This document shows positions 1 through 64,000 of a DNA stretch of 64,000 nt, one piece after another. The position numbers and the translations under genes are program-made. The stretch comes from Orenia marismortui DSM 5156 (lineage in GTDB: Bacteria > Bacillota > Halanaerobiia > Halobacteroidales > Halobacteroidaceae), in assembly GCF_000379025.1 (NCBI RefSeq), contig NZ_KB900623.1, positions 309,327-373,326 on the forward strand, given 5' to 3'. Under the pieces are notes generated by a model. It did no database searches. It was given only the letters and a program-made list of their open reading frames with translations, and had not been told where the DNA came from. The first letter of the stretch is position 1; every line of letters starts with the position of its first letter.

Positions 1-1289
1 ATAGATATAGAAGAAAAAAGTTACCTTTAGATCTAAAAGATGAAGTTGTCCCCAAAAATATCTTGATGATAGGGTCTACAGGTGTTGGTAAAACAGAGAT
101 AGCTAGAAGATTAGCTAAATTAGTCAAAGCTCCTTTTATTAAAATTGAGGTTACTAAATTTACTGAGGTTGGTTATGTTGGGCGTGATGTAGAATCTATG
201 GTTAGAGATTTGCTTGAGATATCCATTAGAATGATTAAAAATGAGAAGATTGAAAAAGTTGAAGATAAAGCTAGTAGTTTGGCAGAAGAAAGAATACTAG
301 ATTTATTATTGCCAAGACCTAAAAGTAAAAATAAAAACCCCTTTGGTGCGTTATTTGCTGATGATGATAGAGAAGATTCTATATTAGATGTTGAGAGAGA
401 GGAAAGATTTGAAAATCAAAGAGAAAAGTTACGAGAACGATTAAGATTAGGTGATTTAGATGATAGAATGGTAGAAATAGAAGTAGAAGATAATCCATCC
501 CAGATGGTTGAAATCTTTTCGGGAACTGGTGTGGAAGAGATGGGAGTTAATTTCCAAGATATCTTTGGTGGAATGTTTCCTGGTAAGAAGAAAAAAAGAA
601 GAGTTAGTATTGAAGAGGCTAAATCTATAATTAAAGAACAGGAAGCTCAAAAACTAATTGATATGGATGAAGTAAGTAGAGAAGCTATACAAAGGGTTGA
701 AGAAGCAGGAATAATATTTTTAGATGAAATTGATAAAATAGCTGGTAAGAATTCTTCATCTGCTCCAGATGTCTCTCGTGGTGGAGTACAAAGAGATATA
801 TTACCTATTGTAGAAGGTTCAACGATAATGACTAAATATGGGCCAGTAAAGACAGACCATATTTTATTTATTGCTGCGGGTGCTTTTCATGTTGCTAGTC
901 CTACAGATTTAGTGCCAGAATTACAAGGTAGATTTCCTATTAGAGTAGAATTAAGTAGTTTGTCTAAAGAAGATTTTAAAGAGATATTAATTAAGCCAGA
1001 GAATGCACTGATAAAACAATATAAAGCCTTATTGGAAACAGAAGGTATAGAGATTGATTTTACAGAAGAATCAATTGATGAATTAGCAGATATCGCCTTT
1101 AGAGTAAATGAACAGACAGAAAACATAGGAGCAAGAAGATTACATACTATTATCGAGAAATTACTAGAAGAAATTTCATTTATAGCACCTGAGATAGAAG
1201 ATAAAGAGGTAATTATTGATAGAGAATATGTAAAAGACAAATTAGATAATATTGTACAAAATAAAGATTTAAGCAAATATATACTATAA
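1..1289 (+). CDS. hslU: HslU, ATPase subunit of the HslVU protease (5' end outside window)
   Basis: AAA+ unfoldase that feeds substrates to the HslV (ClpQ) peptidase in the cytoplasm. The reading frame is open from base 3, before the first ATG at 63, and upstream codons read [20 protein letters not shown], the normal HslU lead-in to Walker A. The gene is therefore truncated by the window edge and does not start at 63. By comparison with the family (about 445-460 residues), some 35 residues are missing. Walker A GSTGVGKT lies just after base 63, the long charged I-domain covers roughly 240-640, Walker B with FLDEIDK is near 718-735, and the sensor-2 GARRL is near 1129-1143. The next gene is codY, as in the Bacillus codV-clpQ-clpY-codY cluster, so hslV is expected just upstream. 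Confidence 0.96.
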
Positions 1290-1292
1290 TAT

Positions 1293-1321
1293 TTGAAATA
1301 AAAATATAATTTGTGTATAAT
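1293..1321 (+). promoter_or_regulatory. sigma-A-type promoter of codY
   Basis: TTGAAA at 1293-1298 and TATAAT at 1316-1321 are separated by exactly 17 bp, in the short gap after hslU. The predicted start site is near 1328, about 40 bases before the codY ATG. codY can therefore be transcribed separately from hslU. Confidence 0.75.
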
Positions 1322-1368
1322 TTGAGTAACTCCATAGTAAAATGCTTGATGATTGAGGGGGAAAGTAT

Positions 1369-2148
1369 ATGGAAGAATTACTAAATAAGACCCGTAAGAT
1401 AAATAGATTAATTCAACGTTCTGCTGGACATCCTGTGAATTATGATGAAATGTCTCAAGTCTTAAGTGAAACTATAGAAGCTAACATTTATATTGTTAAT
1501 GAAAGAGGAAAGTTGTTAGGCTATACTTTGGTTGATGCTTTTGAATGTGATCTAATGTTTGAAGAAGTTATTAGTTCTGAGGAGTTCCCTAAAAGCTATA
1601 ATGATTGGTTATTAGGTATTTATCATACTAGATCTAATTATGAACAAAAAGAAGGTTTATGTGTATTTAAGGATCATGAAGATTGTATTTTTAAGCATAA
1701 GCTAACTACTGTAGTTCCTATTAATGGTGGTGGCGAAAGACTAGGAACGTTAATTGCAGCTAGGTTTGGCCAAGAGTTTGGTTCTAGTGATTTATTATTA
1801 GCTGAGTATGGAGCAACTGTAGTTGGTATGGAGATTTTGAGATTAAGAAGTGAAAAGATGGAAGAGGAAACAAGGAAAGAAGCGGCTGTTGATATTGCCT
1901 TAGAGACGCTTTCTTATTCTGAATTAGAAGCTGTTGAACATATTTTTGAAGAATTAGATGGTACAGAAGGTCTATTAGTGGCTAGTAAAATTGCTGATAG
2001 AGTGGGGATAACTCGTTCAGTTATTGTTAATGCTTTAAGAAAGTTTGAAAGTGCTGGTGTAATTGAATCTAAATCTTTGGGGATGAAAGGTACTTACATC
2101 AAAATTTTAAATGATAGATTGCTTGATGGCTTAGAAGAAATTAAATAG
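1369..2148 (+). CDS. codY: CodY, GTP/branched-chain amino acid-responsive global repressor
   Basis: Cytoplasmic transcription factor that in Firmicutes senses isoleucine, leucine and valine plus GTP and represses nutrient-scavenging and stationary-phase genes. At 259 residues it has the standard length. An N-terminal GAF ligand domain covers about residues 1-155, followed by a linker helix. The C-terminal winged helix-turn-helix lies at about 200-245 and includes [18 protein letters not shown], the family's recognition region. Its start is preceded by a GGGGGA-type ribosome site. It is followed by a strong terminator and then the flagellar operon. CodY represses fla/che genes in some Bacillus and Clostridium species, but I saw no convincing CodY box in the flagellar promoter region. 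Confidence 0.97.
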
Positions 2149-2190
2149 CCTTAACAAAACACAGGTTTTGCCTGTGTTTTGTTAAGGCTA
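2146..2190 (+). terminator. Perfect 20-bp stem terminator after codY
   Basis: The arms 2146-2165 and 2171-2190 are perfect reverse complements around a 5-base TTTTG loop. The left arm includes the codY stop codon. There is no long T run after the stem, although T-rich blocks lie inside it. It separates codY from the flagellar operon. Confidence 0.8.
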
Positions 2191-2257
2191 TAAAATAGTA
2201 ATTTGTAGTTTTGTGGAAAATAATTACTTATATTAGTTTTATTTGCAAGAAAAAAAT

Positions 2258-2286
2258 TTGACATTAAACTCGAATATTTATAAAAT
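2258..2286 (+). promoter_or_regulatory. sigma-A-type promoter of the flagellar operon
   Basis: TTGACA (2258-2263, perfect consensus) and TAAAAT (2281-2286) are separated by 17 bp. The expected start near 2293 lies about 20 bases upstream of the riboswitch aptamer. I saw no SigD-type element (TAAA-N15-GCCGATAA) here, so the operon is probably driven by the housekeeping sigma factor and gated by the RNA switch. Confidence 0.8.
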
Positions 2287-2313
2287 TATTATGGTATTAC
2301 ATAAAAATAAAAT

Positions 2314-2397
2314 AATTAGCAAATCTATCGAAAGGTAGTGGCGCAAAGCTATGGGTCTAAAGATATTTATCAAATATCCATGATTGCCAGGTTGCAC
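2314..2397 (+). ncRNA. GEMM-I (cyclic-di-GMP-I) riboswitch aptamer
   Basis: The hallmark blocks of the GEMM-I class occur in order. They are GCAAA (2319-2323), a first hairpin closed by a GAAA tetraloop (CTATC-GAAA-GGTAG, 2325-2338), the linker GGCGCAAAGC (2340-2349), and a second hairpin with the tetraloop-receptor strand GGGTCTAA (2353-2360) and closing CCATGA. The 3' block GCCAGGTTGC (2386-2395) ends the aptamer. GCAA (2319-2322) can pair with TTGC (2392-2395) as the P1 helix. The aptamer sits between a strong promoter and an intrinsic terminator, upstream of flgB. This matches the known arrangement of Cd1 before flgB in Clostridioides difficile. Ligand could be c-di-GMP or, in the GEMM-Ib variant, 3',3'-cGAMP; I could not settle the specificity-determining base by eye. 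Confidence 0.92.
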
Positions 2398-2402
2398 ACT
2401 TT

Positions 2403-2435
2403 AAAAGCTATTGGTGAGGCAACTGTAGCTTTTTT
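2403..2435 (+). terminator. Riboswitch expression platform: intrinsic terminator
   Basis: AAAAGCTA (2403-2410) pairs with TAGCTTTT (2426-2433), with an inner TTG/CAA pairing, followed by TTTTTC. GCAACTG (2419-2425) inside the hairpin can instead pair with CAG-G-TTGC of the aptamer 3' strand (2388-2395, one bulged G). That gives a plausible antiterminator that competes with P1. Ligand binding would lock P1 and favour termination, an OFF switch for motility. This is inference from the pairing. Confidence 0.82.
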
Positions 2436-2436
2436 C

Positions 2437-2602
2437 TTTATGTAAATTGATATTTTATTTTGATTAAACCTACCTACATACATAGAATTAAAAAGAAGGA
2501 TTGGATATATTTTTTTGAAGGAATTTTAGTAGATAAGTCGAAATATTGAAAGTAGAGTATTTAATGTGTTTATATATGACAAAGTTAGGGAGGATATACT
2601 TA
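2437..2602 (+). other. Remainder of the flgB leader, no further feature seen
   Basis: An AT-rich untranslated stretch of about 165 bases lies between the riboswitch terminator and the flgB start. An open frame from 2546 runs into flgB but has no ribosome site of its own. I see no second promoter of sigma-A or SigD type that I would defend. Confidence 0.4.
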
Positions 2603-3010
2603 ATGAAAATCTTTGATAATAGAAATTTTGGGGTGTTGGAGAAAAGTTTAGATGGGCTTGCTAAAAATCATCAGGCTATATCAAATAACATATCAAATGC
2701 AGATACTCCAGGCTATAAAAGGAAGTATGTAAGTTTCAGAAAAGAATTATCTGATTTATTAGAAAATAGAAATGACTTAAAAGTAACAAACAAAAAGCAT
2801 ATTGCTATTAATTCTAAGGATATAAGTTCTTTTAAGGCAAGAGTTCATACAGAAGAAAATACTTCTGTTAGAAATGATGATAATAATGTAGATATAGATG
2901 CAGAAATGGCTATGCTTGCTAGAAACACTCTAGAATATCAAGCGGTAGTAAAACAAATTAGTAATCAATTTAAGAGGTTAGACTCAGTAATACAAAAGGG
3001 AGGTAGGTAG
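2603..3010 (+). CDS. flgB: FlgB, flagellar proximal rod protein
   Basis: Structural subunit of the proximal rod, exported by the flagellar type III apparatus. The ATG at 2603 is chosen because GGGAGG (2588-2593) precedes it at good spacing and the protein then begins MKIFDNRNFGVLEKSLDG, matching the family N-terminus. The frame is open back to 2546, but those codons lack a ribosome site. At 135 residues it is normal in length. The conserved rod motif NISNADTPGYKRK is near residues 29-41. The C-terminal amphipathic helix includes LARNTLEYQAVVKQIS. It is the first gene of the operon and flgC follows after 2 bases. Confidence 0.95.
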   Translation: MKIFDNRNFGVLEKSLDGLAKNHQAISNNISNADTPGYKRKYVSFRKELSDLLENRNDLKVTNKKHIAINSKDISSFKARVHTEENTSVRNDDNNVDIDAEMAMLARNTLEYQAVVKQISNQFKRLDSVIQKGGR

Positions 3011-3012
3011 GA

Positions 3013-3438
3013 ATGGGATTATTCAATAATTTTAACATAAGTGCTTCAGGGTTGACAGCTCAAAGGTTAAGAATGGATTTGATTTCTAGTAATATTGCTA
3101 ATGCTAATACAACTAAAGCTGAAGATGGTAAGCCTTATCGTCGTAAGCTTCCTGTATTTAGTGCAAAATTAAAAGATGAAATCAATAAGTTTAATACTGG
3201 TGAAGATGTAGGAAATGGAGTAGAGGTATCCTCTATTCAAGAGAGCAAAGAACCTTATAAGTTAGTTTATAATCCTAATCATCCAGAAGCTAATGAATCA
3301 GGATATGTCGAAATGCCTAACATTAATATTGTTTCTGAGATGACAGATATGATTTCTGCTACTAGAGCATATGAAGCAAATGTGACTGCTTTAAATTCAG
3401 CTAAGTCAATGGCTCAAAGTGCTTTGAAAATTGGCTAG
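3013..3438 (+). CDS. flgC: FlgC, flagellar proximal rod protein
   Basis: Second proximal rod subunit, 141 residues, the usual size. The N-terminal helix SGLTAQRLRMDLISSNIANA and the C-terminal helix with TRAYEANVTALNSAKSM are the paired coiled-coil segments found in rod and hook proteins. The ATG sits 2 bases after the flgB stop, and the ribosome site GGGAGG overlaps the end of flgB, so the two are probably translationally coupled. Nothing in the sequence departs from the family. Confidence 0.96.
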   Translation: MGLFNNFNISASGLTAQRLRMDLISSNIANANTTKAEDGKPYRRKLPVFSAKLKDEINKFNTGEDVGNGVEVSSIQESKEPYKLVYNPNHPEANESGYVEMPNINIVSEMTDMISATRAYEANVTALNSAKSMAQSALKIG

Positions 3439-3457
3439 TTTAGGGGAGGAGAATTAA

Positions 3458-3748
3458 ATGAAAATAGATCAAATTAGTAATCATAGCTTAATGAAGGTAG
3501 ATAAGCTTGATGAAAAGAAGGATAAGTATCCTTCTTTTGCTAATGTTATGAAAGAATCTTTGCAAAAAGTTAACAGTTTACAACATGCTGCGAATAAAGC
3601 AGGGGAAGATTTGGCATTGGGTAAAGCTGAAAATATTCATGAAGTTATGATTACTGCACAGAAAGCTAAACTATCACTAGATTTAACTACAACTATAACT
3701 AAGAAAGCTATAGATGCCTATAAAGAAGTTATGAGGATACAGGTTTAA
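3458..3748 (+). CDS. fliE: FliE, hook-basal body adaptor
   Basis: Small export-dependent protein that links the MS ring and export gate to the rod. It has 96 residues. The C-terminal half, with HEVMITAQKAKLSLDLTTT and ending KEVMRIQV, is the conserved FliE signature. GGGGAGGAG precedes the ATG. It is placed between flgC and fliF as in most Firmicutes fla operons. Confidence 0.95.
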   Translation: MKIDQISNHSLMKVDKLDEKKDKYPSFANVMKESLQKVNSLQHAANKAGEDLALGKAENIHEVMITAQKAKLSLDLTTTITKKAIDAYKEVMRIQV

Positions 3749-3779
3749 TGTACTTGTTCAGTGAGATTGGGGTGTAAAT

Positions 3780-5339
3780 ATGGTTAAAAATTTCTCGCAA
3801 ATAAAAAAGCAGATACAAAATTTGTGGAACAATTTTAATAAAAAAGCTAAAATAGTGATTATTGTATCAGCTCTTGTTACATTCATTGGAATGTTATTGC
3901 TGGCTCATTGGGCTAGCAAACCAGAATATATGGTATTATTTAATAATTTATCTATGGAGGATGCAGGGGGAATTATTAATAGTTTAGATGAAAAACAAAT
4001 TACTTATCAGCTGAAAGATAATGGTTCTACTATTTTAGTTCCTCAAAAGAATGTTCATAAGTTGCGGTTAGATTTAGCAAGTCAAGGACTTCCAACTGGA
4101 GGGAATGTAGGTTTTGAAATTTTTGACCGCAATCAGATCGGGAGTACTGATTTTGAACAGAAGGTTCAATTTAACCGTGCTTTATCTGGGGAATTAGCTA
4201 GAACAATTAAGCAGCTTGATAATGTTCTATCTGCTAATGTAAGAATTACTCCTAGTGAATCAAGTATATATAAAGAGCAAGAGGAACCTGCTAAAGCATC
4301 TGTAGTATTGAAGTTAAAGCAATATACCAAATTAACTACTAAAGAAGTGAAGTCTATTGCTAATTTGGTTGCTAGTAGTGTAAATGGTTTAGACCCTACT
4401 AGAGTTACTATTGTAGATACAACTGGTAATTTATTATCGGCTAAGCTCAAAGAAGATGATGAAAAGGCTGATATTAGTGATAAGTTAGCTTTACAGAATA
4501 AATTCGAAGAGGCTATTGAAAAAGATTTGAATGTAATGTTAACTAAAGTGTTAGGGATGGGTAATTTTTCTTTAGTTGTTAATGCGACTTTAAATTTTGA
4601 TCAAAGAAATATAGAAAGTAAAAGGTATGAACCTGTAGTTGATGATGAGGGAATTATACGTAGTAAACAATCAAAAACAGAGAGTAGTCAAGGTATGACT
4701 ACTACCCCAGAAGGAGTTCCTGGAACTACATCTAATTTACCTCAATATAAAATTAATAATCAGGATAGAACAGAACATGATAAAGAAGAAGAAATTGTAA
4801 ATTATGAGATCAATGAAGAAGTAGAAAAATATGTACAAGCTCCTGGAACACTAGAGAAATTATCAGTAGCAGTAACTGTAGATACGCCTGATGGCCAATT
4901 AGATGCTGCGAAACAAGAAGCAATCACTAATCTTATTTCAGCTGCTGTAGGTTATGATGTGAATCGTGGTGACCAGATTACAGTCATCGGTATGGCTTTT
5001 GATAATAGTTTAGAAGAAGAGGTTATCAATGCTGAAGCTAGTGAAGCAGCAAAGAGAAGAACTATACTATTATCTTTATTGATTGGTATAGCAATATTAA
5101 TTGCTGTGCTATTGATAGTGTTATATAGAAAACGAAGAAATGAAATGGGTAGTGAAGCTGAGGTAGGACAAAATGTTGATTATCTAATTGATGAGGCTGA
5201 AGAAGAATTTGCAGTTGGAGATAATTTAACTAGTGAAGAAAGAGAAAGGCAGAAATTACAAAATCAATTACGCAATATAATTAAAGATCAACCAGAAGAG
5301 ATAGCTGGATTAATTAAAAGTTGGCTATCTGAAGATTAA
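3780..5339 (+). CDS. fliF: FliF, MS-ring protein
   Basis: Forms the MS ring in the cytoplasmic membrane, the base on which the C-ring and export gate assemble. At 519 residues it is normal for Firmicutes. Transmembrane helix 1 is at about residues 24-43 and helix 2 at about 428-449. Between them lie the periplasmic ring-building motifs, including the conserved LPTGGNVGFEIFD stretch and NVLSANVRITPSE. The cytoplasmic tail after residue 450 is acidic and ends with the FliG-binding helix (PEEIAGLIKSWL). fliG follows after 14 bases. Confidence 0.97.
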   Translation: MVKNFSQIKKQIQNLWNNFNKKAKIVIIVSALVTFIGMLLLAHWASKPEYMVLFNNLSMEDAGGIINSLDEKQITYQLKDNGSTILVPQKNVHKLRLDLASQGLPTGGNVGFEIFDRNQIGSTDFEQKVQFNRALSGELARTIKQLDNVLSANVRITPSESSIYKEQEEPAKASVVLKLKQYTKLTTKEVKSIANLVASSVNGLDPTRVTIVDTTGNLLSAKLKEDDEKADISDKLALQNKFEEAIEKDLNVMLTKVLGMGNFSLVVNATLNFDQRNIESKRYEPVVDDEGIIRSKQSKTESSQGMTTTPEGVPGTTSNLPQYKINNQDRTEHDKEEEIVNYEINEEVEKYVQAPGTLEKLSVAVTVDTPDGQLDAAKQEAITNLISAAVGYDVNRGDQITVIGMAFDNSLEEEVINAEASEAAKRRTILLSLLIGIAILIAVLLIVLYRKRRNEMGSEAEVGQNVDYLIDEAEEEFAVGDNLTSEERERQKLQNQLRNIIKDQPEEIAGLIKSWLSED

Positions 5340-5353
5340 TAGGAGGGAAAGGA

Positions 5354-6355
5354 ATGGCAAATTTAACTGGAAAAGAAAAAGCAGCTATTCTATTAGTTTC
5401 CTTAGGACCAGATTCATCAGCAGAAGTTTTTAAACATCTAAATGATGATGAAATAGAAGATTTAACTTTGGAAATAGCTAATTTAGATAAAGTCTCTACA
5501 GATGTAAAAGATCAAGTTTTAGATGAATTTCATCAGATGTGTGTTGCTTATGATTATATTAGCCATGGTGGAATGGAATATGCTAAAGAAGTCTTAGAAA
5601 AAGCTTTAGGGCAAAATAAAGCTAATGATATAATTGATCGTTTAACTGCTTCATTACAAGTAAGACCTTTTGATCAGTTAAGAAAGACTGATCCTAGTCA
5701 GATCTTAAACTTTATTCAAAATGAGCATCCTCAAACCATTGCCTTAATTTTGGCTTATTTAGATACTGATCAATCTGCTTCTATTCTATCTTCTTTGCCT
5801 TATGATAAACAGACTGAAGTAGCCAAAAGAATTGCTACTATGGAAAGAACTAGTCCTGATGTTATTAAAGAGGTAGAGCGGGTATTAGAACAGAAATTAT
5901 CATCATTAATGACTAATGAGTATACTGTTGCTGGTGGAATAGATTCGATTGTAGATATCTTAAACCTATCTGATAGAGCAACTGAGAAGAAGATTCTAGA
6001 AGATCTTGATGAACAAAATCCAGAATTAGCTGAAGAAATTAGACAAAAGATGTTTGTGTTTGAAGATATCACATTATTAACAGATAGAGATATTCAAATT
6101 CTATTACGTCAGGTTGATACAGATGATTTATCATTAGCTCTTAAAACAGTTAGTGATGAAGTGGCTGAAAAGATATTTACTAATCAATCTAAGAGGGCTT
6201 CTGAGATGTTAAAAGAGGATATAGAATACTTAGGACCTGTTAGAATAAGTGATGTAGAGGAAGCACAACAAAAAATTGTTAATGAGATCAGAAAATTAGA
6301 AGAATCTGGAGAAATTATCATTAATCGTGGCGGAGAGGATGAGGTTGTTGTCTAA
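5354..6355 (+). CDS. fliG: FliG, C-ring rotor/switch protein
   Basis: Rotor component that couples stator ion flow to torque and carries the switch. It has 333 residues. The middle domain carries the EHPQTIALILAYL motif at about residues 124-136, which binds FliM. The C-terminal domain holds the charged torque helix (DRDIQILLRQVDTDDLSLAL). Ring-interface residues around MFVFEDI are intact. AGGAGGG precedes the ATG. Its end overlaps the start of fliH by 8 bases if fliH begins at 6348. Confidence 0.97.
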   Translation: MANLTGKEKAAILLVSLGPDSSAEVFKHLNDDEIEDLTLEIANLDKVSTDVKDQVLDEFHQMCVAYDYISHGGMEYAKEVLEKALGQNKANDIIDRLTASLQVRPFDQLRKTDPSQILNFIQNEHPQTIALILAYLDTDQSASILSSLPYDKQTEVAKRIATMERTSPDVIKEVERVLEQKLSSLMTNEYTVAGGIDSIVDILNLSDRATEKKILEDLDEQNPELAEEIRQKMFVFEDITLLTDRDIQILLRQVDTDDLSLALKTVSDEVAEKIFTNQSKRASEMLKEDIEYLGPVRISDVEEAQQKIVNEIRKLEESGEIIINRGGEDEVVV

Positions 6356-7142
6356 TGTTATAAAGTCAGGTCAAGTTAAATCAGGCCAAAAGTTTATAAT
6401 CAATAATAGATCTGATCATAAAATAATAAAAGACAATATTGATAATAATCTTGAAGAGCAAATTGAAGAGGAAAATTATAATCTTAAACAACAAATTTTG
6501 ATTGATGCTCAAAAAAAAGCCGATGAAATAGTAGCTGATGCCCAGGCTAAAGCTGAAAAAATAATTAACCAGTCAAAAGAAGAGGCTGAAAAGATCAAGT
6601 CTAATGCAGAAGCAGAAGCTAATGAAGTTATTAAAACAAATAAAGAAAAAGCTTATAAACAGGGGATTGAATTAGGAAAAGAAGAGGGATTAAAACAGAT
6701 AGTAGAAAAATTTAATAGTCTGACAAATACTCTTCACGATAGTGTTGAGGAATTTGATCAAGAAATTAATGAAAGAATGGCAGTGATAAGAGAAGATATA
6801 GTTAAATTATCAATTGCTATAAGTAGAAAAATTATTGGACAAGAATTACAACTTGATTCCGAATTAATAAAAAATATTATCCAAGATACAATCAGATTAT
6901 TAGATGGCGAAGAAGAAATTAGTATCAGAGTTAGTCCTGGTGATATAGAGTTATTAGGAGATTATAAAGAGCAACTAATAGCTTTAAATAATGGCCTAGA
7001 AAAGATAAAAATTATTAGTGATGAAAGCATCAAAGAAGGTGGATGTATTATTGAAACAGATTTTGGTGGCTTTGATGCTAGTATTGACTCTCAATTAAAA
7101 GAAATTGAAAGCAGATTATTGGAAGTGAATAATGATGAATAA
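6348..7142 (+). CDS. fliH: FliH, export ATPase regulator
   Basis: Cytoplasmic partner that holds the FliI ATPase near the export gate. The reading frame is open from a GTG at 6327. I prefer the TTG at 6348 because GGAGAGG (6332-6338) lies 9 bases upstream and the protein then begins [10 protein letters not shown], the usual FliH opening. ATG 6339 is too close to that site. From 6348 it has 264 residues. There is a long alanine/glutamate-rich coiled coil (about residues 40-110) and a C-terminal domain with [14 protein letters not shown] and [17 protein letters not shown], typical of FliH/V-ATPase E subunits. It overlaps fliG at its start and fliI at its end. Confidence 0.92.
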
Positions 7143-8466
7143 ATCATTATTTGATTTTGATATAGCTAAGTTGGTTAATGATTTAAGTTATATTAATCCA
7201 ATTAAATCTTTTGGTAAAGTAAAAAGAGTTGTAGGATTAACTATTGAATCTGAAGGTCCTAATGTGCATTTGGGAGAAAAGTGTTTGATTAAACCTAAAC
7301 TTAGTTCAGAGATTATTCAAGCTGAGGTAGTAGGATTTAGAGATAATAGTGTATTATTAATGCCTTTAGGTGAAATGGATGGTATTGGTCCAGGTTGTAA
7401 AGTCTTTTCTACTGGAGAACCATTGAAAGTTAAGGTTGGTCCTGAATTATTAGGGCATGTTTTAGATGGTTTAGGTAATCCTATGTCAGACTTTTCTGTT
7501 GAAGGTAAGTTGGAAGAATATTCAGTTTATAATTCTCCTCCTAATCCCTTGACCAGAAAGAGAATTACTGAACCATTGTCTTTAGGGATCAGAAGTCTTG
7601 ATGGTTTACTAACTTGTGGGAAAGGTCAGAGAATGGGTATTTTTGCAGGAAGTGGCGTGGGAAAGAGTACAACTTTAGGAATGATTGCACGTAATACAAA
7701 TGCGGATGTTAATGTTATTGCTTTAATTGGAGAGCGTGGAAGAGAATTACGTGATTTTATTGAAAAGGATTTGGGAGAAGAAGGATTAAAGCGTTCTGTA
7801 GTAGTTGTAGCTACTTCTGATCAGCCCGCCTTAATTAGATTAAAAGGTGCTTTGGTAGCCACTACTATTGCAGAGTATTTTAGAGATCAAGGTAAAGATG
7901 TTATGTTTATGATGGATTCTGTAACTCGATTTGCTATGGCTCAACGTGAAGTTGGTCTGGCTGTAGGTGAACCACCTGCTACACGAGGATATACTCCGTC
8001 AGTATTTGCTCTGTTGCCAAAGTTAATGGAAAGGGCAGGTACTAATGAAAAGGGAACAATGACAGGCCTTTATACAGTATTGGTAGAAGGGGATGATATG
8101 AATGAACCTATTGCTGATACAGTTAGAGGTATTTTAGATGGACATATTGTTTTATCTAGGGATTTAGCAGCCAAAAATCACTATCCTGCTGTAGATATAT
8201 TAGAGAGTACTAGTAGAGTGATGAATGAAATTGTAAGTGAAGAACATAAGGAAGCTGCTAGTCAGTTAAGAAGTGTATTGGCTACTTATGAAGAAGCTAA
8301 AGATTTAGTTACTATTGGAGCATATGAACCAGGTAGTGATCCTAAATTAGATTATGCCTTAGATAAATTGGATGCAGTTAATAACTTTTTAAAGCAGGGG
8401 ATTAATGAGAACAGTAGTTATAGTGATACTGTTAATTCTTTGATGAATATCTTTGCTGGAGAGTGA
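7132..8466 (+). CDS. fliI: FliI, flagellar type III export ATPase
   Basis: Energises and orders export of rod, hook and filament subunits. It has 444 residues and is homologous to the F1 beta subunit. Walker A (AGSGVGKST) is at about residue 172, and Walker B with [14 protein letters not shown] is near residue 262. The signature [20 protein letters not shown] follows. The start is ATG 7132 or the adjacent ATG 7135, both inside the end of fliH; the 11-base overlap suggests translational coupling. Confidence 0.97.
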
Positions 8467-8471
8467 TATAA

Positions 8472-8933
8472 TTGAAAAAATTTAATTTTCGATTACAGTC
8501 AGTTTTAGATCTAAAAAAGCAAGAAGAAGAGGCAATACAAAAAGAGTTAGCTAGATTAATACAAGAATATCGAAAAATTGAGAAGAAGATTGATAACTTG
8601 AAAGCAGAGAAGAAGAATATTCAACAGAAGTTAGAAAAGGAAGAAGGAATCAAAATAAATCCATCGCAAGCTGTAAGAACAAGAAATTATATTAAATTTT
8701 TAAGAGATGAAATTGAAGAGTTAACCTTAAAGCTAAACTATTGGGAAGATGAAATAAAGAAGTGCCGTCAAAACTTAATCTCTAAAACTAAAGAGAAAAA
8801 ATCTCTAGTTAAACTAAGGGATAGAAAATATGATGAGCATTGGCAAGAAATGTTATCTGAGGAACAGAAGTTAAATGATGAGTTAGCTATTAATAAGTTT
8901 AATTATAAAGGTAATAGATCGCAAGGCTTATGA
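8472..8933 (+). CDS. fliJ: FliJ, export chaperone escort
   Basis: Cytoplasmic coiled-coil protein that activates the export gate and escorts chaperones, structurally like the F1 gamma stalk. It has 153 residues, nearly all predicted long charged helices. The N-terminus KKFNFRLQSVLDLKKQEEE is the conserved family opening. It starts with TTG at 8472, with GGAGAG inside the end of fliI as ribosome site. Identity rests on the N-terminal motif, the coiled-coil make-up and the position after fliI. Confidence 0.9.
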   Translation: MKKFNFRLQSVLDLKKQEEEAIQKELARLIQEYRKIEKKIDNLKAEKKNIQQKLEKEEGIKINPSQAVRTRNYIKFLRDEIEELTLKLNYWEDEIKKCRQNLISKTKEKKSLVKLRDRKYDEHWQEMLSEEQKLNDELAINKFNYKGNRSQGL

Positions 8934-9017
8934 GAGCAATTTTAATATATATATTTATATTGTTGATTAATTTGAATAATAGTTTATTAAATAGTAGTTA
9001 AGCAGGAGGAGCTAATA

Positions 9018-9563
9018 ATGAAAAAGAAGATACTCCTAGGACTAGTAGTATTATTAGTATTAGCAGCTTTAAGTTTGTTCTTACTAGATTATTTTAAAGT
9101 TTTTACCATCGAGGATATAAAAAAGGCATCATTATCTAAGGTAGAAAGTATTCCAGCTGTAGATAAATATCTAGTCACTAAAAACGAAAATAAAGCATTA
9201 GAAGATCAAGTAAAAGAGCTTAAAGGAAATTTAGAAAAGTTGCAACAGCAGAATCAGAAATTATTTGAAGAATTAAAGACTAGAGATAATATTATATCTG
9301 AACAAAAAAATAATATTGCTGATTTGAATGCAAATATAAAAAATATTAAAACTGACAAGATCGCTTATGAAGAAAAAACAAAAAAATTAGCAGATGTATA
9401 TAGTGAAATGGACGCAGAAAAATCTGCTCAAATAATACCTAAGTTAAATGAAAAGTTGGCTATTGATATATTAAATCAGATAGATGAAGAAATAGTAGCA
9501 GAAATCTTATCTAGTATGGATAGTGGGATAGCTGCTGATATCTCAACAAGATTATCTTATTGA
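9018..9563 (+). CDS. MotE-like flagellar membrane protein (MgtE-N domain)
   Basis: It has 181 residues: an N-terminal membrane helix at about 5-25, a coiled coil (about 60-130), and a C-terminal helical domain (LADVYSEMDAEKSAQIIPKL onward) resembling the MgtE intracellular N domain. This architecture is found in MotE-type proteins, which sit between fliJ and fliK in many fla operons and in alphaproteobacteria act as a MotC/stator chaperone. AGGAGGAG precedes the ATG. An 84-base AT-rich gap separates it from fliJ. The role in Firmicutes is less clear; the name is from domain layout and position. Confidence 0.75.
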   Translation: MKKKILLGLVVLLVLAALSLFLLDYFKVFTIEDIKKASLSKVESIPAVDKYLVTKNENKALEDQVKELKGNLEKLQQQNQKLFEELKTRDNIISEQKNNIADLNANIKNIKTDKIAYEEKTKKLADVYSEMDAEKSAQIIPKLNEKLAIDILNQIDEEIVAEILSSMDSGIAADISTRLSY

Positions 9564-9577
9564 AAGGAGGTGAAAAG

Positions 9578-10921
9578 ATGACAGCTATGAATGCAGTTAT
9601 GAATACTAATCTTCAGTCTGCTCCAAAGTCAAATAATAAAAGGATTAAAGAAGAAGAGGGTAATAGTGATTTTGTAACTTCTCTTGAGAAAAAGATTGAT
9701 CAATCTTCTAAGAATAGTTCTGTAGACCAACAGCAAGAAAAAGCTGATATAGATGTAGATGAGAAAGATATTCAGAAGATAGAGAATTTGTTAAAGGGAG
9801 ATTTGGAGAAGGTAGATGAAGATGATTTAGAAAATATAGTTTCTATTTTAAATAAGATTATAAAACAATTAGATTTACCAAATGAGTCACTACAAGGTGT
9901 AAAAGTAGTAAGTGATGAAGTATCACAAAAATCAAAAGGTCACCTATTACTTCAAAATCCTTTAAAAGAATTAGAGCTTATAAAGGAAAGGTTAACTTCA
10001 TTATTAAAAAATAGCCAGACTAATGAAGGTAAAATCAATATAGGCAAAAACTTAGAAGGTGAATTATCTACTCTCAAAGAGTTGATTAGTAATTTGAAAG
10101 TTAAGGATATTAGTGATAGTACTTCTGAAAAACAAAGATTAATTCATCACAAAGCAATGAATCAATCTAGTATAGCTAAATTAAGTAGATATAATCAAAA
10201 TAAATTTAGATATAACACTAATGTAAGAAGTGAAGAAGAATCTATACATTTGAATAAAAAAGGAAATGTTGAAGGTAGTAAAATCCTAAATATAGAGACA
10301 AATGATAACAGATTATTGTCTGAAGGTTTAGAAGATGTTAAGACTAAGAATGCTGATAATTTAGTAAAAGATATAGATGTGAATATTAATCATAATATTC
10401 TAGCTAATGAGTCTGAGGTTTCTAATGGTATCAATAAACTTCAGTCTAACAAAGAGGTCAATTTTAAGAATATAGTTAGTCAGGTTAATGAGAAAATTGA
10501 TTTGACAACTGTTAATAAAGGTAAAGAAATTACTATTGAGCTAAAGCCAGAATCATTAGGTAGATTACATGTTAAAATTACTCTTGAAGAAGGACATTTA
10601 TCAACTAAAATTTTAGCTGAAAATGGACAAGTTAAAGAGCTATTAGAGGGTAATATATTCAAGTTGCGCGAGAGTTTAAGTCAGAAGGATTTACAAATTG
10701 AGACCCTAGATGTTTCTACAGCTTTTGATGGAGAAGATTTATCTCAAGCCTTTAGTGGAAATGAACACTCTGCATTTAATGAGGAGCAAAGCAAGAATAA
10801 TAGCGGAAAATTTAATTTGGATGATCTAGATGAATTAGCTTTAACAGTAGAAGACACTATTACTGAAGAAGCTAAAGGTGAAAATAATGGTTTAAATGAT
10901 AAATTGAATTATATTGTTTAG
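9578..10921 (+). CDS. fliK: FliK, hook-length control protein
   Basis: Secreted ruler that ends hook growth and switches export to filament substrates through FlhB. The start is ATG 9578, with a near-perfect AAAGGAGG at 9563-9570; codons back to 9560 are spurious. It has 447 residues. Residues 1-290 are low-complexity, polar and poorly conserved, as expected of a ruler. The C-terminal Flg_hook domain (about 300-400) contains ITIELKPESLGRLHVKITLE and KLRESLSQKDLQIETLDV. It is followed by an acidic tail. flgD is next. Confidence 0.9.
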   Translation: MTAMNAVMNTNLQSAPKSNNKRIKEEEGNSDFVTSLEKKIDQSSKNSSVDQQQEKADIDVDEKDIQKIENLLKGDLEKVDEDDLENIVSILNKIIKQLDLPNESLQGVKVVSDEVSQKSKGHLLLQNPLKELELIKERLTSLLKNSQTNEGKINIGKNLEGELSTLKELISNLKVKDISDSTSEKQRLIHHKAMNQSSIAKLSRYNQNKFRYNTNVRSEEESIHLNKKGNVEGSKILNIETNDNRLLSEGLEDVKTKNADNLVKDIDVNINHNILANESEVSNGINKLQSNKEVNFKNIVSQVNEKIDLTTVNKGKEITIELKPESLGRLHVKITLEEGHLSTKILAENGQVKELLEGNIFKLRESLSQKDLQIETLDVSTAFDGEDLSQAFSGNEHSAFNEEQSKNNSGKFNLDDLDELALTVEDTITEEAKGENNGLNDKLNYIV

Positions 10922-10936
10922 AAGGAGGGGGATAGA

Positions 10937-11395
10937 TTGAGTACAGTAGAAGGTACATCATATTCAAGTGTTGAAGATATTCGAAATTCTGGAAATGCTA
11001 CTACAAAAACTAATAAAAATGAGTTGACTACAGATGATTTTTTAAGTTTGTTAGTAACTGAATTACAATATCAAGATCCAACTGAGCCAATGGAAAACAG
11101 CCAAATGATGTCACAAATGACAGAATATACTTCTTTGCAGCAATCTGATCAATTGACTAAAACTATAGAAAACTTAAATACTAGCATATCTAGTCTTATA
11201 AATTATCAACAGTTTTCACAAGCAGGTCAATTAATAGGTAAAGAGGTTACTGTAGAACAGACAAATTCGGAAAGCGAAGAGGTAGAAACTATAACTGGAA
11301 AAATTGAAAAAGTAGATCTGTCTGATGGAAATATTAATGTTGTTATTGACGGTGAATCCTACTCAGTAGCTAATATACAAGAGATTTTGTCATAG
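10937..11395 (+). CDS. flgD: FlgD, hook cap/scaffold protein
   Basis: Caps the growing hook and is required for FlgE polymerisation. It has 152 residues, the short Firmicutes form. The conserved N-terminal region includes DDFLSLLVTELQYQDPTEPM followed by NSQMMSQMTEYTSLQQ. A TTG start at 10937 lies 9 bases after GGAGGGGG. The small C-terminal beta domain ends in YSVANIQEILS. It sits between fliK and the flagellar operon protein, as in Bacillus. Confidence 0.95.
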   Translation: MSTVEGTSYSSVEDIRNSGNATTKTNKNELTTDDFLSLLVTELQYQDPTEPMENSQMMSQMTEYTSLQQSDQLTKTIENLNTSISSLINYQQFSQAGQLIGKEVTVEQTNSESEEVETITGKIEKVDLSDGNINVVIDGESYSVANIQEILS

Positions 11396-11409
11396 AAGGA
11401 GGATTATGT

Positions 11410-11796
11410 ATGAATAAAATTTATTCAAATCGCTCCTTACATTTATCACAACAGTCTCATCGAAAATCTGATAATATTGATAAAAATAGTTCAAGTGATA
11501 GCTTTAAAGCTTTGCTGAAAAATAAATTGGATGATAATGATGGTTTGAAGTTATCCAAACATGCTGTTAAAAGACTGCGGTCAAGAAAGATAGGGTTTAC
11601 AAACCGAGATATTGATAAATTAGAAACAGCAATAGATAAGGCAAAGAGCAAGGGTGCTAAGGAGTCTTTAGTTTTAATTGATAACAATGCTTTTATTGTT
11701 AGTGTCAAAAATAATACTGTAATAACTGCAATGGATAAGGATAGTATGGAAGAAAATCTATTTACAAATATAGATAGTGCCATTGTGATGAAATAA
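11410..11796 (+). CDS. Flagellar operon protein (TIGR02530-like)
   Basis: This is a 128-residue protein of the family routinely found between flgD and flgE in Firmicutes fla operons. The recognisable part is residues 45-128: LSKHAVKRLRSRKIGFTNRD, then LVLIDNNAFIVSVKNNTVIT, and a final TNIDSAIVMK. The N-terminal 40 residues are polar and variable. The molecular role is not established; position suggests hook assembly or hook-gene regulation. AGGAGG precedes the ATG. Confidence 0.85.
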   Translation: MNKIYSNRSLHLSQQSHRKSDNIDKNSSSDSFKALLKNKLDDNDGLKLSKHAVKRLRSRKIGFTNRDIDKLETAIDKAKSKGAKESLVLIDNNAFIVSVKNNTVITAMDKDSMEENLFTNIDSAIVMK

Positions 11797-11925
11797 CTGG
11801 ACCCTAACGGGAGGTTATAATCGCTGATTGATAGAGGCGATAGAAGAATTTAATTTATAATTAAAAGTAAATATAGTTTTTGAATGATTTAAATTATTGC
11901 TTTAAAAACAAGGAGGTTTTGATAG
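11797..11925 (+). other. Gap before flgE with an unused GGGAGG and a small hairpin
   Basis: The 129-base gap holds GGGAGG at 11809-11814, followed only by very short frames (about 9-10 codons from TTG 11828), and a weak ATCGC/GCGAT hairpin near 11820-11841. The flgE ribosome site is AAGGAGG just before 11926. A leader peptide or decayed gene is possible but not supportable. Confidence 0.3.
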
Positions 11926-13248
11926 ATGTTAACTTCATTATATTCTGGAATATCAGGATTAAAAGCTCATACTAAAAAGCTTGATGTTATTGGTAATAAT
12001 ATTGCTAATGTAAATACTACTGGGTTTAAGAGTAGTAGTGTCAATTTTACAACTATGTTAAATCAAACTATCAAAGGGGCTACTTCTGCCCAAGATGGAC
12101 GTGGAGGTACTAACCCTCAACAGGTAGGATTAGGGGTTACAATAGGTAGTATTGATCAAAATATGAGTGGAGGAAGCTTACAATCTACTGGTGTTACTAC
12201 AGACTTAGCAATTGAAGGTGATGGGTTCTTCGTCTTAGAGAACGGAGGTAGCAGTTTATATACTAGATCTGGTGCTACTACATTTGATGAAGATGGTAAT
12301 CTGGTTAATTCTGCCAATGGACTTTATGTACAAGGTTGGATGGCTGGTGCTGACGTAGATGGAGATGGTAAAAAAGATGTCGATACTAATGGTGATTTAG
12401 AAGCAATATCATTAACTTCATCGATGCCAGCTAGAGCCAGTGAAAAGATTAATTGTACTGGTAATTTAGATGCTAGTGCAGAAATAGATGATAACCATAC
12501 TACTTCAATTTCTGTTTATGATTCTCTAGGAACTAAACATACTGTTGAATTAGAGTTTAAAAAAGTTGCTAATAATGATTGGAGTTATACAGTAACTAAT
12601 GTTGATGGTGCTAATATTGACAGTGGAGATACAGGAACTATTCGTTTTGATACTAATGGAGATGTTCAAGGGATAGATGCTGGTAATACTGGTACCTTTA
12701 CTAATTTAGATGGTGACGGAAATGGCAATATTACTGATGCAGAATTAAAGGCTGCTTTGCCTAAGTTAGAGGTTAGTCCGACTGGAGGAGCAGCACTTAA
12801 TCAAACTATTACTCTTGATTTTAGTGAAATAACCCAATATGGTGATGTTGCTATGAGTGCTAAAGCAGAAACTGCAGATGGTTATGCTGCAGGTGAACTA
12901 GAAGGTATTACTATTGATAGCGCTGGAGTAATAACTGGTTCTTATAAGAATGGTCAGCTTGAGACTATAGGGCAAATAGCAATGGCCACTTTTAATAACC
13001 CTGCTGGTTTAAGCCAAGAGGCAGGTACTATGTATGCAGAATCTAATAACTCAGGTCAGCCTGTAATTAGTACAGCAGGTGTAGGAAATGCTGGAGTTAT
13101 TAAACCAAGTAACTTAGAAATGTCTAATGTTGATTTGTCTAAAGAACTTACTGAAATGATTACTACTCAACGTGGATTTCAAGCTAACTCAAAGATAATT
13201 ACAACAGGAGATCAAATATTAGAGCAATTAGTAAATCTTAAAAGATAA
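11926..13248 (+). CDS. flgE: FlgE, flagellar hook protein with EF-hand-like loops
   Basis: Major hook subunit, 440 residues. The N-terminal rod/hook motif SGISGLKAHTKKLDVIGNNI and the C-terminal helix (MSNVDLSKELTEMITTQRGF, then IITTGDQILEQLVNLKR) are standard. Internal motifs TDLAIEGDGFFVLE and the FlgE D2 core are present. Two inserted acidic segments stand out. Residues 143-151 read DVDGDGKKD. Residues 262-273 read DGDGNGNITDAE, which fits a complete EF-hand loop (D1, D3, N5, G6, I8, E12). Such loops could bind calcium in the external hook domain. A strong hairpin follows the gene. Confidence 0.95.
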   Translation: MLTSLYSGISGLKAHTKKLDVIGNNIANVNTTGFKSSSVNFTTMLNQTIKGATSAQDGRGGTNPQQVGLGVTIGSIDQNMSGGSLQSTGVTTDLAIEGDGFFVLENGGSSLYTRSGATTFDEDGNLVNSANGLYVQGWMAGADVDGDGKKDVDTNGDLEAISLTSSMPARASEKINCTGNLDASAEIDDNHTTSISVYDSLGTKHTVELEFKKVANNDWSYTVTNVDGANIDSGDTGTIRFDTNGDVQGIDAGNTGTFTNLDGDGNGNITDAELKAALPKLEVSPTGGAALNQTITLDFSEITQYGDVAMSAKAETADGYAAGELEGITIDSAGVITGSYKNGQLETIGQIAMATFNNPAGLSQEAGTMYAESNNSGQPVISTAGVGNAGVIKPSNLEMSNVDLSKELTEMITTQRGFQANSKIITTGDQILEQLVNLKR

Positions 13249-13263
13249 ATTATTTTCATTTAA

Positions 13264-13305
13264 ATCAATGAGTAAAGGGATTAATCCCTTTACTCCTAAA
13301 TTGAT
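13264..13305 (+). terminator. Perfect hairpin after flgE without a T tract
   Basis: The 26-nt sequence 13270-13295 is a perfect palindrome (GAGTAAAGGGATT and its complement), extended by flanking ATCAAT/ATTGAT. No U run follows and the operon continues, so it may be a leaky terminator or an mRNA 3'-end stabiliser that raises flgE over downstream genes. Confidence 0.55.
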
Positions 13306-13363
13306 ATAAACTAAGAATTTTATGGTTTATTTGCTGTTTTATATTAGATTAATAAAGGGTGTG

Positions 13364-13561
13364 GTGATTATTATAGAAGTAACTAGGTTAAATGATTCTA
13401 AGTTAGTTATAAATGCAGAGTTAATTGAGACTATAGAATCAACGCCTGATACAGTAATTACATTAACTACTAATCATAGATTGATAGTTAAAGAAGATAT
13501 TGATGAAGTGGTTGAAAAAGTAATAGCCTACAAAAGAAAGGTTGCTTTTCAGCCAGAATAA
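13364..13561 (+). CDS. FlbD/SwrD family small flagellar protein
   Basis: Small protein (about 63-65 residues) with the family opening EVTRLNDSKLVINAELIETI and TVITLTTNHRLIVKEDIDE. In Bacillus subtilis the homologue SwrD (YlzI) increases motor power; here it lies directly before motA-motB. The frame is open from 13322 but the extra N-terminus is not conserved. AAAGGG at 13354-13359 fits GTG 13364 (4 bases) poorly, and ATT 13367 or 13370 by distance. Homologues begin MI-[EK]-VTRLN, so a rare ATT start at 13370 is conceivable. Confidence 0.85.
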   Translation: MIIIEVTRLNDSKLVINAELIETIESTPDTVITLTTNHRLIVKEDIDEVVEKVIAYKRKVAFQPE

Positions 13562-13576
13562 AAGTGAGGTGACAGA

Positions 13577-14362
13577 ATGGATTTAGCATCAATTGTTGGA
13601 TTATTATTGGCAACAGTATTAGTTTTAGCTGGTATGTTTGGCCAAGGGAATATTATGATGTTCATTGATCCTTTCTCTATGTTAATTGTTTTTGGAGGAA
13701 CGATAGGAGGAGTTATTTTATCTTATTCCTTTAAGCAGCTAAAAAATGCTGTAGCAGCAATGAAAATTGTATTTTCAGATAAGGATAATGAAGCATCAGG
13801 TATCATTTCTATTTTGGTAAGTTTTGCAGAGAAAGCTAGAAGAGAAGGGTTATTAGCTCTAGAAGAAGAAGTATATGAGTTAGATGATGATTTTTTGAAG
13901 AAAGGGGTTCAATTAATTGTTGATGGTACTGATCCTCAGTTAGTAAAAAGTATTATGGAAACAGAGCTTAATTTTTTAGAAGAAAGACATTCAATTAATA
14001 AAGGTGTCTTTGATAAAGGTGCTGAATTATCTCCAGCCTTTGGTATGATAGGTACCTTAATTGGATTGATTGGTATGTTAGCTAACTTAGATGACCCTGG
14101 ATCATTGGGTGCAGGTATGTCTGTAGCCTTAATTACTACCTTATATGGATCTATGATGGCTAATATGATATTTATTCCTGTTGCCGAAAAATTAAGGATA
14201 AAAAGTGAGGAAGAAATTTTATCTAAAGAAGTAATGATTGAAGGTATTTTATCAATTCAAGCTGGGGAGAATCCAAGAATTGTAGAAGAAAAACTTAAAG
14301 CTTTCTTATCACCAAGCTCAAGAAGTGGGATTAGCGCTGAAGAAGAGGCTGGTGAATATTAA
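13577..14362 (+). CDS. motA: MotA/PomA-family stator protein, probably Na+-type
   Basis: Membrane stator subunit that, with MotB, conducts ions and pushes on FliG. It has 261 residues with four membrane helices (about 5-25, 33-52, 152-172, 183-205) and the large cytoplasmic loop between helices 2 and 3. The N-terminus (MDLASIVGLL, then MFIDPFSMLIVFGGT) resembles PomA of sodium-driven motors more than proton-type MotA. AGGTGACAG precedes the ATG. Its last base is the first base of motB. Confidence 0.93.
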   Translation: MDLASIVGLLLATVLVLAGMFGQGNIMMFIDPFSMLIVFGGTIGGVILSYSFKQLKNAVAAMKIVFSDKDNEASGIISILVSFAEKARREGLLALEEEVYELDDDFLKKGVQLIVDGTDPQLVKSIMETELNFLEERHSINKGVFDKGAELSPAFGMIGTLIGLIGMLANLDDPGSLGAGMSVALITTLYGSMMANMIFIPVAEKLRIKSEEEILSKEVMIEGILSIQAGENPRIVEEKLKAFLSPSSRSGISAEEEAGEY

Positions 14363-15087
14363 TGGCACGCCAAAAGAAGAGTAAAAATGATGATGGTGGA
14401 GGCGCTGGCTGGCTAGCTACCTATGGAGATATGATGACCTTATTACTATGTTTCTTTGTATTATTATATTCTTTTTCTAGTATAGACGCTGAAAAATTTA
14501 GAATGATGATGGATGGGCTGCAAGGGAAGTTAGGAGTTTTAACTGGAGGAAAAACTATATCTTCTGCTGAATTAATAGAATCAGGTTTAGACGCTAATAG
14601 TCCCAGTTATAGACAGCTTAGTAATATGCAGAACACTATTTCACAATATATTGATAAGCAAGGACTACAAGATGATATTAAGTTGGAAATTACCGATAGA
14701 GGTTTAACTATTCGTTTTAGTGGAAAGATATTATTTGATTTGGGTAGGGCAGAGATTAAAAATAATGGTCAAGGAATTTTAGATAATATTGCTGGATTTA
14801 TCAAAAGTATGCCTAATAGTATAGTAGTAGAAGGTCATACTGATAATTGGCCTATTAGTAATTCACAGTTTCCTTCCAACTGGGAATTGTCTACCACAAG
14901 AGCAACTAATGTAATAAGGTACTTTATAGAAGAAGGGAATATTAATCCTGCACGACTATCTGCAGCAGGATATTCCAAATATAAACCGATCAAGTCTAAC
15001 AATACTAAAGAGAATAGAGCTATTAACCGTCGAGTTGATGTGATAATTTTAAGGATGGACCAGAAGGAGGGAATTATTAATGAGTGA
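14362..15087 (+). CDS. motB: MotB/PomB-family stator protein, probably Na+-type
   Basis: It has 241 residues. A single membrane helix at about 16-42 carries the ion-binding aspartate D23 (ATYGDMMTLL). It is followed by LLCFFVLLYSFSSID, close to the LMCFFVLL segment of sodium-type PomB. The C-terminal OmpA-like peptidoglycan-binding domain (about 110-235) contains VEGHTDNWP, NWELSTTRATNVI and NRRVDVIIL. The ATG at 14362 overlaps the motA stop by one base. Sodium coupling is inferred from these similarities and the suspected halophilic host. Confidence 0.94.
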   Translation: MARQKKSKNDDGGGAGWLATYGDMMTLLLCFFVLLYSFSSIDAEKFRMMMDGLQGKLGVLTGGKTISSAELIESGLDANSPSYRQLSNMQNTISQYIDKQGLQDDIKLEITDRGLTIRFSGKILFDLGRAEIKNNGQGILDNIAGFIKSMPNSIVVEGHTDNWPISNSQFPSNWELSTTRATNVIRYFIEEGNINPARLSAAGYSKYKPIKSNNTKENRAINRRVDVIILRMDQKEGIINE

Positions 15088-15520
15088 TGAGAAGAAAGGT
15101 TTGAATTTGATAATAGTAGTTGTTTTAACTGTATTATTAGCTACAGGATCTTCTTATTTTATGTTTACTAAATTAGGAGGAATGAATAATAACAAAGAAG
15201 AAGTGAATAAAGCATCTAAAGAATTAGGACCGACTACATCTATAGGTGAATTTTTAGTTAATTTAGCTGATGGTAGAAGATTTATCAAAGTTAATATTAC
15301 TTTAGAAGTTAGTAATGATGAGGTTGTTAGTGAAATAGGAGAAAGAACACCACAAGTCAGAGATGCTATTATATCTATTTTAAGAAATAAAGATACTAAA
15401 AATATTAATTCAAATGATGGAGTTAGAAAGTTAAGAATGGAGATTATGGATCAAATTAATCAGAATTTATTAAAGGGGAAAATAACAAATGTCTTCTTTA
15501 CTGAATTTGTTGTTCAATAA
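15080..15520 (+). CDS. fliL: FliL, stator-associated membrane protein
   Basis: Single-pass membrane protein around the stator that modulates motor torque. It has 146 residues. A membrane helix covers about 10-29. The periplasmic domain contains TTSIGEFLVNLADGRRFIKV and ends with the hallmark NVFFTEFVVQ. It overlaps the motB end by 8 bases, with GAAGGAGGG inside motB as ribosome site. Confidence 0.95.
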   Translation: MSDEKKGLNLIIVVVLTVLLATGSSYFMFTKLGGMNNNKEEVNKASKELGPTTSIGEFLVNLADGRRFIKVNITLEVSNDEVVSEIGERTPQVRDAIISILRNKDTKNINSNDGVRKLRMEIMDQINQNLLKGKITNVFFTEFVVQ

Positions 15521-15587
15521 TATACTTATATAAAAAGAATGGACTAATTATAATTTTGATATATTTTATAAAAGTAGAGTTGAATTA

Positions 15588-15627
15588 TTAATTAATAATT
15601 AAATTTGCAAATTTAATTATTAATTAA
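15588..15627 (+). repeat. 40-nt perfect AT-rich palindrome before fliM
   Basis: Bases 15588-15607 and 15608-15627 are exact reverse complements, centred on TTTGCAAA, with no mismatch. It lies in the 122-base fliL-fliM gap, the largest gap between flgE and sigD apart from the gene start regions, and ends about 6 bases before the fliM ribosome site GGGGG. It could be an RNA hairpin controlling fliM translation, a processing site, or a DNA operator. Confidence 0.75.
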
Positions 15628-15642
15628 GTAGGGGGAAAAATT

Positions 15643-16653
15643 ATGTCATCAAATAGAGTTTTATCCCAAAATGAAATAGATTCATTATTAGATGCATTAT
15701 CATCGGGTGAGATGGAAGCAGATGAATTAAAAGATCAAGAAGATGAACTAGTAGAAGCCTATGATTTTAAGCATCCTAACAAATTATCTAAAGACCAATT
15801 AAGAACTTTAAGGATGGTTTATGAGGGTTTTGCAAGACTATTAAGTACTAGTATTTCTACTCAATTAAGAACAATGACCAAAGTTGAACTTACATCAATT
15901 GATCAATTATCTTATGAGGAATTTATTAGTTCTTTACCTCAACCAACTATTTTATCAGTTTGTGATTTCTATCCTCTACATGGAGAATTTCTTATTGAGA
16001 TTAACCCTAAAATAGGATATGCTATTATTGAACGTTTTTTTGGTGGAGATGCAGGTGATAGTTCAGGTACACTTAGAGAGTTCACTGATATTGAAGAAGT
16101 AGTATTGAAGAAGATTAATAAGACCATTTTGGATAGTTTTAGTGAATCATGGGAAAATGTTGTAGATTTAAGACCGAGAGTGAAAGAATTAGAATCTAAT
16201 CCACAATTCACCCAGATTGTTCCTAATAATGATATGGTTATATTAGCTACTTTTGAAGCAAACATTGGTAAGGTTGATGGTTTAATCAATATAAGTATTC
16301 CTTATATTGTTTTAGAACCGATTGTTTCTAAATTAAGTGCCCAGTATTGGTTCTCTTCAACTAGAAAGGATTCTGCAGCCGAAAGCTTAAGCAAGATCAA
16401 GAAAAGACTTGGTAAGGCTAAGTTGCCTGTTGAAGCTGAATTAGGAAAAGCCAATATAAAGATTGCTCAATTGTTACAGTTGACTACTGGTGATGTAATA
16501 AAGTTAGATAATAAAGTCAGCGACAACTTATCACTATATATAAATAAAAAAGAGAAATTTTTAGTAAAGCCTGGTAAGTGCGGAAGTAAATTAGCGGTTG
16601 AAATTACTTCTGCTATTTCTGAAGATGAGTGGGAGGATGAAGACGATGAATGA
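15643..16653 (+). CDS. fliM: FliM, C-ring switch protein
   Basis: Switch component that binds CheY-P. It has 336 residues. The N-terminal CheY-binding segment is intact (VLSQNEIDSLLDAL, about residues 5-18). The middle CheC-like domain runs about 45-230 and includes the fold motif LRTLRMVYEGFARLLSTSIS and IERFFGGDAG. The C-terminal SpoA/FliN-like domain is at about 250-325. The retained CheY-binding peptide implies that a CheY exists elsewhere in the genome, as none is in this operon. It overlaps fliY by 8 bases. Confidence 0.96.
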   Translation: MSSNRVLSQNEIDSLLDALSSGEMEADELKDQEDELVEAYDFKHPNKLSKDQLRTLRMVYEGFARLLSTSISTQLRTMTKVELTSIDQLSYEEFISSLPQPTILSVCDFYPLHGEFLIEINPKIGYAIIERFFGGDAGDSSGTLREFTDIEEVVLKKINKTILDSFSESWENVVDLRPRVKELESNPQFTQIVPNNDMVILATFEANIGKVDGLINISIPYIVLEPIVSKLSAQYWFSSTRKDSAAESLSKIKKRLGKAKLPVEAELGKANIKIAQLLQLTTGDVIKLDNKVSDNLSLYINKKEKFLVKPGKCGSKLAVEITSAISEDEWEDEDDE

Positions 16654-17776
16654 TGCTTTATCACAAGAAGAAATAAATGCATTACTGAATAGTGATGTTG
16701 ATGATAATGATGTTGACAAGCAAGATATATTAACTGATTTAGAAAAAGATGCTATTGGAGAAGTTGCTAATATATCAATGGGCTCTGCTGCTACAGCTTT
16801 ATATGGGTTGTTAAATCAGAAAGTAGAGATTACAACTCCAAGGGTAGAACTAAGTACAGTAGAAGAACTAGTTGATAGCTATAGTAGACCATGTGTAGTG
16901 GTTGATGTTCAATATGTTGAAGGATTAAGGGGAAATAACCAGTTAATCCTTGAATCAGGAGATGCAGCTATTATTACAGACTTAATGATGGGAGGAGATG
17001 GAACAGAACCGCCTGAAGATTTAACAGAGTTGCATATAAGTGCTGTAGGAGAGGCTATGAACCAAATGATGGGTTCAGCATCCACCTCTATGTCTGATTT
17101 TTTTGAGGGAGATAAAGTTAATATTTCTCCTCCTAAAGCAGAATTATTAGAATTAAGTAGTGATATCTTCAATTTAGAAGGTGTTGAAGATGATGATATA
17201 GTTGTTAAGATTGTTTTCGATATGCATATTGGAGATTTAATTGATAGCCAAATTATTCAAGTTATGACTGTAGAGTTTGCTAAGAAGCTGGCTGATGCAT
17301 TAATGGGAGGATTTGACTCTGAAGAAGAAAATATAGATGAGTCTCCAAATAAAGCGGCACAACAACAACCAATGCAACAGCAAGCAATGCAACAGCAACC
17401 AATGCAACAACAACCAATGCAACAACAACCAATGCAACAACAACCAATGCAACAACAAAATGTTGAGGTACAGCAAGTAGAGTTTAATCAGTTAGGCAAT
17501 GCAGCAGCTAATGGTTTAAATAATGATATCAGATTGATCCATGATGTTCCTTTAGAATTGACTGTTAGGTTAGGTAAGACTAGGATGTCAATTAAAGATA
17601 TCTTAGAGTTAGGACCAGGATCAGTTGTTGAATTAGATAGATTAGCTGGTGAAGCTGTTGATTTGTTAGTTAATGGTAAATTAATAGCTAAAGGAGAAGT
17701 AGTTGTTATTGATGAAAACTTTGGCTTTAGGGTTACAGATATTGTTAGTTCTCAAGAAAGGTTGAGTAAACTATAA
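16646..17776 (+). CDS. fliY: FliY, CheC-type phosphatase fused to FliN
   Basis: C-ring protein that also dephosphorylates CheY-P in Bacillus. The start is ATG 16646, with GGGAGG at 16631-16636; the frame extends upstream to 16598 but only inside fliM. It has 376 residues. It opens with LSQEEINALL, a FliM-like CheY-binding peptide. Two CheC phosphatase motifs are both intact: E39-x-x-N42 and E136-x-x-N139. The C-terminal FliN domain covers about 290-370. Between them lies a run of about six QQQPM pentapeptides (residues about 239-271), a flexible linker encoded by a 15-nt tandem repeat. Confidence 0.96.
   Translation: MNDALSQEEINALLNSDVDDNDVDKQDILTDLEKDAIGEVANISMGSAATALYGLLNQKVEITTPRVELSTVEELVDSYSRPCVVVDVQYVEGLRGNNQLILESGDAAIITDLMMGGDGTEPPEDLTELHISAVGEAMNQMMGSASTSMSDFFEGDKVNISPPKAELLELSSDIFNLEGVEDDDIVVKIVFDMHIGDLIDSQIIQVMTVEFAKKLADALMGGFDSEEENIDESPNKAAQQQPMQQQAMQQQPMQQQPMQQQPMQQQPMQQQNVEVQQVEFNQLGNAAANGLNNDIRLIHDVPLELTVRLGKTRMSIKDILELGPGSVVELDRLAGEAVDLLVNGKLIAKGEVVVIDENFGFRVTDIVSSQERLSKL
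17359..17458 (+). repeat. 15-nt tandem repeat encoding QQQPM in fliY
   Basis: About six and a half copies of a 15-base unit (CAACAACCAATGCAA register) with a few synonymous changes (CAG/CAA) and one proline-to-alanine change (GCA). The unit is a multiple of three, so copy-number slippage would keep the frame. The last four units are nearly identical, indicating recent expansion. Confidence 0.9.
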
Positions 17777-17793
17777 TTGTAAGGATTGATAAT

Positions 17794-18099
17794 ATGGATT
17801 ATACCGCAGATATTTTTAAAGTATTGTTTTCATTAGCAGTTGTTTTAAGTATCTTTTATTTAGTAGCTAAATTATTGAAAAATAAAAGATCTTTATTTAA
17901 CAATACAAATCAGATTAAAGTTTTAGAAAGATGTTATTTGGATACAAATCATAGCCTTTATTTAGTCAAAGTGATAGAAAAAGTATGGTTGGTATCTGTT
18001 ACAAAAGAAAATATTGAATTTATAGAAGAGGTTAATTTGAGTGAATTAGAGATTCAGGAGAAGAATATATCCAGTTTCTTTAGGAAGGATAAGGAATGA
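17794..18099 (+). CDS. fliO: FliO, export gate assembly factor
   Basis: Small membrane protein (101 residues) that helps assemble the FliP core. One N-terminal membrane helix is at about 7-27. A short basic cytoplasmic domain follows (IKVLERCYLDTNHSLYLVKV, then VWLVSVTKENIEFIEEV), the recognisable FliO pattern. The family is poorly conserved; position between fliY and fliP supports the call. Confidence 0.9.
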   Translation: MDYTADIFKVLFSLAVVLSIFYLVAKLLKNKRSLFNNTNQIKVLERCYLDTNHSLYLVKVIEKVWLVSVTKENIEFIEEVNLSELEIQEKNISSFFRKDKE

Positions 18100-18103
18100 T
18101 TTG

Positions 18104-18874
18104 ATGAAATATAAATGGATACAGATAGCAGTACTTTCATTAGTTATATTACTAATGGCACAAAATATTGCTTTGGCTGAAACGAATTTTAACATTCCAA
18201 ATTTAAAGATACAAATTGGTGATAATGCTAGTAATAATCAACCAGAAGATTTATCTGTTTCATTAAAAATATTATTACTAATAACGGTATTAACTTTAGC
18301 ACCAGCAATATTAATATTAGTAACTTCTTTTACTAGAATTATTGTTGTTTTATCTCTTCTAAGAAGAGCTTTGGCAACTCAACAAATGCCACCAAATCAA
18401 GTTATAATTGGCTTAGCTATCTTTTTAACTATTTATATTATGTCCCCAGTATGGACTGATATTAATCAAAATGCCTTACAACCATATTTGAATGAAGAGA
18501 TAGATCAAAATACAGCTTTTGAAACAGCTTTAGTTCCAATACGTGATTTTATGTTTGAAAACACACGTGAAAAAGATCTTGCTCTTTTTATAAATATGTC
18601 TCAAACGGCTCGGCCTAACAGTAAAGAAGATGTGCCAACGTATATTTTAATACCTTCTTTTGTTATAAGTGAATTAAAGACAGCGTTTCAGATTGGATTT
18701 ATGATTTATCTACCATTCATAGTAATAGATATGATAGTTGCAAGTACTTTGATGTCTATGGGGATGATGATGTTACCTCCAGTAATGATTTCATTGCCTT
18801 TTAAAATATTATTGTTTGTTTTAGTCGATGGCTGGTATTTAGTGATAAAATCCTTAGTAGAGACATTTCATTAA
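18104..18874 (+). CDS. fliP: FliP, export gate core protein
   Basis: Core of the type III export gate, forming the FliP5-FliQ4-FliR1 channel. ATG 18104 is preferred to the adjacent TTG 18101; AAGGA lies upstream. It has 256 residues. A cleavable signal peptide (about 1-27, ending NIALA-ET) is typical of FliP. Membrane helices follow at about 60-85, 100-120, 195-215 and 225-250. Conserved segments include PPNQVIIGLAIFLTIYIMSP and FVISELKTAFQIGF. Confidence 0.97.
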   Translation: MKYKWIQIAVLSLVILLMAQNIALAETNFNIPNLKIQIGDNASNNQPEDLSVSLKILLLITVLTLAPAILILVTSFTRIIVVLSLLRRALATQQMPPNQVIIGLAIFLTIYIMSPVWTDINQNALQPYLNEEIDQNTAFETALVPIRDFMFENTREKDLALFINMSQTARPNSKEDVPTYILIPSFVISELKTAFQIGFMIYLPFIVIDMIVASTLMSMGMMMLPPVMISLPFKILLFVLVDGWYLVIKSLVETFH

Positions 18875-18887
18875 AGGAGGATTATAG

Positions 18888-19157
18888 ATGAATCAAACTC
18901 AAGTTCTTGAATTAGGTACTAAAGCATTATTAACAGTAATTAAAGTTGCTGCTCCAATGTTAGGGTTAGGAATGACCGCTGGTTTATTAATCAGTATTTT
19001 TCAAGCAACGACTCAAATTCAAGAACAGACTTTGACTTTTATTCCTAAAATTTTAGCAGTATTATTAGCTATTATTTTTTTTGGTCCATGGATGTTAAAT
19101 GTTTTAGTAGAATTTATGAATGAATTGTTTGTTAATATTCCTAATTATATAGGATAG
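18888..19157 (+). CDS. fliQ: FliQ, export gate protein
   Basis: It has 89 residues and two membrane helices (about 17-40 and 52-75), the standard FliQ form. Conserved QATTQIQEQTLTFIPKILAV lies between and into the second helix. AAAGGAGG precedes the ATG. It follows fliP after 13 bases and precedes fliR, so stoichiometric production of the gate core is likely. Confidence 0.97.
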   Translation: MNQTQVLELGTKALLTVIKVAAPMLGLGMTAGLLISIFQATTQIQEQTLTFIPKILAVLLAIIFFGPWMLNVLVEFMNELFVNIPNYIG

Positions 19158-19175
19158 TAAGAGAGGATAATTTAT

Positions 19176-19958
19176 ATGCAAGATGAGCTATTGGTCCAAA
19201 TATATAATTTCTCTTTAATATTAAGCAGGATTTTAGGCTTTTTATTAATTGCTCCTATTTTTGGTAGCAAATCTTTGCCGAATAGATTCAAGTTAGCATT
19301 GGCTTTTTTAATTACTATTCTTTTATTTCCGCTTGTTGCTGACCAGAATATTCAGTTTCCTAATCAATTATTAATAATTTTATTTAGAATTGTCGTAGAA
19401 TTATTAATCGGATTTATAATTGGTTTTATAATGCTTTTAAATTTTATAGCTATACAATTAGCGGGTCAGTTTATTGATACAAGAATGGGTTTTGCAATGG
19501 CAAATGTAATGGATCCTCAAAATGGTATGAAAGCTCCTTTAGTGGGGCAGTTTCAGAATATCTTAGCAACTTTAGTCTTTCTCTCAATTAATGCACATCA
19601 TCATTTATTAAAAGTATTAAGTGATAGTTTTACTATAGTTGAGATAACTAAATTCCAATCATCTAAAGATTTAATTCCTTCGTTATTTAGAATTATTGGT
19701 AACTTATTGCCTTTAGGATTTAAATTGGCATTACCGATTATAGCAATTTTATTCATAGTTGATTTAGCTTTTGGTTTGGTCGCTAGAGTTGTTCCACAGA
19801 TAAATGTTTTTATGATGGGTTTACCTACTAAGACCTTTGTAGGATTACTCTTTTTAAGTTTAATTATGCCAAGCTATATAAATCATCTTCAGTTGATTTT
19901 TTCTGATGCTGTTGAAGACATATATCAGATATTAAAATTAATGATAGAAAGAGGATAA
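19176..19958 (+). CDS. fliR: FliR, export gate protein
   Basis: Single-copy subunit that closes the FliPQR ring. It has 260 residues and six or so membrane helices. Recognisable motifs are SRILGFLLIAPIFGSKSLP near the N-terminus, GQFIDTRMGFAMANVMDPQ in the middle and PQINVFMMGLPTKTFVGL near the C-terminus. flhB follows after 3 bases; some clostridia carry a fliR-flhB fusion, but here they are separate. Confidence 0.97.
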   Translation: MQDELLVQIYNFSLILSRILGFLLIAPIFGSKSLPNRFKLALAFLITILLFPLVADQNIQFPNQLLIILFRIVVELLIGFIIGFIMLLNFIAIQLAGQFIDTRMGFAMANVMDPQNGMKAPLVGQFQNILATLVFLSINAHHHLLKVLSDSFTIVEITKFQSSKDLIPSLFRIIGNLLPLGFKLALPIIAILFIVDLAFGLVARVVPQINVFMMGLPTKTFVGLLFLSLIMPSYINHLQLIFSDAVEDIYQILKLMIERG

Positions 19959-19961
19959 ATT

Positions 19962-21023
19962 ATGCCATCAGGAGAGAAGACAGAACAAGCCACCCCCAAG
20001 AAGAAAGAAGAAGCAAAAGAAGAGGGACAAGTAGCTAAAAGTAAGGAATTAAATAGTGCTTTTACTTTGCTTTTTAGTTTTTTGCTACTATCTTTTTGGT
20101 TTTCTTATATGATACGTGAAATTGTTACTTTTACTGATAAAGTTTTAGTTAATTATTTTAATATGCAATTATCTATTCATAATTTTCACACGTTATTTAT
20201 TGAGGTTATTCTCTTTGTTTTAAAGTTAATCTCTCCAATTATGCTTACGATAGCCTTTGTTGGGGTAGCTACAAGTTATTCACAAATTGGTTTTCTCTAC
20301 ACTCCTAAGGCTCTAAAACCTAAATTGAGTAAGCTAAATCCATTAAAAGGATTAAAAAATATGTTCTCCAAACGAACTTTGGTTGAATTGCTTAAATCTA
20401 TTTTAAAAATTATTATTGTGGTTTCAATATCTTATGCTAGTATAAAGAAAGTAGCAGGAAAGTTTACTCTATTAACAACTAGTAGTTTAAGAAATTCAAT
20501 TAACTTAATAGGGGATACTGCCTATTCTTTAGCTATGAAGATAAGTGCAGTTTTTATTGTATTAGGAATAGTAGATCTGTTTTATCAAAAATGGCAGCAT
20601 AATGAGGATCTTAAGATGACTAAGCAAGAAGTAAAAGAAGAAAGAAAACAGAGTGAAGGTAGTCCAGAGGTCAAATCTAAACGTAGACAGAAACAACAAG
20701 AAATGGCTATGAGTAGAATGATGCAAGATATTCCAGATGCATCGGTTGTTATTACTAACCCTACTCATATTGCTGTAGCAATTAAGTTTAATATGGATGA
20801 AATGGAAGTGCCAGTTGTTGTAGCAAAAGGTCAAGATGAGTTAGCTCAAAGAATTAAAGAGGTTGCAAGAGAAAATGATGTTGAGATTGTTGAAGAAAAG
20901 CCTTTAGCAAGAGCATTATATAAGGTAGTTGACATAGGAGAAGATATACCCTTTGAATTATATCAAGCGGTAGCTGAAATCTTAGCTTATGTTTATCAAA
21001 TTGATCAGGAAAGGAGGTTGTAG
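19962..21023 (+). CDS. flhB: FlhB, export substrate-specificity switch
   Basis: It has 353 residues. The N-terminus is charged (GEKTEQATPKKKEEAKEEGQ), followed by four membrane helices up to about residue 210. The cytoplasmic domain contains the self-cleavage motif N266-P-T-H (ITNPTHIAVAIKF). Autocleavage there, triggered by FliK, switches export from hook to filament proteins. All residues of the motif are present. flhA begins 2 bases later. Confidence 0.97.
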   Translation: MPSGEKTEQATPKKKEEAKEEGQVAKSKELNSAFTLLFSFLLLSFWFSYMIREIVTFTDKVLVNYFNMQLSIHNFHTLFIEVILFVLKLISPIMLTIAFVGVATSYSQIGFLYTPKALKPKLSKLNPLKGLKNMFSKRTLVELLKSILKIIIVVSISYASIKKVAGKFTLLTTSSLRNSINLIGDTAYSLAMKISAVFIVLGIVDLFYQKWQHNEDLKMTKQEVKEERKQSEGSPEVKSKRRQKQQEMAMSRMMQDIPDASVVITNPTHIAVAIKFNMDEMEVPVVVAKGQDELAQRIKEVARENDVEIVEEKPLARALYKVVDIGEDIPFELYQAVAEILAYVYQIDQERRL

Positions 21024-21025
21024 TA

Positions 21026-23098
21026 ATGGCTACACCTATGGAAAGACTAGAAAGTAATAATTTTTCTCAATATAGTGATGTCTTTTTTGCTTTAGCAGTA
21101 ATTATGGTAGTGGTAATGTTCATTATCCCTTTACCAACAGTATTATTAGATATTTTGCTAACTTTAAATATAAGTTTAGGATTGACTATTTTACTAGTAT
21201 CAATGTATCTTGTAAATCCTTTAGAGCTATCTGTATTTCCTTCTTTATTATTAATAGCAACTTTATTTAGATTAGCTTTGAATGTATCTACTACTCGTTT
21301 AATATTAGGACAGGCAAATGCAGGAAAAGTTATTGAAGCCTTTGGTGAATTTGTTGTTGGAGGTAACTATGTTGTAGGATTTGTTATATTTGTTATCTTA
21401 GTTGCAATCCAATTTATTGTAATTACTAAGGGTTCTGAACGTGTAGCTGAGGTATCAGCCAGATTTACACTTGATGCGATGCCTGGTAAACAGATGAGTA
21501 TTGATGCTGACTTAAGTTCAGGATTAATGACAGAAGCAGAAGCTAGACAAAGGCGTGAAGAGATACGCCAAGAAGCTGATTTTTATGGGGCTATGGATGG
21601 TGCCAGTAAATTTGTAAAAGGTGATGCTATTGCTGGTATAATCATCACCCTAATAAATGTATTAGGTGGATTAATTATTGGAGTTATTCAAATGGGAATG
21701 CCAATCACTGATGCTTTACAAACATATACTTTATTAACTGTTGGAGATGGATTAGTAAGCCAAGTGCCTGCTTTACTTATCTCGACTGCAACAGGTATTG
21801 TTGTTACTCGGGCAGCTTCTGAAGGTAATTTAGGACAAGACTTTAGTAAGCAGTTATTGGCTCAACCTAAGACATTAATGATGGTATCTAGTGTGATTTT
21901 TCTATTAGGTGTATTAACTCCATTACCAACTTTTCCTTTTGTATTATTAGCTATTGTTATTGGAATTACAGGTTATACTTTATACCAATCTAGCAAAGGA
22001 CAAGAGGAGTTGGCTAATGATGAAGAGGAAGAGGAAATAGAAGAGTATAGAGAACCAGATAATCTTTCTCAGTTATTACAGGTTGATCCTATGGAATTAG
22101 AAGTAGGATATAACCTAATTCCTTTGGTAGTTCCTGAGCAAGGTGGAGATCTATTAGATAGAGTTTCTATGATTAGGCGGCAATGTGCCTTAGAGTTAGG
22201 TATGATTATACCACCAATTCGAATTAGAGATAATATGCAGTTAGAACCAAATCATTATCGAGTAAATCTTAGAGGAATTGAGATTGCTCAACATGAGATT
22301 GAAGTTGATAATTACCTTGCTATGGATTCAGGAATGGTCACTGAAGAGGTAGAAGGTAAAGAAACTACAGAGCCAGCTTTTGGTTTGCCTGCATTATGGA
22401 TTGGTGAAAGCCAGAAAGAAAGAGCAGAAATGCTTGGTTATACAGTAGTGGATCCACCTTCTGTAATGGCAACTCACTTAACTGAATTGGTTAAATCTCA
22501 TGCCTATGAGTTATTAGGTCGACAAGAAGTTAAGGAATTAATTGATAATATAAAAGAAGATTATTCGGCTGTTATTGATGAGTTAATTCCAGACTTATTA
22601 TCTATTGGACAGGTGCAGAAAGTTTTACAAAATCTTTTAAAAGAAGGTATTTCTATTCGAGATTTAGTTTCTATTTTGGAGGTATTAGCTGATCAAGCTA
22701 AGAATACTCAAGATACAGGTATTTTAACTGAATATGTAAGACAAGAGGCTTTATCACGACAGATTTCTAAGAAAGTAAAAGATGATAATAACAATGTATA
22801 TGTTATTACTCTAGCACAAGAATTAGAGGAAAAAATTTCAAATTCTATTCAACATACAGAACAAGGTTCTTATATTACATTAAATCCTAATATAGCACAA
22901 CAGATATTTAATAGTTTATCCCAACAGATTGCTCAAGTTAGTAATCAAGGTTTAGATCCAATTGTTCTTACGTCACCTATAGTAAGATATCATTTCAAAC
23001 AATTAACAGAACAATCAGTACCTAATTTAACTGTATTATCTTTTAATGAATTAGAATCTTACTTGAATGTTCAAACAGTAGGGATGGTGAAATTATAG
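21026..23098 (+). CDS. flhA: FlhA, export gate proton/ion channel protein
   Basis: It has 690 residues, the usual size. About eight membrane helices lie in the first 330 residues. The conserved cytoplasmic FHIPEP-region loop (RFTLDAMPGKQMSIDADLSS, then ADFYGAMDGASKFVKGDAI) follows the fourth. The large C-terminal docking domain for chaperone-substrate complexes covers about 345-690. AAAGGAGG precedes the ATG. It is directly abutted by flhF. Confidence 0.97.
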   Translation: MATPMERLESNNFSQYSDVFFALAVIMVVVMFIIPLPTVLLDILLTLNISLGLTILLVSMYLVNPLELSVFPSLLLIATLFRLALNVSTTRLILGQANAGKVIEAFGEFVVGGNYVVGFVIFVILVAIQFIVITKGSERVAEVSARFTLDAMPGKQMSIDADLSSGLMTEAEARQRREEIRQEADFYGAMDGASKFVKGDAIAGIIITLINVLGGLIIGVIQMGMPITDALQTYTLLTVGDGLVSQVPALLISTATGIVVTRAASEGNLGQDFSKQLLAQPKTLMMVSSVIFLLGVLTPLPTFPFVLLAIVIGITGYTLYQSSKGQEELANDEEEEEIEEYREPDNLSQLLQVDPMELEVGYNLIPLVVPEQGGDLLDRVSMIRRQCALELGMIIPPIRIRDNMQLEPNHYRVNLRGIEIAQHEIEVDNYLAMDSGMVTEEVEGKETTEPAFGLPALWIGESQKERAEMLGYTVVDPPSVMATHLTELVKSHAYELLGRQEVKELIDNIKEDYSAVIDELIPDLLSIGQVQKVLQNLLKEGISIRDLVSILEVLADQAKNTQDTGILTEYVRQEALSRQISKKVKDDNNNVYVITLAQELEEKISNSIQHTEQGSYITLNPNIAQQIFNSLSQQIAQVSNQGLDPIVLTSPIVRYHFKQLTEQSVPNLTVLSFNELESYLNVQTVGMVKL

Positions 23099-24211
23099 AT
23101 GAAAATCAAGAAATATCAGGCTGAGAATATGCAAGAGGCTATATTAAAAGTTAAATCTGATTTAGGTTCAGATGCTATAATTTTGCATAGTCGCAAATTT
23201 AAAAAAGGTGGTTTTTTTGGTTTCTTTGCTAAGAAAATGGTTGAAGTTGTAGCTACTGTTGAAGCTAAGAGTAATAAAACAACTAAAAAAAATAAAAAAG
23301 TAGAAAAATTAAATGAAACGAATACTTACTTAAAAGAAGAACTAAACCAGATGAAGAAGATGATGAATAATCTTCTTGGGGAGGTTAAATTCAGTAATAA
23401 AAAACATTTTAATTCCTCAATAAGTCCCCAACTAGAACAGTTAGTTGAAGGTCTAAGTAAACTAGGTTTTAGTCATAAAACTGCTATTAATTTAGCTAAC
23501 AAAGTTGCTAAAAATGTAGATATAAATAATTTAGAGGAAGAGAAATTAAAAGAATCTTTAAGAGAGGAGTTTAAGACTCTTATTGATTCCATAGTTCCTA
23601 TAAAATTAGAAGAAGCTAAGACTAAAGTAGTAGCCTTAGTTGGTCCAACAGGAGTTGGAAAGACCACTACTTTAGCTAAGTTAGCTGCTAATTTTTCATT
23701 ATTTGAGAATAAAAAGGTAGGCCTAGTTACAGCAGATACTTATAGGATTGCAGCTGTTGATCAATTGAAGACTTATAGCGAAATTCTAAATTTGCCTTTA
23801 GAAGTAGTTTTTACACCTCAAGAATTAGTAGCTGCAATTGAGGGCTATGCAGATTATGATTTAGTTTTAGTTGATACTGCAGGAAGAAGTCAAAATAACC
23901 AAATTCATATCTCAGAGCTAAAGGGTTTTATAAAAAATGCACCAATTGATGAGATATGTCTTGTATTGAGTGCTACAACTAAGCTTACTGACTTGATTAA
24001 GATTATAGATATTTACAATGAAGTTGATTTAGATAAATTAATTATTACTAAAGTGGATGAGACCAATTCTTTAGCTACTTTATTAGAAGCAACCTCGAAA
24101 GTTAAAAAACCTTTATCATATATAACTATAGGACAAGATGTACCAGAAGATATTAAATTAGCTGAAATAGAAGAGCTAGTTGATGATATAGTAGAGGAGT
24201 TAGAATTATGA
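23099..24211 (+). CDS. flhF: FlhF, SRP-type GTPase for flagellar placement
   Basis: SRP54/FtsY-family GTPase that marks the site and number of flagella. It has 370 residues. A basic N-terminal B domain (MKIKKYQAENMQEAILKVK) is followed by a lysine-rich linker, then the NG domain. G1 is GPTGVGKTTT starting at residue 182, DTAGRSQ gives G3, and TKVDE gives G4. The ATG follows the flhA stop with no gap, and its end overlaps flhG by 4 bases, a standard flhF-flhG pair. Confidence 0.97.
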   Translation: MKIKKYQAENMQEAILKVKSDLGSDAIILHSRKFKKGGFFGFFAKKMVEVVATVEAKSNKTTKKNKKVEKLNETNTYLKEELNQMKKMMNNLLGEVKFSNKKHFNSSISPQLEQLVEGLSKLGFSHKTAINLANKVAKNVDINNLEEEKLKESLREEFKTLIDSIVPIKLEEAKTKVVALVGPTGVGKTTTLAKLAANFSLFENKKVGLVTADTYRIAAVDQLKTYSEILNLPLEVVFTPQELVAAIEGYADYDLVLVDTAGRSQNNQIHISELKGFIKNAPIDEICLVLSATTKLTDLIKIIDIYNEVDLDKLIITKVDETNSLATLLEATSKVKKPLSYITIGQDVPEDIKLAEIEELVDDIVEELEL

Positions 24212-25098
24212 AAGATCAAGCATCTAAACTGAGAAGTTTAGTACAGAATGTAAAAAAAGGTAATGATCAATCGCTAGTAGAAAAAAGTAAAGAGAATGAT
24301 AAAGGTGCTTATATTTATACTATTACAAGTGGTAAGGGTGGAGTAGGAAAATCAAATTTTACAGCTAACTTATCCTTAGCTTTAAAAAAACAAGGAAAAG
24401 AGGTTGTTATCTTTGATGCAGATTTAGGAATGGCGAATTTAGATGTTATTTTAGGAGTAACTCCAAGATATAATCTAGAACATGTTATTCAAGGAAGAAA
24501 AAGTATAGAAGAGATAATGGTTCAGGGTCCAGAAGGATTATCATTAATTCCAGGGGGATCAGGGATACAGGAATTAGCTAACTTATCTCAGTATCAAATT
24601 AACAATTTGATCAATGCTTTTATAAAGATTGGAGAGAAATTTGATATTATTTTAATAGATACTGGGGCAGGATTAGCCCATAATGTTGTTAATTTTATTT
24701 TGGGTGCAGATGAAGTTATTGTAATTTCAACTCCTGAACCAACTTCTATAACTGATGCTTATGGAGTTATTAAAGTTATTTCTAATCAAGATAAGAATGT
24801 AAAGGTGAAATTAGTAGTTAATCAATCTGAGAATGAAAGAGAAGGAGAAAGAATAGCTAAGCGTTTAATTAAGACAGCTAATAATTTTTTAAATTTAGAT
24901 ATAGAACTACTAGGAGTTTTACCTAAAGATAATGCAGTAGTAAAATCAGTAATGGCTAGAAGCCCTTTTCTATTAGAATTTCCTAGATCTAAAATAGCTA
25001 GAAGTATTAATAATACTGCATCTAAGCTAATAGATACTAAAGTTGCTAAGAAATCTCAAGGGATTCGAGGGTTATTTAATAAATTATTAGGTTTTTAA
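24208..25098 (+). CDS. flhG: FlhG (YlxH/FleN), MinD-like flagellar number regulator
   Basis: ParA/MinD-family ATPase that stimulates FlhF GTPase and limits flagellar number. It has 296 residues. The N-terminal activator helix (KDQASKLRSLVQNVKK) resembles the FlhF-stimulating segment. A deviant Walker A GKGGVGKS starts at residue 42, and DADLGMANLDV follows. A C-terminal amphipathic membrane-binding helix (IRGLFNKLLGF) is present. It overlaps flhF at ATGA. Confidence 0.95.
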   Translation: MKDQASKLRSLVQNVKKGNDQSLVEKSKENDKGAYIYTITSGKGGVGKSNFTANLSLALKKQGKEVVIFDADLGMANLDVILGVTPRYNLEHVIQGRKSIEEIMVQGPEGLSLIPGGSGIQELANLSQYQINNLINAFIKIGEKFDIILIDTGAGLAHNVVNFILGADEVIVISTPEPTSITDAYGVIKVISNQDKNVKVKLVVNQSENEREGERIAKRLIKTANNFLNLDIELLGVLPKDNAVVKSVMARSPFLLEFPRSKIARSINNTASKLIDTKVAKKSQGIRGLFNKLLGF

Positions 25099-25121
25099 GA
25101 GTTTCAGGAGGTGTTTTTAGA

Positions 25122-25868
25122 GTGTCGGATAGAAATGCAAGACCTCTGAATAGATTTGATCTAAGCAGAAGGCTAAATATTAATCAGAATATAGAATTAT
25201 CTATTAATTACGGTAAATATGAAGGGGAATATTATTCTCAAATAGCAGATATAATTGATGAAAAGCATTTTGTTATAAACACACCGTTTTCAGAAGGGAA
25301 AGTTGTTAATATTTCTCGGGGAATGAAATTTAAAGTTTTTACTAGAGAAAAAAATGGACTTTATGAGTTACCAGTAAGGTTGGTTAAGAGAAAGGTAGAA
25401 ACTACTCCTTTATTGGTTTTAGAGCTAATTGGTATAGTAAAAAAGATACAAGAAAGAGAATTTTTTAGGCTAGAGATCTATCAAGAAACCAAATTTACTT
25501 TAATTGCAGAAAATAATATGCTAAATAGAGAAGTTGATATTGAGGAATTAATGGACAATTATAATTCTAATAAAAAGAATATAGATACTGCAATAATACA
25601 GGATATTAGTGCTAGCGGCTTAAAGATGGTTACTAAAAAGGATGATTTATCTGAAAATCAAATTATAGAAATAGATTTTGATTTTGCTAATTTACCCTTT
25701 GAAAGCATCTTTGCTAGAATTGTTAGGGTAACTAAGGAAGTAAAATCTGAAATTAAGAGATATAGTGTAGGTGTAGAATTCATCTATCAAAATAAAGGAG
25801 ATAGAGATAAATTAATGCAGTGGTTATTTTCTAAGCAGAGAGAGTTAAGAAGAAAAGGTCTTATTTAA
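25122..25868 (+). CDS. PilZ-domain protein (YcgR-like), first of a pair
   Basis: Predicted c-di-GMP effector, 248 residues. The N-terminal YcgR-N-like beta domain (about 15-100) has features such as KHFVINTPFSEGKVVNISRG. The C-terminal PilZ domain has both c-di-GMP-binding motifs: R112-x-x-x-R116 (REFFR) and D161-x-S-x-x-G (DISASG). YcgR/DgrA proteins act as a motor brake at high c-di-GMP. GTG start at 25122, with AGGAGG 10 bases upstream. It lies where cheB-cheA-cheW sit in Bacillus. Its paralogue follows immediately; they share the ending FSKQRELR-KGLI. Confidence 0.93.
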   Translation: MSDRNARPLNRFDLSRRLNINQNIELSINYGKYEGEYYSQIADIIDEKHFVINTPFSEGKVVNISRGMKFKVFTREKNGLYELPVRLVKRKVETTPLLVLELIGIVKKIQEREFFRLEIYQETKFTLIAENNMLNREVDIEELMDNYNSNKKNIDTAIIQDISASGLKMVTKKDDLSENQIIEIDFDFANLPFESIFARIVRVTKEVKSEIKRYSVGVEFIYQNKGDRDKLMQWLFSKQRELRRKGLI

Positions 25869-25899
25869 TAAAATATTAATCTAAATAGGGGGTTATTAT

Positions 25900-26595
25900 A
25901 TGAGAAAATCTAGATTGAATATTAATCAAGAGGTTAGTATAGAAATAACAGAAGGTTCTCATAAAGGAAGTTATAAATCTAAAGTTTTAGATTTTGATAA
26001 AAAATTTATAGAACTAGAATTACCTTTTGATGAAGATAATAATCCTCTACCACTAAAAAAGAAGACAGGTTTAGTTGTTTTTTTTAATACTTCTACTGCA
26101 TTATATAAGTTTGAATCTACTGTAAAAAAGAGAAAGAAAAAGCCTGTTTATTCTTTAGTAATTTATAACACTAATAAATTCCAAAGAATTCAAAGAAGAT
26201 GTTTTGTTAGGATACCTATTCAAGAAGAGATTGGATATCGAGTTGTATCTTATCAGAACATAGAAAAAAAGGTTGATTTAGTAACAGATGATAAAGAATT
26301 CAAAAGAGCTAACACCATGGACATAAGTGGTGGAGGCTTGATGCTTGCTTTGAAAGATTTGGGTGAGATTACTAAAGGACGGATGTTAGAAATAAATTTA
26401 AATTTTATAAATTTGCCTATTAATATACTTAATGGAGAGGTTGTAAGAGTTCAAAGAAAAGAGATATTTAATGAGAACTCAAGCACTTATTTACTAGGGG
26501 TTAAATTTGTAAATATCCCAAAAGATGTCAGAGAAGAAATAATTGAATGGGTATTCTCTAAACAGAGGGAATTAAGGAAAAAAGGTTTAATATAA
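25900..26595 (+). CDS. PilZ-domain protein (YcgR-like), second of a pair
   Basis: It has 231 residues with the same two-domain layout as its upstream neighbour. An N-terminal YcgR-N-like part (about 1-90) opens with RLNINQEVSIEITEGSHKG. The PilZ domain has intact R100-x-x-x-R104 (RCFVR) and D141-x-S-G-G-G (DISGGG). The two genes look like an old tandem duplication: the same size class and near-identical C-terminal ten residues, but divergent elsewhere. GGGGG precedes the ATG. Different c-di-GMP affinities or partners are possible. Confidence 0.93.
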   Translation: MRKSRLNINQEVSIEITEGSHKGSYKSKVLDFDKKFIELELPFDEDNNPLPLKKKTGLVVFFNTSTALYKFESTVKKRKKKPVYSLVIYNTNKFQRIQRRCFVRIPIQEEIGYRVVSYQNIEKKVDLVTDDKEFKRANTMDISGGGLMLALKDLGEITKGRMLEINLNFINLPINILNGEVVRVQRKEIFNENSSTYLLGVKFVNIPKDVREEIIEWVFSKQRELRKKGLI

Positions 26596-26629
26596 TTTTT
26601 GTAGAAAAGTAATATAAGAGGTGAAATAA

Positions 26630-27265
26630 ATGAGTAATTTAGATGATAAACTATCTAAATTGGGACCTATACAATTAGATGCTTTAAGAGAAGTAGCTAG
26701 TATAGGTGCAGGAAATGCTGCTACTTCTCTTTCGGAAATGTTAAATAATAAGATAGATATGAAAGTTCCTAAAGTAAGTATTTTGCCTGTTGATCAGGTT
26801 CCTGAAATGATGGGAGGAGTAGAAAATTTAATAACTGCTGTATTAGTTAGAATAAAGGGTGATATTAATGGTGGAGTATTGTTTACTTTAGATACTTCAA
26901 GTGCTAATACATTACTTTCTTTACTTATTGGGGAAAAGGTTAATATAGAAGATAGTATAGGAGAAATTGAAGATTCAGCTCTTAAAGAAATAGCCAATAT
27001 TTTAACTGGGTCAAATTTAAATGCATTTTCTCAGATGCTTGATATTCAGATTAAGCCAGAGGTACCATCTTTAGCTTATGATATGGCTGGAGCAATTTTA
27101 GAAGTAGCATTTATAGAGTTAGGTCAAATAGGAGATTATTCTTTGGTTATTGAGACTGAAGTTTCAGGTAGTATAGCTGAAGAAATTAAAGGGCATTTTT
27201 TCTTGATTCCAGACCCTGATTCTTTAGATGTGATATTAACTAAGTTGGGTGTTTTAGTTGACTAA
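26630..27265 (+). CDS. cheC: CheC, CheY-P phosphatase and CheD partner
   Basis: It has 211 residues with two CheC repeats. The second catalytic motif is intact (E120-x-x-N123, KEIANILTGSN). The first reads E21-V-A-S24: the usual asparagine is a serine. In B. subtilis CheC the second site carries most activity, so function may be kept. The gene overlaps cheD by 8 bases, so CheC and CheD, which bind each other in adaptation, are co-translated. AGGTG precedes the ATG. Confidence 0.95.
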   Translation: MSNLDDKLSKLGPIQLDALREVASIGAGNAATSLSEMLNNKIDMKVPKVSILPVDQVPEMMGGVENLITAVLVRIKGDINGGVLFTLDTSSANTLLSLLIGEKVNIEDSIGEIEDSALKEIANILTGSNLNAFSQMLDIQIKPEVPSLAYDMAGAILEVAFIELGQIGDYSLVIETEVSGSIAEEIKGHFFLIPDPDSLDVILTKLGVLVD

Positions 27266-27746
27266 AAATAAGATTCGAGTAAGAATGGCTGATTTAAAGG
27301 TTGGTAATAAAGATGATATTATTATTACATCTGGTTTAGGATCTTGTGTAGGTTTAACTTTATATGATAATAAATCCCAAATAGGTGGAATGGCACATAT
27401 TATGCTACCTGAATGTCCTAGTAATAGAAAGCAGGGTAAGCCTGAAAAGTATGCAGATACAGCTATAGAGATATTGATTGATAAATTACAGAAAAAAGGA
27501 GCTAATACTAGGGGTTTAGAAGCAAAAATGGCTGGTGGAGCTCAAATGTTTAATTTCTCCAATTCTAACGATCGAATAAGAATTGGAGATCGTAATATTG
27601 AAGCAGTAGAAAAAATTTTAAGAAGTAAAAATATTCCCATAATAGGAGCAGAGGTTAGAGAAAATTATGGGAGGACAATGGAATTATATAATGATACTGG
27701 AAAAGTAATTATTAAGACAGTAAAGCATGACAATATTGTGTTATAA
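27258..27746 (+). CDS. cheD: CheD, chemoreceptor glutamine deamidase
   Basis: It has 162 residues. Deamidates receptor glutamines and is regulated by CheC. The catalytic cysteine C30 (GLGSCVGLTLYD) and histidine H47 (GGMAHIMLPE) are both present. A TTG start at 27258 lies inside cheC. Receptors, CheA, CheW and CheY are not in the window, so the partners must be encoded elsewhere. Confidence 0.95.
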   Translation: MTKNKIRVRMADLKVGNKDDIIITSGLGSCVGLTLYDNKSQIGGMAHIMLPECPSNRKQGKPEKYADTAIEILIDKLQKKGANTRGLEAKMAGGAQMFNFSNSNDRIRIGDRNIEAVEKILRSKNIPIIGAEVRENYGRTMELYNDTGKVIIKTVKHDNIVL

Positions 27747-27816
27747 GGTGATTTTTTAATATTAAAACTGATACTTTATTATAGGGAAATAAAAATATAA
27801 AGGGGGAATATAAATC

Positions 27817-28206
27817 ATGAGTTCCCTTTCACAGAAACTGATGTTATTATTTTTATTTGTAGCTATGGTTATAGTTTTATTGGTATCTATAGTTATTAAT
27901 TTAGATTGGTTGACAACATTAAAGAGATTAGCGATTGGTGGATTTTTATTTAGTATAATTGGTGGAATGATAGGACAATTACTATCTAATAATTTAGATA
28001 TTAATGGGGATTTAAGTGGAAATATCATAAATGAAGAGGTAGTGTCTAATAAGAAAACAAATATCAGTGATGATTTATCTCAAGACAATGGAGAAGATAT
28101 GGTGCCCTTAGAATTTCAAAAGTTAAATGAAGAGGAAGAAACAATGAATATAATTAATGAAGATACAGATAAAATTGCAGAAGTTATTCAAGGTATGAGT
28201 AAGTAA
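27817..28206 (+). CDS. Small two-helix membrane protein between cheD and sigD
   Basis: It has 129 residues and I do not recognise a family. Two membrane helices (about 7-28 and 38-58) are joined by a short loop, then a soluble acidic tail rich in N, D and E. GGGGGA precedes the ATG. Membrane proteins with a short soluble tail are common at this position in Firmicutes fla operons, often annotated only as hypothetical. A link to SigD, chemotaxis or motor control is inference from position. Confidence 0.75.
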   Translation: MSSLSQKLMLLFLFVAMVIVLLVSIVINLDWLTTLKRLAIGGFLFSIIGGMIGQLLSNNLDINGDLSGNIINEEVVSNKKTNISDDLSQDNGEDMVPLEFQKLNEEEETMNIINEDTDKIAEVIQGMSK

Positions 28207-28229
28207 TGAGTATTAGGAGGCATCCTTAA

Positions 28230-29012
28230 ATGGTAGAATTAGATAGTGCAACTGAAAAATTATTATGGGATAAATATAAGTCTGATAATTGCCAACAAGC
28301 CAAAGAAGAATTAATTTTAAATTATATACCTTTAGTTAAATATGTTGTTAGTAAAATTATTGTGAAAATTCCTGATAAATTTACTTTTGATGATTTACTA
28401 AGTTATGGTTTATTGGGTTTGATGGATGCTATGGAAAGATTTGATATAAAACGTGGAATCAAATTTTCTACTTATGCTGTTCCTAGAGTAAAGGGAGCAA
28501 TATATGATGAAATTAGAAAATTAGATTGGGTTCCACAATCAGTTAGAAGAAAGTCTAAAAATCTTACTGCTGCGTATAGTTCTTTGAGAAAAAAGTTAGG
28601 AAGAAATCCAACAGATGAAGAGGTACAGAAAGAGTTAGGGCTATCTCAAAAAGAATTTTATAAGTTATTAACTGAGGTTAATATTCCTGAGAATGTATCA
28701 TTAGAGTCATTATTTACTCCTAGAGAGGGAGATAAAATCGAATTAAAAGATTTAATTAGTGACTCAGAAGATAAAGAACCTGATAATTTATTCTTTTATG
28801 ATGAAATAAAAGATATATTAGCAAAAACAATAGATAAATTACCAGAAAAGGAAAGGTTAGTTGTTGCTCTTTATTATTATGATGATCTAACTTTAACTGA
28901 GATTGGAGAAGTAATGGAACTTACAACTGCTCGAATTTCTCAATTGCATACAAAGGCTATTTTTAGATTAAGGGGACATTTAAGTAGAAAGAAGGATGTA
29001 TTAATCAGTTAG
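28230..29012 (+). CDS. sigD: SigD/FliA, flagellar sigma factor
   Basis: It has 260 residues and belongs to the sigma-28 (FliA/WhiG) group. Region 2 contains YIPLVKYVVSKI, DDLLSYGLLGLMDAMERFD and KFSTYAVPRVKGAIYDEIRK. Region 3 has NPTDEEVQKELGLS. Region 4 contains LPEKERLVVALYYYDDLTLTEIGEVM. It directs late genes such as filament and chemotaxis genes, none of which is in this window. AGGAGG lies close upstream of the ATG. No flgM anti-sigma gene is seen nearby. Confidence 0.96.
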   Translation: MVELDSATEKLLWDKYKSDNCQQAKEELILNYIPLVKYVVSKIIVKIPDKFTFDDLLSYGLLGLMDAMERFDIKRGIKFSTYAVPRVKGAIYDEIRKLDWVPQSVRRKSKNLTAAYSSLRKKLGRNPTDEEVQKELGLSQKEFYKLLTEVNIPENVSLESLFTPREGDKIELKDLISDSEDKEPDNLFFYDEIKDILAKTIDKLPEKERLVVALYYYDDLTLTEIGEVMELTTARISQLHTKAIFRLRGHLSRKKDVLIS

Positions 29013-29028
29013 AGGGGAGGGAAGTATT

Positions 29029-30840
29029 ATGTCAGAAGTAAAAAAGATTAGAGTTGAAGCTAAAAATAAAGAAGAAGCGTTAGAAAAGGCTTATAATAGT
29101 TTTAATGAAGAGGTGGAAAGGGATTTTAAGTTAGAAGATATTTCTTTAAATCTATTAGAAGAACATAAAAAAGTATTTGGATTATTTGGTAATAAATTAA
29201 TTTATGAAGCTATTTTAGAGTTAGAAGATGAAATAGAAAGTAAAGATGGGGATTTTGAAGTTGTAGTATGTGATGAAGGTATTTTTGTTGAAGTATATCA
29301 ACCTGAAGGTAATGGCAGAGAAGTTAGAATGGATATGATTGAAGAAGTAATAGAAGAGAAGAAGATAGTTGAAGTAGATTATGGAGCTATTAGTGAAGCA
29401 TTAACTTTAGATGGAGAAAGGGTCAAAATAGCAGAAAGAGATCATGATTTAGATCTTGATGCTGAGGTAAAAGTTGATATCAGTGATGATAAAATGGAAG
29501 CATATATCAGTTATACTCCACCTTTAGGTGGTAAAAAGTTAGATTTAAATCAGATGATAAAAAGATTGAATGATGAAGGTGTTGTTTTTGGAATAAAAGA
29601 GGAAGAGTTTGCTGCCAATTTTAACCCAAATGAATTAATAGAGCGTTTTTTAATAGCGACCGGTCAAGAACCAACCCCTGGTAAAGATGGGCAGATAAAT
29701 TTAAATTTTGATCTTAATAGAGAAAATAAGAAAGTTAATTTGAGAGAGGATGGTAGTGTTGATTTTCGTAATCTAGACAGGATAATAAATGTAGAAGCGG
29801 GAGATTTGCTAGCTACCAGAGAATTAGCTGTAGAAGGTAAGTCAGGAAAGAACGTAAAAGGTGAAACTGTTCCTCCTGAGCCTGTACAAGATGTAAAGAT
29901 ATCTGCAGGGGAGAATGTTAAATTAAGTGAAGATGGGATGTCTGCAATTGCTGAGATTGAAGGACAAGTTGTTTATGCTAAAGATACTATTAATGTATTG
30001 GATGTATATACAGTTAAAGGTGATGTTGATTTAACAACTGGAAATATAGATTTTAATGGTAGTGTAGTTGTAAATCAAAATGTAACTGAAGGTATGCAGA
30101 TTAAAGCTCAGGGAAATGTTTTAATTAAGGGAAGTGTCTATGGCGGAATCATAGAGGCAGAAGGTCAGGTAGTTATTAAAAAGGGCTTTGTTGGTGCAAT
30201 TAAAGGAGAAATTAGGGCTAAGGGAGATGTTGAAATTAAGTTTGTTGAAAATGCCTCGATTTTTACTGAGGGAAGTTTAATTGTGGAAGACGCAATTATG
30301 CATAGTAATATAGATGTTGGAGAAAAGGTAATAGTAAAAAAGAAGAAAGGTTTAATAGTTGGAGGTAAGGTTAGAGCTGCTAAGGAGATAGATGCTAAGA
30401 TTATCGGTTCTAACTTAGCTACACCAACAGAAATTTTTGTAGGTGTAACACCTGAATTAAGAGATGAATTTACAACAAAAGATGCCCTGTTTAAAGATAA
30501 ACAAGATAAATTAGACCAAATTATTAAGAATATAAAGCTGCTTAAAAAACAGAGAGAAGAAAACGCTGGGAAGTTGTCCCCTAAAAAACAGGATTTATTA
30601 AATCAATTAACTAGAGCAAGATTTTCGATTGCTTCTGAAATCGAAAAAATCAAAGCAGAGCGTAATGATTTAGCTGATAAATTAAAAGAAAGTAAGGAAG
30701 GGAAAGTTAAAGCTAGTGATACATTATATTCTGGTGTTTTATTAACTATGGGAACATCTATGAAAAAAATTGACGAGTCTAAAGAAAGAGTTCAATACTA
30801 TATTGATAATGGTGAGGTTAAATCAAAACCTTATTCATAG
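29029..30840 (+). CDS. FapA family protein (DUF342)
   Basis: It has 603 residues. The N-terminal about 65 residues resemble a Jag-N/KOW-like module (IRVEAKNKEEALEKAYNSF). Then comes the DUF342 core, a beta-helix of repeating G-x-V turns (for example GNVLIKGSVYGGIIEAEGQV) across about 320-470. A coiled coil closes it (about 485-570). FapA proteins are found with flagellar genes in Firmicutes and Vibrio and have been linked to flagellar assembly or polar targeting; the biochemical role is not fixed. GGAGGG precedes the ATG. Confidence 0.9.
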   Translation: MSEVKKIRVEAKNKEEALEKAYNSFNEEVERDFKLEDISLNLLEEHKKVFGLFGNKLIYEAILELEDEIESKDGDFEVVVCDEGIFVEVYQPEGNGREVRMDMIEEVIEEKKIVEVDYGAISEALTLDGERVKIAERDHDLDLDAEVKVDISDDKMEAYISYTPPLGGKKLDLNQMIKRLNDEGVVFGIKEEEFAANFNPNELIERFLIATGQEPTPGKDGQINLNFDLNRENKKVNLREDGSVDFRNLDRIINVEAGDLLATRELAVEGKSGKNVKGETVPPEPVQDVKISAGENVKLSEDGMSAIAEIEGQVVYAKDTINVLDVYTVKGDVDLTTGNIDFNGSVVVNQNVTEGMQIKAQGNVLIKGSVYGGIIEAEGQVVIKKGFVGAIKGEIRAKGDVEIKFVENASIFTEGSLIVEDAIMHSNIDVGEKVIVKKKKGLIVGGKVRAAKEIDAKIIGSNLATPTEIFVGVTPELRDEFTTKDALFKDKQDKLDQIIKNIKLLKKQREENAGKLSPKKQDLLNQLTRARFSIASEIEKIKAERNDLADKLKESKEGKVKASDTLYSGVLLTMGTSMKKIDESKERVQYYIDNGEVKSKPYS

Positions 30841-30851
30841 GAGGTGGAAAT

Positions 30852-31169
30852 ATGGTAGAACCTATTAACCCTAAGACCATACTTCCTCGTTCTTTACAGG
30901 TTAGCAAACTAGAACAAAATAGGAAAATGAAGCCTAATGTCAATTATAATCAATTATCCCAGGACTTACAAGAGAAGAGTGTGAAGAAAAGGGAAAGAGT
31001 TAAAAAATCTGAAGAGACAGAGTATAAGAAAATTAAGGATGAAGAAAAGAGTAAGCAACAGAAAAGACATAATAATAAAAGAAATGAAGATGAAGAAACA
31101 GATGATAATCAGGCAAAAAAAGATAAGAATTTAGTTAGTAGAGGTCGACATATTGATATCAAGGTATAA
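30852..31169 (+). CDS. Small highly charged protein of the flagellar operon tail
   Basis: It has 105 residues and is not recognised as a family. About half the residues are K, R, E or D, with many Q and N, and no membrane segment. It is probably intrinsically disordered or helical. Residues about 8-20 (KTILPRSLQVSKL) are the only hydrophobic patch. GGAGGTG precedes the ATG. Similar short charged genes follow fapA-type genes in Firmicutes fla operons; I cannot name a function. Confidence 0.75.
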   Translation: MVEPINPKTILPRSLQVSKLEQNRKMKPNVNYNQLSQDLQEKSVKKRERVKKSEETEYKKIKDEEKSKQQKRHNNKRNEDEETDDNQAKKDKNLVSRGRHIDIKV

Positions 31170-31184
31170 TTGGAGGTAATAAAT

Positions 31185-31700
31185 TTGGAATATATATTGT
31201 TTGTTGCCGGAATAGTAATAATTTTTATTTCTTTATTTTTAACTCATAGAGCTCAATCTGATAATGATCAGTATTTTTTAGAGAATGAAATGATTTCAAA
31301 AGTTAGAATTTTAAAGAAAGATTTAGAAAGTAAGTTAGAGAATATATCCAAAAATAAGAATGATTTTAACCATATATTAAATAATGAATTAAATAATAAT
31401 GTTCAAAAAAAAGAATTAGCTATATTAAATGAAAAGCTTGAAGAATTAATTTTTAAAGTAGAAGAATTTGAATTTAAATTAGAGGGTATATCTGAAAGAC
31501 TAAATCATAGTAATAATCTATCTAAATTGGATAACATAGAAAAAACACCATTAAACAACGCTGATAAAAATAATGAATATCAAGAAATAAAAAAGTTAAT
31601 AGATCAAGGTTTAAGTATAGTAGAGGTAGCTCAAAAATTAGATATGGGAAGCCGTGAAGTGGAGTTAATATATAAATTTAATAGTCGGAGGGAAATTTAA
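31185..31700 (+). CDS. DUF6115-like membrane protein (SwrB-like position)
   Basis: The start is TTG 31185, because GGAGG (31172-31176) lies upstream; the earlier in-frame TTG 31170 overlaps that site. It has 171 residues. A membrane helix is at about 2-20, then a long coiled coil (35-120). A C-terminal helix-turn-helix-like motif follows (IKKLIDQGLSIVEVAQKLDM, then SREVELIYKF). The same motif ends SwrB/YlxL, the protein next to sigD in Bacillus that activates flagellar export assembly. It is related in layout, and identity as SwrB is not claimed. Confidence 0.8.
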   Translation: MEYILFVAGIVIIFISLFLTHRAQSDNDQYFLENEMISKVRILKKDLESKLENISKNKNDFNHILNNELNNNVQKKELAILNEKLEELIFKVEEFEFKLEGISERLNHSNNLSKLDNIEKTPLNNADKNNEYQEIKKLIDQGLSIVEVAQKLDMGSREVELIYKFNSRREI

Positions 31701-32338
31701 TGTTACGTCATACTCTATTAGGAATAGGTATTACATTAATATTAGTCTCGCTACTGTTGATTGGTTTTAATATTAACTTTGAAAAAAATACTACTATACC
31801 AAAAGAAAAGATTATAAAAGAAGCAAAAAAGTTAGGTATGAGTTTTCCTGGAGAAGAATATGGTAATGAAATCAGCCTGGAAAAGGATTTTAATTTAGAA
31901 AAAGCACTATTGCAATTAGAGATAGATAATCCTTTAGAGCAAGAAGGTAATCAAAGTGACAATTCAAATCACAATCAGCAGAAAATTAAAGACAATAGAC
32001 AAGAGGATATAGTTAATAAAGATTTAACAGAAACTAAGGAAAGAGAAGCAGATAAAAAAGATTTAAATCAAAAATTAAAAGAGCAGCTAAAAACAGAACT
32101 TAAAAAAGAGATAATAGAAGAATTAGAGCATCAAAAAGTATTATTAAAGATACCTCAAGGGATATCTAGTAGGGATGTTGCAACTTTATTAGAGCATAAA
32201 GGACTCATTCAAGATAAAAAGAAGTTTATACTATTACTAGAAAAGTTAGAGCTTGAAACCAAAATAAAAGCGGGTACCTATTCAATTAAATTACCAATAG
32301 AAACCAAGGAATTACTATTAATGTTAACATCTAAATAA
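31700..32338 (+). CDS. Membrane-anchored MltG-N-like (LysM-like) protein
   Basis: It has 212 residues. One membrane helix is at about 5-25, followed by a long charged coiled-coil spacer. The C-terminal domain (about 150-212) contains LLKIPQGISSRDVATLLEHK and KIKAGTYSIKLPIETKELL. That pattern matches the N-terminal substrate/LysM-like module of MltG (YceG) endolytic transglycosylases, but the catalytic half is absent. It may bind peptidoglycan or act near the motor. The ATG overlaps the previous stop by one base. It is the last gene of the flagellar operon; no terminator is apparent before rpsB. Confidence 0.75.
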   Translation: MLRHTLLGIGITLILVSLLLIGFNINFEKNTTIPKEKIIKEAKKLGMSFPGEEYGNEISLEKDFNLEKALLQLEIDNPLEQEGNQSDNSNHNQQKIKDNRQEDIVNKDLTETKEREADKKDLNQKLKEQLKTELKKEIIEELEHQKVLLKIPQGISSRDVATLLEHKGLIQDKKKFILLLEKLELETKIKAGTYSIKLPIETKELLLMLTSK

Positions 32339-32362
32339 TTAAAAATAAATTAAATAATTTTA

Positions 32363-32391
32363 TTGATATTATTTTTAACATGTGGTATACT
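32363..32391 (+). promoter_or_regulatory. sigma-A-type promoter of rpsB-tsf
   Basis: TTGATA (32363-32368) and TATACT (32386-32391) with 17 bp spacing. The extended -10 base pattern TGTGG precedes the -10 element. The start near 32398 leaves a leader of about 120 bases before rpsB. Confidence 0.8.
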
Positions 32392-32439
32392 ATCTAATGG
32401 TGTAAGAGAGAAAATCACAACACAACACACACTTTTGGA

Positions 32440-32473
32440 CTTTAATAAAGGTGCCCTTTGGGTCTTATTAAAG
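32440..32473 (+). promoter_or_regulatory. Structured rpsB leader hairpin
   Basis: CTTTAATAA (32440-32448) and TTATTAAAG (32465-32473) form a perfect 9-bp stem. The inner region can add a short GCCC/GGGT pairing (32453-32463). No T tract follows, so this is probably not a terminator. It lies between promoter and ribosome site, where S2 autoregulation would act; that function is inferred. Confidence 0.5.
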
Positions 32474-32519
32474 GCTGAAGAAAGTGGAGGATTAAAAACC
32501 GAGAGGAGGTGCTACATTA

Positions 32520-33257
32520 ATGGGTGTAGTTACTATGAAGCAATTACTAGAATCTGGAGTTCATTTTGGACATCAAACTAAAAGATGGAATCCAAAAATG
32601 AAGCCGTATATTTTTACGGAAAGAAATGGGATCTACATAGTGGATCTACAACAAACAGTTAAGTTGGCAGAAAAAGCTTATAACTATGTTCGTGAAATGG
32701 CTGCTGAAGGTAAAAATGTTCTATTTGTAGGAACTAAAAAGCAAGCTAAAGAAACAATTAAGCAGGAAGCTGAAAGATGTGGAATGCCTTATGTTAATGA
32801 ACGTTGGTTAGGTGGTATGTTAACTAACTATAAAACTATTCGTAAACGTATTAATCGTTTAGAAGAGTTGGAAAAGATGGAAGAGGAAGGTATCTTCGAA
32901 GTACTACCTAAGAAAGAAGTAATGCAATTAGAAAAAGAAAGAAATAAATTAGAACGTTTCTTAGGTGGAATTAGAGATATGAATGGTCTTCCAGATGTTC
33001 TTTTTGTTGTTGACCCTCGTAGAGAGGAAATTGCAGTAGCTGAAGCTAAGAAATTAGGTATCCCAGTGGTAGCTATTGTAGATACTAACTGTGATCCTGA
33101 TGACATTGATTATTTAATTCCAGGTAATGATGATGCTATTAGAGCGGTTAAATTATTAACTGGTGTTATCGCTGATGCAGTGGTAGAAGCTAATGAAGGT
33201 GAGCAAGTTCAAGCTGAAGAAGCAGAAGCTGCAGAAGTACAAAATAAAGATCAATAA
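32520..33257 (+). CDS. rpsB: Ribosomal protein S2
   Basis: 30S subunit protein, 245 residues. The conserved opening [20 protein letters not shown] and later [15 protein letters not shown] and [20 protein letters not shown] are diagnostic. ATG 32520 lies 7 to 9 bases after GAGGAGGTG. The C-terminal about 20 residues are an acidic tail common in Firmicutes S2. It is followed by an attenuator-like hairpin and tsf. Confidence 0.98.
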
Positions 33258-33267
33258 TAAAAATAAC

Positions 33268-33317
33268 AAAGGGCGTGTAGTAAGGATGTTAATCGTCCTT
33301 ATGAAGCGCCTTTTTTA
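33268..33317 (+). terminator. Partial terminator/attenuator between rpsB and tsf
   Basis: AAAGGGCG (33268-33275) can pair with CGCCTTTT (33307-33314). The stem encloses a second hairpin TAAGGA/TCCTTA near 33280-33301, and CTTTTTT follows. This could cut tsf output relative to rpsB, or simply punctuate the two messages. tsf lacks an obvious promoter of its own. Confidence 0.7.
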
Positions 33318-33339
33318 AATACTGGAGGAGGTTTTAATA

Positions 33340-34221
33340 ATGTCAATTACTACAGCGGATATAAAAGAATTAAGAGGATTAACAAATGCTGGTATTTTAG
33401 ATTGCAAAAAAGCTTTACAAGAAAATGATGGTGATATGGATAAAGCAGTTGAATATTTAAGAGAAAAGGGTATTGCTTCTGCTGAGAAAAAAGCTGGTAG
33501 AACTGCTGCTGAAGGGTTAGTAGCTTTTGAAAGTAAAGCTAATATAGCAGTAATCGCAGAAGTTAACTGTGAAACTGATTTTGTTGCAAAAAATGATAAT
33601 TTTAAAACTGTTGTGAATGAAATTTTATCTCATCTTTTGACTCAAAAGCCTGCAAGTGTAGATGAAGCACTTAAGCAAGAATTGAATGGTGAAGGTAAAG
33701 CTCTTCAAGAGTACTTAAAAGAATCAATTGCTAAAATTGGTGAAAATATTTCTCTAAGACGTTTTGAGATTCTTGAAAAATCTGATGATGAAATCTTTGG
33801 TACATATCTACATATGGGTGGGAATATTGGTGTCTTGACTCATATTGAAGGTGGAAATGAGGATGTAGCTAGAGATGTAGCTATGCATGTTGCTGCTTCT
33901 AATCCAAGTTATCTATCTAAAGGAGATGTTCCTGCTGAAGATCTTGAAAAAGAAAGAGAAATTCTTACAAAACAAGCACTTGAAGAAGGTAAGCCAGAGC
34001 ATATTGTAGAGAAAATGGTTGAAGGAAGATTAGGGAAATTCTATACTTTAAATTGCTTACTAGAACAAGAGTTTGTGAAAGATACTGATATTACTGTTCA
34101 AGAACTACTTAATAACAATGATGCTAAAATTAATGAATTTGTTCGTTATGAAGTAGGAGAAGGTATTGAAGTTGAAGAAGAGGACTTTGCTGCAGAAGTA
34201 ATGAGTGAAGTTAATAAGTAA
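33340..34221 (+). CDS. tsf: Elongation factor Ts
   Basis: Nucleotide exchange factor for EF-Tu. It has 293 residues, full length. The N-terminal UBA-like domain has [20 protein letters not shown]. The core has [17 protein letters not shown], and the second half has [12 protein letters not shown] and [17 protein letters not shown] precedes the ATG. A strong terminator follows. Confidence 0.98.
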
Positions 34222-34231
34222 AGATGAAGCT

Positions 34232-34262
34232 AAAAGAGAACACTTTAGTGTTCTCTTTTTTT
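34232..34262 (+). terminator. Intrinsic terminator after tsf
   Basis: AAAAGAGAACAC (34232-34243), TTTA loop, GTGTTCTCTTTT and a T tract to 34262. This is a textbook 12-bp stem with a U run, ending the rpsB-tsf unit. Confidence 0.95.
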
Positions 34263-34336
34263 GAAGTAAATTTTCATCATAAAAAGGAGTTTGGGTTATA
34301 TTATAGAAATATAAAAGATAACTGGGGGTTGAAGGG

Positions 34337-35050
34337 ATGTCAAGAGCAAAGTTTTCTAGAGTAATTTTAAAATTAAGTGGGGCTGCTTTAGCTGGTAATC
34401 AAGAATACGGCATAGATCCTAAATTTATTAATTCTATTGCTACTGAAATTAAAAACTGCTTAGAAACAGGGGTTGAAATTGCAGTTGTAGTAGGAGGAGG
34501 TAATATTTTTAGAGGGATTGCTGGTAGTGCTAAGGGAATGGATCGTGGTACTGCAGATTATATGGGAATGTTGGCCACTGTTATTAATTCATTAGCCCTT
34601 CAAGATGCTTTAGAAAAGTTAAATATTGATACTAGAGTACAAACTGCTATTGAAATGAGACAAATTGCAGAACCATATATTAGACGTAGAGCTATGCGAC
34701 ATTTGGAAAAAGGAAGAATTGTAATCTTTGCTGCTGGGACAGGTAACCCGTTCTTTTCTACTGATACAACTGCTGCTTTAAGAGCTGCAGAAATTAATGC
34801 TGATGCTATTTTGATGGCAAAGAATGTAGATGGAGTTTATGATTCTGACCCAGTTAAGAATCCGGATGCTAGAAAATATAAAAATTTAGAATATATTGAT
34901 GTGTTAAATAAAGGTTTAGGTGTAATGGATTCTACTGCAGTCTCTTTATGTATGGATAATAACATTCCATTAATAGTATTTGGAATGAAAGAGATGGAAA
35001 ATATTAAGAGAGCGGTATTGGGAGAAGATGTTGGGACTTTTATAAAATAA
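34337..35050 (+). CDS. pyrH: UMP kinase
   Basis: Phosphorylates UMP to UDP in pyrimidine nucleotide synthesis; bacterial amino-acid-kinase-family type. It has 237 residues. Motifs are [11 protein letters not shown] (phosphate loop), [35 protein letters not shown] and [21 protein letters not shown] precedes the ATG. It is followed by frr, as in most bacteria. A promoter in the gap after the tsf terminator is likely, but I could not assign one confidently. Confidence 0.98.
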
Positions 35051-35080
35051 ATAATATTTAAAATTAGGGAGGTTATACAT

Positions 35081-35638
35081 ATGATTAAGCAAGTAGCTAG
35101 TAATACTACAAAAGAGATGGATAAAGCTATCGAAAGTACTAGGCGGGAGTTTTCTAAAATACAAACAGGTAGAGCTAAGCCTGCATTATTAGATGGTATT
35201 AAGGCTGAATATTATGGTGCTTTAACTCCAATTAATCAGATGGCTAAGATTTCAGCTCCTGAGGCAAGACAATTATTGATTTCTCCTTTTGATAAAACTG
35301 CACTTGAGGATATTGAAAAGGCTATTTTGAAGTCGGATTTAGGATTGAATCCTAATAATGATGGTGATGTAATTAGAATTAATATTCCTCAATTAACTGA
35401 AGAAAGAAGAAAAGACTTAGTGAAGGTTGTTAAGAAAAAAGCTGAGGAAGGTAAAATTGTTATCAGAAATATCAGGCGTGATGCTAATAGTGAACTAGAA
35501 GCTTTAGAAAATGATGGTGATATTTCAGAGGATAATTATCGTCGTGGTTTAGATAATATTCAAGAAATTACTGATGAATATATTGCAAAGATAGATGAAT
35601 TATTAGAGAATAAGACAGCAGATATAATGGAAGTATAG
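35081..35638 (+). CDS. frr: Ribosome recycling factor
   Basis: Splits post-termination ribosomes with EF-G. It has 185 residues, the normal size. Characteristic segments are FSKIQTGRAKPALLDGIKAE, YYGALTPINQMAKISAPEAR and LGLNPNNDGDVIRINIPQLT. The tail contains EYIAKIDELLENKTADIMEV. GGGAGG precedes the ATG. A small unknown gene follows one base after its stop. Confidence 0.98.
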   Translation: MIKQVASNTTKEMDKAIESTRREFSKIQTGRAKPALLDGIKAEYYGALTPINQMAKISAPEARQLLISPFDKTALEDIEKAILKSDLGLNPNNDGDVIRINIPQLTEERRKDLVKVVKKKAEEGKIVIRNIRRDANSELEALENDGDISEDNYRRGLDNIQEITDEYIAKIDELLENKTADIMEV

Positions 35639-35639
35639 A

Positions 35640-35852
35640 ATGAAAGATGTTATTTCTTTAGAATATAATCTTGCTAAAGAGTTATTAGAAGTATCTAATT
35701 ACGAAATTAAGACAAGATATACTAGACCAACAAGAAAATTACTCGGATTAGGTCAATTAAGAGTTGTAGGACAAAGATTAATTGATGAAACAACTATAGA
35801 ATTGATAATAAGTCATGAAGATTATCAATTTGGGTTAGCAGATAGCAAATAG
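35640..35852 (+). CDS. Small unknown protein between frr and uppS
   Basis: It has 70 residues, no recognised family and no membrane segment. It is amphipathic, with a basic middle (IKTRYTRPTRKLLGLGQLRV) and a beta-rich second half (VVGQRLIDETTIELIISHED). The ATG is one base after the frr stop, so translation is probably coupled. A strong terminator follows, making it the last gene of the pyrH-frr unit. Codon use matches its neighbours, so I think it is real. Confidence 0.7.
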   Translation: MKDVISLEYNLAKELLEVSNYEIKTRYTRPTRKLLGLGQLRVVGQRLIDETTIELIISHEDYQFGLADSK

Positions 35853-35865
35853 GCCCAATTAATAA

Positions 35866-35902
35866 ACCCCCTCTATTATATACTGAGAGGGGGTTATTTT
35901 AT
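35866..35902 (+). terminator. Intrinsic terminator before uppS
   Basis: AACCCCCTCT (35866-35875) pairs with AGAGGGGGTT (35887-35896) and ATTTTAT follows. The stem is a GC-rich 10 bp, unusually GC-rich for this AT-rich region. Confidence 0.9.
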
Positions 35903-35920
35903 AAATTAGGGGGATCATCG

Positions 35921-36712
35921 ATGTGGGATATTATTCATAAATTTTTTAATAAAGTAAAAGATAAAGGTGATTTAGAAAAAGTAATTTTAGAAATAAAGAA
36001 AGGTCAGATCCCTGATCATGTTGCTATAATTATGGATGGAAATGGTCGCTGGGCTAAAAAAAGAGGTTTACCAAGGACTGCAGGACATCAGGCTGGAGTA
36101 AAAACTTTAAAAGAAGTTATAAATTTATCTAAACAAATAGGAGTTGGATATATTACTGCTTATGCTTTCTCTACAGAAAACTGGAAAAGACCAAAACAAG
36201 AAGTAGATTTTTTAATGAGTCTTTTCGAAAGAGTTTTTTTAGATGAATTGGATAATTTCAATAAAGAAGGAGTAAAGATAAATATTATTGGGTATAAAGA
36301 TAGGTTACCTAAAGCTGTTAGAGAAAAAGTAAAAGATGTTATGGAAATAACTAAGGATAATAAGGAAATAGTGGTTAACATAGCATTAGATTATGGTAGT
36401 CGGGCTGAGATTATTGAAATGGTCAAAGAAGTTTCTGATGATATTATAAATAATAAATTGTCAGTAAATGATATAGATGAAGAATTAATATCTAACAAAC
36501 TATACACAACAGAGCAACCTGATCCTGATTTATTGATTAGACCTGGTGGGGAAAAGAGAATTAGTAATTTTTTATTATGGCAAATTGCTTATGCTGAGAT
36601 TTATTTTAGTGATACTTATTGGCCTGATTTTGATACAGAAATATTTTTAGAGGCTATTATTGATTACCAGAAACGTGAAAGACGTTTTGGTGGACTTAAG
36701 AAAAGTAGGTGA
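35921..36712 (+). CDS. uppS: Isoprenyl transferase (undecaprenyl diphosphate synthase)
   Basis: Makes undecaprenyl diphosphate, the lipid carrier for cell-wall and other glycans. It has 263 residues including an N-terminal extension of about 30. Catalytic MDGNGRWAKKRGLPRTAGHQ lies near residues 38-57. TAYAFSTENWKRP, DPDLLIRPGGEKRISNFLLW and the final RRFGGL are conserved. GGGGG precedes the ATG. It overlaps cdsA only if the earlier GTG is used. Confidence 0.97.
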   Translation: MWDIIHKFFNKVKDKGDLEKVILEIKKGQIPDHVAIIMDGNGRWAKKRGLPRTAGHQAGVKTLKEVINLSKQIGVGYITAYAFSTENWKRPKQEVDFLMSLFERVFLDELDNFNKEGVKINIIGYKDRLPKAVREKVKDVMEITKDNKEIVVNIALDYGSRAEIIEMVKEVSDDIINNKLSVNDIDEELISNKLYTTEQPDPDLLIRPGGEKRISNFLLWQIAYAEIYFSDTYWPDFDTEIFLEAIIDYQKRERRFGGLKKSR

Positions 36713-36717
36713 TATCT

Positions 36718-37533
36718 ATGTTAAAAATGAGAATATTAAGTGCAATAGTAGCAATACCGTTATTGATTTTAATTTTTAAATTTGGAGGGCTACCTTTTTT
36801 TATTTTAAACTTGGTGGTTGTAGGTTTGGGAATAAATGAATATTTTAAGTTGGCTCAAGCAAAGGGGATAGAAGTTAATAAGCTATTGGGAGTTCTTCTT
36901 GGTCTAATTTTGATTTTTATTACATATTTAAATAGTAATACTCCATCAATTATTTATGGCTATTTGATTCTTAGTTTTTTGATTATACTATTAAAACAAG
37001 TTTTAATAAAAGTAGATGAATCTGCTCTTTTGGCTACTGCGATTACTTTTTTTGGCGTTTTTTATATTGCTGGATTATTTAGTCATTTAATTTTACTATA
37101 TAATTTAGAGGGGATTGATGGTAGAAATATAGGTAAATTATTTGTGTGGTTACCGATTTTAGCAACTTGGATTACTGATACTGGAGCATACTTTACAGGG
37201 ATAAATTTTGGTAAACATTCTTTATCTCCCAAGATTAGCCCTAACAAGACTATAGAGGGTTCAATTGGTGGCTTGCTTTTTAGTGTTATTTTGACAGTAT
37301 TAATTAGTATACACTTAGATATTAATTACTTCCATGGTATTATATTAGGTATAATAATTGCTGTATTTGCTCAATTAGGTGACCTTTGTGAATCGGTTTT
37401 TAAAAGGGATGCACAAATTAAGGATTCAGGAGATGTTATTCCAGGACATGGGGGAATATTAGATAGAATTGATAGTTTACTATTTACTTTACCAGTTGTT
37501 TATTACTATCTTCAATGGTTTATTTTAAAGTAA
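36718..37533 (+). CDS. cdsA: Phosphatidate cytidylyltransferase
   Basis: Converts phosphatidic acid to CDP-diacylglycerol in the membrane. ATG 36718 is preferred, with AGTAGGTGA just upstream; GTG 36709 is an alternative. It has 271 residues and about seven membrane helices. The CdsA signature near the C-terminus includes KRDAQIKDSGDVIPGHGG followed by ILDRIDSLLF. TDTGAYFTG is also present. It follows uppS as in most bacteria. Confidence 0.97.
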   Translation: MLKMRILSAIVAIPLLILIFKFGGLPFFILNLVVVGLGINEYFKLAQAKGIEVNKLLGVLLGLILIFITYLNSNTPSIIYGYLILSFLIILLKQVLIKVDESALLATAITFFGVFYIAGLFSHLILLYNLEGIDGRNIGKLFVWLPILATWITDTGAYFTGINFGKHSLSPKISPNKTIEGSIGGLLFSVILTVLISIHLDINYFHGIILGIIIAVFAQLGDLCESVFKRDAQIKDSGDVIPGHGGILDRIDSLLFTLPVVYYYLQWFILK

Positions 37534-37545
37534 TAGGAGGTAAAG

Positions 37546-38607
37546 ATGAAGAAAATTTATAAAGTGTCTTTAGGATTGATTTTGTTACTCCTGATAAGTA
37601 TTTTGTTTTTGAAATATGCATTAAATTATTTACTTCCTTTTGTTATAGCTTTAATTATAGCTAGCTTAATTGATCCGGCTGTAAAGTTACTTGAGGAAAG
37701 GGCTAATTTTTCTCGTGGCATATCTATAATTATTATTTTATCTATAATAATTATCATGATTAGCTTATTGCTAACTATAAGTTTTTCTAGGTTATTTATT
37801 GAATTGAATGATCTTCTAAATAATTTACCTGATTATAAAAGCTTTAGTGAAAAAATAAATTGGATATCTGAACGTAATGATCAATTGAGTAAATTTATAA
37901 ATGAATTAAAAATACCAGAGTCTGTTCGAGAAACTATTAATAGTAACTTCCAGGGTTTTTATGATAAAATTAAAGAGGTAATACAAAATGCAAGCACATC
38001 ATTACTGAATATTGTAAAAAAGTTACCTCGATTAGTAACAACCTTATTAATTAGTTTAATTGCTACCTTCTTTATTAGTAGAGATAAAGAATTAATTATG
38101 GCAACGATATTAAAGCCATTTCCAGTTAAATGGCAAAGGAAGATAGAACAGGTGGAAGAAGATATTATGAAAGCCGGAGTTGGATTTATTAGAGCTCAAA
38201 TTCTTTTGATTACAATAACAACTATAATATCTATTACAGGTTTGAGTATTTTAGGAAGTAGTTATTCTATTGTGGTTGGATTAAGTGCTGGTATTTTAGA
38301 TTTGATTCCAGTTATTGGCCCTAGTTTAATATTTATCCCTTGGGCAATTTATAATTTAATAATTGGTAATATGAAATTTTCTATAGGTTTAATTATTTTA
38401 TATGTTTTAATGGGGGCGATTCGTCAAATATTAGAAGCTAAGATTGTGGGGCAGAGTATTGGAATCCATCCTTTGGCAATATTATTTGCTATGTATTTAG
38501 GAGTTCAATTTTTTGGAGTTTCGGGTTTTTTTATCGGACCTGCATCAGTAGTAGTACTAAAAGCAATTTTCCAGGCTGGCTTTATATCAATTATTGTGAA
38601 TGAGTAG
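37546..38607 (+). CDS. AI-2E/YtvI-family membrane permease
   Basis: Membrane protein of 353 residues with about eight helices. It belongs to the AI-2E transporter superfamily, and the layout best resembles YtvI, an integral membrane protein linked to sporulation in Bacillus. Recognisable parts are an N-terminal pair of helices with ALNYLLPFVIALIIASLIDP. A large soluble loop follows (about 90-155). The C-terminal block contains LDLIPVIGPSLIFIPW and GQSIGIHPLAILFAMYLGVQ. Substrate unknown. The position between cdsA and dxr is unusual. Confidence 0.8.
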   Translation: MKKIYKVSLGLILLLLISILFLKYALNYLLPFVIALIIASLIDPAVKLLEERANFSRGISIIIILSIIIIMISLLLTISFSRLFIELNDLLNNLPDYKSFSEKINWISERNDQLSKFINELKIPESVRETINSNFQGFYDKIKEVIQNASTSLLNIVKKLPRLVTTLLISLIATFFISRDKELIMATILKPFPVKWQRKIEQVEEDIMKAGVGFIRAQILLITITTIISITGLSILGSSYSIVVGLSAGILDLIPVIGPSLIFIPWAIYNLIIGNMKFSIGLIILYVLMGAIRQILEAKIVGQSIGIHPLAILFAMYLGVQFFGVSGFFIGPASVVVLKAIFQAGFISIIVNE

Positions 38608-38616
38608 GAGGCAATT

Positions 38617-39774
38617 ATGAAAAAAATAACGATTTTAGGATCAACAGGATCAATTGGAAAGCAAACTTTAGAAGTTATTAAAGACTTAGAAGAAATAGAA
38701 GTTTTAGCTTTGACAGCCAATAGTAGTGTTGACTTGTTAGCAGAACAAATTAATCTCTTTAAACCTAAATATGCAGTTTTAATGAATGCTTCTTTAATAA
38801 ATGAGTTAAAATATAAGCTGAATGATAAAAAGACTCAAATTTTAGCTGGATTAGAAGGTTTAATTGAAGTGGCTACTTTAGATGAAATTGATTTAGTGGT
38901 TAATGCCGTGGTAGGTGCTGTAGGTGTAAAGCCAACCTTAGAAGCAATAAGAGCAGGAAAAGATATTGCTTTAGCAAATAAAGAAACATTAGTAACTGCA
39001 GGGTCAATTGTTATGAGAGAGGCAAAAGAGAATAATGTAAAAATTCTGCCAGTTGATAGTGAGCATAATGCTATTTTTCAAGCTTTACAGGGTGAAGATG
39101 AGAATATGGTTAAAAAGATTATTTTGACTGCTTCTGGTGGACCCTTTAGAACTTTTTCTAAAAATAAGCTAACTAATGTAACGGTAAAAGAAGCTTTAAA
39201 TCATCCAAACTGGGATATGGGTGGTAAGATTACTATCGATTCGGCTACTCTTATGAATAAAGGTTTAGAAGTAATTGAAGCTAAGTGGTTATTTGATTTA
39301 GATTATGATCAAGTTGATGTTGTTGTACATCCACAAAGCATAATTCATTCTTTAGTTGAATATGAAGACCATTCTATATTGGCCGAATTGGGGTTGCCAG
39401 ATATGAAGATCCCTATTCAATATGCACTAACTTACCCTAGGAGAAAGCCTAATAATTTAGAAAGTTTAGATTTAGCTAAAATAGGTCAATTAACTTTTGA
39501 AGAACCTAAATATGATCTTTTTCCATGTTTAAAGTATGCTTATCAAGCTGGGGAAATAGGGGGAACAATGCCGGCTGTATTGAATGCTGCTAATGAGATA
39601 GCAGTCAATAAATTTTTGAAGAATAAAATTAAATTTGTTGATATTCCTAAAATAATTAAGAGGGTAATGTCTGCTCATCAAGTGGTTGACAATCCAATTT
39701 TAGAAGATATTTTAGAAGCTGATGTATGGGCTAGAAAGCAGGCAGAGAAGGAAGGTGAGAAAGTTTGTTATTAA
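38617..39774 (+). CDS. dxr: 1-deoxy-D-xylulose 5-phosphate reductoisomerase
   Basis: First committed step of the MEP isoprenoid pathway: DXP plus NADPH to MEP. It has 385 residues. GSTGSIGKQTLEVI is the NADPH-binding loop. ANKETLVTAG, PVDSEHNAIFQAL and TASGGPFRTF form the active site, and NHPNWDMGGKITIDSATLMN is diagnostic. It overlaps rseP by 10 bases. With ispG downstream it shows that isoprenoids are made by the MEP route. Confidence 0.98.
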   Translation: MKKITILGSTGSIGKQTLEVIKDLEEIEVLALTANSSVDLLAEQINLFKPKYAVLMNASLINELKYKLNDKKTQILAGLEGLIEVATLDEIDLVVNAVVGAVGVKPTLEAIRAGKDIALANKETLVTAGSIVMREAKENNVKILPVDSEHNAIFQALQGEDENMVKKIILTASGGPFRTFSKNKLTNVTVKEALNHPNWDMGGKITIDSATLMNKGLEVIEAKWLFDLDYDQVDVVVHPQSIIHSLVEYEDHSILAELGLPDMKIPIQYALTYPRRKPNNLESLDLAKIGQLTFEEPKYDLFPCLKYAYQAGEIGGTMPAVLNAANEIAVNKFLKNKIKFVDIPKIIKRVMSAHQVVDNPILEDILEADVWARKQAEKEGEKVCY

Positions 39775-40838
39775 CTATTTTTTCGTTTATAGTTGTTTTG
39801 GGAGTTTTAGTGTTTTTTCATGAATTAGGACATTTTATGGTAGCTAAGTATGTTGGAGTTCAAGTAGAAGAATTTGCTATAGGAATGGGACCTAAAATTG
39901 TAGGTAAACAATATGGTGAAACATTATATTCTATCAGAGCATTACCATTGGGGGGCTTTTGTAAGATGACTGGTGAAATGCCAGTTGATGATGAAGATAC
40001 TAGTGAGGAAGAAGTGGAATTATATAATAAGGCTCTCAAAGATAAAAGGTGTTTATTTCAAAAGAGTGTTTGGGAACGTTTTGGAGTTATTTTTATGGGG
40101 CCTATGATGAATTTTCTATTGGCTGCTTTACTTTTTACTCTTATCTTTAGTATTTTTGGTGTAGAAGTATCTACATCTAATAATACAGTAATAGGGCAGG
40201 TTTTCCCTGAACAGCCTGCTTATGAAGCGGGATTGAGAGATGGAGATAAGATATTAACTGTAGAAGGACAAAAAGTAGAAAATTGGGAAGAGTTAGCAGG
40301 GATGATACATCAAAATGCTAATCAAGAGATTTCAATGAAGGTTGAAAGAGGAAATAAAATCTTTGATTTGAAGGTGGTTCCTAAACTTAACAAGGAAAGA
40401 CAAGTAGGTGTTATTGGAATTATTCCAGTTTATAATAGAGAGTCAGTTAATCTTTTTAAAGCTTTATGGTTAGGAATAAAAAGAACTATTATATATATTT
40501 TTGGAATTATTATAGGTTTATGGCAGATGATAACTGGTAAAATTGCTAGTGATGTAAGTGGACCAGTAAAGATAGCCCAATTTGTAGGTGATGCAGCCAG
40601 ATCAGGTATGTTGAGGTTGATGGAGTTTGCTGCTCTCATTAGTATAAATTTAGGGATTATGAATTTGCTACCAATACCAGCTTTAGATGGTGGGAGACTT
40701 GTGTTTTTAGGATGGGAAATTATTAGTGGAAAACCTATAGACCCTGAAAAAGAAGGTATGGTTCATATGGTAGGATTTGTCTTGTTAATGATATTATTTG
40801 TTTTGATTATGATTAAAGATATTAAAAGTATTATTTAG
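39765..40838 (+). CDS. rseP: RseP-type intramembrane zinc metalloprotease
   Basis: Site-2 protease, 357 residues. H19-E-L-G-H23 is the zinc site in helix 1. One PDZ domain covers about 125-210 (FPEQPAYEAGLRDGDKILTV). The C-terminal helix region has MNLLPIPALDGGRLVF with the LDG zinc ligand. TTG start at 39765 inside dxr, with AGGTGAG upstream. It cleaves anti-sigma factors or remnant signal peptides; the substrate is not shown here. Confidence 0.96.
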   Translation: MLLTIFSFIVVLGVLVFFHELGHFMVAKYVGVQVEEFAIGMGPKIVGKQYGETLYSIRALPLGGFCKMTGEMPVDDEDTSEEEVELYNKALKDKRCLFQKSVWERFGVIFMGPMMNFLLAALLFTLIFSIFGVEVSTSNNTVIGQVFPEQPAYEAGLRDGDKILTVEGQKVENWEELAGMIHQNANQEISMKVERGNKIFDLKVVPKLNKERQVGVIGIIPVYNRESVNLFKALWLGIKRTIIYIFGIIIGLWQMITGKIASDVSGPVKIAQFVGDAARSGMLRLMEFAALISINLGIMNLLPIPALDGGRLVFLGWEIISGKPIDPEKEGMVHMVGFVLLMILFVLIMIKDIKSII

Positions 40839-40899
40839 TGATAAAAATTTTTAGTTTATATACTGTTTTTAGTTCAAGAAAAAATTGAGGTGATTAGAA

Positions 40900-41316
40900 A
40901 TGGCTAAACAAAAAAATAGAAGTGGTAGCAAATGGTTAGATCCAAATAAAGTTACTGGGCGTAGAGCAAAGAGGTATTGTAAGCTTTGTGGAACAGAAGC
41001 TACACAAGTGAGAATTTTAAAGAATGAGAATATTTGTGAGAATTGTGTTAGAGAGTTAGAGAAAAAGAAGGGTGGAGTATATGCTTGTAAGGGGTGTGGA
41101 AAAGTAGCTCCTAAGCAAGTTCAAGATAATAATGGTTATTGTAAATCATGTGTTTGTAGAGCATGTGGTAAACCGGATCCTGAATTTGTACAAAAGCATG
41201 GTTTCTGTGAAAGTTGTTTTGAATTAATAGGAACTGATTGTCGTAAGTGTGGTAAAGAAGCAGCGGCTCAAGTAAGAAGAAATGATGGCCTCTGTGACAA
41301 ATGTGCAGGAAGATAG
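40900..41316 (+). CDS. Four-module zinc-ribbon protein, function unknown
   Basis: It has 138 residues and 16 cysteines, all in CxxC pairs. They group into four consecutive modules: C27/C30 with C46/C49, C63/C66 with C81/C84, C86/C89 with C103/C106, and C114/C117 with C132/C135. Each module has about 16 residues between the pairs and shares a GK-x-A-x-Q-V-x-x-N-G pattern, so they are internal repeats. The N-terminus is basic (RSGSKWLDPNKVTGRRAKR), suggesting RNA or ribosome contact. It lies between rseP and an HD protein. I do not recognise a named family. Confidence 0.8.
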   Translation: MAKQKNRSGSKWLDPNKVTGRRAKRYCKLCGTEATQVRILKNENICENCVRELEKKKGGVYACKGCGKVAPKQVQDNNGYCKSCVCRACGKPDPEFVQKHGFCESCFELIGTDCRKCGKEAAAQVRRNDGLCDKCAGR

Positions 41317-41328
41317 TAGTAGGTGTTG

Positions 41329-41371
41329 TTTACTGGTGATTAGTGACTCTGCTTTCTAATCACTAGTAAAT
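41329..41371 (+). repeat. Heptamer inverted repeat, copy 1
   Basis: The arms 41329-41343 and 41356-41370 are reverse complements with one mismatch, around a 12-base loop. The arms are built of heptamers: GGTGATT-AGTGACT on the left and AATCACT on the right. No T tract follows. It belongs to the same family as the copies at 54355 and 57744. Confidence 0.75.
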
Positions 41372-41388
41372 GTGAAAGGAGTGATAGT

Positions 41389-41946
41389 ATGTTAGATGAG
41401 CATGTAACTCTAGAATCGTTGTTAACTGATAGTGTCTCTAAGAAACATTTACCTAAGGCTGGCTATGCTCATGTAGTATCTACTGCAGAGTATGCTTTTG
41501 AGTTAGCAACACAAAGAAATATCTGTGTTGATTTAGCTACTAAAGCAGCTTTACTCCATGATATTGGCCATACTAATTGGGAAAGAAGAGGAGAATGGGA
41601 TTATGAATCTTATAATGAATTTGATATTCATACTATTAAAGGAGCAGAAAGAGCCCATGAGTTATTGATTTTAAAGGGAGAAAGTTTGGGTAAGGCTAGA
41701 GAAATTGCCTTAGCAATTCTGTTTCATAGCGATTCTAGTCCTGTTAATAAAAATGTTAAACTGACACCTTTACAAAGTTTAGTGGCGGAAGCTGATGATA
41801 TGGACGAACAAGAAGGAGGAGCCCACCACAATGTTGAGATAAGCTTTGGGGAGGCATTACAAAGAATCAGAAGATTAGATATGTTAGTTTATCCTCATAT
41901 AAGAGATTGTGGGTTTGATTGTGAAAAGTGTGATTGTCTAAAATAA
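41389..41946 (+). CDS. HD-domain phosphohydrolase with C-terminal cysteine cluster
   Basis: It has 185 residues. The HD core is present: first histidine H28, H57-D58 with H61 (LLHDIGH), a later FHSD (FHSDSSP) and EADDMDE supplying the final aspartates. Such proteins hydrolyse nucleotides or cyclic phosphoesters, or act as tRNA nucleotidyl phosphatases; the substrate cannot be read from sequence. The C-terminus has a compact CGFDCEKCDC cluster, a possible metal or Fe-S site not usual for small HD proteins. GGAG precedes the ATG. ispG follows after 14 bases. Confidence 0.8.
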   Translation: MLDEHVTLESLLTDSVSKKHLPKAGYAHVVSTAEYAFELATQRNICVDLATKAALLHDIGHTNWERRGEWDYESYNEFDIHTIKGAERAHELLILKGESLGKAREIALAILFHSDSSPVNKNVKLTPLQSLVAEADDMDEQEGGAHHNVEISFGEALQRIRRLDMLVYPHIRDCGFDCEKCDCLK

Positions 41947-41960
41947 AGTAGGTGATATAG

Positions 41961-43013
41961 GTGAAGAGAAGAAAAACAAAAGCAGTAACTATAGGGGATG
42001 TACAAATTGGTGGAGGTGCGCCTGTTTCTGTTCAATCTATGACAAATACAGATACAAGAGATGTAATTTCAACTGTTGAACAGATTAAAAGTTTAGAAGA
42101 ATCAGGGTGTGAGCTGGTTAGAGTCGCAATACCTGATCAAGAAGCTGCCACTAAAGTAGATAAGATTAAGGAACAGATCAATATACCTTTAATAGCAGAT
42201 ATTCATTTTGATTATAGGTTAGCTTTAGAGGTATTAGATAGAGGTATTGATGGATTAAGAATAAATCCAGGAAATATAGGAGATGAAGATAAAGTAAAAA
42301 TAGTTGCTCAAAGGGCTTTAGAAAGCGGAGTACCAATAAGGGTTGGGGTTAATGCAGGGTCATTAGAAAAGAGTTTATTAAAGAAGTATGGTCACCCAAC
42401 AGCAGAAGCTATGGTAGATAGTGCTTTAGAACATGTTAAATTACTAGAGGAATTTGGTTTTGAGGATATAATCATATCCCTTAAAGCTTCTAATGTTATG
42501 ATGACGTTAAGTGCTTATCAGTTAATAGCTGAAAAAGTAGATTATCCACTACATATTGGTATTACAGAGGCAGGTACGATTAAATCAGGTACTGTAAAAT
42601 CTGCTGTAGGAATAGGTGCTATTTTAGCACAGGGTTTAGGTGATACTATTAGAGTTTCTCTGACAGGAGATCCTGTAGAAGAAATAAAGGTAGCCTATGA
42701 AATACTTAAATCATTAAATTTGAGAAGATCAGGAGTTAATATTATTTCATGCCCGACTTGTGGTAGAACAGAAATAAATTTAGTCGAGATTGCAAATACA
42801 GTAGAAGAAAAACTTGCTGGATTAGATAAAGATATTGAAGTTGCTATTATGGGATGTGTAGTAAATGGTCCGGGAGAAGCTAGAGAGGCTGATTTAGGTA
42901 TTGCTGGTGGCAGAGATGTTGGATTGATCTTCAAAAAAGGAGAAGTAATTAAAAAGGTTTCTGCTGATGATTTAGTAGATGAACTACTAGCAGAGATAGA
43001 TAAGCTTGACTAG
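41961..43013 (+). CDS. ispG: 4-hydroxy-3-methylbut-2-en-1-yl diphosphate synthase
   Basis: Iron-sulfur enzyme of the MEP pathway that converts MEcPP to HMBPP. It has 350 residues, the short bacterial form. The [4Fe-4S] cysteines are in SCPTCGR and MGCVVNGPGEA near the C-terminus. ADIHFDYRLAL and GLRINPGNIG mark the TIM-barrel part. GTG start at 41961 with AGTAGGTGATATAG upstream. Confidence 0.98.
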   Translation: MKRRKTKAVTIGDVQIGGGAPVSVQSMTNTDTRDVISTVEQIKSLEESGCELVRVAIPDQEAATKVDKIKEQINIPLIADIHFDYRLALEVLDRGIDGLRINPGNIGDEDKVKIVAQRALESGVPIRVGVNAGSLEKSLLKKYGHPTAEAMVDSALEHVKLLEEFGFEDIIISLKASNVMMTLSAYQLIAEKVDYPLHIGITEAGTIKSGTVKSAVGIGAILAQGLGDTIRVSLTGDPVEEIKVAYEILKSLNLRRSGVNIISCPTCGRTEINLVEIANTVEEKLAGLDKDIEVAIMGCVVNGPGEAREADLGIAGGRDVGLIFKKGEVIKKVSADDLVDELLAEIDKLD

Positions 43014-43067
43014 AAAATAATATTGAATAACTGCTAAACTAACTATTAGCATCTAGCTTTCGAAATA

Positions 43068-43096
43068 TTGACAAGGATATAGATTATTGATAAAAT
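43068..43096 (+). promoter_or_regulatory. sigma-A-type promoter of proS
   Basis: TTGACA (43068-43073, perfect) and TAAAAT (43091-43096) with 17 bp spacing. The start near 43103 leaves an 86-base leader, too short for a T-box. The downstream genes could be read from here up to the terminator at 45570. Confidence 0.82.
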
Positions 43097-43188
43097 TTAA
43101 ATTAGTCTTTATTTAAAATTTGAAATAACAGATCATGATTAAATTAAATAAATAGAATTAATTGAAATGATTAGGGAGGATTTATATT

Positions 43189-44892
43189 ATGAAGATGTCA
43201 CAACTGTATATACCTACATTAAAGGAAACTCCAGCTGATGCAGAAGTTATTAGTCATCAACTGATGTTAAGAGCTGGTTTAATGCGAAAATTAAGTTCAG
43301 GAGTTTATACATATTTACCTTTAGGATATAAGGTGATTAGGAAATTTGAAGATATTGTAAGAGAAGAGTTAAATAAATCTGGAGCTCAAGAATTATTATT
43401 ACCAGCTTTACAGCCGGCAGAATTATGGGAAGAATCAGGCCGTTTACAAAATTATGGTCCAGAATTAATGAGATTAAAAGATCGCCATGGAAGAGACTTT
43501 TGTTTAGGACCGACTCATGAAGAAGTAGTTACTGATTTGGTTCGTGATGAAGTTAGATCATATAAGGAATTGCCATTAAATTTATATCAAATTCAAACTA
43601 AGTATAGAGATGAAATTAGACCAAGGTTTGGTGTTTTGCGTGGAAGAGAGTTTATTATGAAAGATGCTTATAGCTTTGATATAGATAAAGATGGTTTGGA
43701 AGAAAGTTATCAGAATATGTACAATGCCTATTGTAGAATTTTTGAAAGATGTGGTTTAGAGTTTAGACCTGTTGAAGCAGATACTGGAACAATTGGTGGG
43801 GATAATTCTCATGAATTTATGGTTTTAGCTGAGGCTGGAGAAGATATAGTGGTTTATTGTGAAGAGTGTGATTATGCTGCTAATTTAGAATTGGCTAAAT
43901 CTAAACTAGAGGTTGTTAAAGCTGATGAAGAAGCTAAAGAATTGGAAATAATAGATACACCAGGATTAACAACTATTGATGAGTTGGTAGAAGAATTAAA
44001 TATAGAAGCAGATAAGATGATTAAAGCTGTTTTATATGAAGTAGAGGGTCAAGGTATATTAGCTTTAGTTCGTGGAGATTATGAAGTTAATGATATTAAG
44101 TTAGGTAACTTATTAGATGTTGTTAATTTAGAGATGGGTAGTGAAGAGCTTTATAAAAGGTTAAATACTGTTAAAGGCTTTACTGGAGCAATAAATTTAG
44201 ATGCTGTGAAGATTATAGCTGATGAATTGGTTATGAATATAGTCAATGGTGTTGCTGGAGCAAATAAAATTGACAAACATTATGTTAATGTAAATCCTCA
44301 AAGAGATTTTGAAGTAACAGAAGTAGCTGATATTAGAGAGGTAAAAGAAGGAGAAGAATGTATTCATTGTGGGGGAAAACTCAAATTAACTCCAGGGATT
44401 GAAGTAGGTCAAGTATTTAAGTTAGAGACTAAATATAGTGAAGCATTAAATGCTACTTTCTTAGATGAAAATGGAAAGAGCCAAGTAATGGAGATGGGAT
44501 GTTACGGAATAGGAATCACTAGAACTATTGCAGCTACTATTGAACAAAATCATGATGAATATGGTATTATATGGCCTAAAGCATTGGCTCCTTATTTAGT
44601 AGAAATTTTACCTTTGGGGAATAATGATGATGTGATAGAAAAATCTGCACAAATCTATGATGAATTAACTGCTGCTGGTATTGATGTTCTGTTAGATGAT
44701 AGAAAGGAAAGAGCTGGCGTTAAATTTAATGATGCTGATCTAATTGGTTGTCCATTAAGAATTACTGTTGGGGCTCGTTCATTAAAGGAAGGAAATTTAG
44801 AGGCTAAGATCAGAAAAACTGGAGAAGAATTCAATATTAATCTGGAGGAATACTTATCTCAAGTTAAAGATATAATTGACAATTTAAGCTAA
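43189..44892 (+). CDS. proS: Prolyl-tRNA synthetase (bacterial type)
   Basis: It has 567 residues. Class II motifs: motif 1 near the start, motif 2 (YRDEIRPRFGVLRGREFIMK, about 141-160), motif 3 in the second half (EMGCYGIGITRTIAA). The YbaK-like editing domain typical of the long bacterial form is inserted at about 230-380 (KAVLYEVEGQGILALVRGDY). The C-terminal anticodon-binding domain follows from about 470. AGGGAGG precedes the ATG. Confidence 0.98.
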   Translation: MKMSQLYIPTLKETPADAEVISHQLMLRAGLMRKLSSGVYTYLPLGYKVIRKFEDIVREELNKSGAQELLLPALQPAELWEESGRLQNYGPELMRLKDRHGRDFCLGPTHEEVVTDLVRDEVRSYKELPLNLYQIQTKYRDEIRPRFGVLRGREFIMKDAYSFDIDKDGLEESYQNMYNAYCRIFERCGLEFRPVEADTGTIGGDNSHEFMVLAEAGEDIVVYCEECDYAANLELAKSKLEVVKADEEAKELEIIDTPGLTTIDELVEELNIEADKMIKAVLYEVEGQGILALVRGDYEVNDIKLGNLLDVVNLEMGSEELYKRLNTVKGFTGAINLDAVKIIADELVMNIVNGVAGANKIDKHYVNVNPQRDFEVTEVADIREVKEGEECIHCGGKLKLTPGIEVGQVFKLETKYSEALNATFLDENGKSQVMEMGCYGIGITRTIAATIEQNHDEYGIIWPKALAPYLVEILPLGNNDDVIEKSAQIYDELTAAGIDVLLDDRKERAGVKFNDADLIGCPLRITVGARSLKEGNLEAKIRKTGEEFNINLEEYLSQVKDIIDNLS

Positions 44893-44910
44893 CCTAGGAG
44901 GTTCTAAGCA

Positions 44911-45552
44911 ATGAAAATTACTGCTATAGTTCCGGCGTATAATGAAGAGAAGACTATAAAAGGGGTGTTAACTGTAACTAAAAACCATCACTTAATAGAT
45001 GATGTTATTGTGGTTAGTGATGGTTCAACAGATAATACTGCTATTATAGCAACTCAAACAGGAGTTCAAGTTATTGAATTATCTGAAAATAAAGGTAAAG
45101 GTGCTGCTATGCAAGCAGGGGTAGATCAGACAGTTGCTGATATAATTTTATTTCTAGATGCTGATTTACTAGGGTTGAAAATAGAACACATTGATAAATT
45201 ATTAAATCCAGTGCTAAATGGAGAAGTAGAAACAACAATTGGTGTTTTTTCTGATGGTAGAAAACTCACAGATCTAGCTCAGAGAATAGCGCCTTTCCTA
45301 TCGGGACAAAGGGCAGTAAAAAGAGATATATTTGATGGTATAACTGATTTGGATATAACTAGGTTTGGGGTTGAAGTTGCTTTAACACAATATATAAAAG
45401 ATAATAATATTAGTAGTAAAGAGGTTATTTTAGAAGATTTATCACATATGATGAAAGAAGAAAAATTGGGTTTTTTAAAAGGCTTCACAGCTAGGTTAAA
45501 GATGTATTGGGAGATATTAAGGAATTTATCTATTAAGAAAAAAGTTAGATGA
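44911..45552 (+). CDS. Family 2 glycosyltransferase
   Basis: It has 213 residues, a compact GT2 domain. The N-terminal IVPAYNEEKTIKGVL, VVSDGSTDNT and the metal-binding FLDADLLG are the nucleotide-sugar motifs. No membrane helices are visible, so it may act on a soluble or peripheral acceptor; the sugar and acceptor are unknown. CTAGGAGG precedes the ATG. A palindromic terminator follows. Confidence 0.85.
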   Translation: MKITAIVPAYNEEKTIKGVLTVTKNHHLIDDVIVVSDGSTDNTAIIATQTGVQVIELSENKGKGAAMQAGVDQTVADIILFLDADLLGLKIEHIDKLLNPVLNGEVETTIGVFSDGRKLTDLAQRIAPFLSGQRAVKRDIFDGITDLDITRFGVEVALTQYIKDNNISSKEVILEDLSHMMKEEKLGFLKGFTARLKMYWEILRNLSIKKKVR

Positions 45553-45569
45553 GATAATATATGAATTGA

Positions 45570-45611
45570 CTATAATGTTGGTTGTTTAAACAACCAACAT
45601 TATAGATTTTT
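45570..45611 (+). terminator. 36-nt perfect palindrome terminator
   Basis: Bases 45570-45605 are a perfect palindrome (arms of 18), followed by ATTTTTA. It closes the proS-glycosyltransferase unit. With a 4-base loop the stem is 16 bp. Confidence 0.85.
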
Positions 45612-45627
45612 AGGGATGTGATATAAC

Positions 45628-46299
45628 TTGAGTGAAAAAGAAGTTGTACTAAGGTTGGTTTTAGCTTGTATATTAGGTGGAGCCATTGGTTTTGAACGTG
45701 AAAGAAACTCCCGTCCTGCTGGATTTAGAACTAATATTTTAGTTTCATTGGGTTCTACTATAGCTATGATTGTATCTATTAAATTATTTTTAGAATTTAA
45801 AGCTTCCCAGTCTGTTGATCCAGGAAGGATTGCAGCTCAAGTTATAAGTGGTGTTGGTTTTTTGGGTGCTGGAACAATTATTAGAGAAGGTTTTTCTGTA
45901 AAAGGTTTAACTACTTCAGCTGGGCTATGGGCTATTGCTGGAATTGGTTTGGCTTTAGGTGCTGGTTTTTATTTAAGTGCTATTACTACAGCTATATTAG
46001 TTATTCTAACTTTAACTTTATTAAGCAAAGTGGAGAAGACCATATCAAATATTCATAAGAAATATCTGATCAGAATTAAAGCTTTTGATCAGCCTGGTTC
46101 TTTAGGTAAAGTTGGTTCAATTTTAGGAGAAAATAATATTATCATTAAAGATATTAGTATAGAACATTGTTATAATGAACCTAATATTTATGTTAACTTT
46201 AGGGTGAAGAAACCTAGACATATAGAAGTGAATTCAATGTTTGCCTTGTTAGCAGGAATATCATGGATAATTGAGGTTCAAATTAAGGAGTTAGATTGA
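45628..46299 (+). CDS. MgtC/SapB family membrane protein
   Basis: It has 223 residues: four or five membrane helices in the first 130 residues and a C-terminal ACT-like domain (about 145-223). Family motifs are GGAIGFERERNSRPAGFRTN and VISGVGFLGAGTIIREG. MgtC proteins affect Mg2+ homeostasis or inhibit F-ATPase in pathogens; the role in this organism is not known. A TTG start at 45628 follows AGGGATGTG. polC begins 13 bases later. Confidence 0.88.
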   Translation: MSEKEVVLRLVLACILGGAIGFERERNSRPAGFRTNILVSLGSTIAMIVSIKLFLEFKASQSVDPGRIAAQVISGVGFLGAGTIIREGFSVKGLTTSAGLWAIAGIGLALGAGFYLSAITTAILVILTLTLLSKVEKTISNIHKKYLIRIKAFDQPGSLGKVGSILGENNIIIKDISIEHCYNEPNIYVNFRVKKPRHIEVNSMFALLAGISWIIEVQIKELD

Positions 46300-46312
46300 A
46301 GGAGAGATAGTT

Positions 46313-49300
46313 ATGCCCAAAGTATTAATTAAGGCTAAAGATAATAATATGTTTGAAGATAAGCTAAGAGAGAAATTGGATATTTCTGATGAGTTATTTA
46401 ATATGATTCGTATTAAGGGTATAGAAGTTGATATAAAAGATCAATGTTGTGAAATTAATTTGAAAGTACCTAATAATATGGATATAGATGATATAATTGC
46501 ATCGATAGGAAATGAAATTTTTTCTACAGAAAGATTTAAATATAATCTTCATTATTATGATCCTAATTTATCTTTAGAATTAATTTTAAAAGAAGATTGG
46601 GAAGAAATAAAAGAAAAATTAAGAGTTAAACTGCCACAAGCTAATGGTTGGCTATCATTATGCCGCTGGAAAGTTAATGATAATACTCTGGTAGTTGAAG
46701 TGAAAAATAATATGGCAATTGAAGCATTAAAGAATAAAAAATGTGATATGACCTTAAAGAAATTATTGCAAGAAGAGTATAATAAGAGAGTTAAAGTAAA
46801 GTTTGCTTTGGGGGATTTTTCAACTGAATTAGCTCAAATGGATAATGAATTAGAAAAAGAAAATAATAGCTATATGAGTAGTTTGATAGATAGTTTTTCT
46901 AAAAGAGAGAAGAACATTAATAGTGGCAAATCAAAAAAGGGTACTTCTAATAGTAATTCTGGAGTATGGCTGGGTAGGAAGATTAAGCAAGAAGCAAGTT
47001 CAATCTCTGATATTACAGGGGAAAATAATAATGTTATATTAGAAGGAAAGATTTTTAGTGTAGATATTAGAGAGTTAAAAAGCGGTAGGAATTTAGTTAT
47101 TTTTTCTATTACAGATCGAACCGATTCAATAACAATTAAAGTTTTTGAAAATAAAGGTGATACTTTATCTCAAAGTATTAGTAAAGGACGCTGGGTCAGG
47201 GTAAGAGGAAGAGTTCAACATGATAAATATGATCAAGAGTTATCGATGATGGCCAATGATGTAATGCCGATTTCTGTAGAGAAGAAACAAGATGAAGCAG
47301 AAGAAAAAAGAATTGAATTACATTTACATACTAAAATGAGTGCTATGGATTCAGTTGTAGAGGTGAAAGATGTAATTAATCGTGCTGCAGAATGGGGCCA
47401 TCCTGCTATTGCTATTACTGATCATGGTGTTACTCAGGCTTTTCCTGATGCTTATAATGCTTCAAAGGATAAAGATATAAAGGTGATCTATGGTTTAGAA
47501 GCTTATTTGGTTGATGATGGAGAACCGATTATTTTTAATCCAAGAGATCAAAAAATCGAAGAAGAAACTTTTGTAGTATTTGATTTGGAGACTACAGGCT
47601 TTAACCCTCATAATAATGAGATTATAGAGATTGGTGCTGCTAAAATAAAAAATGGTCAAATTGTAGATATATATCAAAGCTTTGTTGATCCTGAAAGAAG
47701 TATACCGTCTGAAATTACAGAATTAACAGGAATTACTAATGATATGGTATTAGGTGCTGCTAAGTTGAGTGAGGCTATAGAGGAGTTTTTAGAATTTGTA
47801 GGAGATAATACTATAGTAGCACATAATCTTTCTTTTGATTTGGGTTTTATTAATGATAAATTAAGAAGGTTGCATAAAGAAGAGTTATCAAATCCTGCTT
47901 TAGATACTTTGAATTTATCTAGAGCTATATTATCAGAATTAAAAAGTTATAAGTTGAATAAACTAGCTAAATATTTTAATAAGAATTTAGATAATCACCA
48001 TCGGGCTAGTGATGATGCTAGGGTAACAGCAGAAATTTTATTAGAATTAATTGATTTAATGAAAGAAGATAATATCTTTAATTTAAATCAAATCAATCAG
48101 TTAACTAGTGAGATTGACTATAAACGATTATACCCACATCATACTACTATTTTAGTAAAAAATCAGATTGGTCTTAAGAATTTGTACAAGTTAGTATCAA
48201 GTGCTCATATTAATAATTTTCATCGAGTTCCTCGAATTTTAAAGAGTGAACTGTTAGAAAAGAGAGAAGGGTTAATGATTGGTTCTGCTTGTGAAGCGGG
48301 TACATTATACAAAGCAATACTAAAAGCAAAACCAGATCATGAGATTGAGAAGTTAGCCAAGTTTTATGATTATTTAGAAGTCCAGCCGATTGGAAATAAT
48401 AAGTTCTTGTTAGAAAAAGGAGAAGTTAATTCTTTAGAGGAATTACGGGATATTAACCGTAAAATTTATGAATTAGGGAAGAAACTTGGTAAACCTGTTG
48501 TAGCTGCTGGAGATGTACATTTCTTAGATCCTGAAGATAGTATTTATCGACAGATTTTAATGGAAGGACAAGGATTTAGTGATGCAGCAGATCAAGCTCC
48601 ATTATATTTTAGAACTACAGATGAAATGTTAGCAGAATTTGATTACTTTGGAGAAGAAATAGCTAAAGAATTAGTTGTTGATACTCCTAAACAGATAGCA
48701 GATATGATTGAGGAAATTGAAGTGATACCTGATAAATTATTTACTCCAACTATTGAAGGAGCAGATGAAGAGATTAGGACTATGGCTTATGAAAAAGCTA
48801 AGTCTTGGTATGGAGCCCCAATACCAGAATTAGTAGAAAAGCGTTTAGAAAGAGAATTAAATTCTATTATTGGAAATGGATATGCTGTTATTTATTTGAC
48901 CTCTCAAAAACTTGTAAAAAAATCATTAGATGATGGTTATTTGGTTGGTTCTCGTGGATCTGTTGGTTCTTCCTTTGCTGCTACTATGACTGGGATTACT
49001 GAGGTTAATCCTTTACCACCTCATTATAGATGTTCCGAATGTAAGTATTCTGAGTTTATAACTGATGGATCAGTGGGAGTAGGGGTTGATTTAGAAGATA
49101 AAGATTGTCCAGAGTGTGGAAGAGAATTAATTAAAGATGGTTTTGATATTCCTTTTGAGGTATTCTTAGGATTTAAAGGAGATAAAGTTCCTGATATAGA
49201 CCTTAATTTCTCTGGAGAATATCAACCTGAAATTCATAAGTATACTGAAACCCTTTTTGGGAAAGAATATGTTTATAGAGCAGGTACTATTTCTACCATT

Positions 49301-50614
49301 GCTGATCGTACAGCTTATGGTTTTGTTAAAGGTCATATGGAAGATAATGCTTTAATTTTAAGAAAAGCTGAGATTAATAGATTAGCGTCTGGTTGTACAG
49401 GAGTAAAAAGAACTACAGGGCAACATCCAGGTGGACAGATAGTTGTTCCAAATGATAAAGAAATTTATGATTTTACTCCAATTCAAAAACCAGCCAATGA
49501 TATGACAACTGATACATTAACAACACATTTTGATTTTCATTCTATACATGACAATTTATTGAAATTAGATATTTTGGGTCATGATGATCCGACAAGTATT
49601 AGGATGTTACAAGATATTACAGGTCTTGATCCTCAAGACATTCCTCTGGATGACCCTGATACTATGGCTATTTTTTCCAGCATAGATCCTTTGGGGGTTA
49701 GTGAAGAAGAAGTAGGAGTTAAGTTAGGTACTTTAGGTATTCCTGAATTTGGTACATCTTTTGTACGAGGTATGCTTAGAGAGACAAGGCCAACTGCTTT
49801 TGCCGAATTAATTCGTATTAGTGGTTTGTCTCATGGAACTGATGTATGGTTGAACAATGCTCAAGATTTTATTAAAGCAGGTGTAGCAGAATTATCAGAG
49901 GTAATTTCTGTACGTGATGATATTATGAATTACTTAATTCAAAAAGGGGTAGAGCCTTCAGCTGCATTTTGGATTATGGAGCATGTTCGTAAAGGAAAAG
50001 GTTTGACAGATGAAGAAGAAAAGATGATGAAAGATAATAATGTTCCTGATTGGTATATTGAATCTTGTAAGAGAATTAAGTATATGTTTCCTAAAGCTCA
50101 CGCTGCAGCTTATGTAATGATGGCTTTTAGAATAGCTTACTTTAAGGTTCATTATCCACAGGCTTTCTATAATACTTATTTTACGATTAAATCTGATGAT
50201 TTTGATTCACAAATTGTTCTTAAAGGAAGAGAGTTTGTAGAAAAGACAATTCAAGAGATAAAAGCTAAAGGAAATGATGCGACTGCTAAAGATAAAAATA
50301 CATTAACAGTACTTGAAATTGTAATTGAAGCTATGGCAAGAGGGATTGAATTTACTATTGTCGATATTTATAAATCTAAAGCAAGAGAGTTTCAAATCAC
50401 TGAAGATGGATTATTACCACCATTAATTAGTTTACAGGGCTTAGGTCAAAGTGCTGCAGATAATTTAGTTGAAGCTCGTAAAGATGGAGAGTTTACTTCT
50501 ATTGAAAACCTTAGCAATCGGGCTGGTTTAAGCAAGACTGTAATAGAAGTTATGAGAGAACATGGTTGTTTAGAAGGGTTGCCTGAAACCAATCAATTAT
50601 CTCTCTTTGGCTAA
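46313..50614 (+). CDS. polC: DNA polymerase III alpha subunit PolC
   Basis: Replicative polymerase of low-GC Firmicutes. It has 1433 residues. In order: N-terminal domains, an OB fold at about 240-310 (VILEGKIFSVDIRELKSGR), and a PHP domain from about H337 (HLHTKMSAMD). The DEDDh proofreading exonuclease is inserted in the PHP at about 420-590 (FDLETTGFNPHN, AHNLSFDLGF). The polymerase core from about 790 has GSRGSVGSSFAATMTGITEV and DIDLNFSG. A zinc motif CSEC...CPEC follows GSRGS. It ends QLSLFG. The PolC-type clearly assigns the genome to Firmicutes or relatives. Confidence 0.98.
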   Translation: MPKVLIKAKDNNMFEDKLREKLDISDELFNMIRIKGIEVDIKDQCCEINLKVPNNMDIDDIIASIGNEIFSTERFKYNLHYYDPNLSLELILKEDWEEIKEKLRVKLPQANGWLSLCRWKVNDNTLVVEVKNNMAIEALKNKKCDMTLKKLLQEEYNKRVKVKFALGDFSTELAQMDNELEKENNSYMSSLIDSFSKREKNINSGKSKKGTSNSNSGVWLGRKIKQEASSISDITGENNNVILEGKIFSVDIRELKSGRNLVIFSITDRTDSITIKVFENKGDTLSQSISKGRWVRVRGRVQHDKYDQELSMMANDVMPISVEKKQDEAEEKRIELHLHTKMSAMDSVVEVKDVINRAAEWGHPAIAITDHGVTQAFPDAYNASKDKDIKVIYGLEAYLVDDGEPIIFNPRDQKIEEETFVVFDLETTGFNPHNNEIIEIGAAKIKNGQIVDIYQSFVDPERSIPSEITELTGITNDMVLGAAKLSEAIEEFLEFVGDNTIVAHNLSFDLGFINDKLRRLHKEELSNPALDTLNLSRAILSELKSYKLNKLAKYFNKNLDNHHRASDDARVTAEILLELIDLMKEDNIFNLNQINQLTSEIDYKRLYPHHTTILVKNQIGLKNLYKLVSSAHINNFHRVPRILKSELLEKREGLMIGSACEAGTLYKAILKAKPDHEIEKLAKFYDYLEVQPIGNNKFLLEKGEVNSLEELRDINRKIYELGKKLGKPVVAAGDVHFLDPEDSIYRQILMEGQGFSDAADQAPLYFRTTDEMLAEFDYFGEEIAKELVVDTPKQIADMIEEIEVIPDKLFTPTIEGADEEIRTMAYEKAKSWYGAPIPELVEKRLERELNSIIGNGYAVIYLTSQKLVKKSLDDGYLVGSRGSVGSSFAATMTGITEVNPLPPHYRCSECKYSEFITDGSVGVGVDLEDKDCPECGRELIKDGFDIPFEVFLGFKGDKVPDIDLNFSGEYQPEIHKYTETLFGKEYVYRAGTISTIADRTAYGFVKGHMEDNALILRKAEINRLASGCTGVKRTTGQHPGGQIVVPNDKEIYDFTPIQKPANDMTTDTLTTHFDFHSIHDNLLKLDILGHDDPTSIRMLQDITGLDPQDIPLDDPDTMAIFSSIDPLGVSEEEVGVKLGTLGIPEFGTSFVRGMLRETRPTAFAELIRISGLSHGTDVWLNNAQDFIKAGVAELSEVISVRDDIMNYLIQKGVEPSAAFWIMEHVRKGKGLTDEEEKMMKDNNVPDWYIESCKRIKYMFPKAHAAAYVMMAFRIAYFKVHYPQAFYNTYFTIKSDDFDSQIVLKGREFVEKTIQEIKAKGNDATAKDKNTLTVLEIVIEAMARGIEFTIVDIYKSKAREFQITEDGLLPPLISLQGLGQSAADNLVEARKDGEFTSIENLSNRAGLSKTVIEVMREHGCLEGLPETNQLSLFG

Positions 50615-50619
50615 AGTGG

Positions 50620-50648
50620 TTGCAAAATCATTGATAATGTGCTAAAAT
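50620..50648 (+). promoter_or_regulatory. sigma-A-type promoter of rimP-nusA operon
   Basis: TTGCAA (50620-50625) and TAAAAT (50643-50648) with 17 bp spacing, starting 5 bases after the polC stop. It would give a leader of about 160 bases that begins before the hairpin at 50682. Confidence 0.78.
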
Positions 50649-50681
50649 GTAGTATGCATATTAATTGATAGTCAGTTGGGA

Positions 50682-50708
50682 AAAGAGTGGGTTTTAGACC
50701 CACTCTTT
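50682..50708 (+). terminator. rimP leader hairpin (terminator or attenuator)
   Basis: AAAGAGTGGGT (50682-50692) and ACCCACTCTTT (50698-50708) pair perfectly around TTTAG. It lies downstream of the promoter at 50620, so it is inside the rimP leader and may attenuate transcription; no T run follows (AGTTATG). Read-through from polC would also meet it. Confidence 0.6.
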
Positions 50709-50815
50709 AGTTATGTAATAGATTTTGATTTAGTAAAATAAAAATTATAAGAGGAATAATTTGGTCTAAAAAATGGTAAGATAAAATGAAATTATAAGAA
50801 TGAAAGGGGAGCATT

Positions 50816-51274
50816 ATGGCAAAAAAAGCAGAAACCTTAGTAGAAGAGCTTGCTAAACCTATTATTGAAGAAAAAGGTTTGGAACTAGTTGATGTAGAGT
50901 ATAAGAAAGAAGGAGAAAATTGGGTTTTGAGAGTTTTTATAGATCAAGAAGATGGAGTGTCTTTAGAAAATTGTCAAGAAATTAGTAGAATGTTAAGTGA
51001 ACAATTAGATATAGATGATCCAATTGCAAATTCTTATTTATTAGAAGTGTCATCCCCTGGTATTGATCGCCCTTTAAAAACTGAAAAAGATTATAAAAGG
51101 TTTAGTGGTCGGTTAATAGATATATCTACATATGCCCCAATTAATGGTCAAAGAAAACTAACAGGAGAGCTATTAGGTTTAAAAGATGATAACATAGAAA
51201 TTAGAATAGATGGTGATGAAATTCTAGTTCCACTTGATAAGGTATCACAGACTAGATTAGCAATTGAGTTTTAG
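50816..51274 (+). CDS. rimP: Ribosome maturation factor RimP
   Basis: Assists 30S assembly. It has 152 residues. Motifs are ELVDVEYKKEGENWVLRVFI, VSLENCQEISRMLSEQLD, SYLLEVSSPGIDRPL and a final SH3-like domain. AAAGGGGAG precedes the ATG. It is followed by nusA as in nearly all bacteria. Confidence 0.97.
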   Translation: MAKKAETLVEELAKPIIEEKGLELVDVEYKKEGENWVLRVFIDQEDGVSLENCQEISRMLSEQLDIDDPIANSYLLEVSSPGIDRPLKTEKDYKRFSGRLIDISTYAPINGQRKLTGELLGLKDDNIEIRIDGDEILVPLDKVSQTRLAIEF

Positions 51275-51296
51275 GAATTATTAAGGAGGAGTTTTG

Positions 51297-52334
51297 ATGA
51301 ATATTGAATTGATTCAGGCGTTAGAAGATATTGAAAAAGACAAAGGTATCCCTAAGAAAATGTTATTAGATGCTATTGAAGCTGCTTTAAAATCCGCTTA
51401 TAAACGTGATTTTGGTGCTGCTGGAAATGTTGAAGTAGAAATTGACGAAAGCAGTGGAGAAGTGAGTGTATATTCTAAGAAGATAATTGTAGAAGATGTA
51501 AGTAATCCAGAACAAGAAATTTCTTTGGAAGAAGCTCAAGAAAAAAATCCAAATTACTCTATGGGAGATCAAGTAGAAATAGAAGTTACTCCAGGTAATT
51601 TTGGTAGAATAGCTGCACAGACTGCCAAGCAGGTAGTTATTCAAAGAATTCGAGAAGCAGAGCGAGATATTATTTTTGAGGAGTTTGCTAATCGTGAAGG
51701 AGATATTTTAACTGGTATTGTACAAAGGGAACATAAGAATAATATTATTATTGATTTAGGTAAGACAGAAGCTATCTTAATTCCTACTGAACAGATGCAA
51801 AGTGAATATTATAATCCAGGCGATAGAATTAAAGTTTATGTTGTTGAAGTAAGTCAAACTTCTAAAGGGCCTAATATTTTAGTTTCTAGAACACATCCTG
51901 GGTTACTAAAGAGGTTATTTGAGCTAGAAGTTCCAGAAATTCATGATGGAGTTGTAGAAATTAAATCTGTATCAAGGGAGTCGGGGCATAGATCTAAAAT
52001 AGCAGTATATTCTACACAAAAAGATGTGGATCCTGTTGGTTCATGTGTAGGACCTAATGGTTCAAGAGTTAGAGCTATTGTGGATGAGTTAAGTGGTGAG
52101 AAGGTAGACATTGTTCAATGGAGTGAAGATATTGAGAAGTTTATAGCAAACTCATTGAGCCCAGCCGAGGTGGTTAAAGTGGAGGCTAATGAAGAAGCTA
52201 ATGTAGCAAAGGTCATTGTTCCAGATTATCAATTATCTTTAGCAATTGGAAAAGAAGGACAAAATGCTAGATTGGCAGCTAAATTAACTGGTTGGAAGAT
52301 AGATATTAAAAGTGAATCACAACTAGATAGTTAG
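51297..52334 (+). CDS. nusA: Transcription elongation/termination factor NusA
   Basis: Binds RNA polymerase and nascent RNA. ATG 51297 is preferred over TTG 51294, with AAGGAGGAG upstream. It has 345 residues. The N-terminal polymerase-binding domain (1-125), S1 domain (about 130-200, GDILTGIVQREHKNNIIIDL) and two KH domains (GSCVGPNGSRVRAIVDELSG and AIGKEGQNARLAAKLTGW) are all present. There is no C-terminal extension, as in Bacillus. Confidence 0.98.
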   Translation: MNIELIQALEDIEKDKGIPKKMLLDAIEAALKSAYKRDFGAAGNVEVEIDESSGEVSVYSKKIIVEDVSNPEQEISLEEAQEKNPNYSMGDQVEIEVTPGNFGRIAAQTAKQVVIQRIREAERDIIFEEFANREGDILTGIVQREHKNNIIIDLGKTEAILIPTEQMQSEYYNPGDRIKVYVVEVSQTSKGPNILVSRTHPGLLKRLFELEVPEIHDGVVEIKSVSRESGHRSKIAVYSTQKDVDPVGSCVGPNGSRVRAIVDELSGEKVDIVQWSEDIEKFIANSLSPAEVVKVEANEEANVAKVIVPDYQLSLAIGKEGQNARLAAKLTGWKIDIKSESQLDS

Positions 52335-52404
52335 AAATCTACTTTGTAGCTAGGCTAGGTTTTAGAGTTGTTTTGAGGATACAAATAACGGAGGTGTATG
52401 GATA

Positions 52405-54351
52405 ATGGGTATTAGAATTTATAAGTTAGCAGAAGAACTAGAAATGGAAAATAAAGAATTAATTAAGATATTACAGGATTTAGGTGTAGATGTTACAAGT
52501 CATATGAGTACGGTAGAGAAAGAAACAGCAGAATTAGTATTAGATATGATAGTCGATGAAGAGGAAAGTGAAGATGAATTTGATGAGGATAAAATAATTG
52601 AAGTTGAAGGTACTTTAACAGTAAAAGAGTTAGCTGAAGAGTTAGAGATTGAGGCTAATGATTTGATGACTAAGTTGATTAATCTAGGAATTATGGCTAT
52701 GATTAATCAAGAATTAACTATGGAGCAGATGGAAAATATTGCAGCAGAGTATGGTTATCAAATAAAAGAAGAAGAGAATACAGGTGATGAAGATAATATT
52801 TATGGCTTAGTGAATGATATTGAAGATAAAGAGGAAGATTTAGAGTTAAGACCACCAGTTATTACAGTAATGGGGCATGTTGACCATGGTAAAACTACAT
52901 TATTAGATGCAATTCGTGAAACTGAAGTAACTGCTGGGGAAGCTGGAGGAATCACTCAACATATTGGTGCTTATCAAGTTGAGGTAGATGAACAGAAAAT
53001 TACTTTCTTAGATACACCGGGTCATGAGGCATTTACTTCAATGAGAGCTCGTGGAGCTCAGGCAACGGATATTGCTATATTAGTTGTTGCTGCTGATGAT
53101 GGAATTATGCCACAGACTATAGAGGCTATTAACCATGCAAAATCTGCAGGAGTTCCTATTATAGTAGCCGTTAATAAAATTGATAGACCAAATGCACAAC
53201 CTGATAGAGTTAAGCAAGAGTTAACTGAACATGGATTAGTACCTGAAGAATGGGGAGGAAATACAATCTGTGTTAACGTATCAGCTCTTAAAAAAGAAAA
53301 TTTAGATGAATTATTAGAAATGATCGTTTTAACTGCTGAAATGGAAGAGTTAAAGGCTAATCCAAATAGAGCAGCTAATGGTGTTATTATTGAAGCTGAA
53401 TTAGATAGAGGGCGAGGTCCAGTGGCAACTGTGCTAGTTAATAACGGCACATTAAAGGTTGGAGATGCTATTGTGGCTGGAGTAGCTTCTGGTAGAGTTC
53501 GAGCAATGGTTAATGATCGAGGAGAAAGATTAGAAGAAGCGGGCCCTGCTACACCTGTAGAAGTTTTAGGTTTATCTGATGTACCGAATGCAGGAGATCT
53601 TTTAGAAGCAGTTGAAGATGATCAAAGTGCAAGAGGAGTTGCTCAAAAAAGAAAGGATAAGAAAAGAGTAGATGAATTAACTAGAAATACAACTGTTAAT
53701 TTAGATGATTTATTTAGTCAAATTCAGCAAGGTGATGTTAAAGAATTAAATATTGTTGTTAAAGCTGATGTGCAAGGTTCTGTAGAAGCAGTTAAGCAAT
53801 CTTTATTGAAACTAAGTACTGATGAAGTTGAAGTGAATATTATCCATGGTGGTGTTGGAGGAGTTACAGAAACTGATGTTATGTTAGCTTCTGCTTCTAA
53901 TGCTATTATTATTGGATTTAATGTTCGTCCTGGAGCAAATGCGCGTAAAGTGGCAGAAAAAGAAAAGGTAGATATTAGAACTTACCGTGTTATCTATAAA
54001 GCTATTGATGATGTTAAGAGTGCTATGGAAGGATTATTAGATCCAGATTATAAAGAGATTGTATTAGGGCAAGTTGAGGTTAGACAGACTTTTAAAGTTC
54101 CTAAAGTTGGTGTAATTGCTGGGGCATATGTAACTAATGGAACTGTTAATAGAAATTCTAAAGTAAGACTTCTTAGAGATGGTAAGATTATTCATGAAGG
54201 AGATATTGGTTCCTTGAAAAGGTTCCAAAATGATGTTCGTGAAGTAGCAGAAGGATATGAATGTGGAATAGGTATTGAAGGTTATAATGATGTTAAAGAA
54301 GGAGACATCATGGAAATCTATGACTTTGAAGAAATTAAGAGAACATTATAA
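52405..54351 (+). CDS. infB: Translation initiation factor IF-2
   Basis: GTPase that places initiator tRNA on the 30S subunit. It has 648 residues, a short version. Two IF2-N-type modules lie at about 1-55 and 70-120, joined by acidic linkers. The G domain: G1 GHVDHGKTT at about 157, G3 DTPGHEAF and G4 NKID. Domains II-IV follow. The long disordered N-terminal region of many IF-2s is missing. GGAGGTG precedes the ATG. Confidence 0.98.
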
Positions 54352-54354
54352 TTC

Positions 54355-54425
54355 AGTGACAGGTGACAAGTAATGAGTAACAAGTAAATAAAGGACTAGT
54401 TACTTTTCACTAGTCACTCGTTACT
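54355..54425 (+). repeat. Heptamer inverted repeat, copy 2
   Basis: Five tandem heptamers fill 54355-54389 (AGTGACA, GGTGACA, AGTAATG, AGTAACA, AGTAAAT). Four more, on the opposite strand, fill 54398-54425 (AGTTACT, TTTCACT, AGTCACT, CGTTACT). The consensus is AGTRAYN. The two arms face each other across 8 bases and can form a long imperfect hairpin. It occupies most of the infB-rbfA gap. Confidence 0.85.
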
Positions 54426-54446
54426 AATTGATAGGAGTTGATATAG

Positions 54447-54809
54447 ATGGCAAATCATCGTCCAGAACGTGTTGCAGAATTAATTAAACAGGAAGTAAGT
54501 GATTTGTTGCAAAAAGAGATTAAGGATCCTCGGATAGGATTTGTTACCGTTACTGATGTTGAGGTATCTGGAGATTTACGCCATGCTAAGGTCTTTGTTA
54601 GTATTCTAAATGGTGATAAAGATCAAACTATGGAAGGTTTAGCAGCAACTACTGGTTTTGTTCGTCGTGAAATAGGAAAAAGAATTAGATTACGCCACAC
54701 TCCAGAGGTTATATTTAGATATGATGATTCGATTGAAACTGGAACGAGAATATTTAAAATCCTTAAAGATATAAAAAGTGATGAAACAGGTGGAATTGAT
54801 GAAGAATAA
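54447..54809 (+). CDS. rbfA: Ribosome-binding factor A
   Basis: Late 30S maturation factor, 120 residues. The KH-like fold motifs are VAELIKQEVSDLLQKEIKDP, VTVTDVEVSGDLRHAKVFVS and FRYDDSIETGTRI. AGGAG precedes the ATG. Its last 11 bases overlap nrnA. Confidence 0.97.
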   Translation: MANHRPERVAELIKQEVSDLLQKEIKDPRIGFVTVTDVEVSGDLRHAKVFVSILNGDKDQTMEGLAATTGFVRREIGKRIRLRHTPEVIFRYDDSIETGTRIFKILKDIKSDETGGIDEE

Positions 54810-55776
54810 TAAATTAGTTGAAATTACTAATTTAATATCTCAAAAGCAACGCTTTTTAATTACAAGTCATGTTAATCCTGATGGAGATAATCTGGGATCA
54901 GTTATTGCTTTAAAATTAGTTCTAGAGCAGCTAGGAAAAGAAACAGTAGTAGTTATAGATGATGAAATTCCTAGCTGTTTCTCTTTTTTACATAGTATTG
55001 ATGAAATTATTAGATATGAAGATGGTTTAGATATTGATTTTGATATGTGCTTTACATTAGATTGCAGTGATTTAGACCGTATTGCTAAAGTGAAGAATAT
55101 AATTAAAAGTAAAGCTATTATTAATATTGATCATCACGGAGACAACCCTTATTTTGGGGAGTATAATCTAGTCAAAAATACAGCAGCTACTGCAGAGATA
55201 ATTTATCAGTTAATTGATGCTTTAGAAGAAGCTAAATTAAACAAAGATATAGCTACTGCTTTAGCAACAGGATTGATCACTGATACTGGTTCTTTCCGCT
55301 ATTCTAATACTACTTCTAAAACTCATAAAATTATGGCAGAATTATTGAATTATGATGTTGATACTGCTGAAATTTCTAAAAAGGTATTTGATACTCATTC
55401 TTATCAAAGTCTAGTTTTGCGAGGGAAGGTATTGCAAAATTTACAAATTGATGATTCAAAGAAGATAGCTTGGGTAAAAGTAAGCCAAGATTTATTATCT
55501 GAAGTAGGAGCAACAATGGAAGATACAGAGGGAATAGTAAATTACCCAAGAAGTTTAGCGGGAGTAGAAATTGCTATTTTATTTAAAGAAACAGAGGAAG
55601 AGATTATTAGAGTGAGTTTAAGGTCTAATAGTTACTTTCCTGTTGATAAACTTGCCCATAAATTTGGTGGTGGTGGACATCCAAGAGCTGCGGGATGTAG
55701 TATAGATGCTAACTTAAATGAAGCAATAGAAGAAGTAGTAAATGCAGCTAAAAAAGAGTTAAAGCAGGTGAGATAG
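54799..55776 (+). CDS. nrnA: DHH-family oligoribonuclease/pAp phosphatase (NrnA)
   Basis: Degrades short oligoribonucleotides and dephosphorylates pAp; it can also clear the linear products of c-di-nucleotides. ATG 54799 is preferred over GTG 54778; CAGGTGG lies close upstream. It has 325 residues. DHH motifs: SHVNPDGDNLGS, TLDCSDLDR, INIDHHGDNPYF and TDTGSFRYSNT. The DHHA1 domain has GGGGHPRAAG. It overlaps rbfA and is followed by truB after 1 base. Confidence 0.95.
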   Translation: MKNNKLVEITNLISQKQRFLITSHVNPDGDNLGSVIALKLVLEQLGKETVVVIDDEIPSCFSFLHSIDEIIRYEDGLDIDFDMCFTLDCSDLDRIAKVKNIIKSKAIINIDHHGDNPYFGEYNLVKNTAATAEIIYQLIDALEEAKLNKDIATALATGLITDTGSFRYSNTTSKTHKIMAELLNYDVDTAEISKKVFDTHSYQSLVLRGKVLQNLQIDDSKKIAWVKVSQDLLSEVGATMEDTEGIVNYPRSLAGVEIAILFKETEEEIIRVSLRSNSYFPVDKLAHKFGGGGHPRAAGCSIDANLNEAIEEVVNAAKKELKQVR

Positions 55777-55777
55777 A

Positions 55778-56686
55778 GTGAAAGGGATTATTAATATTTT
55801 GAAACCACCTGGAATGACTTCTTTTGATATTATTTATTTTTGTAGAAAAGTTTTTGAAATGAAGAAAATTGGACATGCTGGTACTCTAGACCCTGGAGCA
55901 GCTGGAGTCTTAGCAGTTTGTCTAGGTAGAGGAACTAAGGTAGTCCCTTTTTTGACTGATACCCGTAAAGCTTATCGTGCTGAAATTACATTAGGTGTTG
56001 AAACTACTACTCTTGATGCTTTTGGTGAAATAACAAAAAAAGCCGGAGAATTCTCTGTGAACCAGGAAGAGGTTGAAAAAGTTTTAAAAGAATTTATAGG
56101 TGAAATTGAGCAGATCCCTCCTATGTATTCTGCTATTAAACATAATGGAAAAAGATTATATAAATTAGCTCGACAAGGGAAAAAGGTAAAACGTAAGCCA
56201 AGGAAGATTGATATTTATAATATAGATCTAGTATCTTTTGAGGGAAAGAAATTAATTATAGATGTAGAATGTTCTAAAGGAACCTATATTCGAACATTAT
56301 GTGCTGATATAGGAAAGAAGTTAGGTATTGGAGCATATATGTCTTTTTTAGTCAGAACAAAAGTAGGGAAGTATTCTTTATCAGAAGCATTGACTTTAGA
56401 GGAGATAGAACTGTTAAAGAAAAAAGATAGAATAGAAGAATTAGTTCAACCTCTAGATAGTGCTTTGACCCATTTGAGAAGTATTCGAGTAAGTGAAGAT
56501 GCTAATAAAACTTTAAAAAATGGTGCCTATATAAGCTTAAATCAATTAGCAGATGATCTAATTCAACCACCTAAAGTAGGTGAGAAGTTTAGAGTATATG
56601 ATTTTGATAATAATTTTATAGCTGTTTATGCTTGGTATACTAGTGATGATAAGAATATCTTTAAGCCAGAGAGGGTTTTTGTATAA
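55778..56686 (+). CDS. truB: tRNA pseudouridine(55) synthase
   Basis: Makes pseudouridine 55 in the T loop of tRNA. It has 302 residues. The catalytic aspartate is in HAGTLDPGAAGVLAV. GTYIRTLCADIGKKLG and the C-terminal PUA domain (about 225-300) are present. GTG start at 55778, right after the nrnA stop, with CAGGTGAGATAG as ribosome region. Confidence 0.97.
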   Translation: MKGIINILKPPGMTSFDIIYFCRKVFEMKKIGHAGTLDPGAAGVLAVCLGRGTKVVPFLTDTRKAYRAEITLGVETTTLDAFGEITKKAGEFSVNQEEVEKVLKEFIGEIEQIPPMYSAIKHNGKRLYKLARQGKKVKRKPRKIDIYNIDLVSFEGKKLIIDVECSKGTYIRTLCADIGKKLGIGAYMSFLVRTKVGKYSLSEALTLEEIELLKKKDRIEELVQPLDSALTHLRSIRVSEDANKTLKNGAYISLNQLADDLIQPPKVGEKFRVYDFDNNFIAVYAWYTSDDKNIFKPERVFV

Positions 56687-56754
56687 ATTTTTCCTTTTGT
56701 GAATATATTTAATAATCTTAACTTAAATCCCTCCTGAAAGGAGAGGTTATTTAA

Positions 56755-57681
56755 ATGGAGATATATTATAATCAAGCTAGAAATTCAAATACAATAATTA
56801 CTTTAGGTACTTTTGATGGATTACATCTAGGGCATCAAGAAATAATTAAATTAACAGTAAATAAAGCAAAGAAATTAGACTATAATAGTGCTCTTTTTAC
56901 ATTTAACCCTCATCCCTTAAAAGTTGTATCACCTAATAATACACCTAAATCATTAATGAGTTGGAAGCAGAAAAGAAGAGTTATTGAATCTTTAGGAATT
57001 AATCAAATAATTGTAAAAAAGTTTACTGAGGAATTTTCTAGGATTCCTTATGAAGATTTTGTATTAGAATATTTGCTTAAGCGTTTTTCAGTAAAGGAGA
57101 TAATAGTAGGTGAAGACTTCAAATGTGGCTATAAAGGTAAAGGAACACCTGATAGATTAAAGAAGTTGGGTGAAAAGTTAGGATTTGGAGTACAAGCTAT
57201 ACCTTCTATTAAGTTTAAAAATAAAGAAATTGGTAGTACTTATATTCGAAATTTAATCTTAGAGGGAAGAGTAGATGAAGTTAAGGAGCAATTAGGTAGA
57301 AACTTCATATTGGATTGTGAGGTTATAAAAGGTGATCAACGGGGGAGAAAGCTAGGTTTTCCTACAGCTAACTTACATCCTTTTGCTGATTATGTTTTAC
57401 CACCATTAGGAGTATATGCTTGCAAAGTAAGAGTTAAAGATAAGATCTATGGTGGTGCAGTACATCTTGGATTAATACCTACTTTTAATAAAAATAAATT
57501 CAGTATTGAAGTTTATATCTTTGATTTTAGTGATAATATTTATGGTGAAAGAATAGAATTAGAATTTATAAAGAGAATTAGAGGAGAAGAAAATTTCAAA
57601 ACGGTTGAAGAATTAATCTCTAGAATGAAAGAAGATGTTCGAGTATCTAAAATTATTCTTGATAAAATAGATAGCTTATAG
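56755..57681 (+). CDS. ribF: Bifunctional riboflavin kinase/FAD synthetase
   Basis: Makes FMN and then FAD. It has 308 residues. The N-terminal FAD synthetase has TLGTFDGLHLGHQEI and the later SSTYIRN-like GSTYIRNLI. The C-terminal flavokinase (about 185-308) has GRKLGFPTANL and YGGAVHLGLIPTF. It follows truB across a 68-base gap with AAAGGAGAGG before the ATG. Confidence 0.97.
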   Translation: MEIYYNQARNSNTIITLGTFDGLHLGHQEIIKLTVNKAKKLDYNSALFTFNPHPLKVVSPNNTPKSLMSWKQKRRVIESLGINQIIVKKFTEEFSRIPYEDFVLEYLLKRFSVKEIIVGEDFKCGYKGKGTPDRLKKLGEKLGFGVQAIPSIKFKNKEIGSTYIRNLILEGRVDEVKEQLGRNFILDCEVIKGDQRGRKLGFPTANLHPFADYVLPPLGVYACKVRVKDKIYGGAVHLGLIPTFNKNKFSIEVYIFDFSDNIYGERIELEFIKRIRGEENFKTVEELISRMKEDVRVSKIILDKIDSL

Positions 57682-57743
57682 TTTATGGATGTGCAAGCTT
57701 AGAATGAAATTTAAATACATAGTTATAGATAAAATGACAGTTC

Positions 57744-57814
57744 AGTAACTAGTGACAAGTAAGCAGTAAATAGATTAACTAGTCACCTGTTACTAGTCAC
57801 TTGTTACTGTCACT
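57744..57814 (+). repeat. Heptamer inverted repeat, copy 3
   Basis: Left arm 57744-57771: AGTAACT, AGTGACA, AGTAAGC, AGTAAAT. Right arm 57774-57814 on the other strand: ATTAACT, AGTCACC, TGTTACT, AGTCACT, TGTTACT and a partial unit GTCACT. Same AGTRAYN consensus and head-to-head layout as copy 2. It lies in the ribF-rpsO gap; the rest of that 326-base gap holds the rpsO promoter and leader. Confidence 0.85.
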
Positions 57815-57886
57815 TTATACTCATTAACTTTCATTTTAAACTCGGTTAACCATATAATATCTAAATTAAAAAACTAATTAATATTG

Positions 57887-57915
57887 TTTACATTTTAATC
57901 TTGGTATGCTACAAT
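57887..57915 (+). promoter_or_regulatory. sigma-A-type promoter of rpsO
   Basis: TTTACA (57887-57892) and TACAAT (57910-57915) with 17 bp spacing; TG one base upstream gives an extended -10. The leader of about 85 bases (57922-58007) contains GC-richer patches (GCTCCGACG, 57952-57960) that could carry S15 autoregulation; I could not fold it into a known motif. Confidence 0.75.
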
Positions 57916-58007
57916 GTTATATGTAATTAACCATTAACTAGGTTATTCGTTGCTCCGACGTTTGACTTGGTAATTGGGGATTGAAGAATATAGGGAGGTG
58001 AAAGTAA

Positions 58008-58274
58008 ATGTTATCTGAAGCTAGAAAAGAAGAAATCATTGAGAAATATGCTATTCATGAAGGTGATACTGGTTCTGCTCAAGTTCAAATTGCTATTTTA
58101 ACTGAGAGAATTAAAGAACTTACTGAACATCTTAAAACTCACAAAAAAGATCACAATTCAAGACGTGGATTATTAAAGATGGTTGGTAAAAGAAGAAGAT
58201 TACTAAAATACCTAAAGAATAAAGACATTACAAATTATCGTAATTTAATTGCTGATTTAGGTATTAGAAGATAA
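58008..58274 (+). CDS. rpsO: Ribosomal protein S15
   Basis: It has 88 residues. Opening [20 protein letters not shown], then [15 protein letters not shown] and [20 protein letters not shown]-type core (here [20 protein letters not shown]). Early 30S assembly protein binding 16S rRNA. GGGAGGTG precedes the ATG. It is followed by a terminator and pnp. Confidence 0.98.
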
Positions 58275-58284
58275 TAGTAAACTA

Positions 58285-58317
58285 TTTAAGAGCGGGAATT
58301 CCCGCTCTTAAATTTTA
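58285..58317 (+). terminator. Palindromic terminator after rpsO
   Basis: The 28-nt sequence 58285-58312 is a perfect palindrome with GAGCGGGAATTCCCGCTC at its centre, followed by TTTT. It is a strong, GC-rich stem in an AT-rich setting. Confidence 0.92.
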
Positions 58318-58332
58318 ATATTTGGATAATTT

Positions 58333-58365
58333 TTGACAATAAAGGAGTTTTAACCTTTTATTGTT
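58333..58365 (+). promoter_or_regulatory. Possible pnp promoter/leader hairpin
   Basis: TTGACA at 58333-58338 is a perfect -35, but the only -10 at 17 bp is the poor TTTTAT (58356-58361). The same bases form an imperfect inverted repeat: ACAATAAAGG (58337-58346) against CCTTTTATTGT (58354-58364). PNPase mRNAs often carry a leader hairpin, so this could be RNA rather than DNA signal. The rest of the gap up to 58462 holds only the AAAGGAG ribosome site. Confidence 0.35.
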
Positions 58366-58462
58366 AGATATAAATGAGATGATGACAGATTATATATTGT
58401 TTTTATAATTATATCAATAAATACATATGATAAAGGTAGTTTATAAGAAAGGAGTTTGAATT

Positions 58463-60580
58463 ATGTCACATAAATGGTCAATGGATTTTGGTGGTAGAGA
58501 GTTAAGTGTTGAGACTGGAAAGTTAGCACAATTAGCTAATGGTTCAGTATTAGTAAGATATGGAGATACTGTTGTATTGGTAACTGCAACTATGTCTGAT
58601 CCACGTCCAGGAATTAGCTTTTTTCCATTAATGATTAACTATGAAGAACGATTATATGCTGCTGGAAAGATACCAGGAGGATTTATCAAGCGTGAAGGTA
58701 GACCAAGTGATGCTGCTACTTTAGCGGCAAGGTTAATTGATCGCCCTTTAAGACCTTTATTTCCTAAAGGTTTTAGACATGATGTACAAGTTGTAGCTAC
58801 TGTATTATCTTTAGATCCTGATAATACAGCTGATATATGTGCTATGATAGGTGCTTCAGCAGCTTTAGCTATTTCGGATATTCCTTTTGATGGTCCAATA
58901 GGTGGGGTGAAAGTTGGATTAGTTGATGGAGAATTTATTATTAATCCGACAATAGAACAGTATGAAGGTAGTTCTCTTGATTTAACGGTAGCCGGAACAG
59001 ATGATGCTGTAATGATGGTAGAAGCAGGAGCTAATGAAGTATCTGAAGAAGATATGATTGAAGCAATTGATTTTGGACATCAAACAGTTAAAAAAGTAGT
59101 TGAATTCCAAAATGAAATTGTTTCAGAAATTGGAAAAGAGAAAGCAGAAGTAGAATTTGAAACTTTTGATAATCCTGATTTAGAAGCAGAAGTAGAAGAA
59201 TATGTAGGTGGAAGGTTAAAAGAAGCTTTACAAACTAAAGATAAAAAAGAGCGTGGAGCTAATAAAGATGCAGTAAGAGAAGATGTTATTAATCATTTCC
59301 AAGAGAAATATGAAGAAGATGAAAATTTAGAGGAAGTTATTAAGGGTGTAAAGTCTGTTTTAGATAAAATCTCTAAAAAAGAAATAAGAAGTCTAGTATT
59401 AAATGAAAGAATTAGAGTTGATGGTCGTAAGTTGGATGAAGTAAGACCTATTTGGTCTGAAGTAGGTTTATTACCTCGAACTCACGGTTCTGGAGTATTT
59501 ACTCGTGGTCAAACTCAAGCAATGACAGTAGCGACTTTAGGTGCTGTTGGAGATGAGCAGGTTTTAGATGGTTTAGAAGAAAAAGAATCTAAAAGATATA
59601 TGCATCATTATAATTTCCCACCATATAGTGTTGGGGAAACAAGTCCTTTAAGATCTCCAGGAAGAAGAGAAATAGGACATGGTTCTTTAGGAGAGAGGGC
59701 TCTTAGACCAATGATACCATCTGCTGATGAATTTCCTTATACAATTAGATTGGTTTCTGAGGTGTTATCTTCAAATGGTTCCACTTCTCAAGCAAGTATT
59801 TGTGGTAGTACTTTAGCTTTAATGGATGCAGGTGTACCGATTAAAGCTCCAGTAGCAGGAATTGCTATGGGACTAATGAAAGAAGGAGACAATGTTGCTG
59901 TTTTAACTGATATCCAGGGCTTAGAAGATTTTAATGGAGATATGGATTTTAAAGTAGCAGGAACTAAAGAAGGTATTACAGCCTTACAAATGGATATGAA
60001 AATTAAGGGTGTATCTAAAGAAATCTTAGCTGAGGCCTTAGAACAGGCTAAAGTAGGAAGACTTCATATCTTAGCTGAAATGTTAGAAGCTATTTCAGAA
60101 CCTCGTACTTCACTATCAGAATATGCTCCAAGTATAATTACAATGAGTATTGATCCGGAAAAAATTAAAGATGTGATTGGAAAAGGTGGAAATACTATAA
60201 AAGGTATAATTGATGAAACAGGAGTTAAGATTGATATTGAAGATGATGGAACTATTTTCATTGCTGCTGATAACCAAGAAAGTGGTCAACAAGCAATTGA
60301 TATAATTGAGAAGTTGACTAAAGAGGTTGAAGTTGGAGAAATGTATTTAGGTGAAGTAAAAAGAACTACAGGTTTTGGTGCTTTTGTTGAGATTCTACCA
60401 GGAAAAGAAGGTTTAGTTCATATATCTAAGTTAGCAGATCATCGTGTGGATAAGGTAGAAGATATTCTAAAGACTGGAGATGAAGTTCTGGTTAAAGTAA
60501 TAGAAATAGACAATCGTGGTAGAATTAATTTATCTCGTAAGGATGCTTTAAAGCAGGAGAATGAAGATAAAAAAGAATAA
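58463..60580 (+). CDS. pnp: Polynucleotide phosphorylase
   Basis: 3'-5' exoribonuclease using phosphate. It has 705 residues. Two RNase PH domains (about 10-230 and 315-540), KH at about 555-610 ([20 protein letters not shown]) and S1 at about 620-690 ([20 protein letters not shown]) are in the right order. [20 protein letters not shown] and [16 protein letters not shown] are diagnostic. AAAGGAG precedes the ATG. With nrnA in the same window it provides RNA turnover to mononucleotides. Confidence 0.98.
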
Positions 60581-60593
60581 TATAAAAAACAAG

Positions 60594-60626
60594 ACATAAA
60601 CTGGATTTTCTGGTTTATGTTTTTTT
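60594..60626 (+). terminator. Intrinsic terminator after pnp
   Basis: ACATAAAC (60594-60601) pairs with GTTTATGT (60613-60620), followed by a seven-T run. nfo starts about 100 bases downstream; no promoter could be assigned in that gap. Confidence 0.85.
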
Positions 60627-60724
60627 AATATTTATAAACTTATTTTTAGAAAAAATTACATAGGTAAAAATTTAAGATGAATTTTTGCTATAAATGGTGT
60701 TAAAATTAAAATTGAGGTGATATA

Positions 60725-61564
60725 ATGAGATTTGGAGTACATACTTCAATTGCAGGTGGAATTGATAAAGCTGCTATTAGAGCAGCAGAATTAGAATGCG
60801 ATACTTTTCAAATATTTTCAACCAATCCTCGTGGATGGAAATCTAAAACTATAAGTAAAGAAGAGGCCAATGACTTAGCTAATAACTTAGATAAATATAA
60901 CTTAGGTCCAATTATAATTCATACTCCCTATTTGATTAATTTGGCTTCACCTAAAGATGATCTATATGAGAAATCAATTAGAGCCCTAATTGAAGGGGTA
61001 AAAAGGGCTGATTTAATAAAAGCAAAGTATATGGTTTTACACCCAGGTAGTCATACAGGTTCTGGAGTAGATAAAGCTATAGATAGAATTGCATCAGCTC
61101 TAGAACAGGTGATAAAAGAAAGCAATCCTAAGGTAATGATCTTGTTAGAAAATGTAGCTGGTGCTGGAACATCTGTAGGCAAGAATATTGAGGAGTTAGC
61201 ACAAATAATAAATAAAGTTGATAATAGTGAACATTTGGGGATATGCTATGATACTTGTCATGGATTTGCTGCTGGTTATGATATTAGAGATAAGCAGAAA
61301 TTAAGAAATTTAATAGAGGATATAGAAAGAAAAATTACTTTAGATAAGTTAGGTGTTATCCATGCTAATGACTCTCTTGGTGAATTAGCTTCAAATAAGG
61401 ATCGTCATCAACATATTGGACAAGGTGAGATTGGATTAAAAGGTTTTAGAAACTTGGTCAATCATCCCAAATTAAAAGATAAATTATTCATTTTAGAGAC
61501 GCCAGTTAATGAAGATGGTGATGATCAAAGAAATTTAGCTACTATTAGGGGCTTAGTAGAATAA
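60725..61564 (+). CDS. nfo: Deoxyribonuclease IV (endonuclease IV)
   Basis: AP endonuclease of base-excision repair. It has 279 residues, the standard length. Zinc ligands are in HTPYLINLASP, VLHPGSHTG, LENVAGAGTSVG, CYDTCHGFAAGYDI, HANDSLGELASNKDRHQHIG and LETPVNEDG. GAGGTGATATA precedes the ATG. The DinG-type gene follows after 12 bases. Confidence 0.97.
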   Translation: MRFGVHTSIAGGIDKAAIRAAELECDTFQIFSTNPRGWKSKTISKEEANDLANNLDKYNLGPIIIHTPYLINLASPKDDLYEKSIRALIEGVKRADLIKAKYMVLHPGSHTGSGVDKAIDRIASALEQVIKESNPKVMILLENVAGAGTSVGKNIEELAQIINKVDNSEHLGICYDTCHGFAAGYDIRDKQKLRNLIEDIERKITLDKLGVIHANDSLGELASNKDRHQHIGQGEIGLKGFRNLVNHPKLKDKLFILETPVNEDGDDQRNLATIRGLVE

Positions 61565-61576
61565 GGAGTTTTAAAT

Positions 61577-63697
61577 ATGAATCAAAAAGAATATTTAAAA
61601 GATGTAAAAGATTTTTTTCTTCCAGGAAATAAACTAGATTTATTTTTTGAAAAATATGAATATCGACCGGAACAACAGAAGATGGCTGAAAAGGTTTCAG
61701 AGGTTTTTTCTAAGCACAGACATCTATTAGTAGAAGCTGGAACAGGAACAGGAAAATCTTTAGCTTATTTAGTTCCAAGTATTTTGTTAGCTTTAAAAAA
61801 TGAAGAAAAAATTATTATTTCGACTAATACTATTAACTTACAAGAACAATTAATTAAAAAAGATATACCTTTATTAAAAGAGATCTTTGATTTGGATTTT
61901 AAGGCTGTTTTGGTTAAGGGAAAAAAGAATTATATTTGTTTAAGAAGGTTAATTCAATTTGGAAAAATTGCAGACTTAGATATTACAGGATATAATACTC
62001 TTTCTCAAATCAATAATTGGGTCTTAGAGACTCAAACAGGATGTCGATCCGATTTGAATTTTAGAGTTGATTATAAGTTATGGGATCAAATCTCTTGTGA
62101 AAGTGATCTTTGCTTGAGAGGTAATTGCCCTTATTATGATCAATGTCATGTTATGTTTGCCAGAGAAGAAGCTCAGGAGGCAGATATATTAATAGTTAAT
62201 CATCATATATTATTTGCTGATTTAGCTTTAAGAAAGGCAAGAGATCTTGAGGATGAAAGTGCTGTACTTCCTCCCTATAAAAAGGTAGTCTTTGATGAGG
62301 CTCATAATATAGAAGAAGTGGCTACAAGCTATTTAGGATTTAGAGTTAGTAGAAAAGCGATAATTAAGCTTTTAGAATCTTTATATAATCCAGATCAAGG
62401 TACAGGATTATTATTAAGGACTCGATTAGAAGTAAGTAATTTAGAGACTAAGGTTAAGAAAAAATTTCAACAAAAGATTGACAATGATTTAATTTCTTTA
62501 GTCAGAAAGATAAATGATTTAGGACAGAGTTTGTTTAATAATTTAATATCTTTTATTGATAAGAAAAGTGGTAATAGAGAGAAGAAGTTGAGGCTAATAA
62601 AAGAAACTAGAAAAGATAAATTCTGGGAAGAAGTTTTACTGGTTGAATTTGAAAATTTATTAATTAATTTAAATAAATTAGGAAAAATGTTAAGTGATCT
62701 ATTAAATGATTTAATAAATTATGACGAAGAAATAGAAGAAATTGATGTTTTAACAGTAGAGTTAAAGGCAAATATAGATTCAATTCTTGAAATAGGTGAA
62801 AATATAGCTGAGATAGCTAATTATCCTGAAGAGGATTATGTCTATTGGTTAGAAAATCAAGGAGAAAGGTGTAGTCTTCATTCTGCTCCTTTGAATATTG
62901 GCCAAGAACTACATGATAATTTATTATCTAAGATGGATTCTGTAATTTTAACCTCAGCTACGTTGACAGTAAATAATTCTTTTGATTTTGTAAAAGAAAG
63001 TTTGGGGTTAATAGAACATGATGTAGAGACTCTAGAAGTTGGAAGCCCCTTTAACTATCGTAAGCAATTAAAAATTGGTATTGCTAAAGATTTACCTCAA
63101 CCAAATCAATCTGACTTTATCAATGGAGTTATTGCTAGTTCTAAAGAGATAGTTCGCTCTACTAAAGGTAGAACATTATTTTTATTTACTTCTTATGGAA
63201 TGTTAAATAAAGTTTATCATTCTTTAAATGATGAGTTAGAGAAATTGGAAGTGGATAATATTTATTGTCAAGGTTTAAAATCTAGACGTTATCTAGTTGA
63301 AGAATTTAAAAAGAGTGAAAAAGCAGTATTATTAGGTACCTCTAGTTTTTGGGAGGGAGTAGATATACCAGGTGAAAAACTTAGTTGTGTAGTTATAGTA
63401 AAACTACCTTTTGTAGTACCAAGTGAACCAGTAGTAGCAGCTAAGGTAGAACAATTGAAAGCAGAAGGTGAAAATTCATTTTATAAATATATGCTGCCTA
63501 AAGCTGTGATCAAGTTTAAACAAGGCTTTGGTAGACTAATTAGAACTAAAGAGGATAAGGGTTGGATTGTTATGTTAGATAATAGAGTTATAAGCAAAAG
63601 TTATGGGAATATTTTCTTAAGGTCTCTTCCTTCAGATTGTCAGATATTAATTGATAGTTTAGGAGATTTGACTAATAAAATTGAAAAATCAATTTAA
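61577..63697 (+). CDS. DinG-type XPD-family DNA helicase
   Basis: It has 706 residues. Walker A EAGTGTGKSLAY at about 54, and DEAH at about 240 (VFDEAHNIEEVA). Four cysteines at about 174-192 (SCESDLCLRGNCPYYDQC) match the Fe-S cluster of XPD/DinG helicases. C-terminal motifs include SATLT, SFWEGVDIPGEKLSCVVI and QGFGRLIRTKEDKG. There is no N-terminal exonuclease domain, unlike Bacillus DinG (YpvA). Cytoplasmic 5'-3' helicase, probably for repair or replication-fork blocks. Confidence 0.92.
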   Translation: MNQKEYLKDVKDFFLPGNKLDLFFEKYEYRPEQQKMAEKVSEVFSKHRHLLVEAGTGTGKSLAYLVPSILLALKNEEKIIISTNTINLQEQLIKKDIPLLKEIFDLDFKAVLVKGKKNYICLRRLIQFGKIADLDITGYNTLSQINNWVLETQTGCRSDLNFRVDYKLWDQISCESDLCLRGNCPYYDQCHVMFAREEAQEADILIVNHHILFADLALRKARDLEDESAVLPPYKKVVFDEAHNIEEVATSYLGFRVSRKAIIKLLESLYNPDQGTGLLLRTRLEVSNLETKVKKKFQQKIDNDLISLVRKINDLGQSLFNNLISFIDKKSGNREKKLRLIKETRKDKFWEEVLLVEFENLLINLNKLGKMLSDLLNDLINYDEEIEEIDVLTVELKANIDSILEIGENIAEIANYPEEDYVYWLENQGERCSLHSAPLNIGQELHDNLLSKMDSVILTSATLTVNNSFDFVKESLGLIEHDVETLEVGSPFNYRKQLKIGIAKDLPQPNQSDFINGVIASSKEIVRSTKGRTLFLFTSYGMLNKVYHSLNDELEKLEVDNIYCQGLKSRRYLVEEFKKSEKAVLLGTSSFWEGVDIPGEKLSCVVIVKLPFVVPSEPVVAAKVEQLKAEGENSFYKYMLPKAVIKFKQGFGRLIRTKEDKGWIVMLDNRVISKSYGNIFLRSLPSDCQILIDSLGDLTNKIEKSI

Positions 63698-63783
63698 TCA
63701 GGTAGGAATATAAAAAAGGGATGTCGAAAATCTATATAATAGTCATATCAAATCAAATATATAGGGAGGTAGATTAGTTATCA

Positions 63784-64000
63784 ATGATAAAATCTAAATT
63801 TATTTTATTTATATGCCTTATGTCGGTTTTTATAATTGCACAAGTGAGTTTTGCCACACCTATATTTCAAATTCAATTGATTTATACTGTAGAACAAGGT
63901 GATGCTTTAATTAACTTAGCTCATAAATTTGATGTAACTATAGATCAAATTAGGGAGGCCAATGATTTAAAGGAAAATGAATTTATTAAAGTAGGTGATA
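63784..64000 (+). CDS. Secreted LysM-domain protein (3' end outside window)
   Basis: The frame starts at ATG 63784, with AGGGAGG at 63763-63769 about 13-14 bases upstream; an in-frame TAG just before excludes a longer version. A signal peptide (about 1-24, KSKFILFICLMSVF then VSFA) is followed by a LysM domain: YTVEQGDALINLAHKFDVTI, then DQIREANDL. The gene runs off the window edge, so the rest (catalytic domain, further LysM) is unknown. It probably binds peptidoglycan. Confidence 0.85.
   Translation, partial: MIKSKFILFICLMSVFIIAQVSFATPIFQIQLIYTVEQGDALINLAHKFDVTIDQIREANDLKENEFIKVGD

Follow-up and report, generated by a model that had tools for sequence, protein, structure and literature searches.

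A c-di-GMP-I riboswitch before the flgB operon of Orenia marismortui, with predicted OFF logic and a candidate sigma-H-type promoter downstream of its terminator

The flgB operon of Orenia marismortui DSM 5156, a bacterium of the class Halanaerobiia and no close kin of C. difficile, analyzed here in a 64,000-nt window (the whole stretch of DNA under study, to which coordinates refer), is preceded by a c-di-GMP-I (GEMM-I) riboswitch of an already known class. In our view, the sigma-A leader of this operon is fairly likely to be a c-di-GMP-I transcriptional OFF switch that is bypassed by a sigma-H-type promoter situated between the terminator and flgB. This would make the operon a natural example of two promoters in which the effect of a second messenger could be overridden by a stationary-phase sigma factor, and C. 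difficile would not be alone in placing flgB operons under c-di-GMP-I control.

The leader and the flagellar gene run

The RF01051 covariance model matches positions 2308–2399 (+ strand) over its full length (1–87 of 87) with 67.5 bits (cmscan, E 4.7e-11), compared to the curated gathering score of 35. The GEMM-I aptamer claimed in an earlier note on this DNA, for which this search had been suggested, is thereby confirmed, and it is the single GEMM-I match of the whole 3.46-Mb genome. Upstream of it lies a sigma-A-type promoter (2258–2286, +), with TTGACA at –35 (2258–2263), a 17-nt spacer and TAAAAT at –10 (2281–2286), as the same note had described; it agrees with the consensus in 11 of 12 positions, ranks first among 66 promoter-like matches in the region 2100–18000, and would start transcription near 2293. 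Downstream, an intrinsic terminator (2403–2437, +) consists of a hairpin with arms 2403–2415/2422–2433 (–9.3 kcal/mol) and a T-run, and the strand GCAACTG, to which the note had assigned a switching role, is indeed found at 2419–2425.

The first gene of the operon, flgB (2603–3010, +; ATG at 2603), was identified by Pfam Flg_bb_rod and comparison with relatives. It opens a flagellar gene run of approximately 37 ORFs (2603–32338, +), delineated by profile matches, ORFs and a terminator scan, that ends with a YceG-like gene and is followed by rpsB; no clear internal terminator is seen on the + strand between 2603 and 32338. The run comprises flgBC, fliEFGHIJ, fliK, flgD, flgE, motAB, fliL, fliM, fliY, fliOPQR, flhBAFG, two YcgR/PilZ genes, cheC, cheD, sigD/fliA, fapA and small ORFs, part of the names being derived from gene order and reading of ORF sequences. 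As the sigD/fliA gene is found at 28230–29012, sigD belongs to the flgB operon, in line with the earlier reading. The two YcgR-like PilZ genes are adjacent (25122–26595, with starts at 25122 and 25900), and their presence within the operon means that c-di-GMP may affect both its transcription and the motor.

Predicted switching logic

When mapped to the Rfam columns, positions 2388–2394 fall within the P3 3' strand, and 2395 is C92 of the ligand pocket. Hence the segment 2388–2395, previously taken for a P1 strand pairing with the terminator, had been given the name of the wrong helix. P1 itself is nearly absent, as its two flanks yield +0.2 kcal/mol, weaker than in 95% of 102 related aptamers, and the base of P2 carries a U-U mismatch.

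In the ligand-free ensemble (ViennaRNA), an antiterminator accounts for about 80% and the terminator for about 16%, and the antiterminator is never (0%) combined with an intact P3. The minimum free energy is –27.3 kcal/mol, compared to –23.7 kcal/mol with the aptamer enforced. Both in this structure and in the ensemble, the antiterminator has two aptamer strands: the 5' side of P3, AAAGCTAT (2345–2352, +), which includes A47 and pairs with 2425–2432, and the 3' side of P3 together with C92, GGTTGC (2390–2395, +), which pairs with 2419–2424 with probabilities 0.63–0.80, so that both A47 and C92 are buried. The sequence AAAGCTAT recurs in the 5' arm of the terminator, and due to this duplication the 3' arm can pick either copy. 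When one P3 pair is stabilised by –2 to –4 kcal/mol as a stand-in for the ligand, the terminator fraction increases from 0.17 to 0.66–0.98. The computed folds thus show the exclusivity of the Cd1 type: the antiterminator and intact P3 do not co-occur, and the terminator is compatible with the aptamer. The proposal of the earlier note that the ligand favours termination holds as a prediction, given the mutually exclusive folds and the shift in the bonus series.

Under the proposed mechanism, in the absence of ligand the segment 2419–2432 would pair into the aptamer and polymerase would read through, and with ligand bound P3 would stay folded, the freed segment 2403–2433 forming the terminator. 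These modelled folds are probably best read as OFF logic of the kind known from C. difficile Cd1. The antiterminator pairing exceeds chance only marginally, the observed pairing between aptamer and platform being matched by 22 of 400 and 31 of 400 randomised platforms, and the whole leader is no more stable than its shuffles (z –0.26). The GUUGC/GCAAC complement is also present in homologues from the family (L032, L041 and L034). As L041, L034 and several flgB riboswitches from other families fold into the terminator at equilibrium, thermodynamics alone is no proof of a shared mechanism. Strand sequestration via a perfect complement was considered as a general feature of 103 riboswitches and rejected, with 3.97 nt observed versus 3.74 nt and thus no real excess.

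The closest known system is Cd1, a proven OFF switch in the equivalent position in C. difficile (PMC9262584, PMC5386303, PMC11477304). Both are GEMM-I riboswitches located, with a sigma-A promoter, before a flgB operon containing sigD (PMC9262584, PMC5386303), and the terminator-based OFF logic, with an antiterminator burying the ligand-pairing C (PMC9262584, PMC5386303), is predicted here as well. They differ in position 20, which is G in Cd1 (G11 in Cd1 numbering) and A in the window aptamer, in the near absence of P1 in the latter, and in the leader length (496 nt in Cd1 and approximately 310 nt here).

The ligand pocket and the probable ligand

In the Vc2 numbering, position 20 corresponds to A2318, A47 to A2345, C92 to C2395, and position 93 to A2396. 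Hence A47 and C92 are kept, and G20, the position of the G-alpha contact in GEMM-I, is replaced by A, a change that had been overlooked before. The A at position 93 could pair with U19. Among the aptamers read, 13 others share A20, which therefore represents a tolerated variant rather than a failure of RF01051 membership. It was also considered as the mark of a flagella-specific specificity class; this was rejected, as A20 is found in 6 of 22 flgB-linked aptamers versus 8 of 80 others, mostly in one family.

Geobacter GEMM-Ib riboswitches that respond to 3',3'-cGAMP, e.g., pilM, also have A in the position equivalent to G20 and the same overall fold; pilM is an ON switch, whereas the platform in the window reads as OFF. 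Geobacter cGAMP is made by a Hypr GGDEF enzyme, and no counterpart of this enzyme has been detected in the O. marismortui genome. Of the GEMM-Ib features, A20 is present and a cGAMP source (a Hypr GGDEF with Ser, or a CD-NTase) was not found in this genome: none of the 13 readable GGDEF domains, a count that leaves aside two weak partial matches, has Ser at the base-contact position, 12 of them carrying the canonical Asp and one Asn, and SMODS nucleotidyltransferases have no match. As neither type of cGAMP synthase that was sought has been found, c-di-GMP stays the likely ligand, judging by the gene content. The guanine-contacting Asp is replaced by Asn in the domain encoded at L105 (G000:C1:55301–55771), which reads GHPAGN ... 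GGEEF.

Two alternatives concern what the aptamer binds, if anything. Under one of them, A20 marks a natural variant with shifted or relaxed specificity, and 3',3'-cGAMP, or both dinucleotides, controls the flagellar operon. The replacement of G20 by A in GEMM-I is known to permit cGAMP binding (PMC6274999, PMC7288161), and the Geobacter GEMM-Ib riboswitches select cGAMP (PMC6456294); if this reading were true, the A20 variant found upstream of flgB in O. marismortui and four further Halanaerobiia genomes would place flagella under cGAMP, alone or with c-di-GMP. However, besides the lack of Hypr-type GGDEF domains and SMODS matches noted above, Asp is found in all 29 GGDEF domains read from the A20-bearing relatives (about a quarter of the matches in their genomes), and the G11-to-A change in Cd1 has no large effect on c-di-GMP binding (PMC9262584), which makes cGAMP control very improbable. 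The other alternative is a decaying, ligand-insensitive riboswitch, with flgB promoters unregulated by ligand. The A20 replacement, the P2-base mismatch and the exceptionally weak P1 are all compatible with decay, as is the fact that this genome has its sole GEMM-I, compared to seven in the congener G001. Yet the aptamer is intact in its other conserved blocks and in C92 and A47, as is the terminator, the sigma-A-type promoter is close to the consensus, and the core can suffice for ligand binding in both Cd1 and pilM, though far more weakly in pilM (PMC9262584). We consider decay improbable, and prefer a functional c-di-GMP switch, for which the combination of A20 with a near-absent P1 suggests weak binding, perhaps with reduced c-di-GMP affinity. 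The natural A20 aptamers form a set for direct measurement of ligand choice.

The second promoter and the distribution of switches

Candidate sigma-H promoters were identified with a PWM built from 29 C. difficile sigma-H promoters (PMC7438776, Table 3), so the consensus is that of C. difficile; in the entry CD1317, one leading base triplet is mistyped, outside the scored boxes. The top match of the 64-kb window is located at 2518–2545 (+), between the terminator and flgB, 57 nt upstream of the flgB ATG. It has the form AAGGAATT-N11-GTCGAAATA, in which the AGGA (–35) and GAA (–10) boxes are spaced as in the consensus, and scores 18.8 bits, compared to the median of 16.3 in the training set (p=0.0025, with resampled sequence as the reference). 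Used as a check on this genome, the PWM also predicts a site 59 nt upstream of spo0A. The sigH gene is present (333 bits versus the cut-off of 294.8); its presence was dropped as a correlate of the site, since sigH-family matches are found in all genomes searched.

The AGGA and GAA cores are retained in all eight family genomes compared (O. marismortui and G001–G007), including G003–G007, which have no flgB riboswitch. The motif is absent in four Halanaerobiia genomes (G019, G032, G038 and G045) where the riboswitch abuts flgB. The GEMM-I aptamers of these four resemble the one in the window in the gene position and in A20, U19 and A93, but are located approximately 60 nt upstream of flgB and have no sigma-H-type motif, so that in these genomes flgB may be gated by the switch alone.

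The flgB operon thus probably has a second, switch-independent start, presumably used by sigma-H. From the promoter at 2518–2545, mRNA of the operon would be made whatever the c-di-GMP level; with this start lying beyond the terminator, the switch would gate the sigma-A transcript only. The earlier note had supposed instead that the riboswitch is the sole control, all transcription of the operon starting from 2258–2286 and c-di-GMP silencing some 36 genes at one point. Several observations speak for that simpler scheme, namely the one near-perfect sigma-A promoter, the lack of clear terminators inside the long gene run, and the situation in C. difficile, where a single sigma-A start precedes the flgB operon and no promoter activity is seen between Cd1 and flgB (PMC7438776, PMC5386303). 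Here, on the contrary, this interval contains the predicted sigma-H-type promoter, which scores above the training median and is retained by every family member in the comparison, whether or not the switch is present. A conserved predicted promoter 3' of the terminator means that the switch is probably not the operon's single off-button, and we regard sole control by the riboswitch as unlikely.

The second-best sigma-H-type match of the window is at 34284–34311, just upstream of pyrH-frr. In C. difficile, frr is sigma-H dependent (PMC7438776).

GEMM-I aptamers are found within approximately 1 kb upstream of flgB in at least 19 of the 47 genomes with a FlgB match in this search. Carboxydocella, one Syntrophomonadaceae MAG and one Symbiobacterium MAG likewise carry one. 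Within the family their distribution is patchy, as they are present in O. marismortui, G001 and G002, and absent in G003–G007. The aptamers of G001 and G002 (L082:1899–1988 and L083:2871–2959) belong to another subtype, with G20, and are located approximately 800–920 nt upstream of flgB, between codY and the flgB promoter, with a terminator of their own; they thus lie upstream of a similar sigma-A-type promoter, whereas the aptamer in the window lies downstream of its promoter. Transfer from the A20 flgB switches of other genomes was considered as an origin of the latter; in the aptamer tree, its closest neighbours are different switches, with weak tree support.

Three c-di-GMP-II riboswitches have also been identified in the O. 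marismortui genome, L117 (G000:C1:583362–583448), L119 (G000:C1:824114–824199) and L118 (G000:C4:148723–148806), one of them preceding the gene for a PilB/MshEN pilus ATPase, and another one, the gene for an Ig-like (Big_4) lipoprotein. The combination of GEMM-I at flgB with c-di-GMP-II at the pilus ATPase and lipoprotein genes resembles the reciprocal swim/stick layout of these riboswitches known from C. difficile. In two other family genomes, GEMM-I aptamers (L032:3186–3277 and L041:10775–10861) precede the gene of a methyl-accepting chemotaxis protein, with a small gene and the large gene of a non-ribosomal peptide synthetase next to it.
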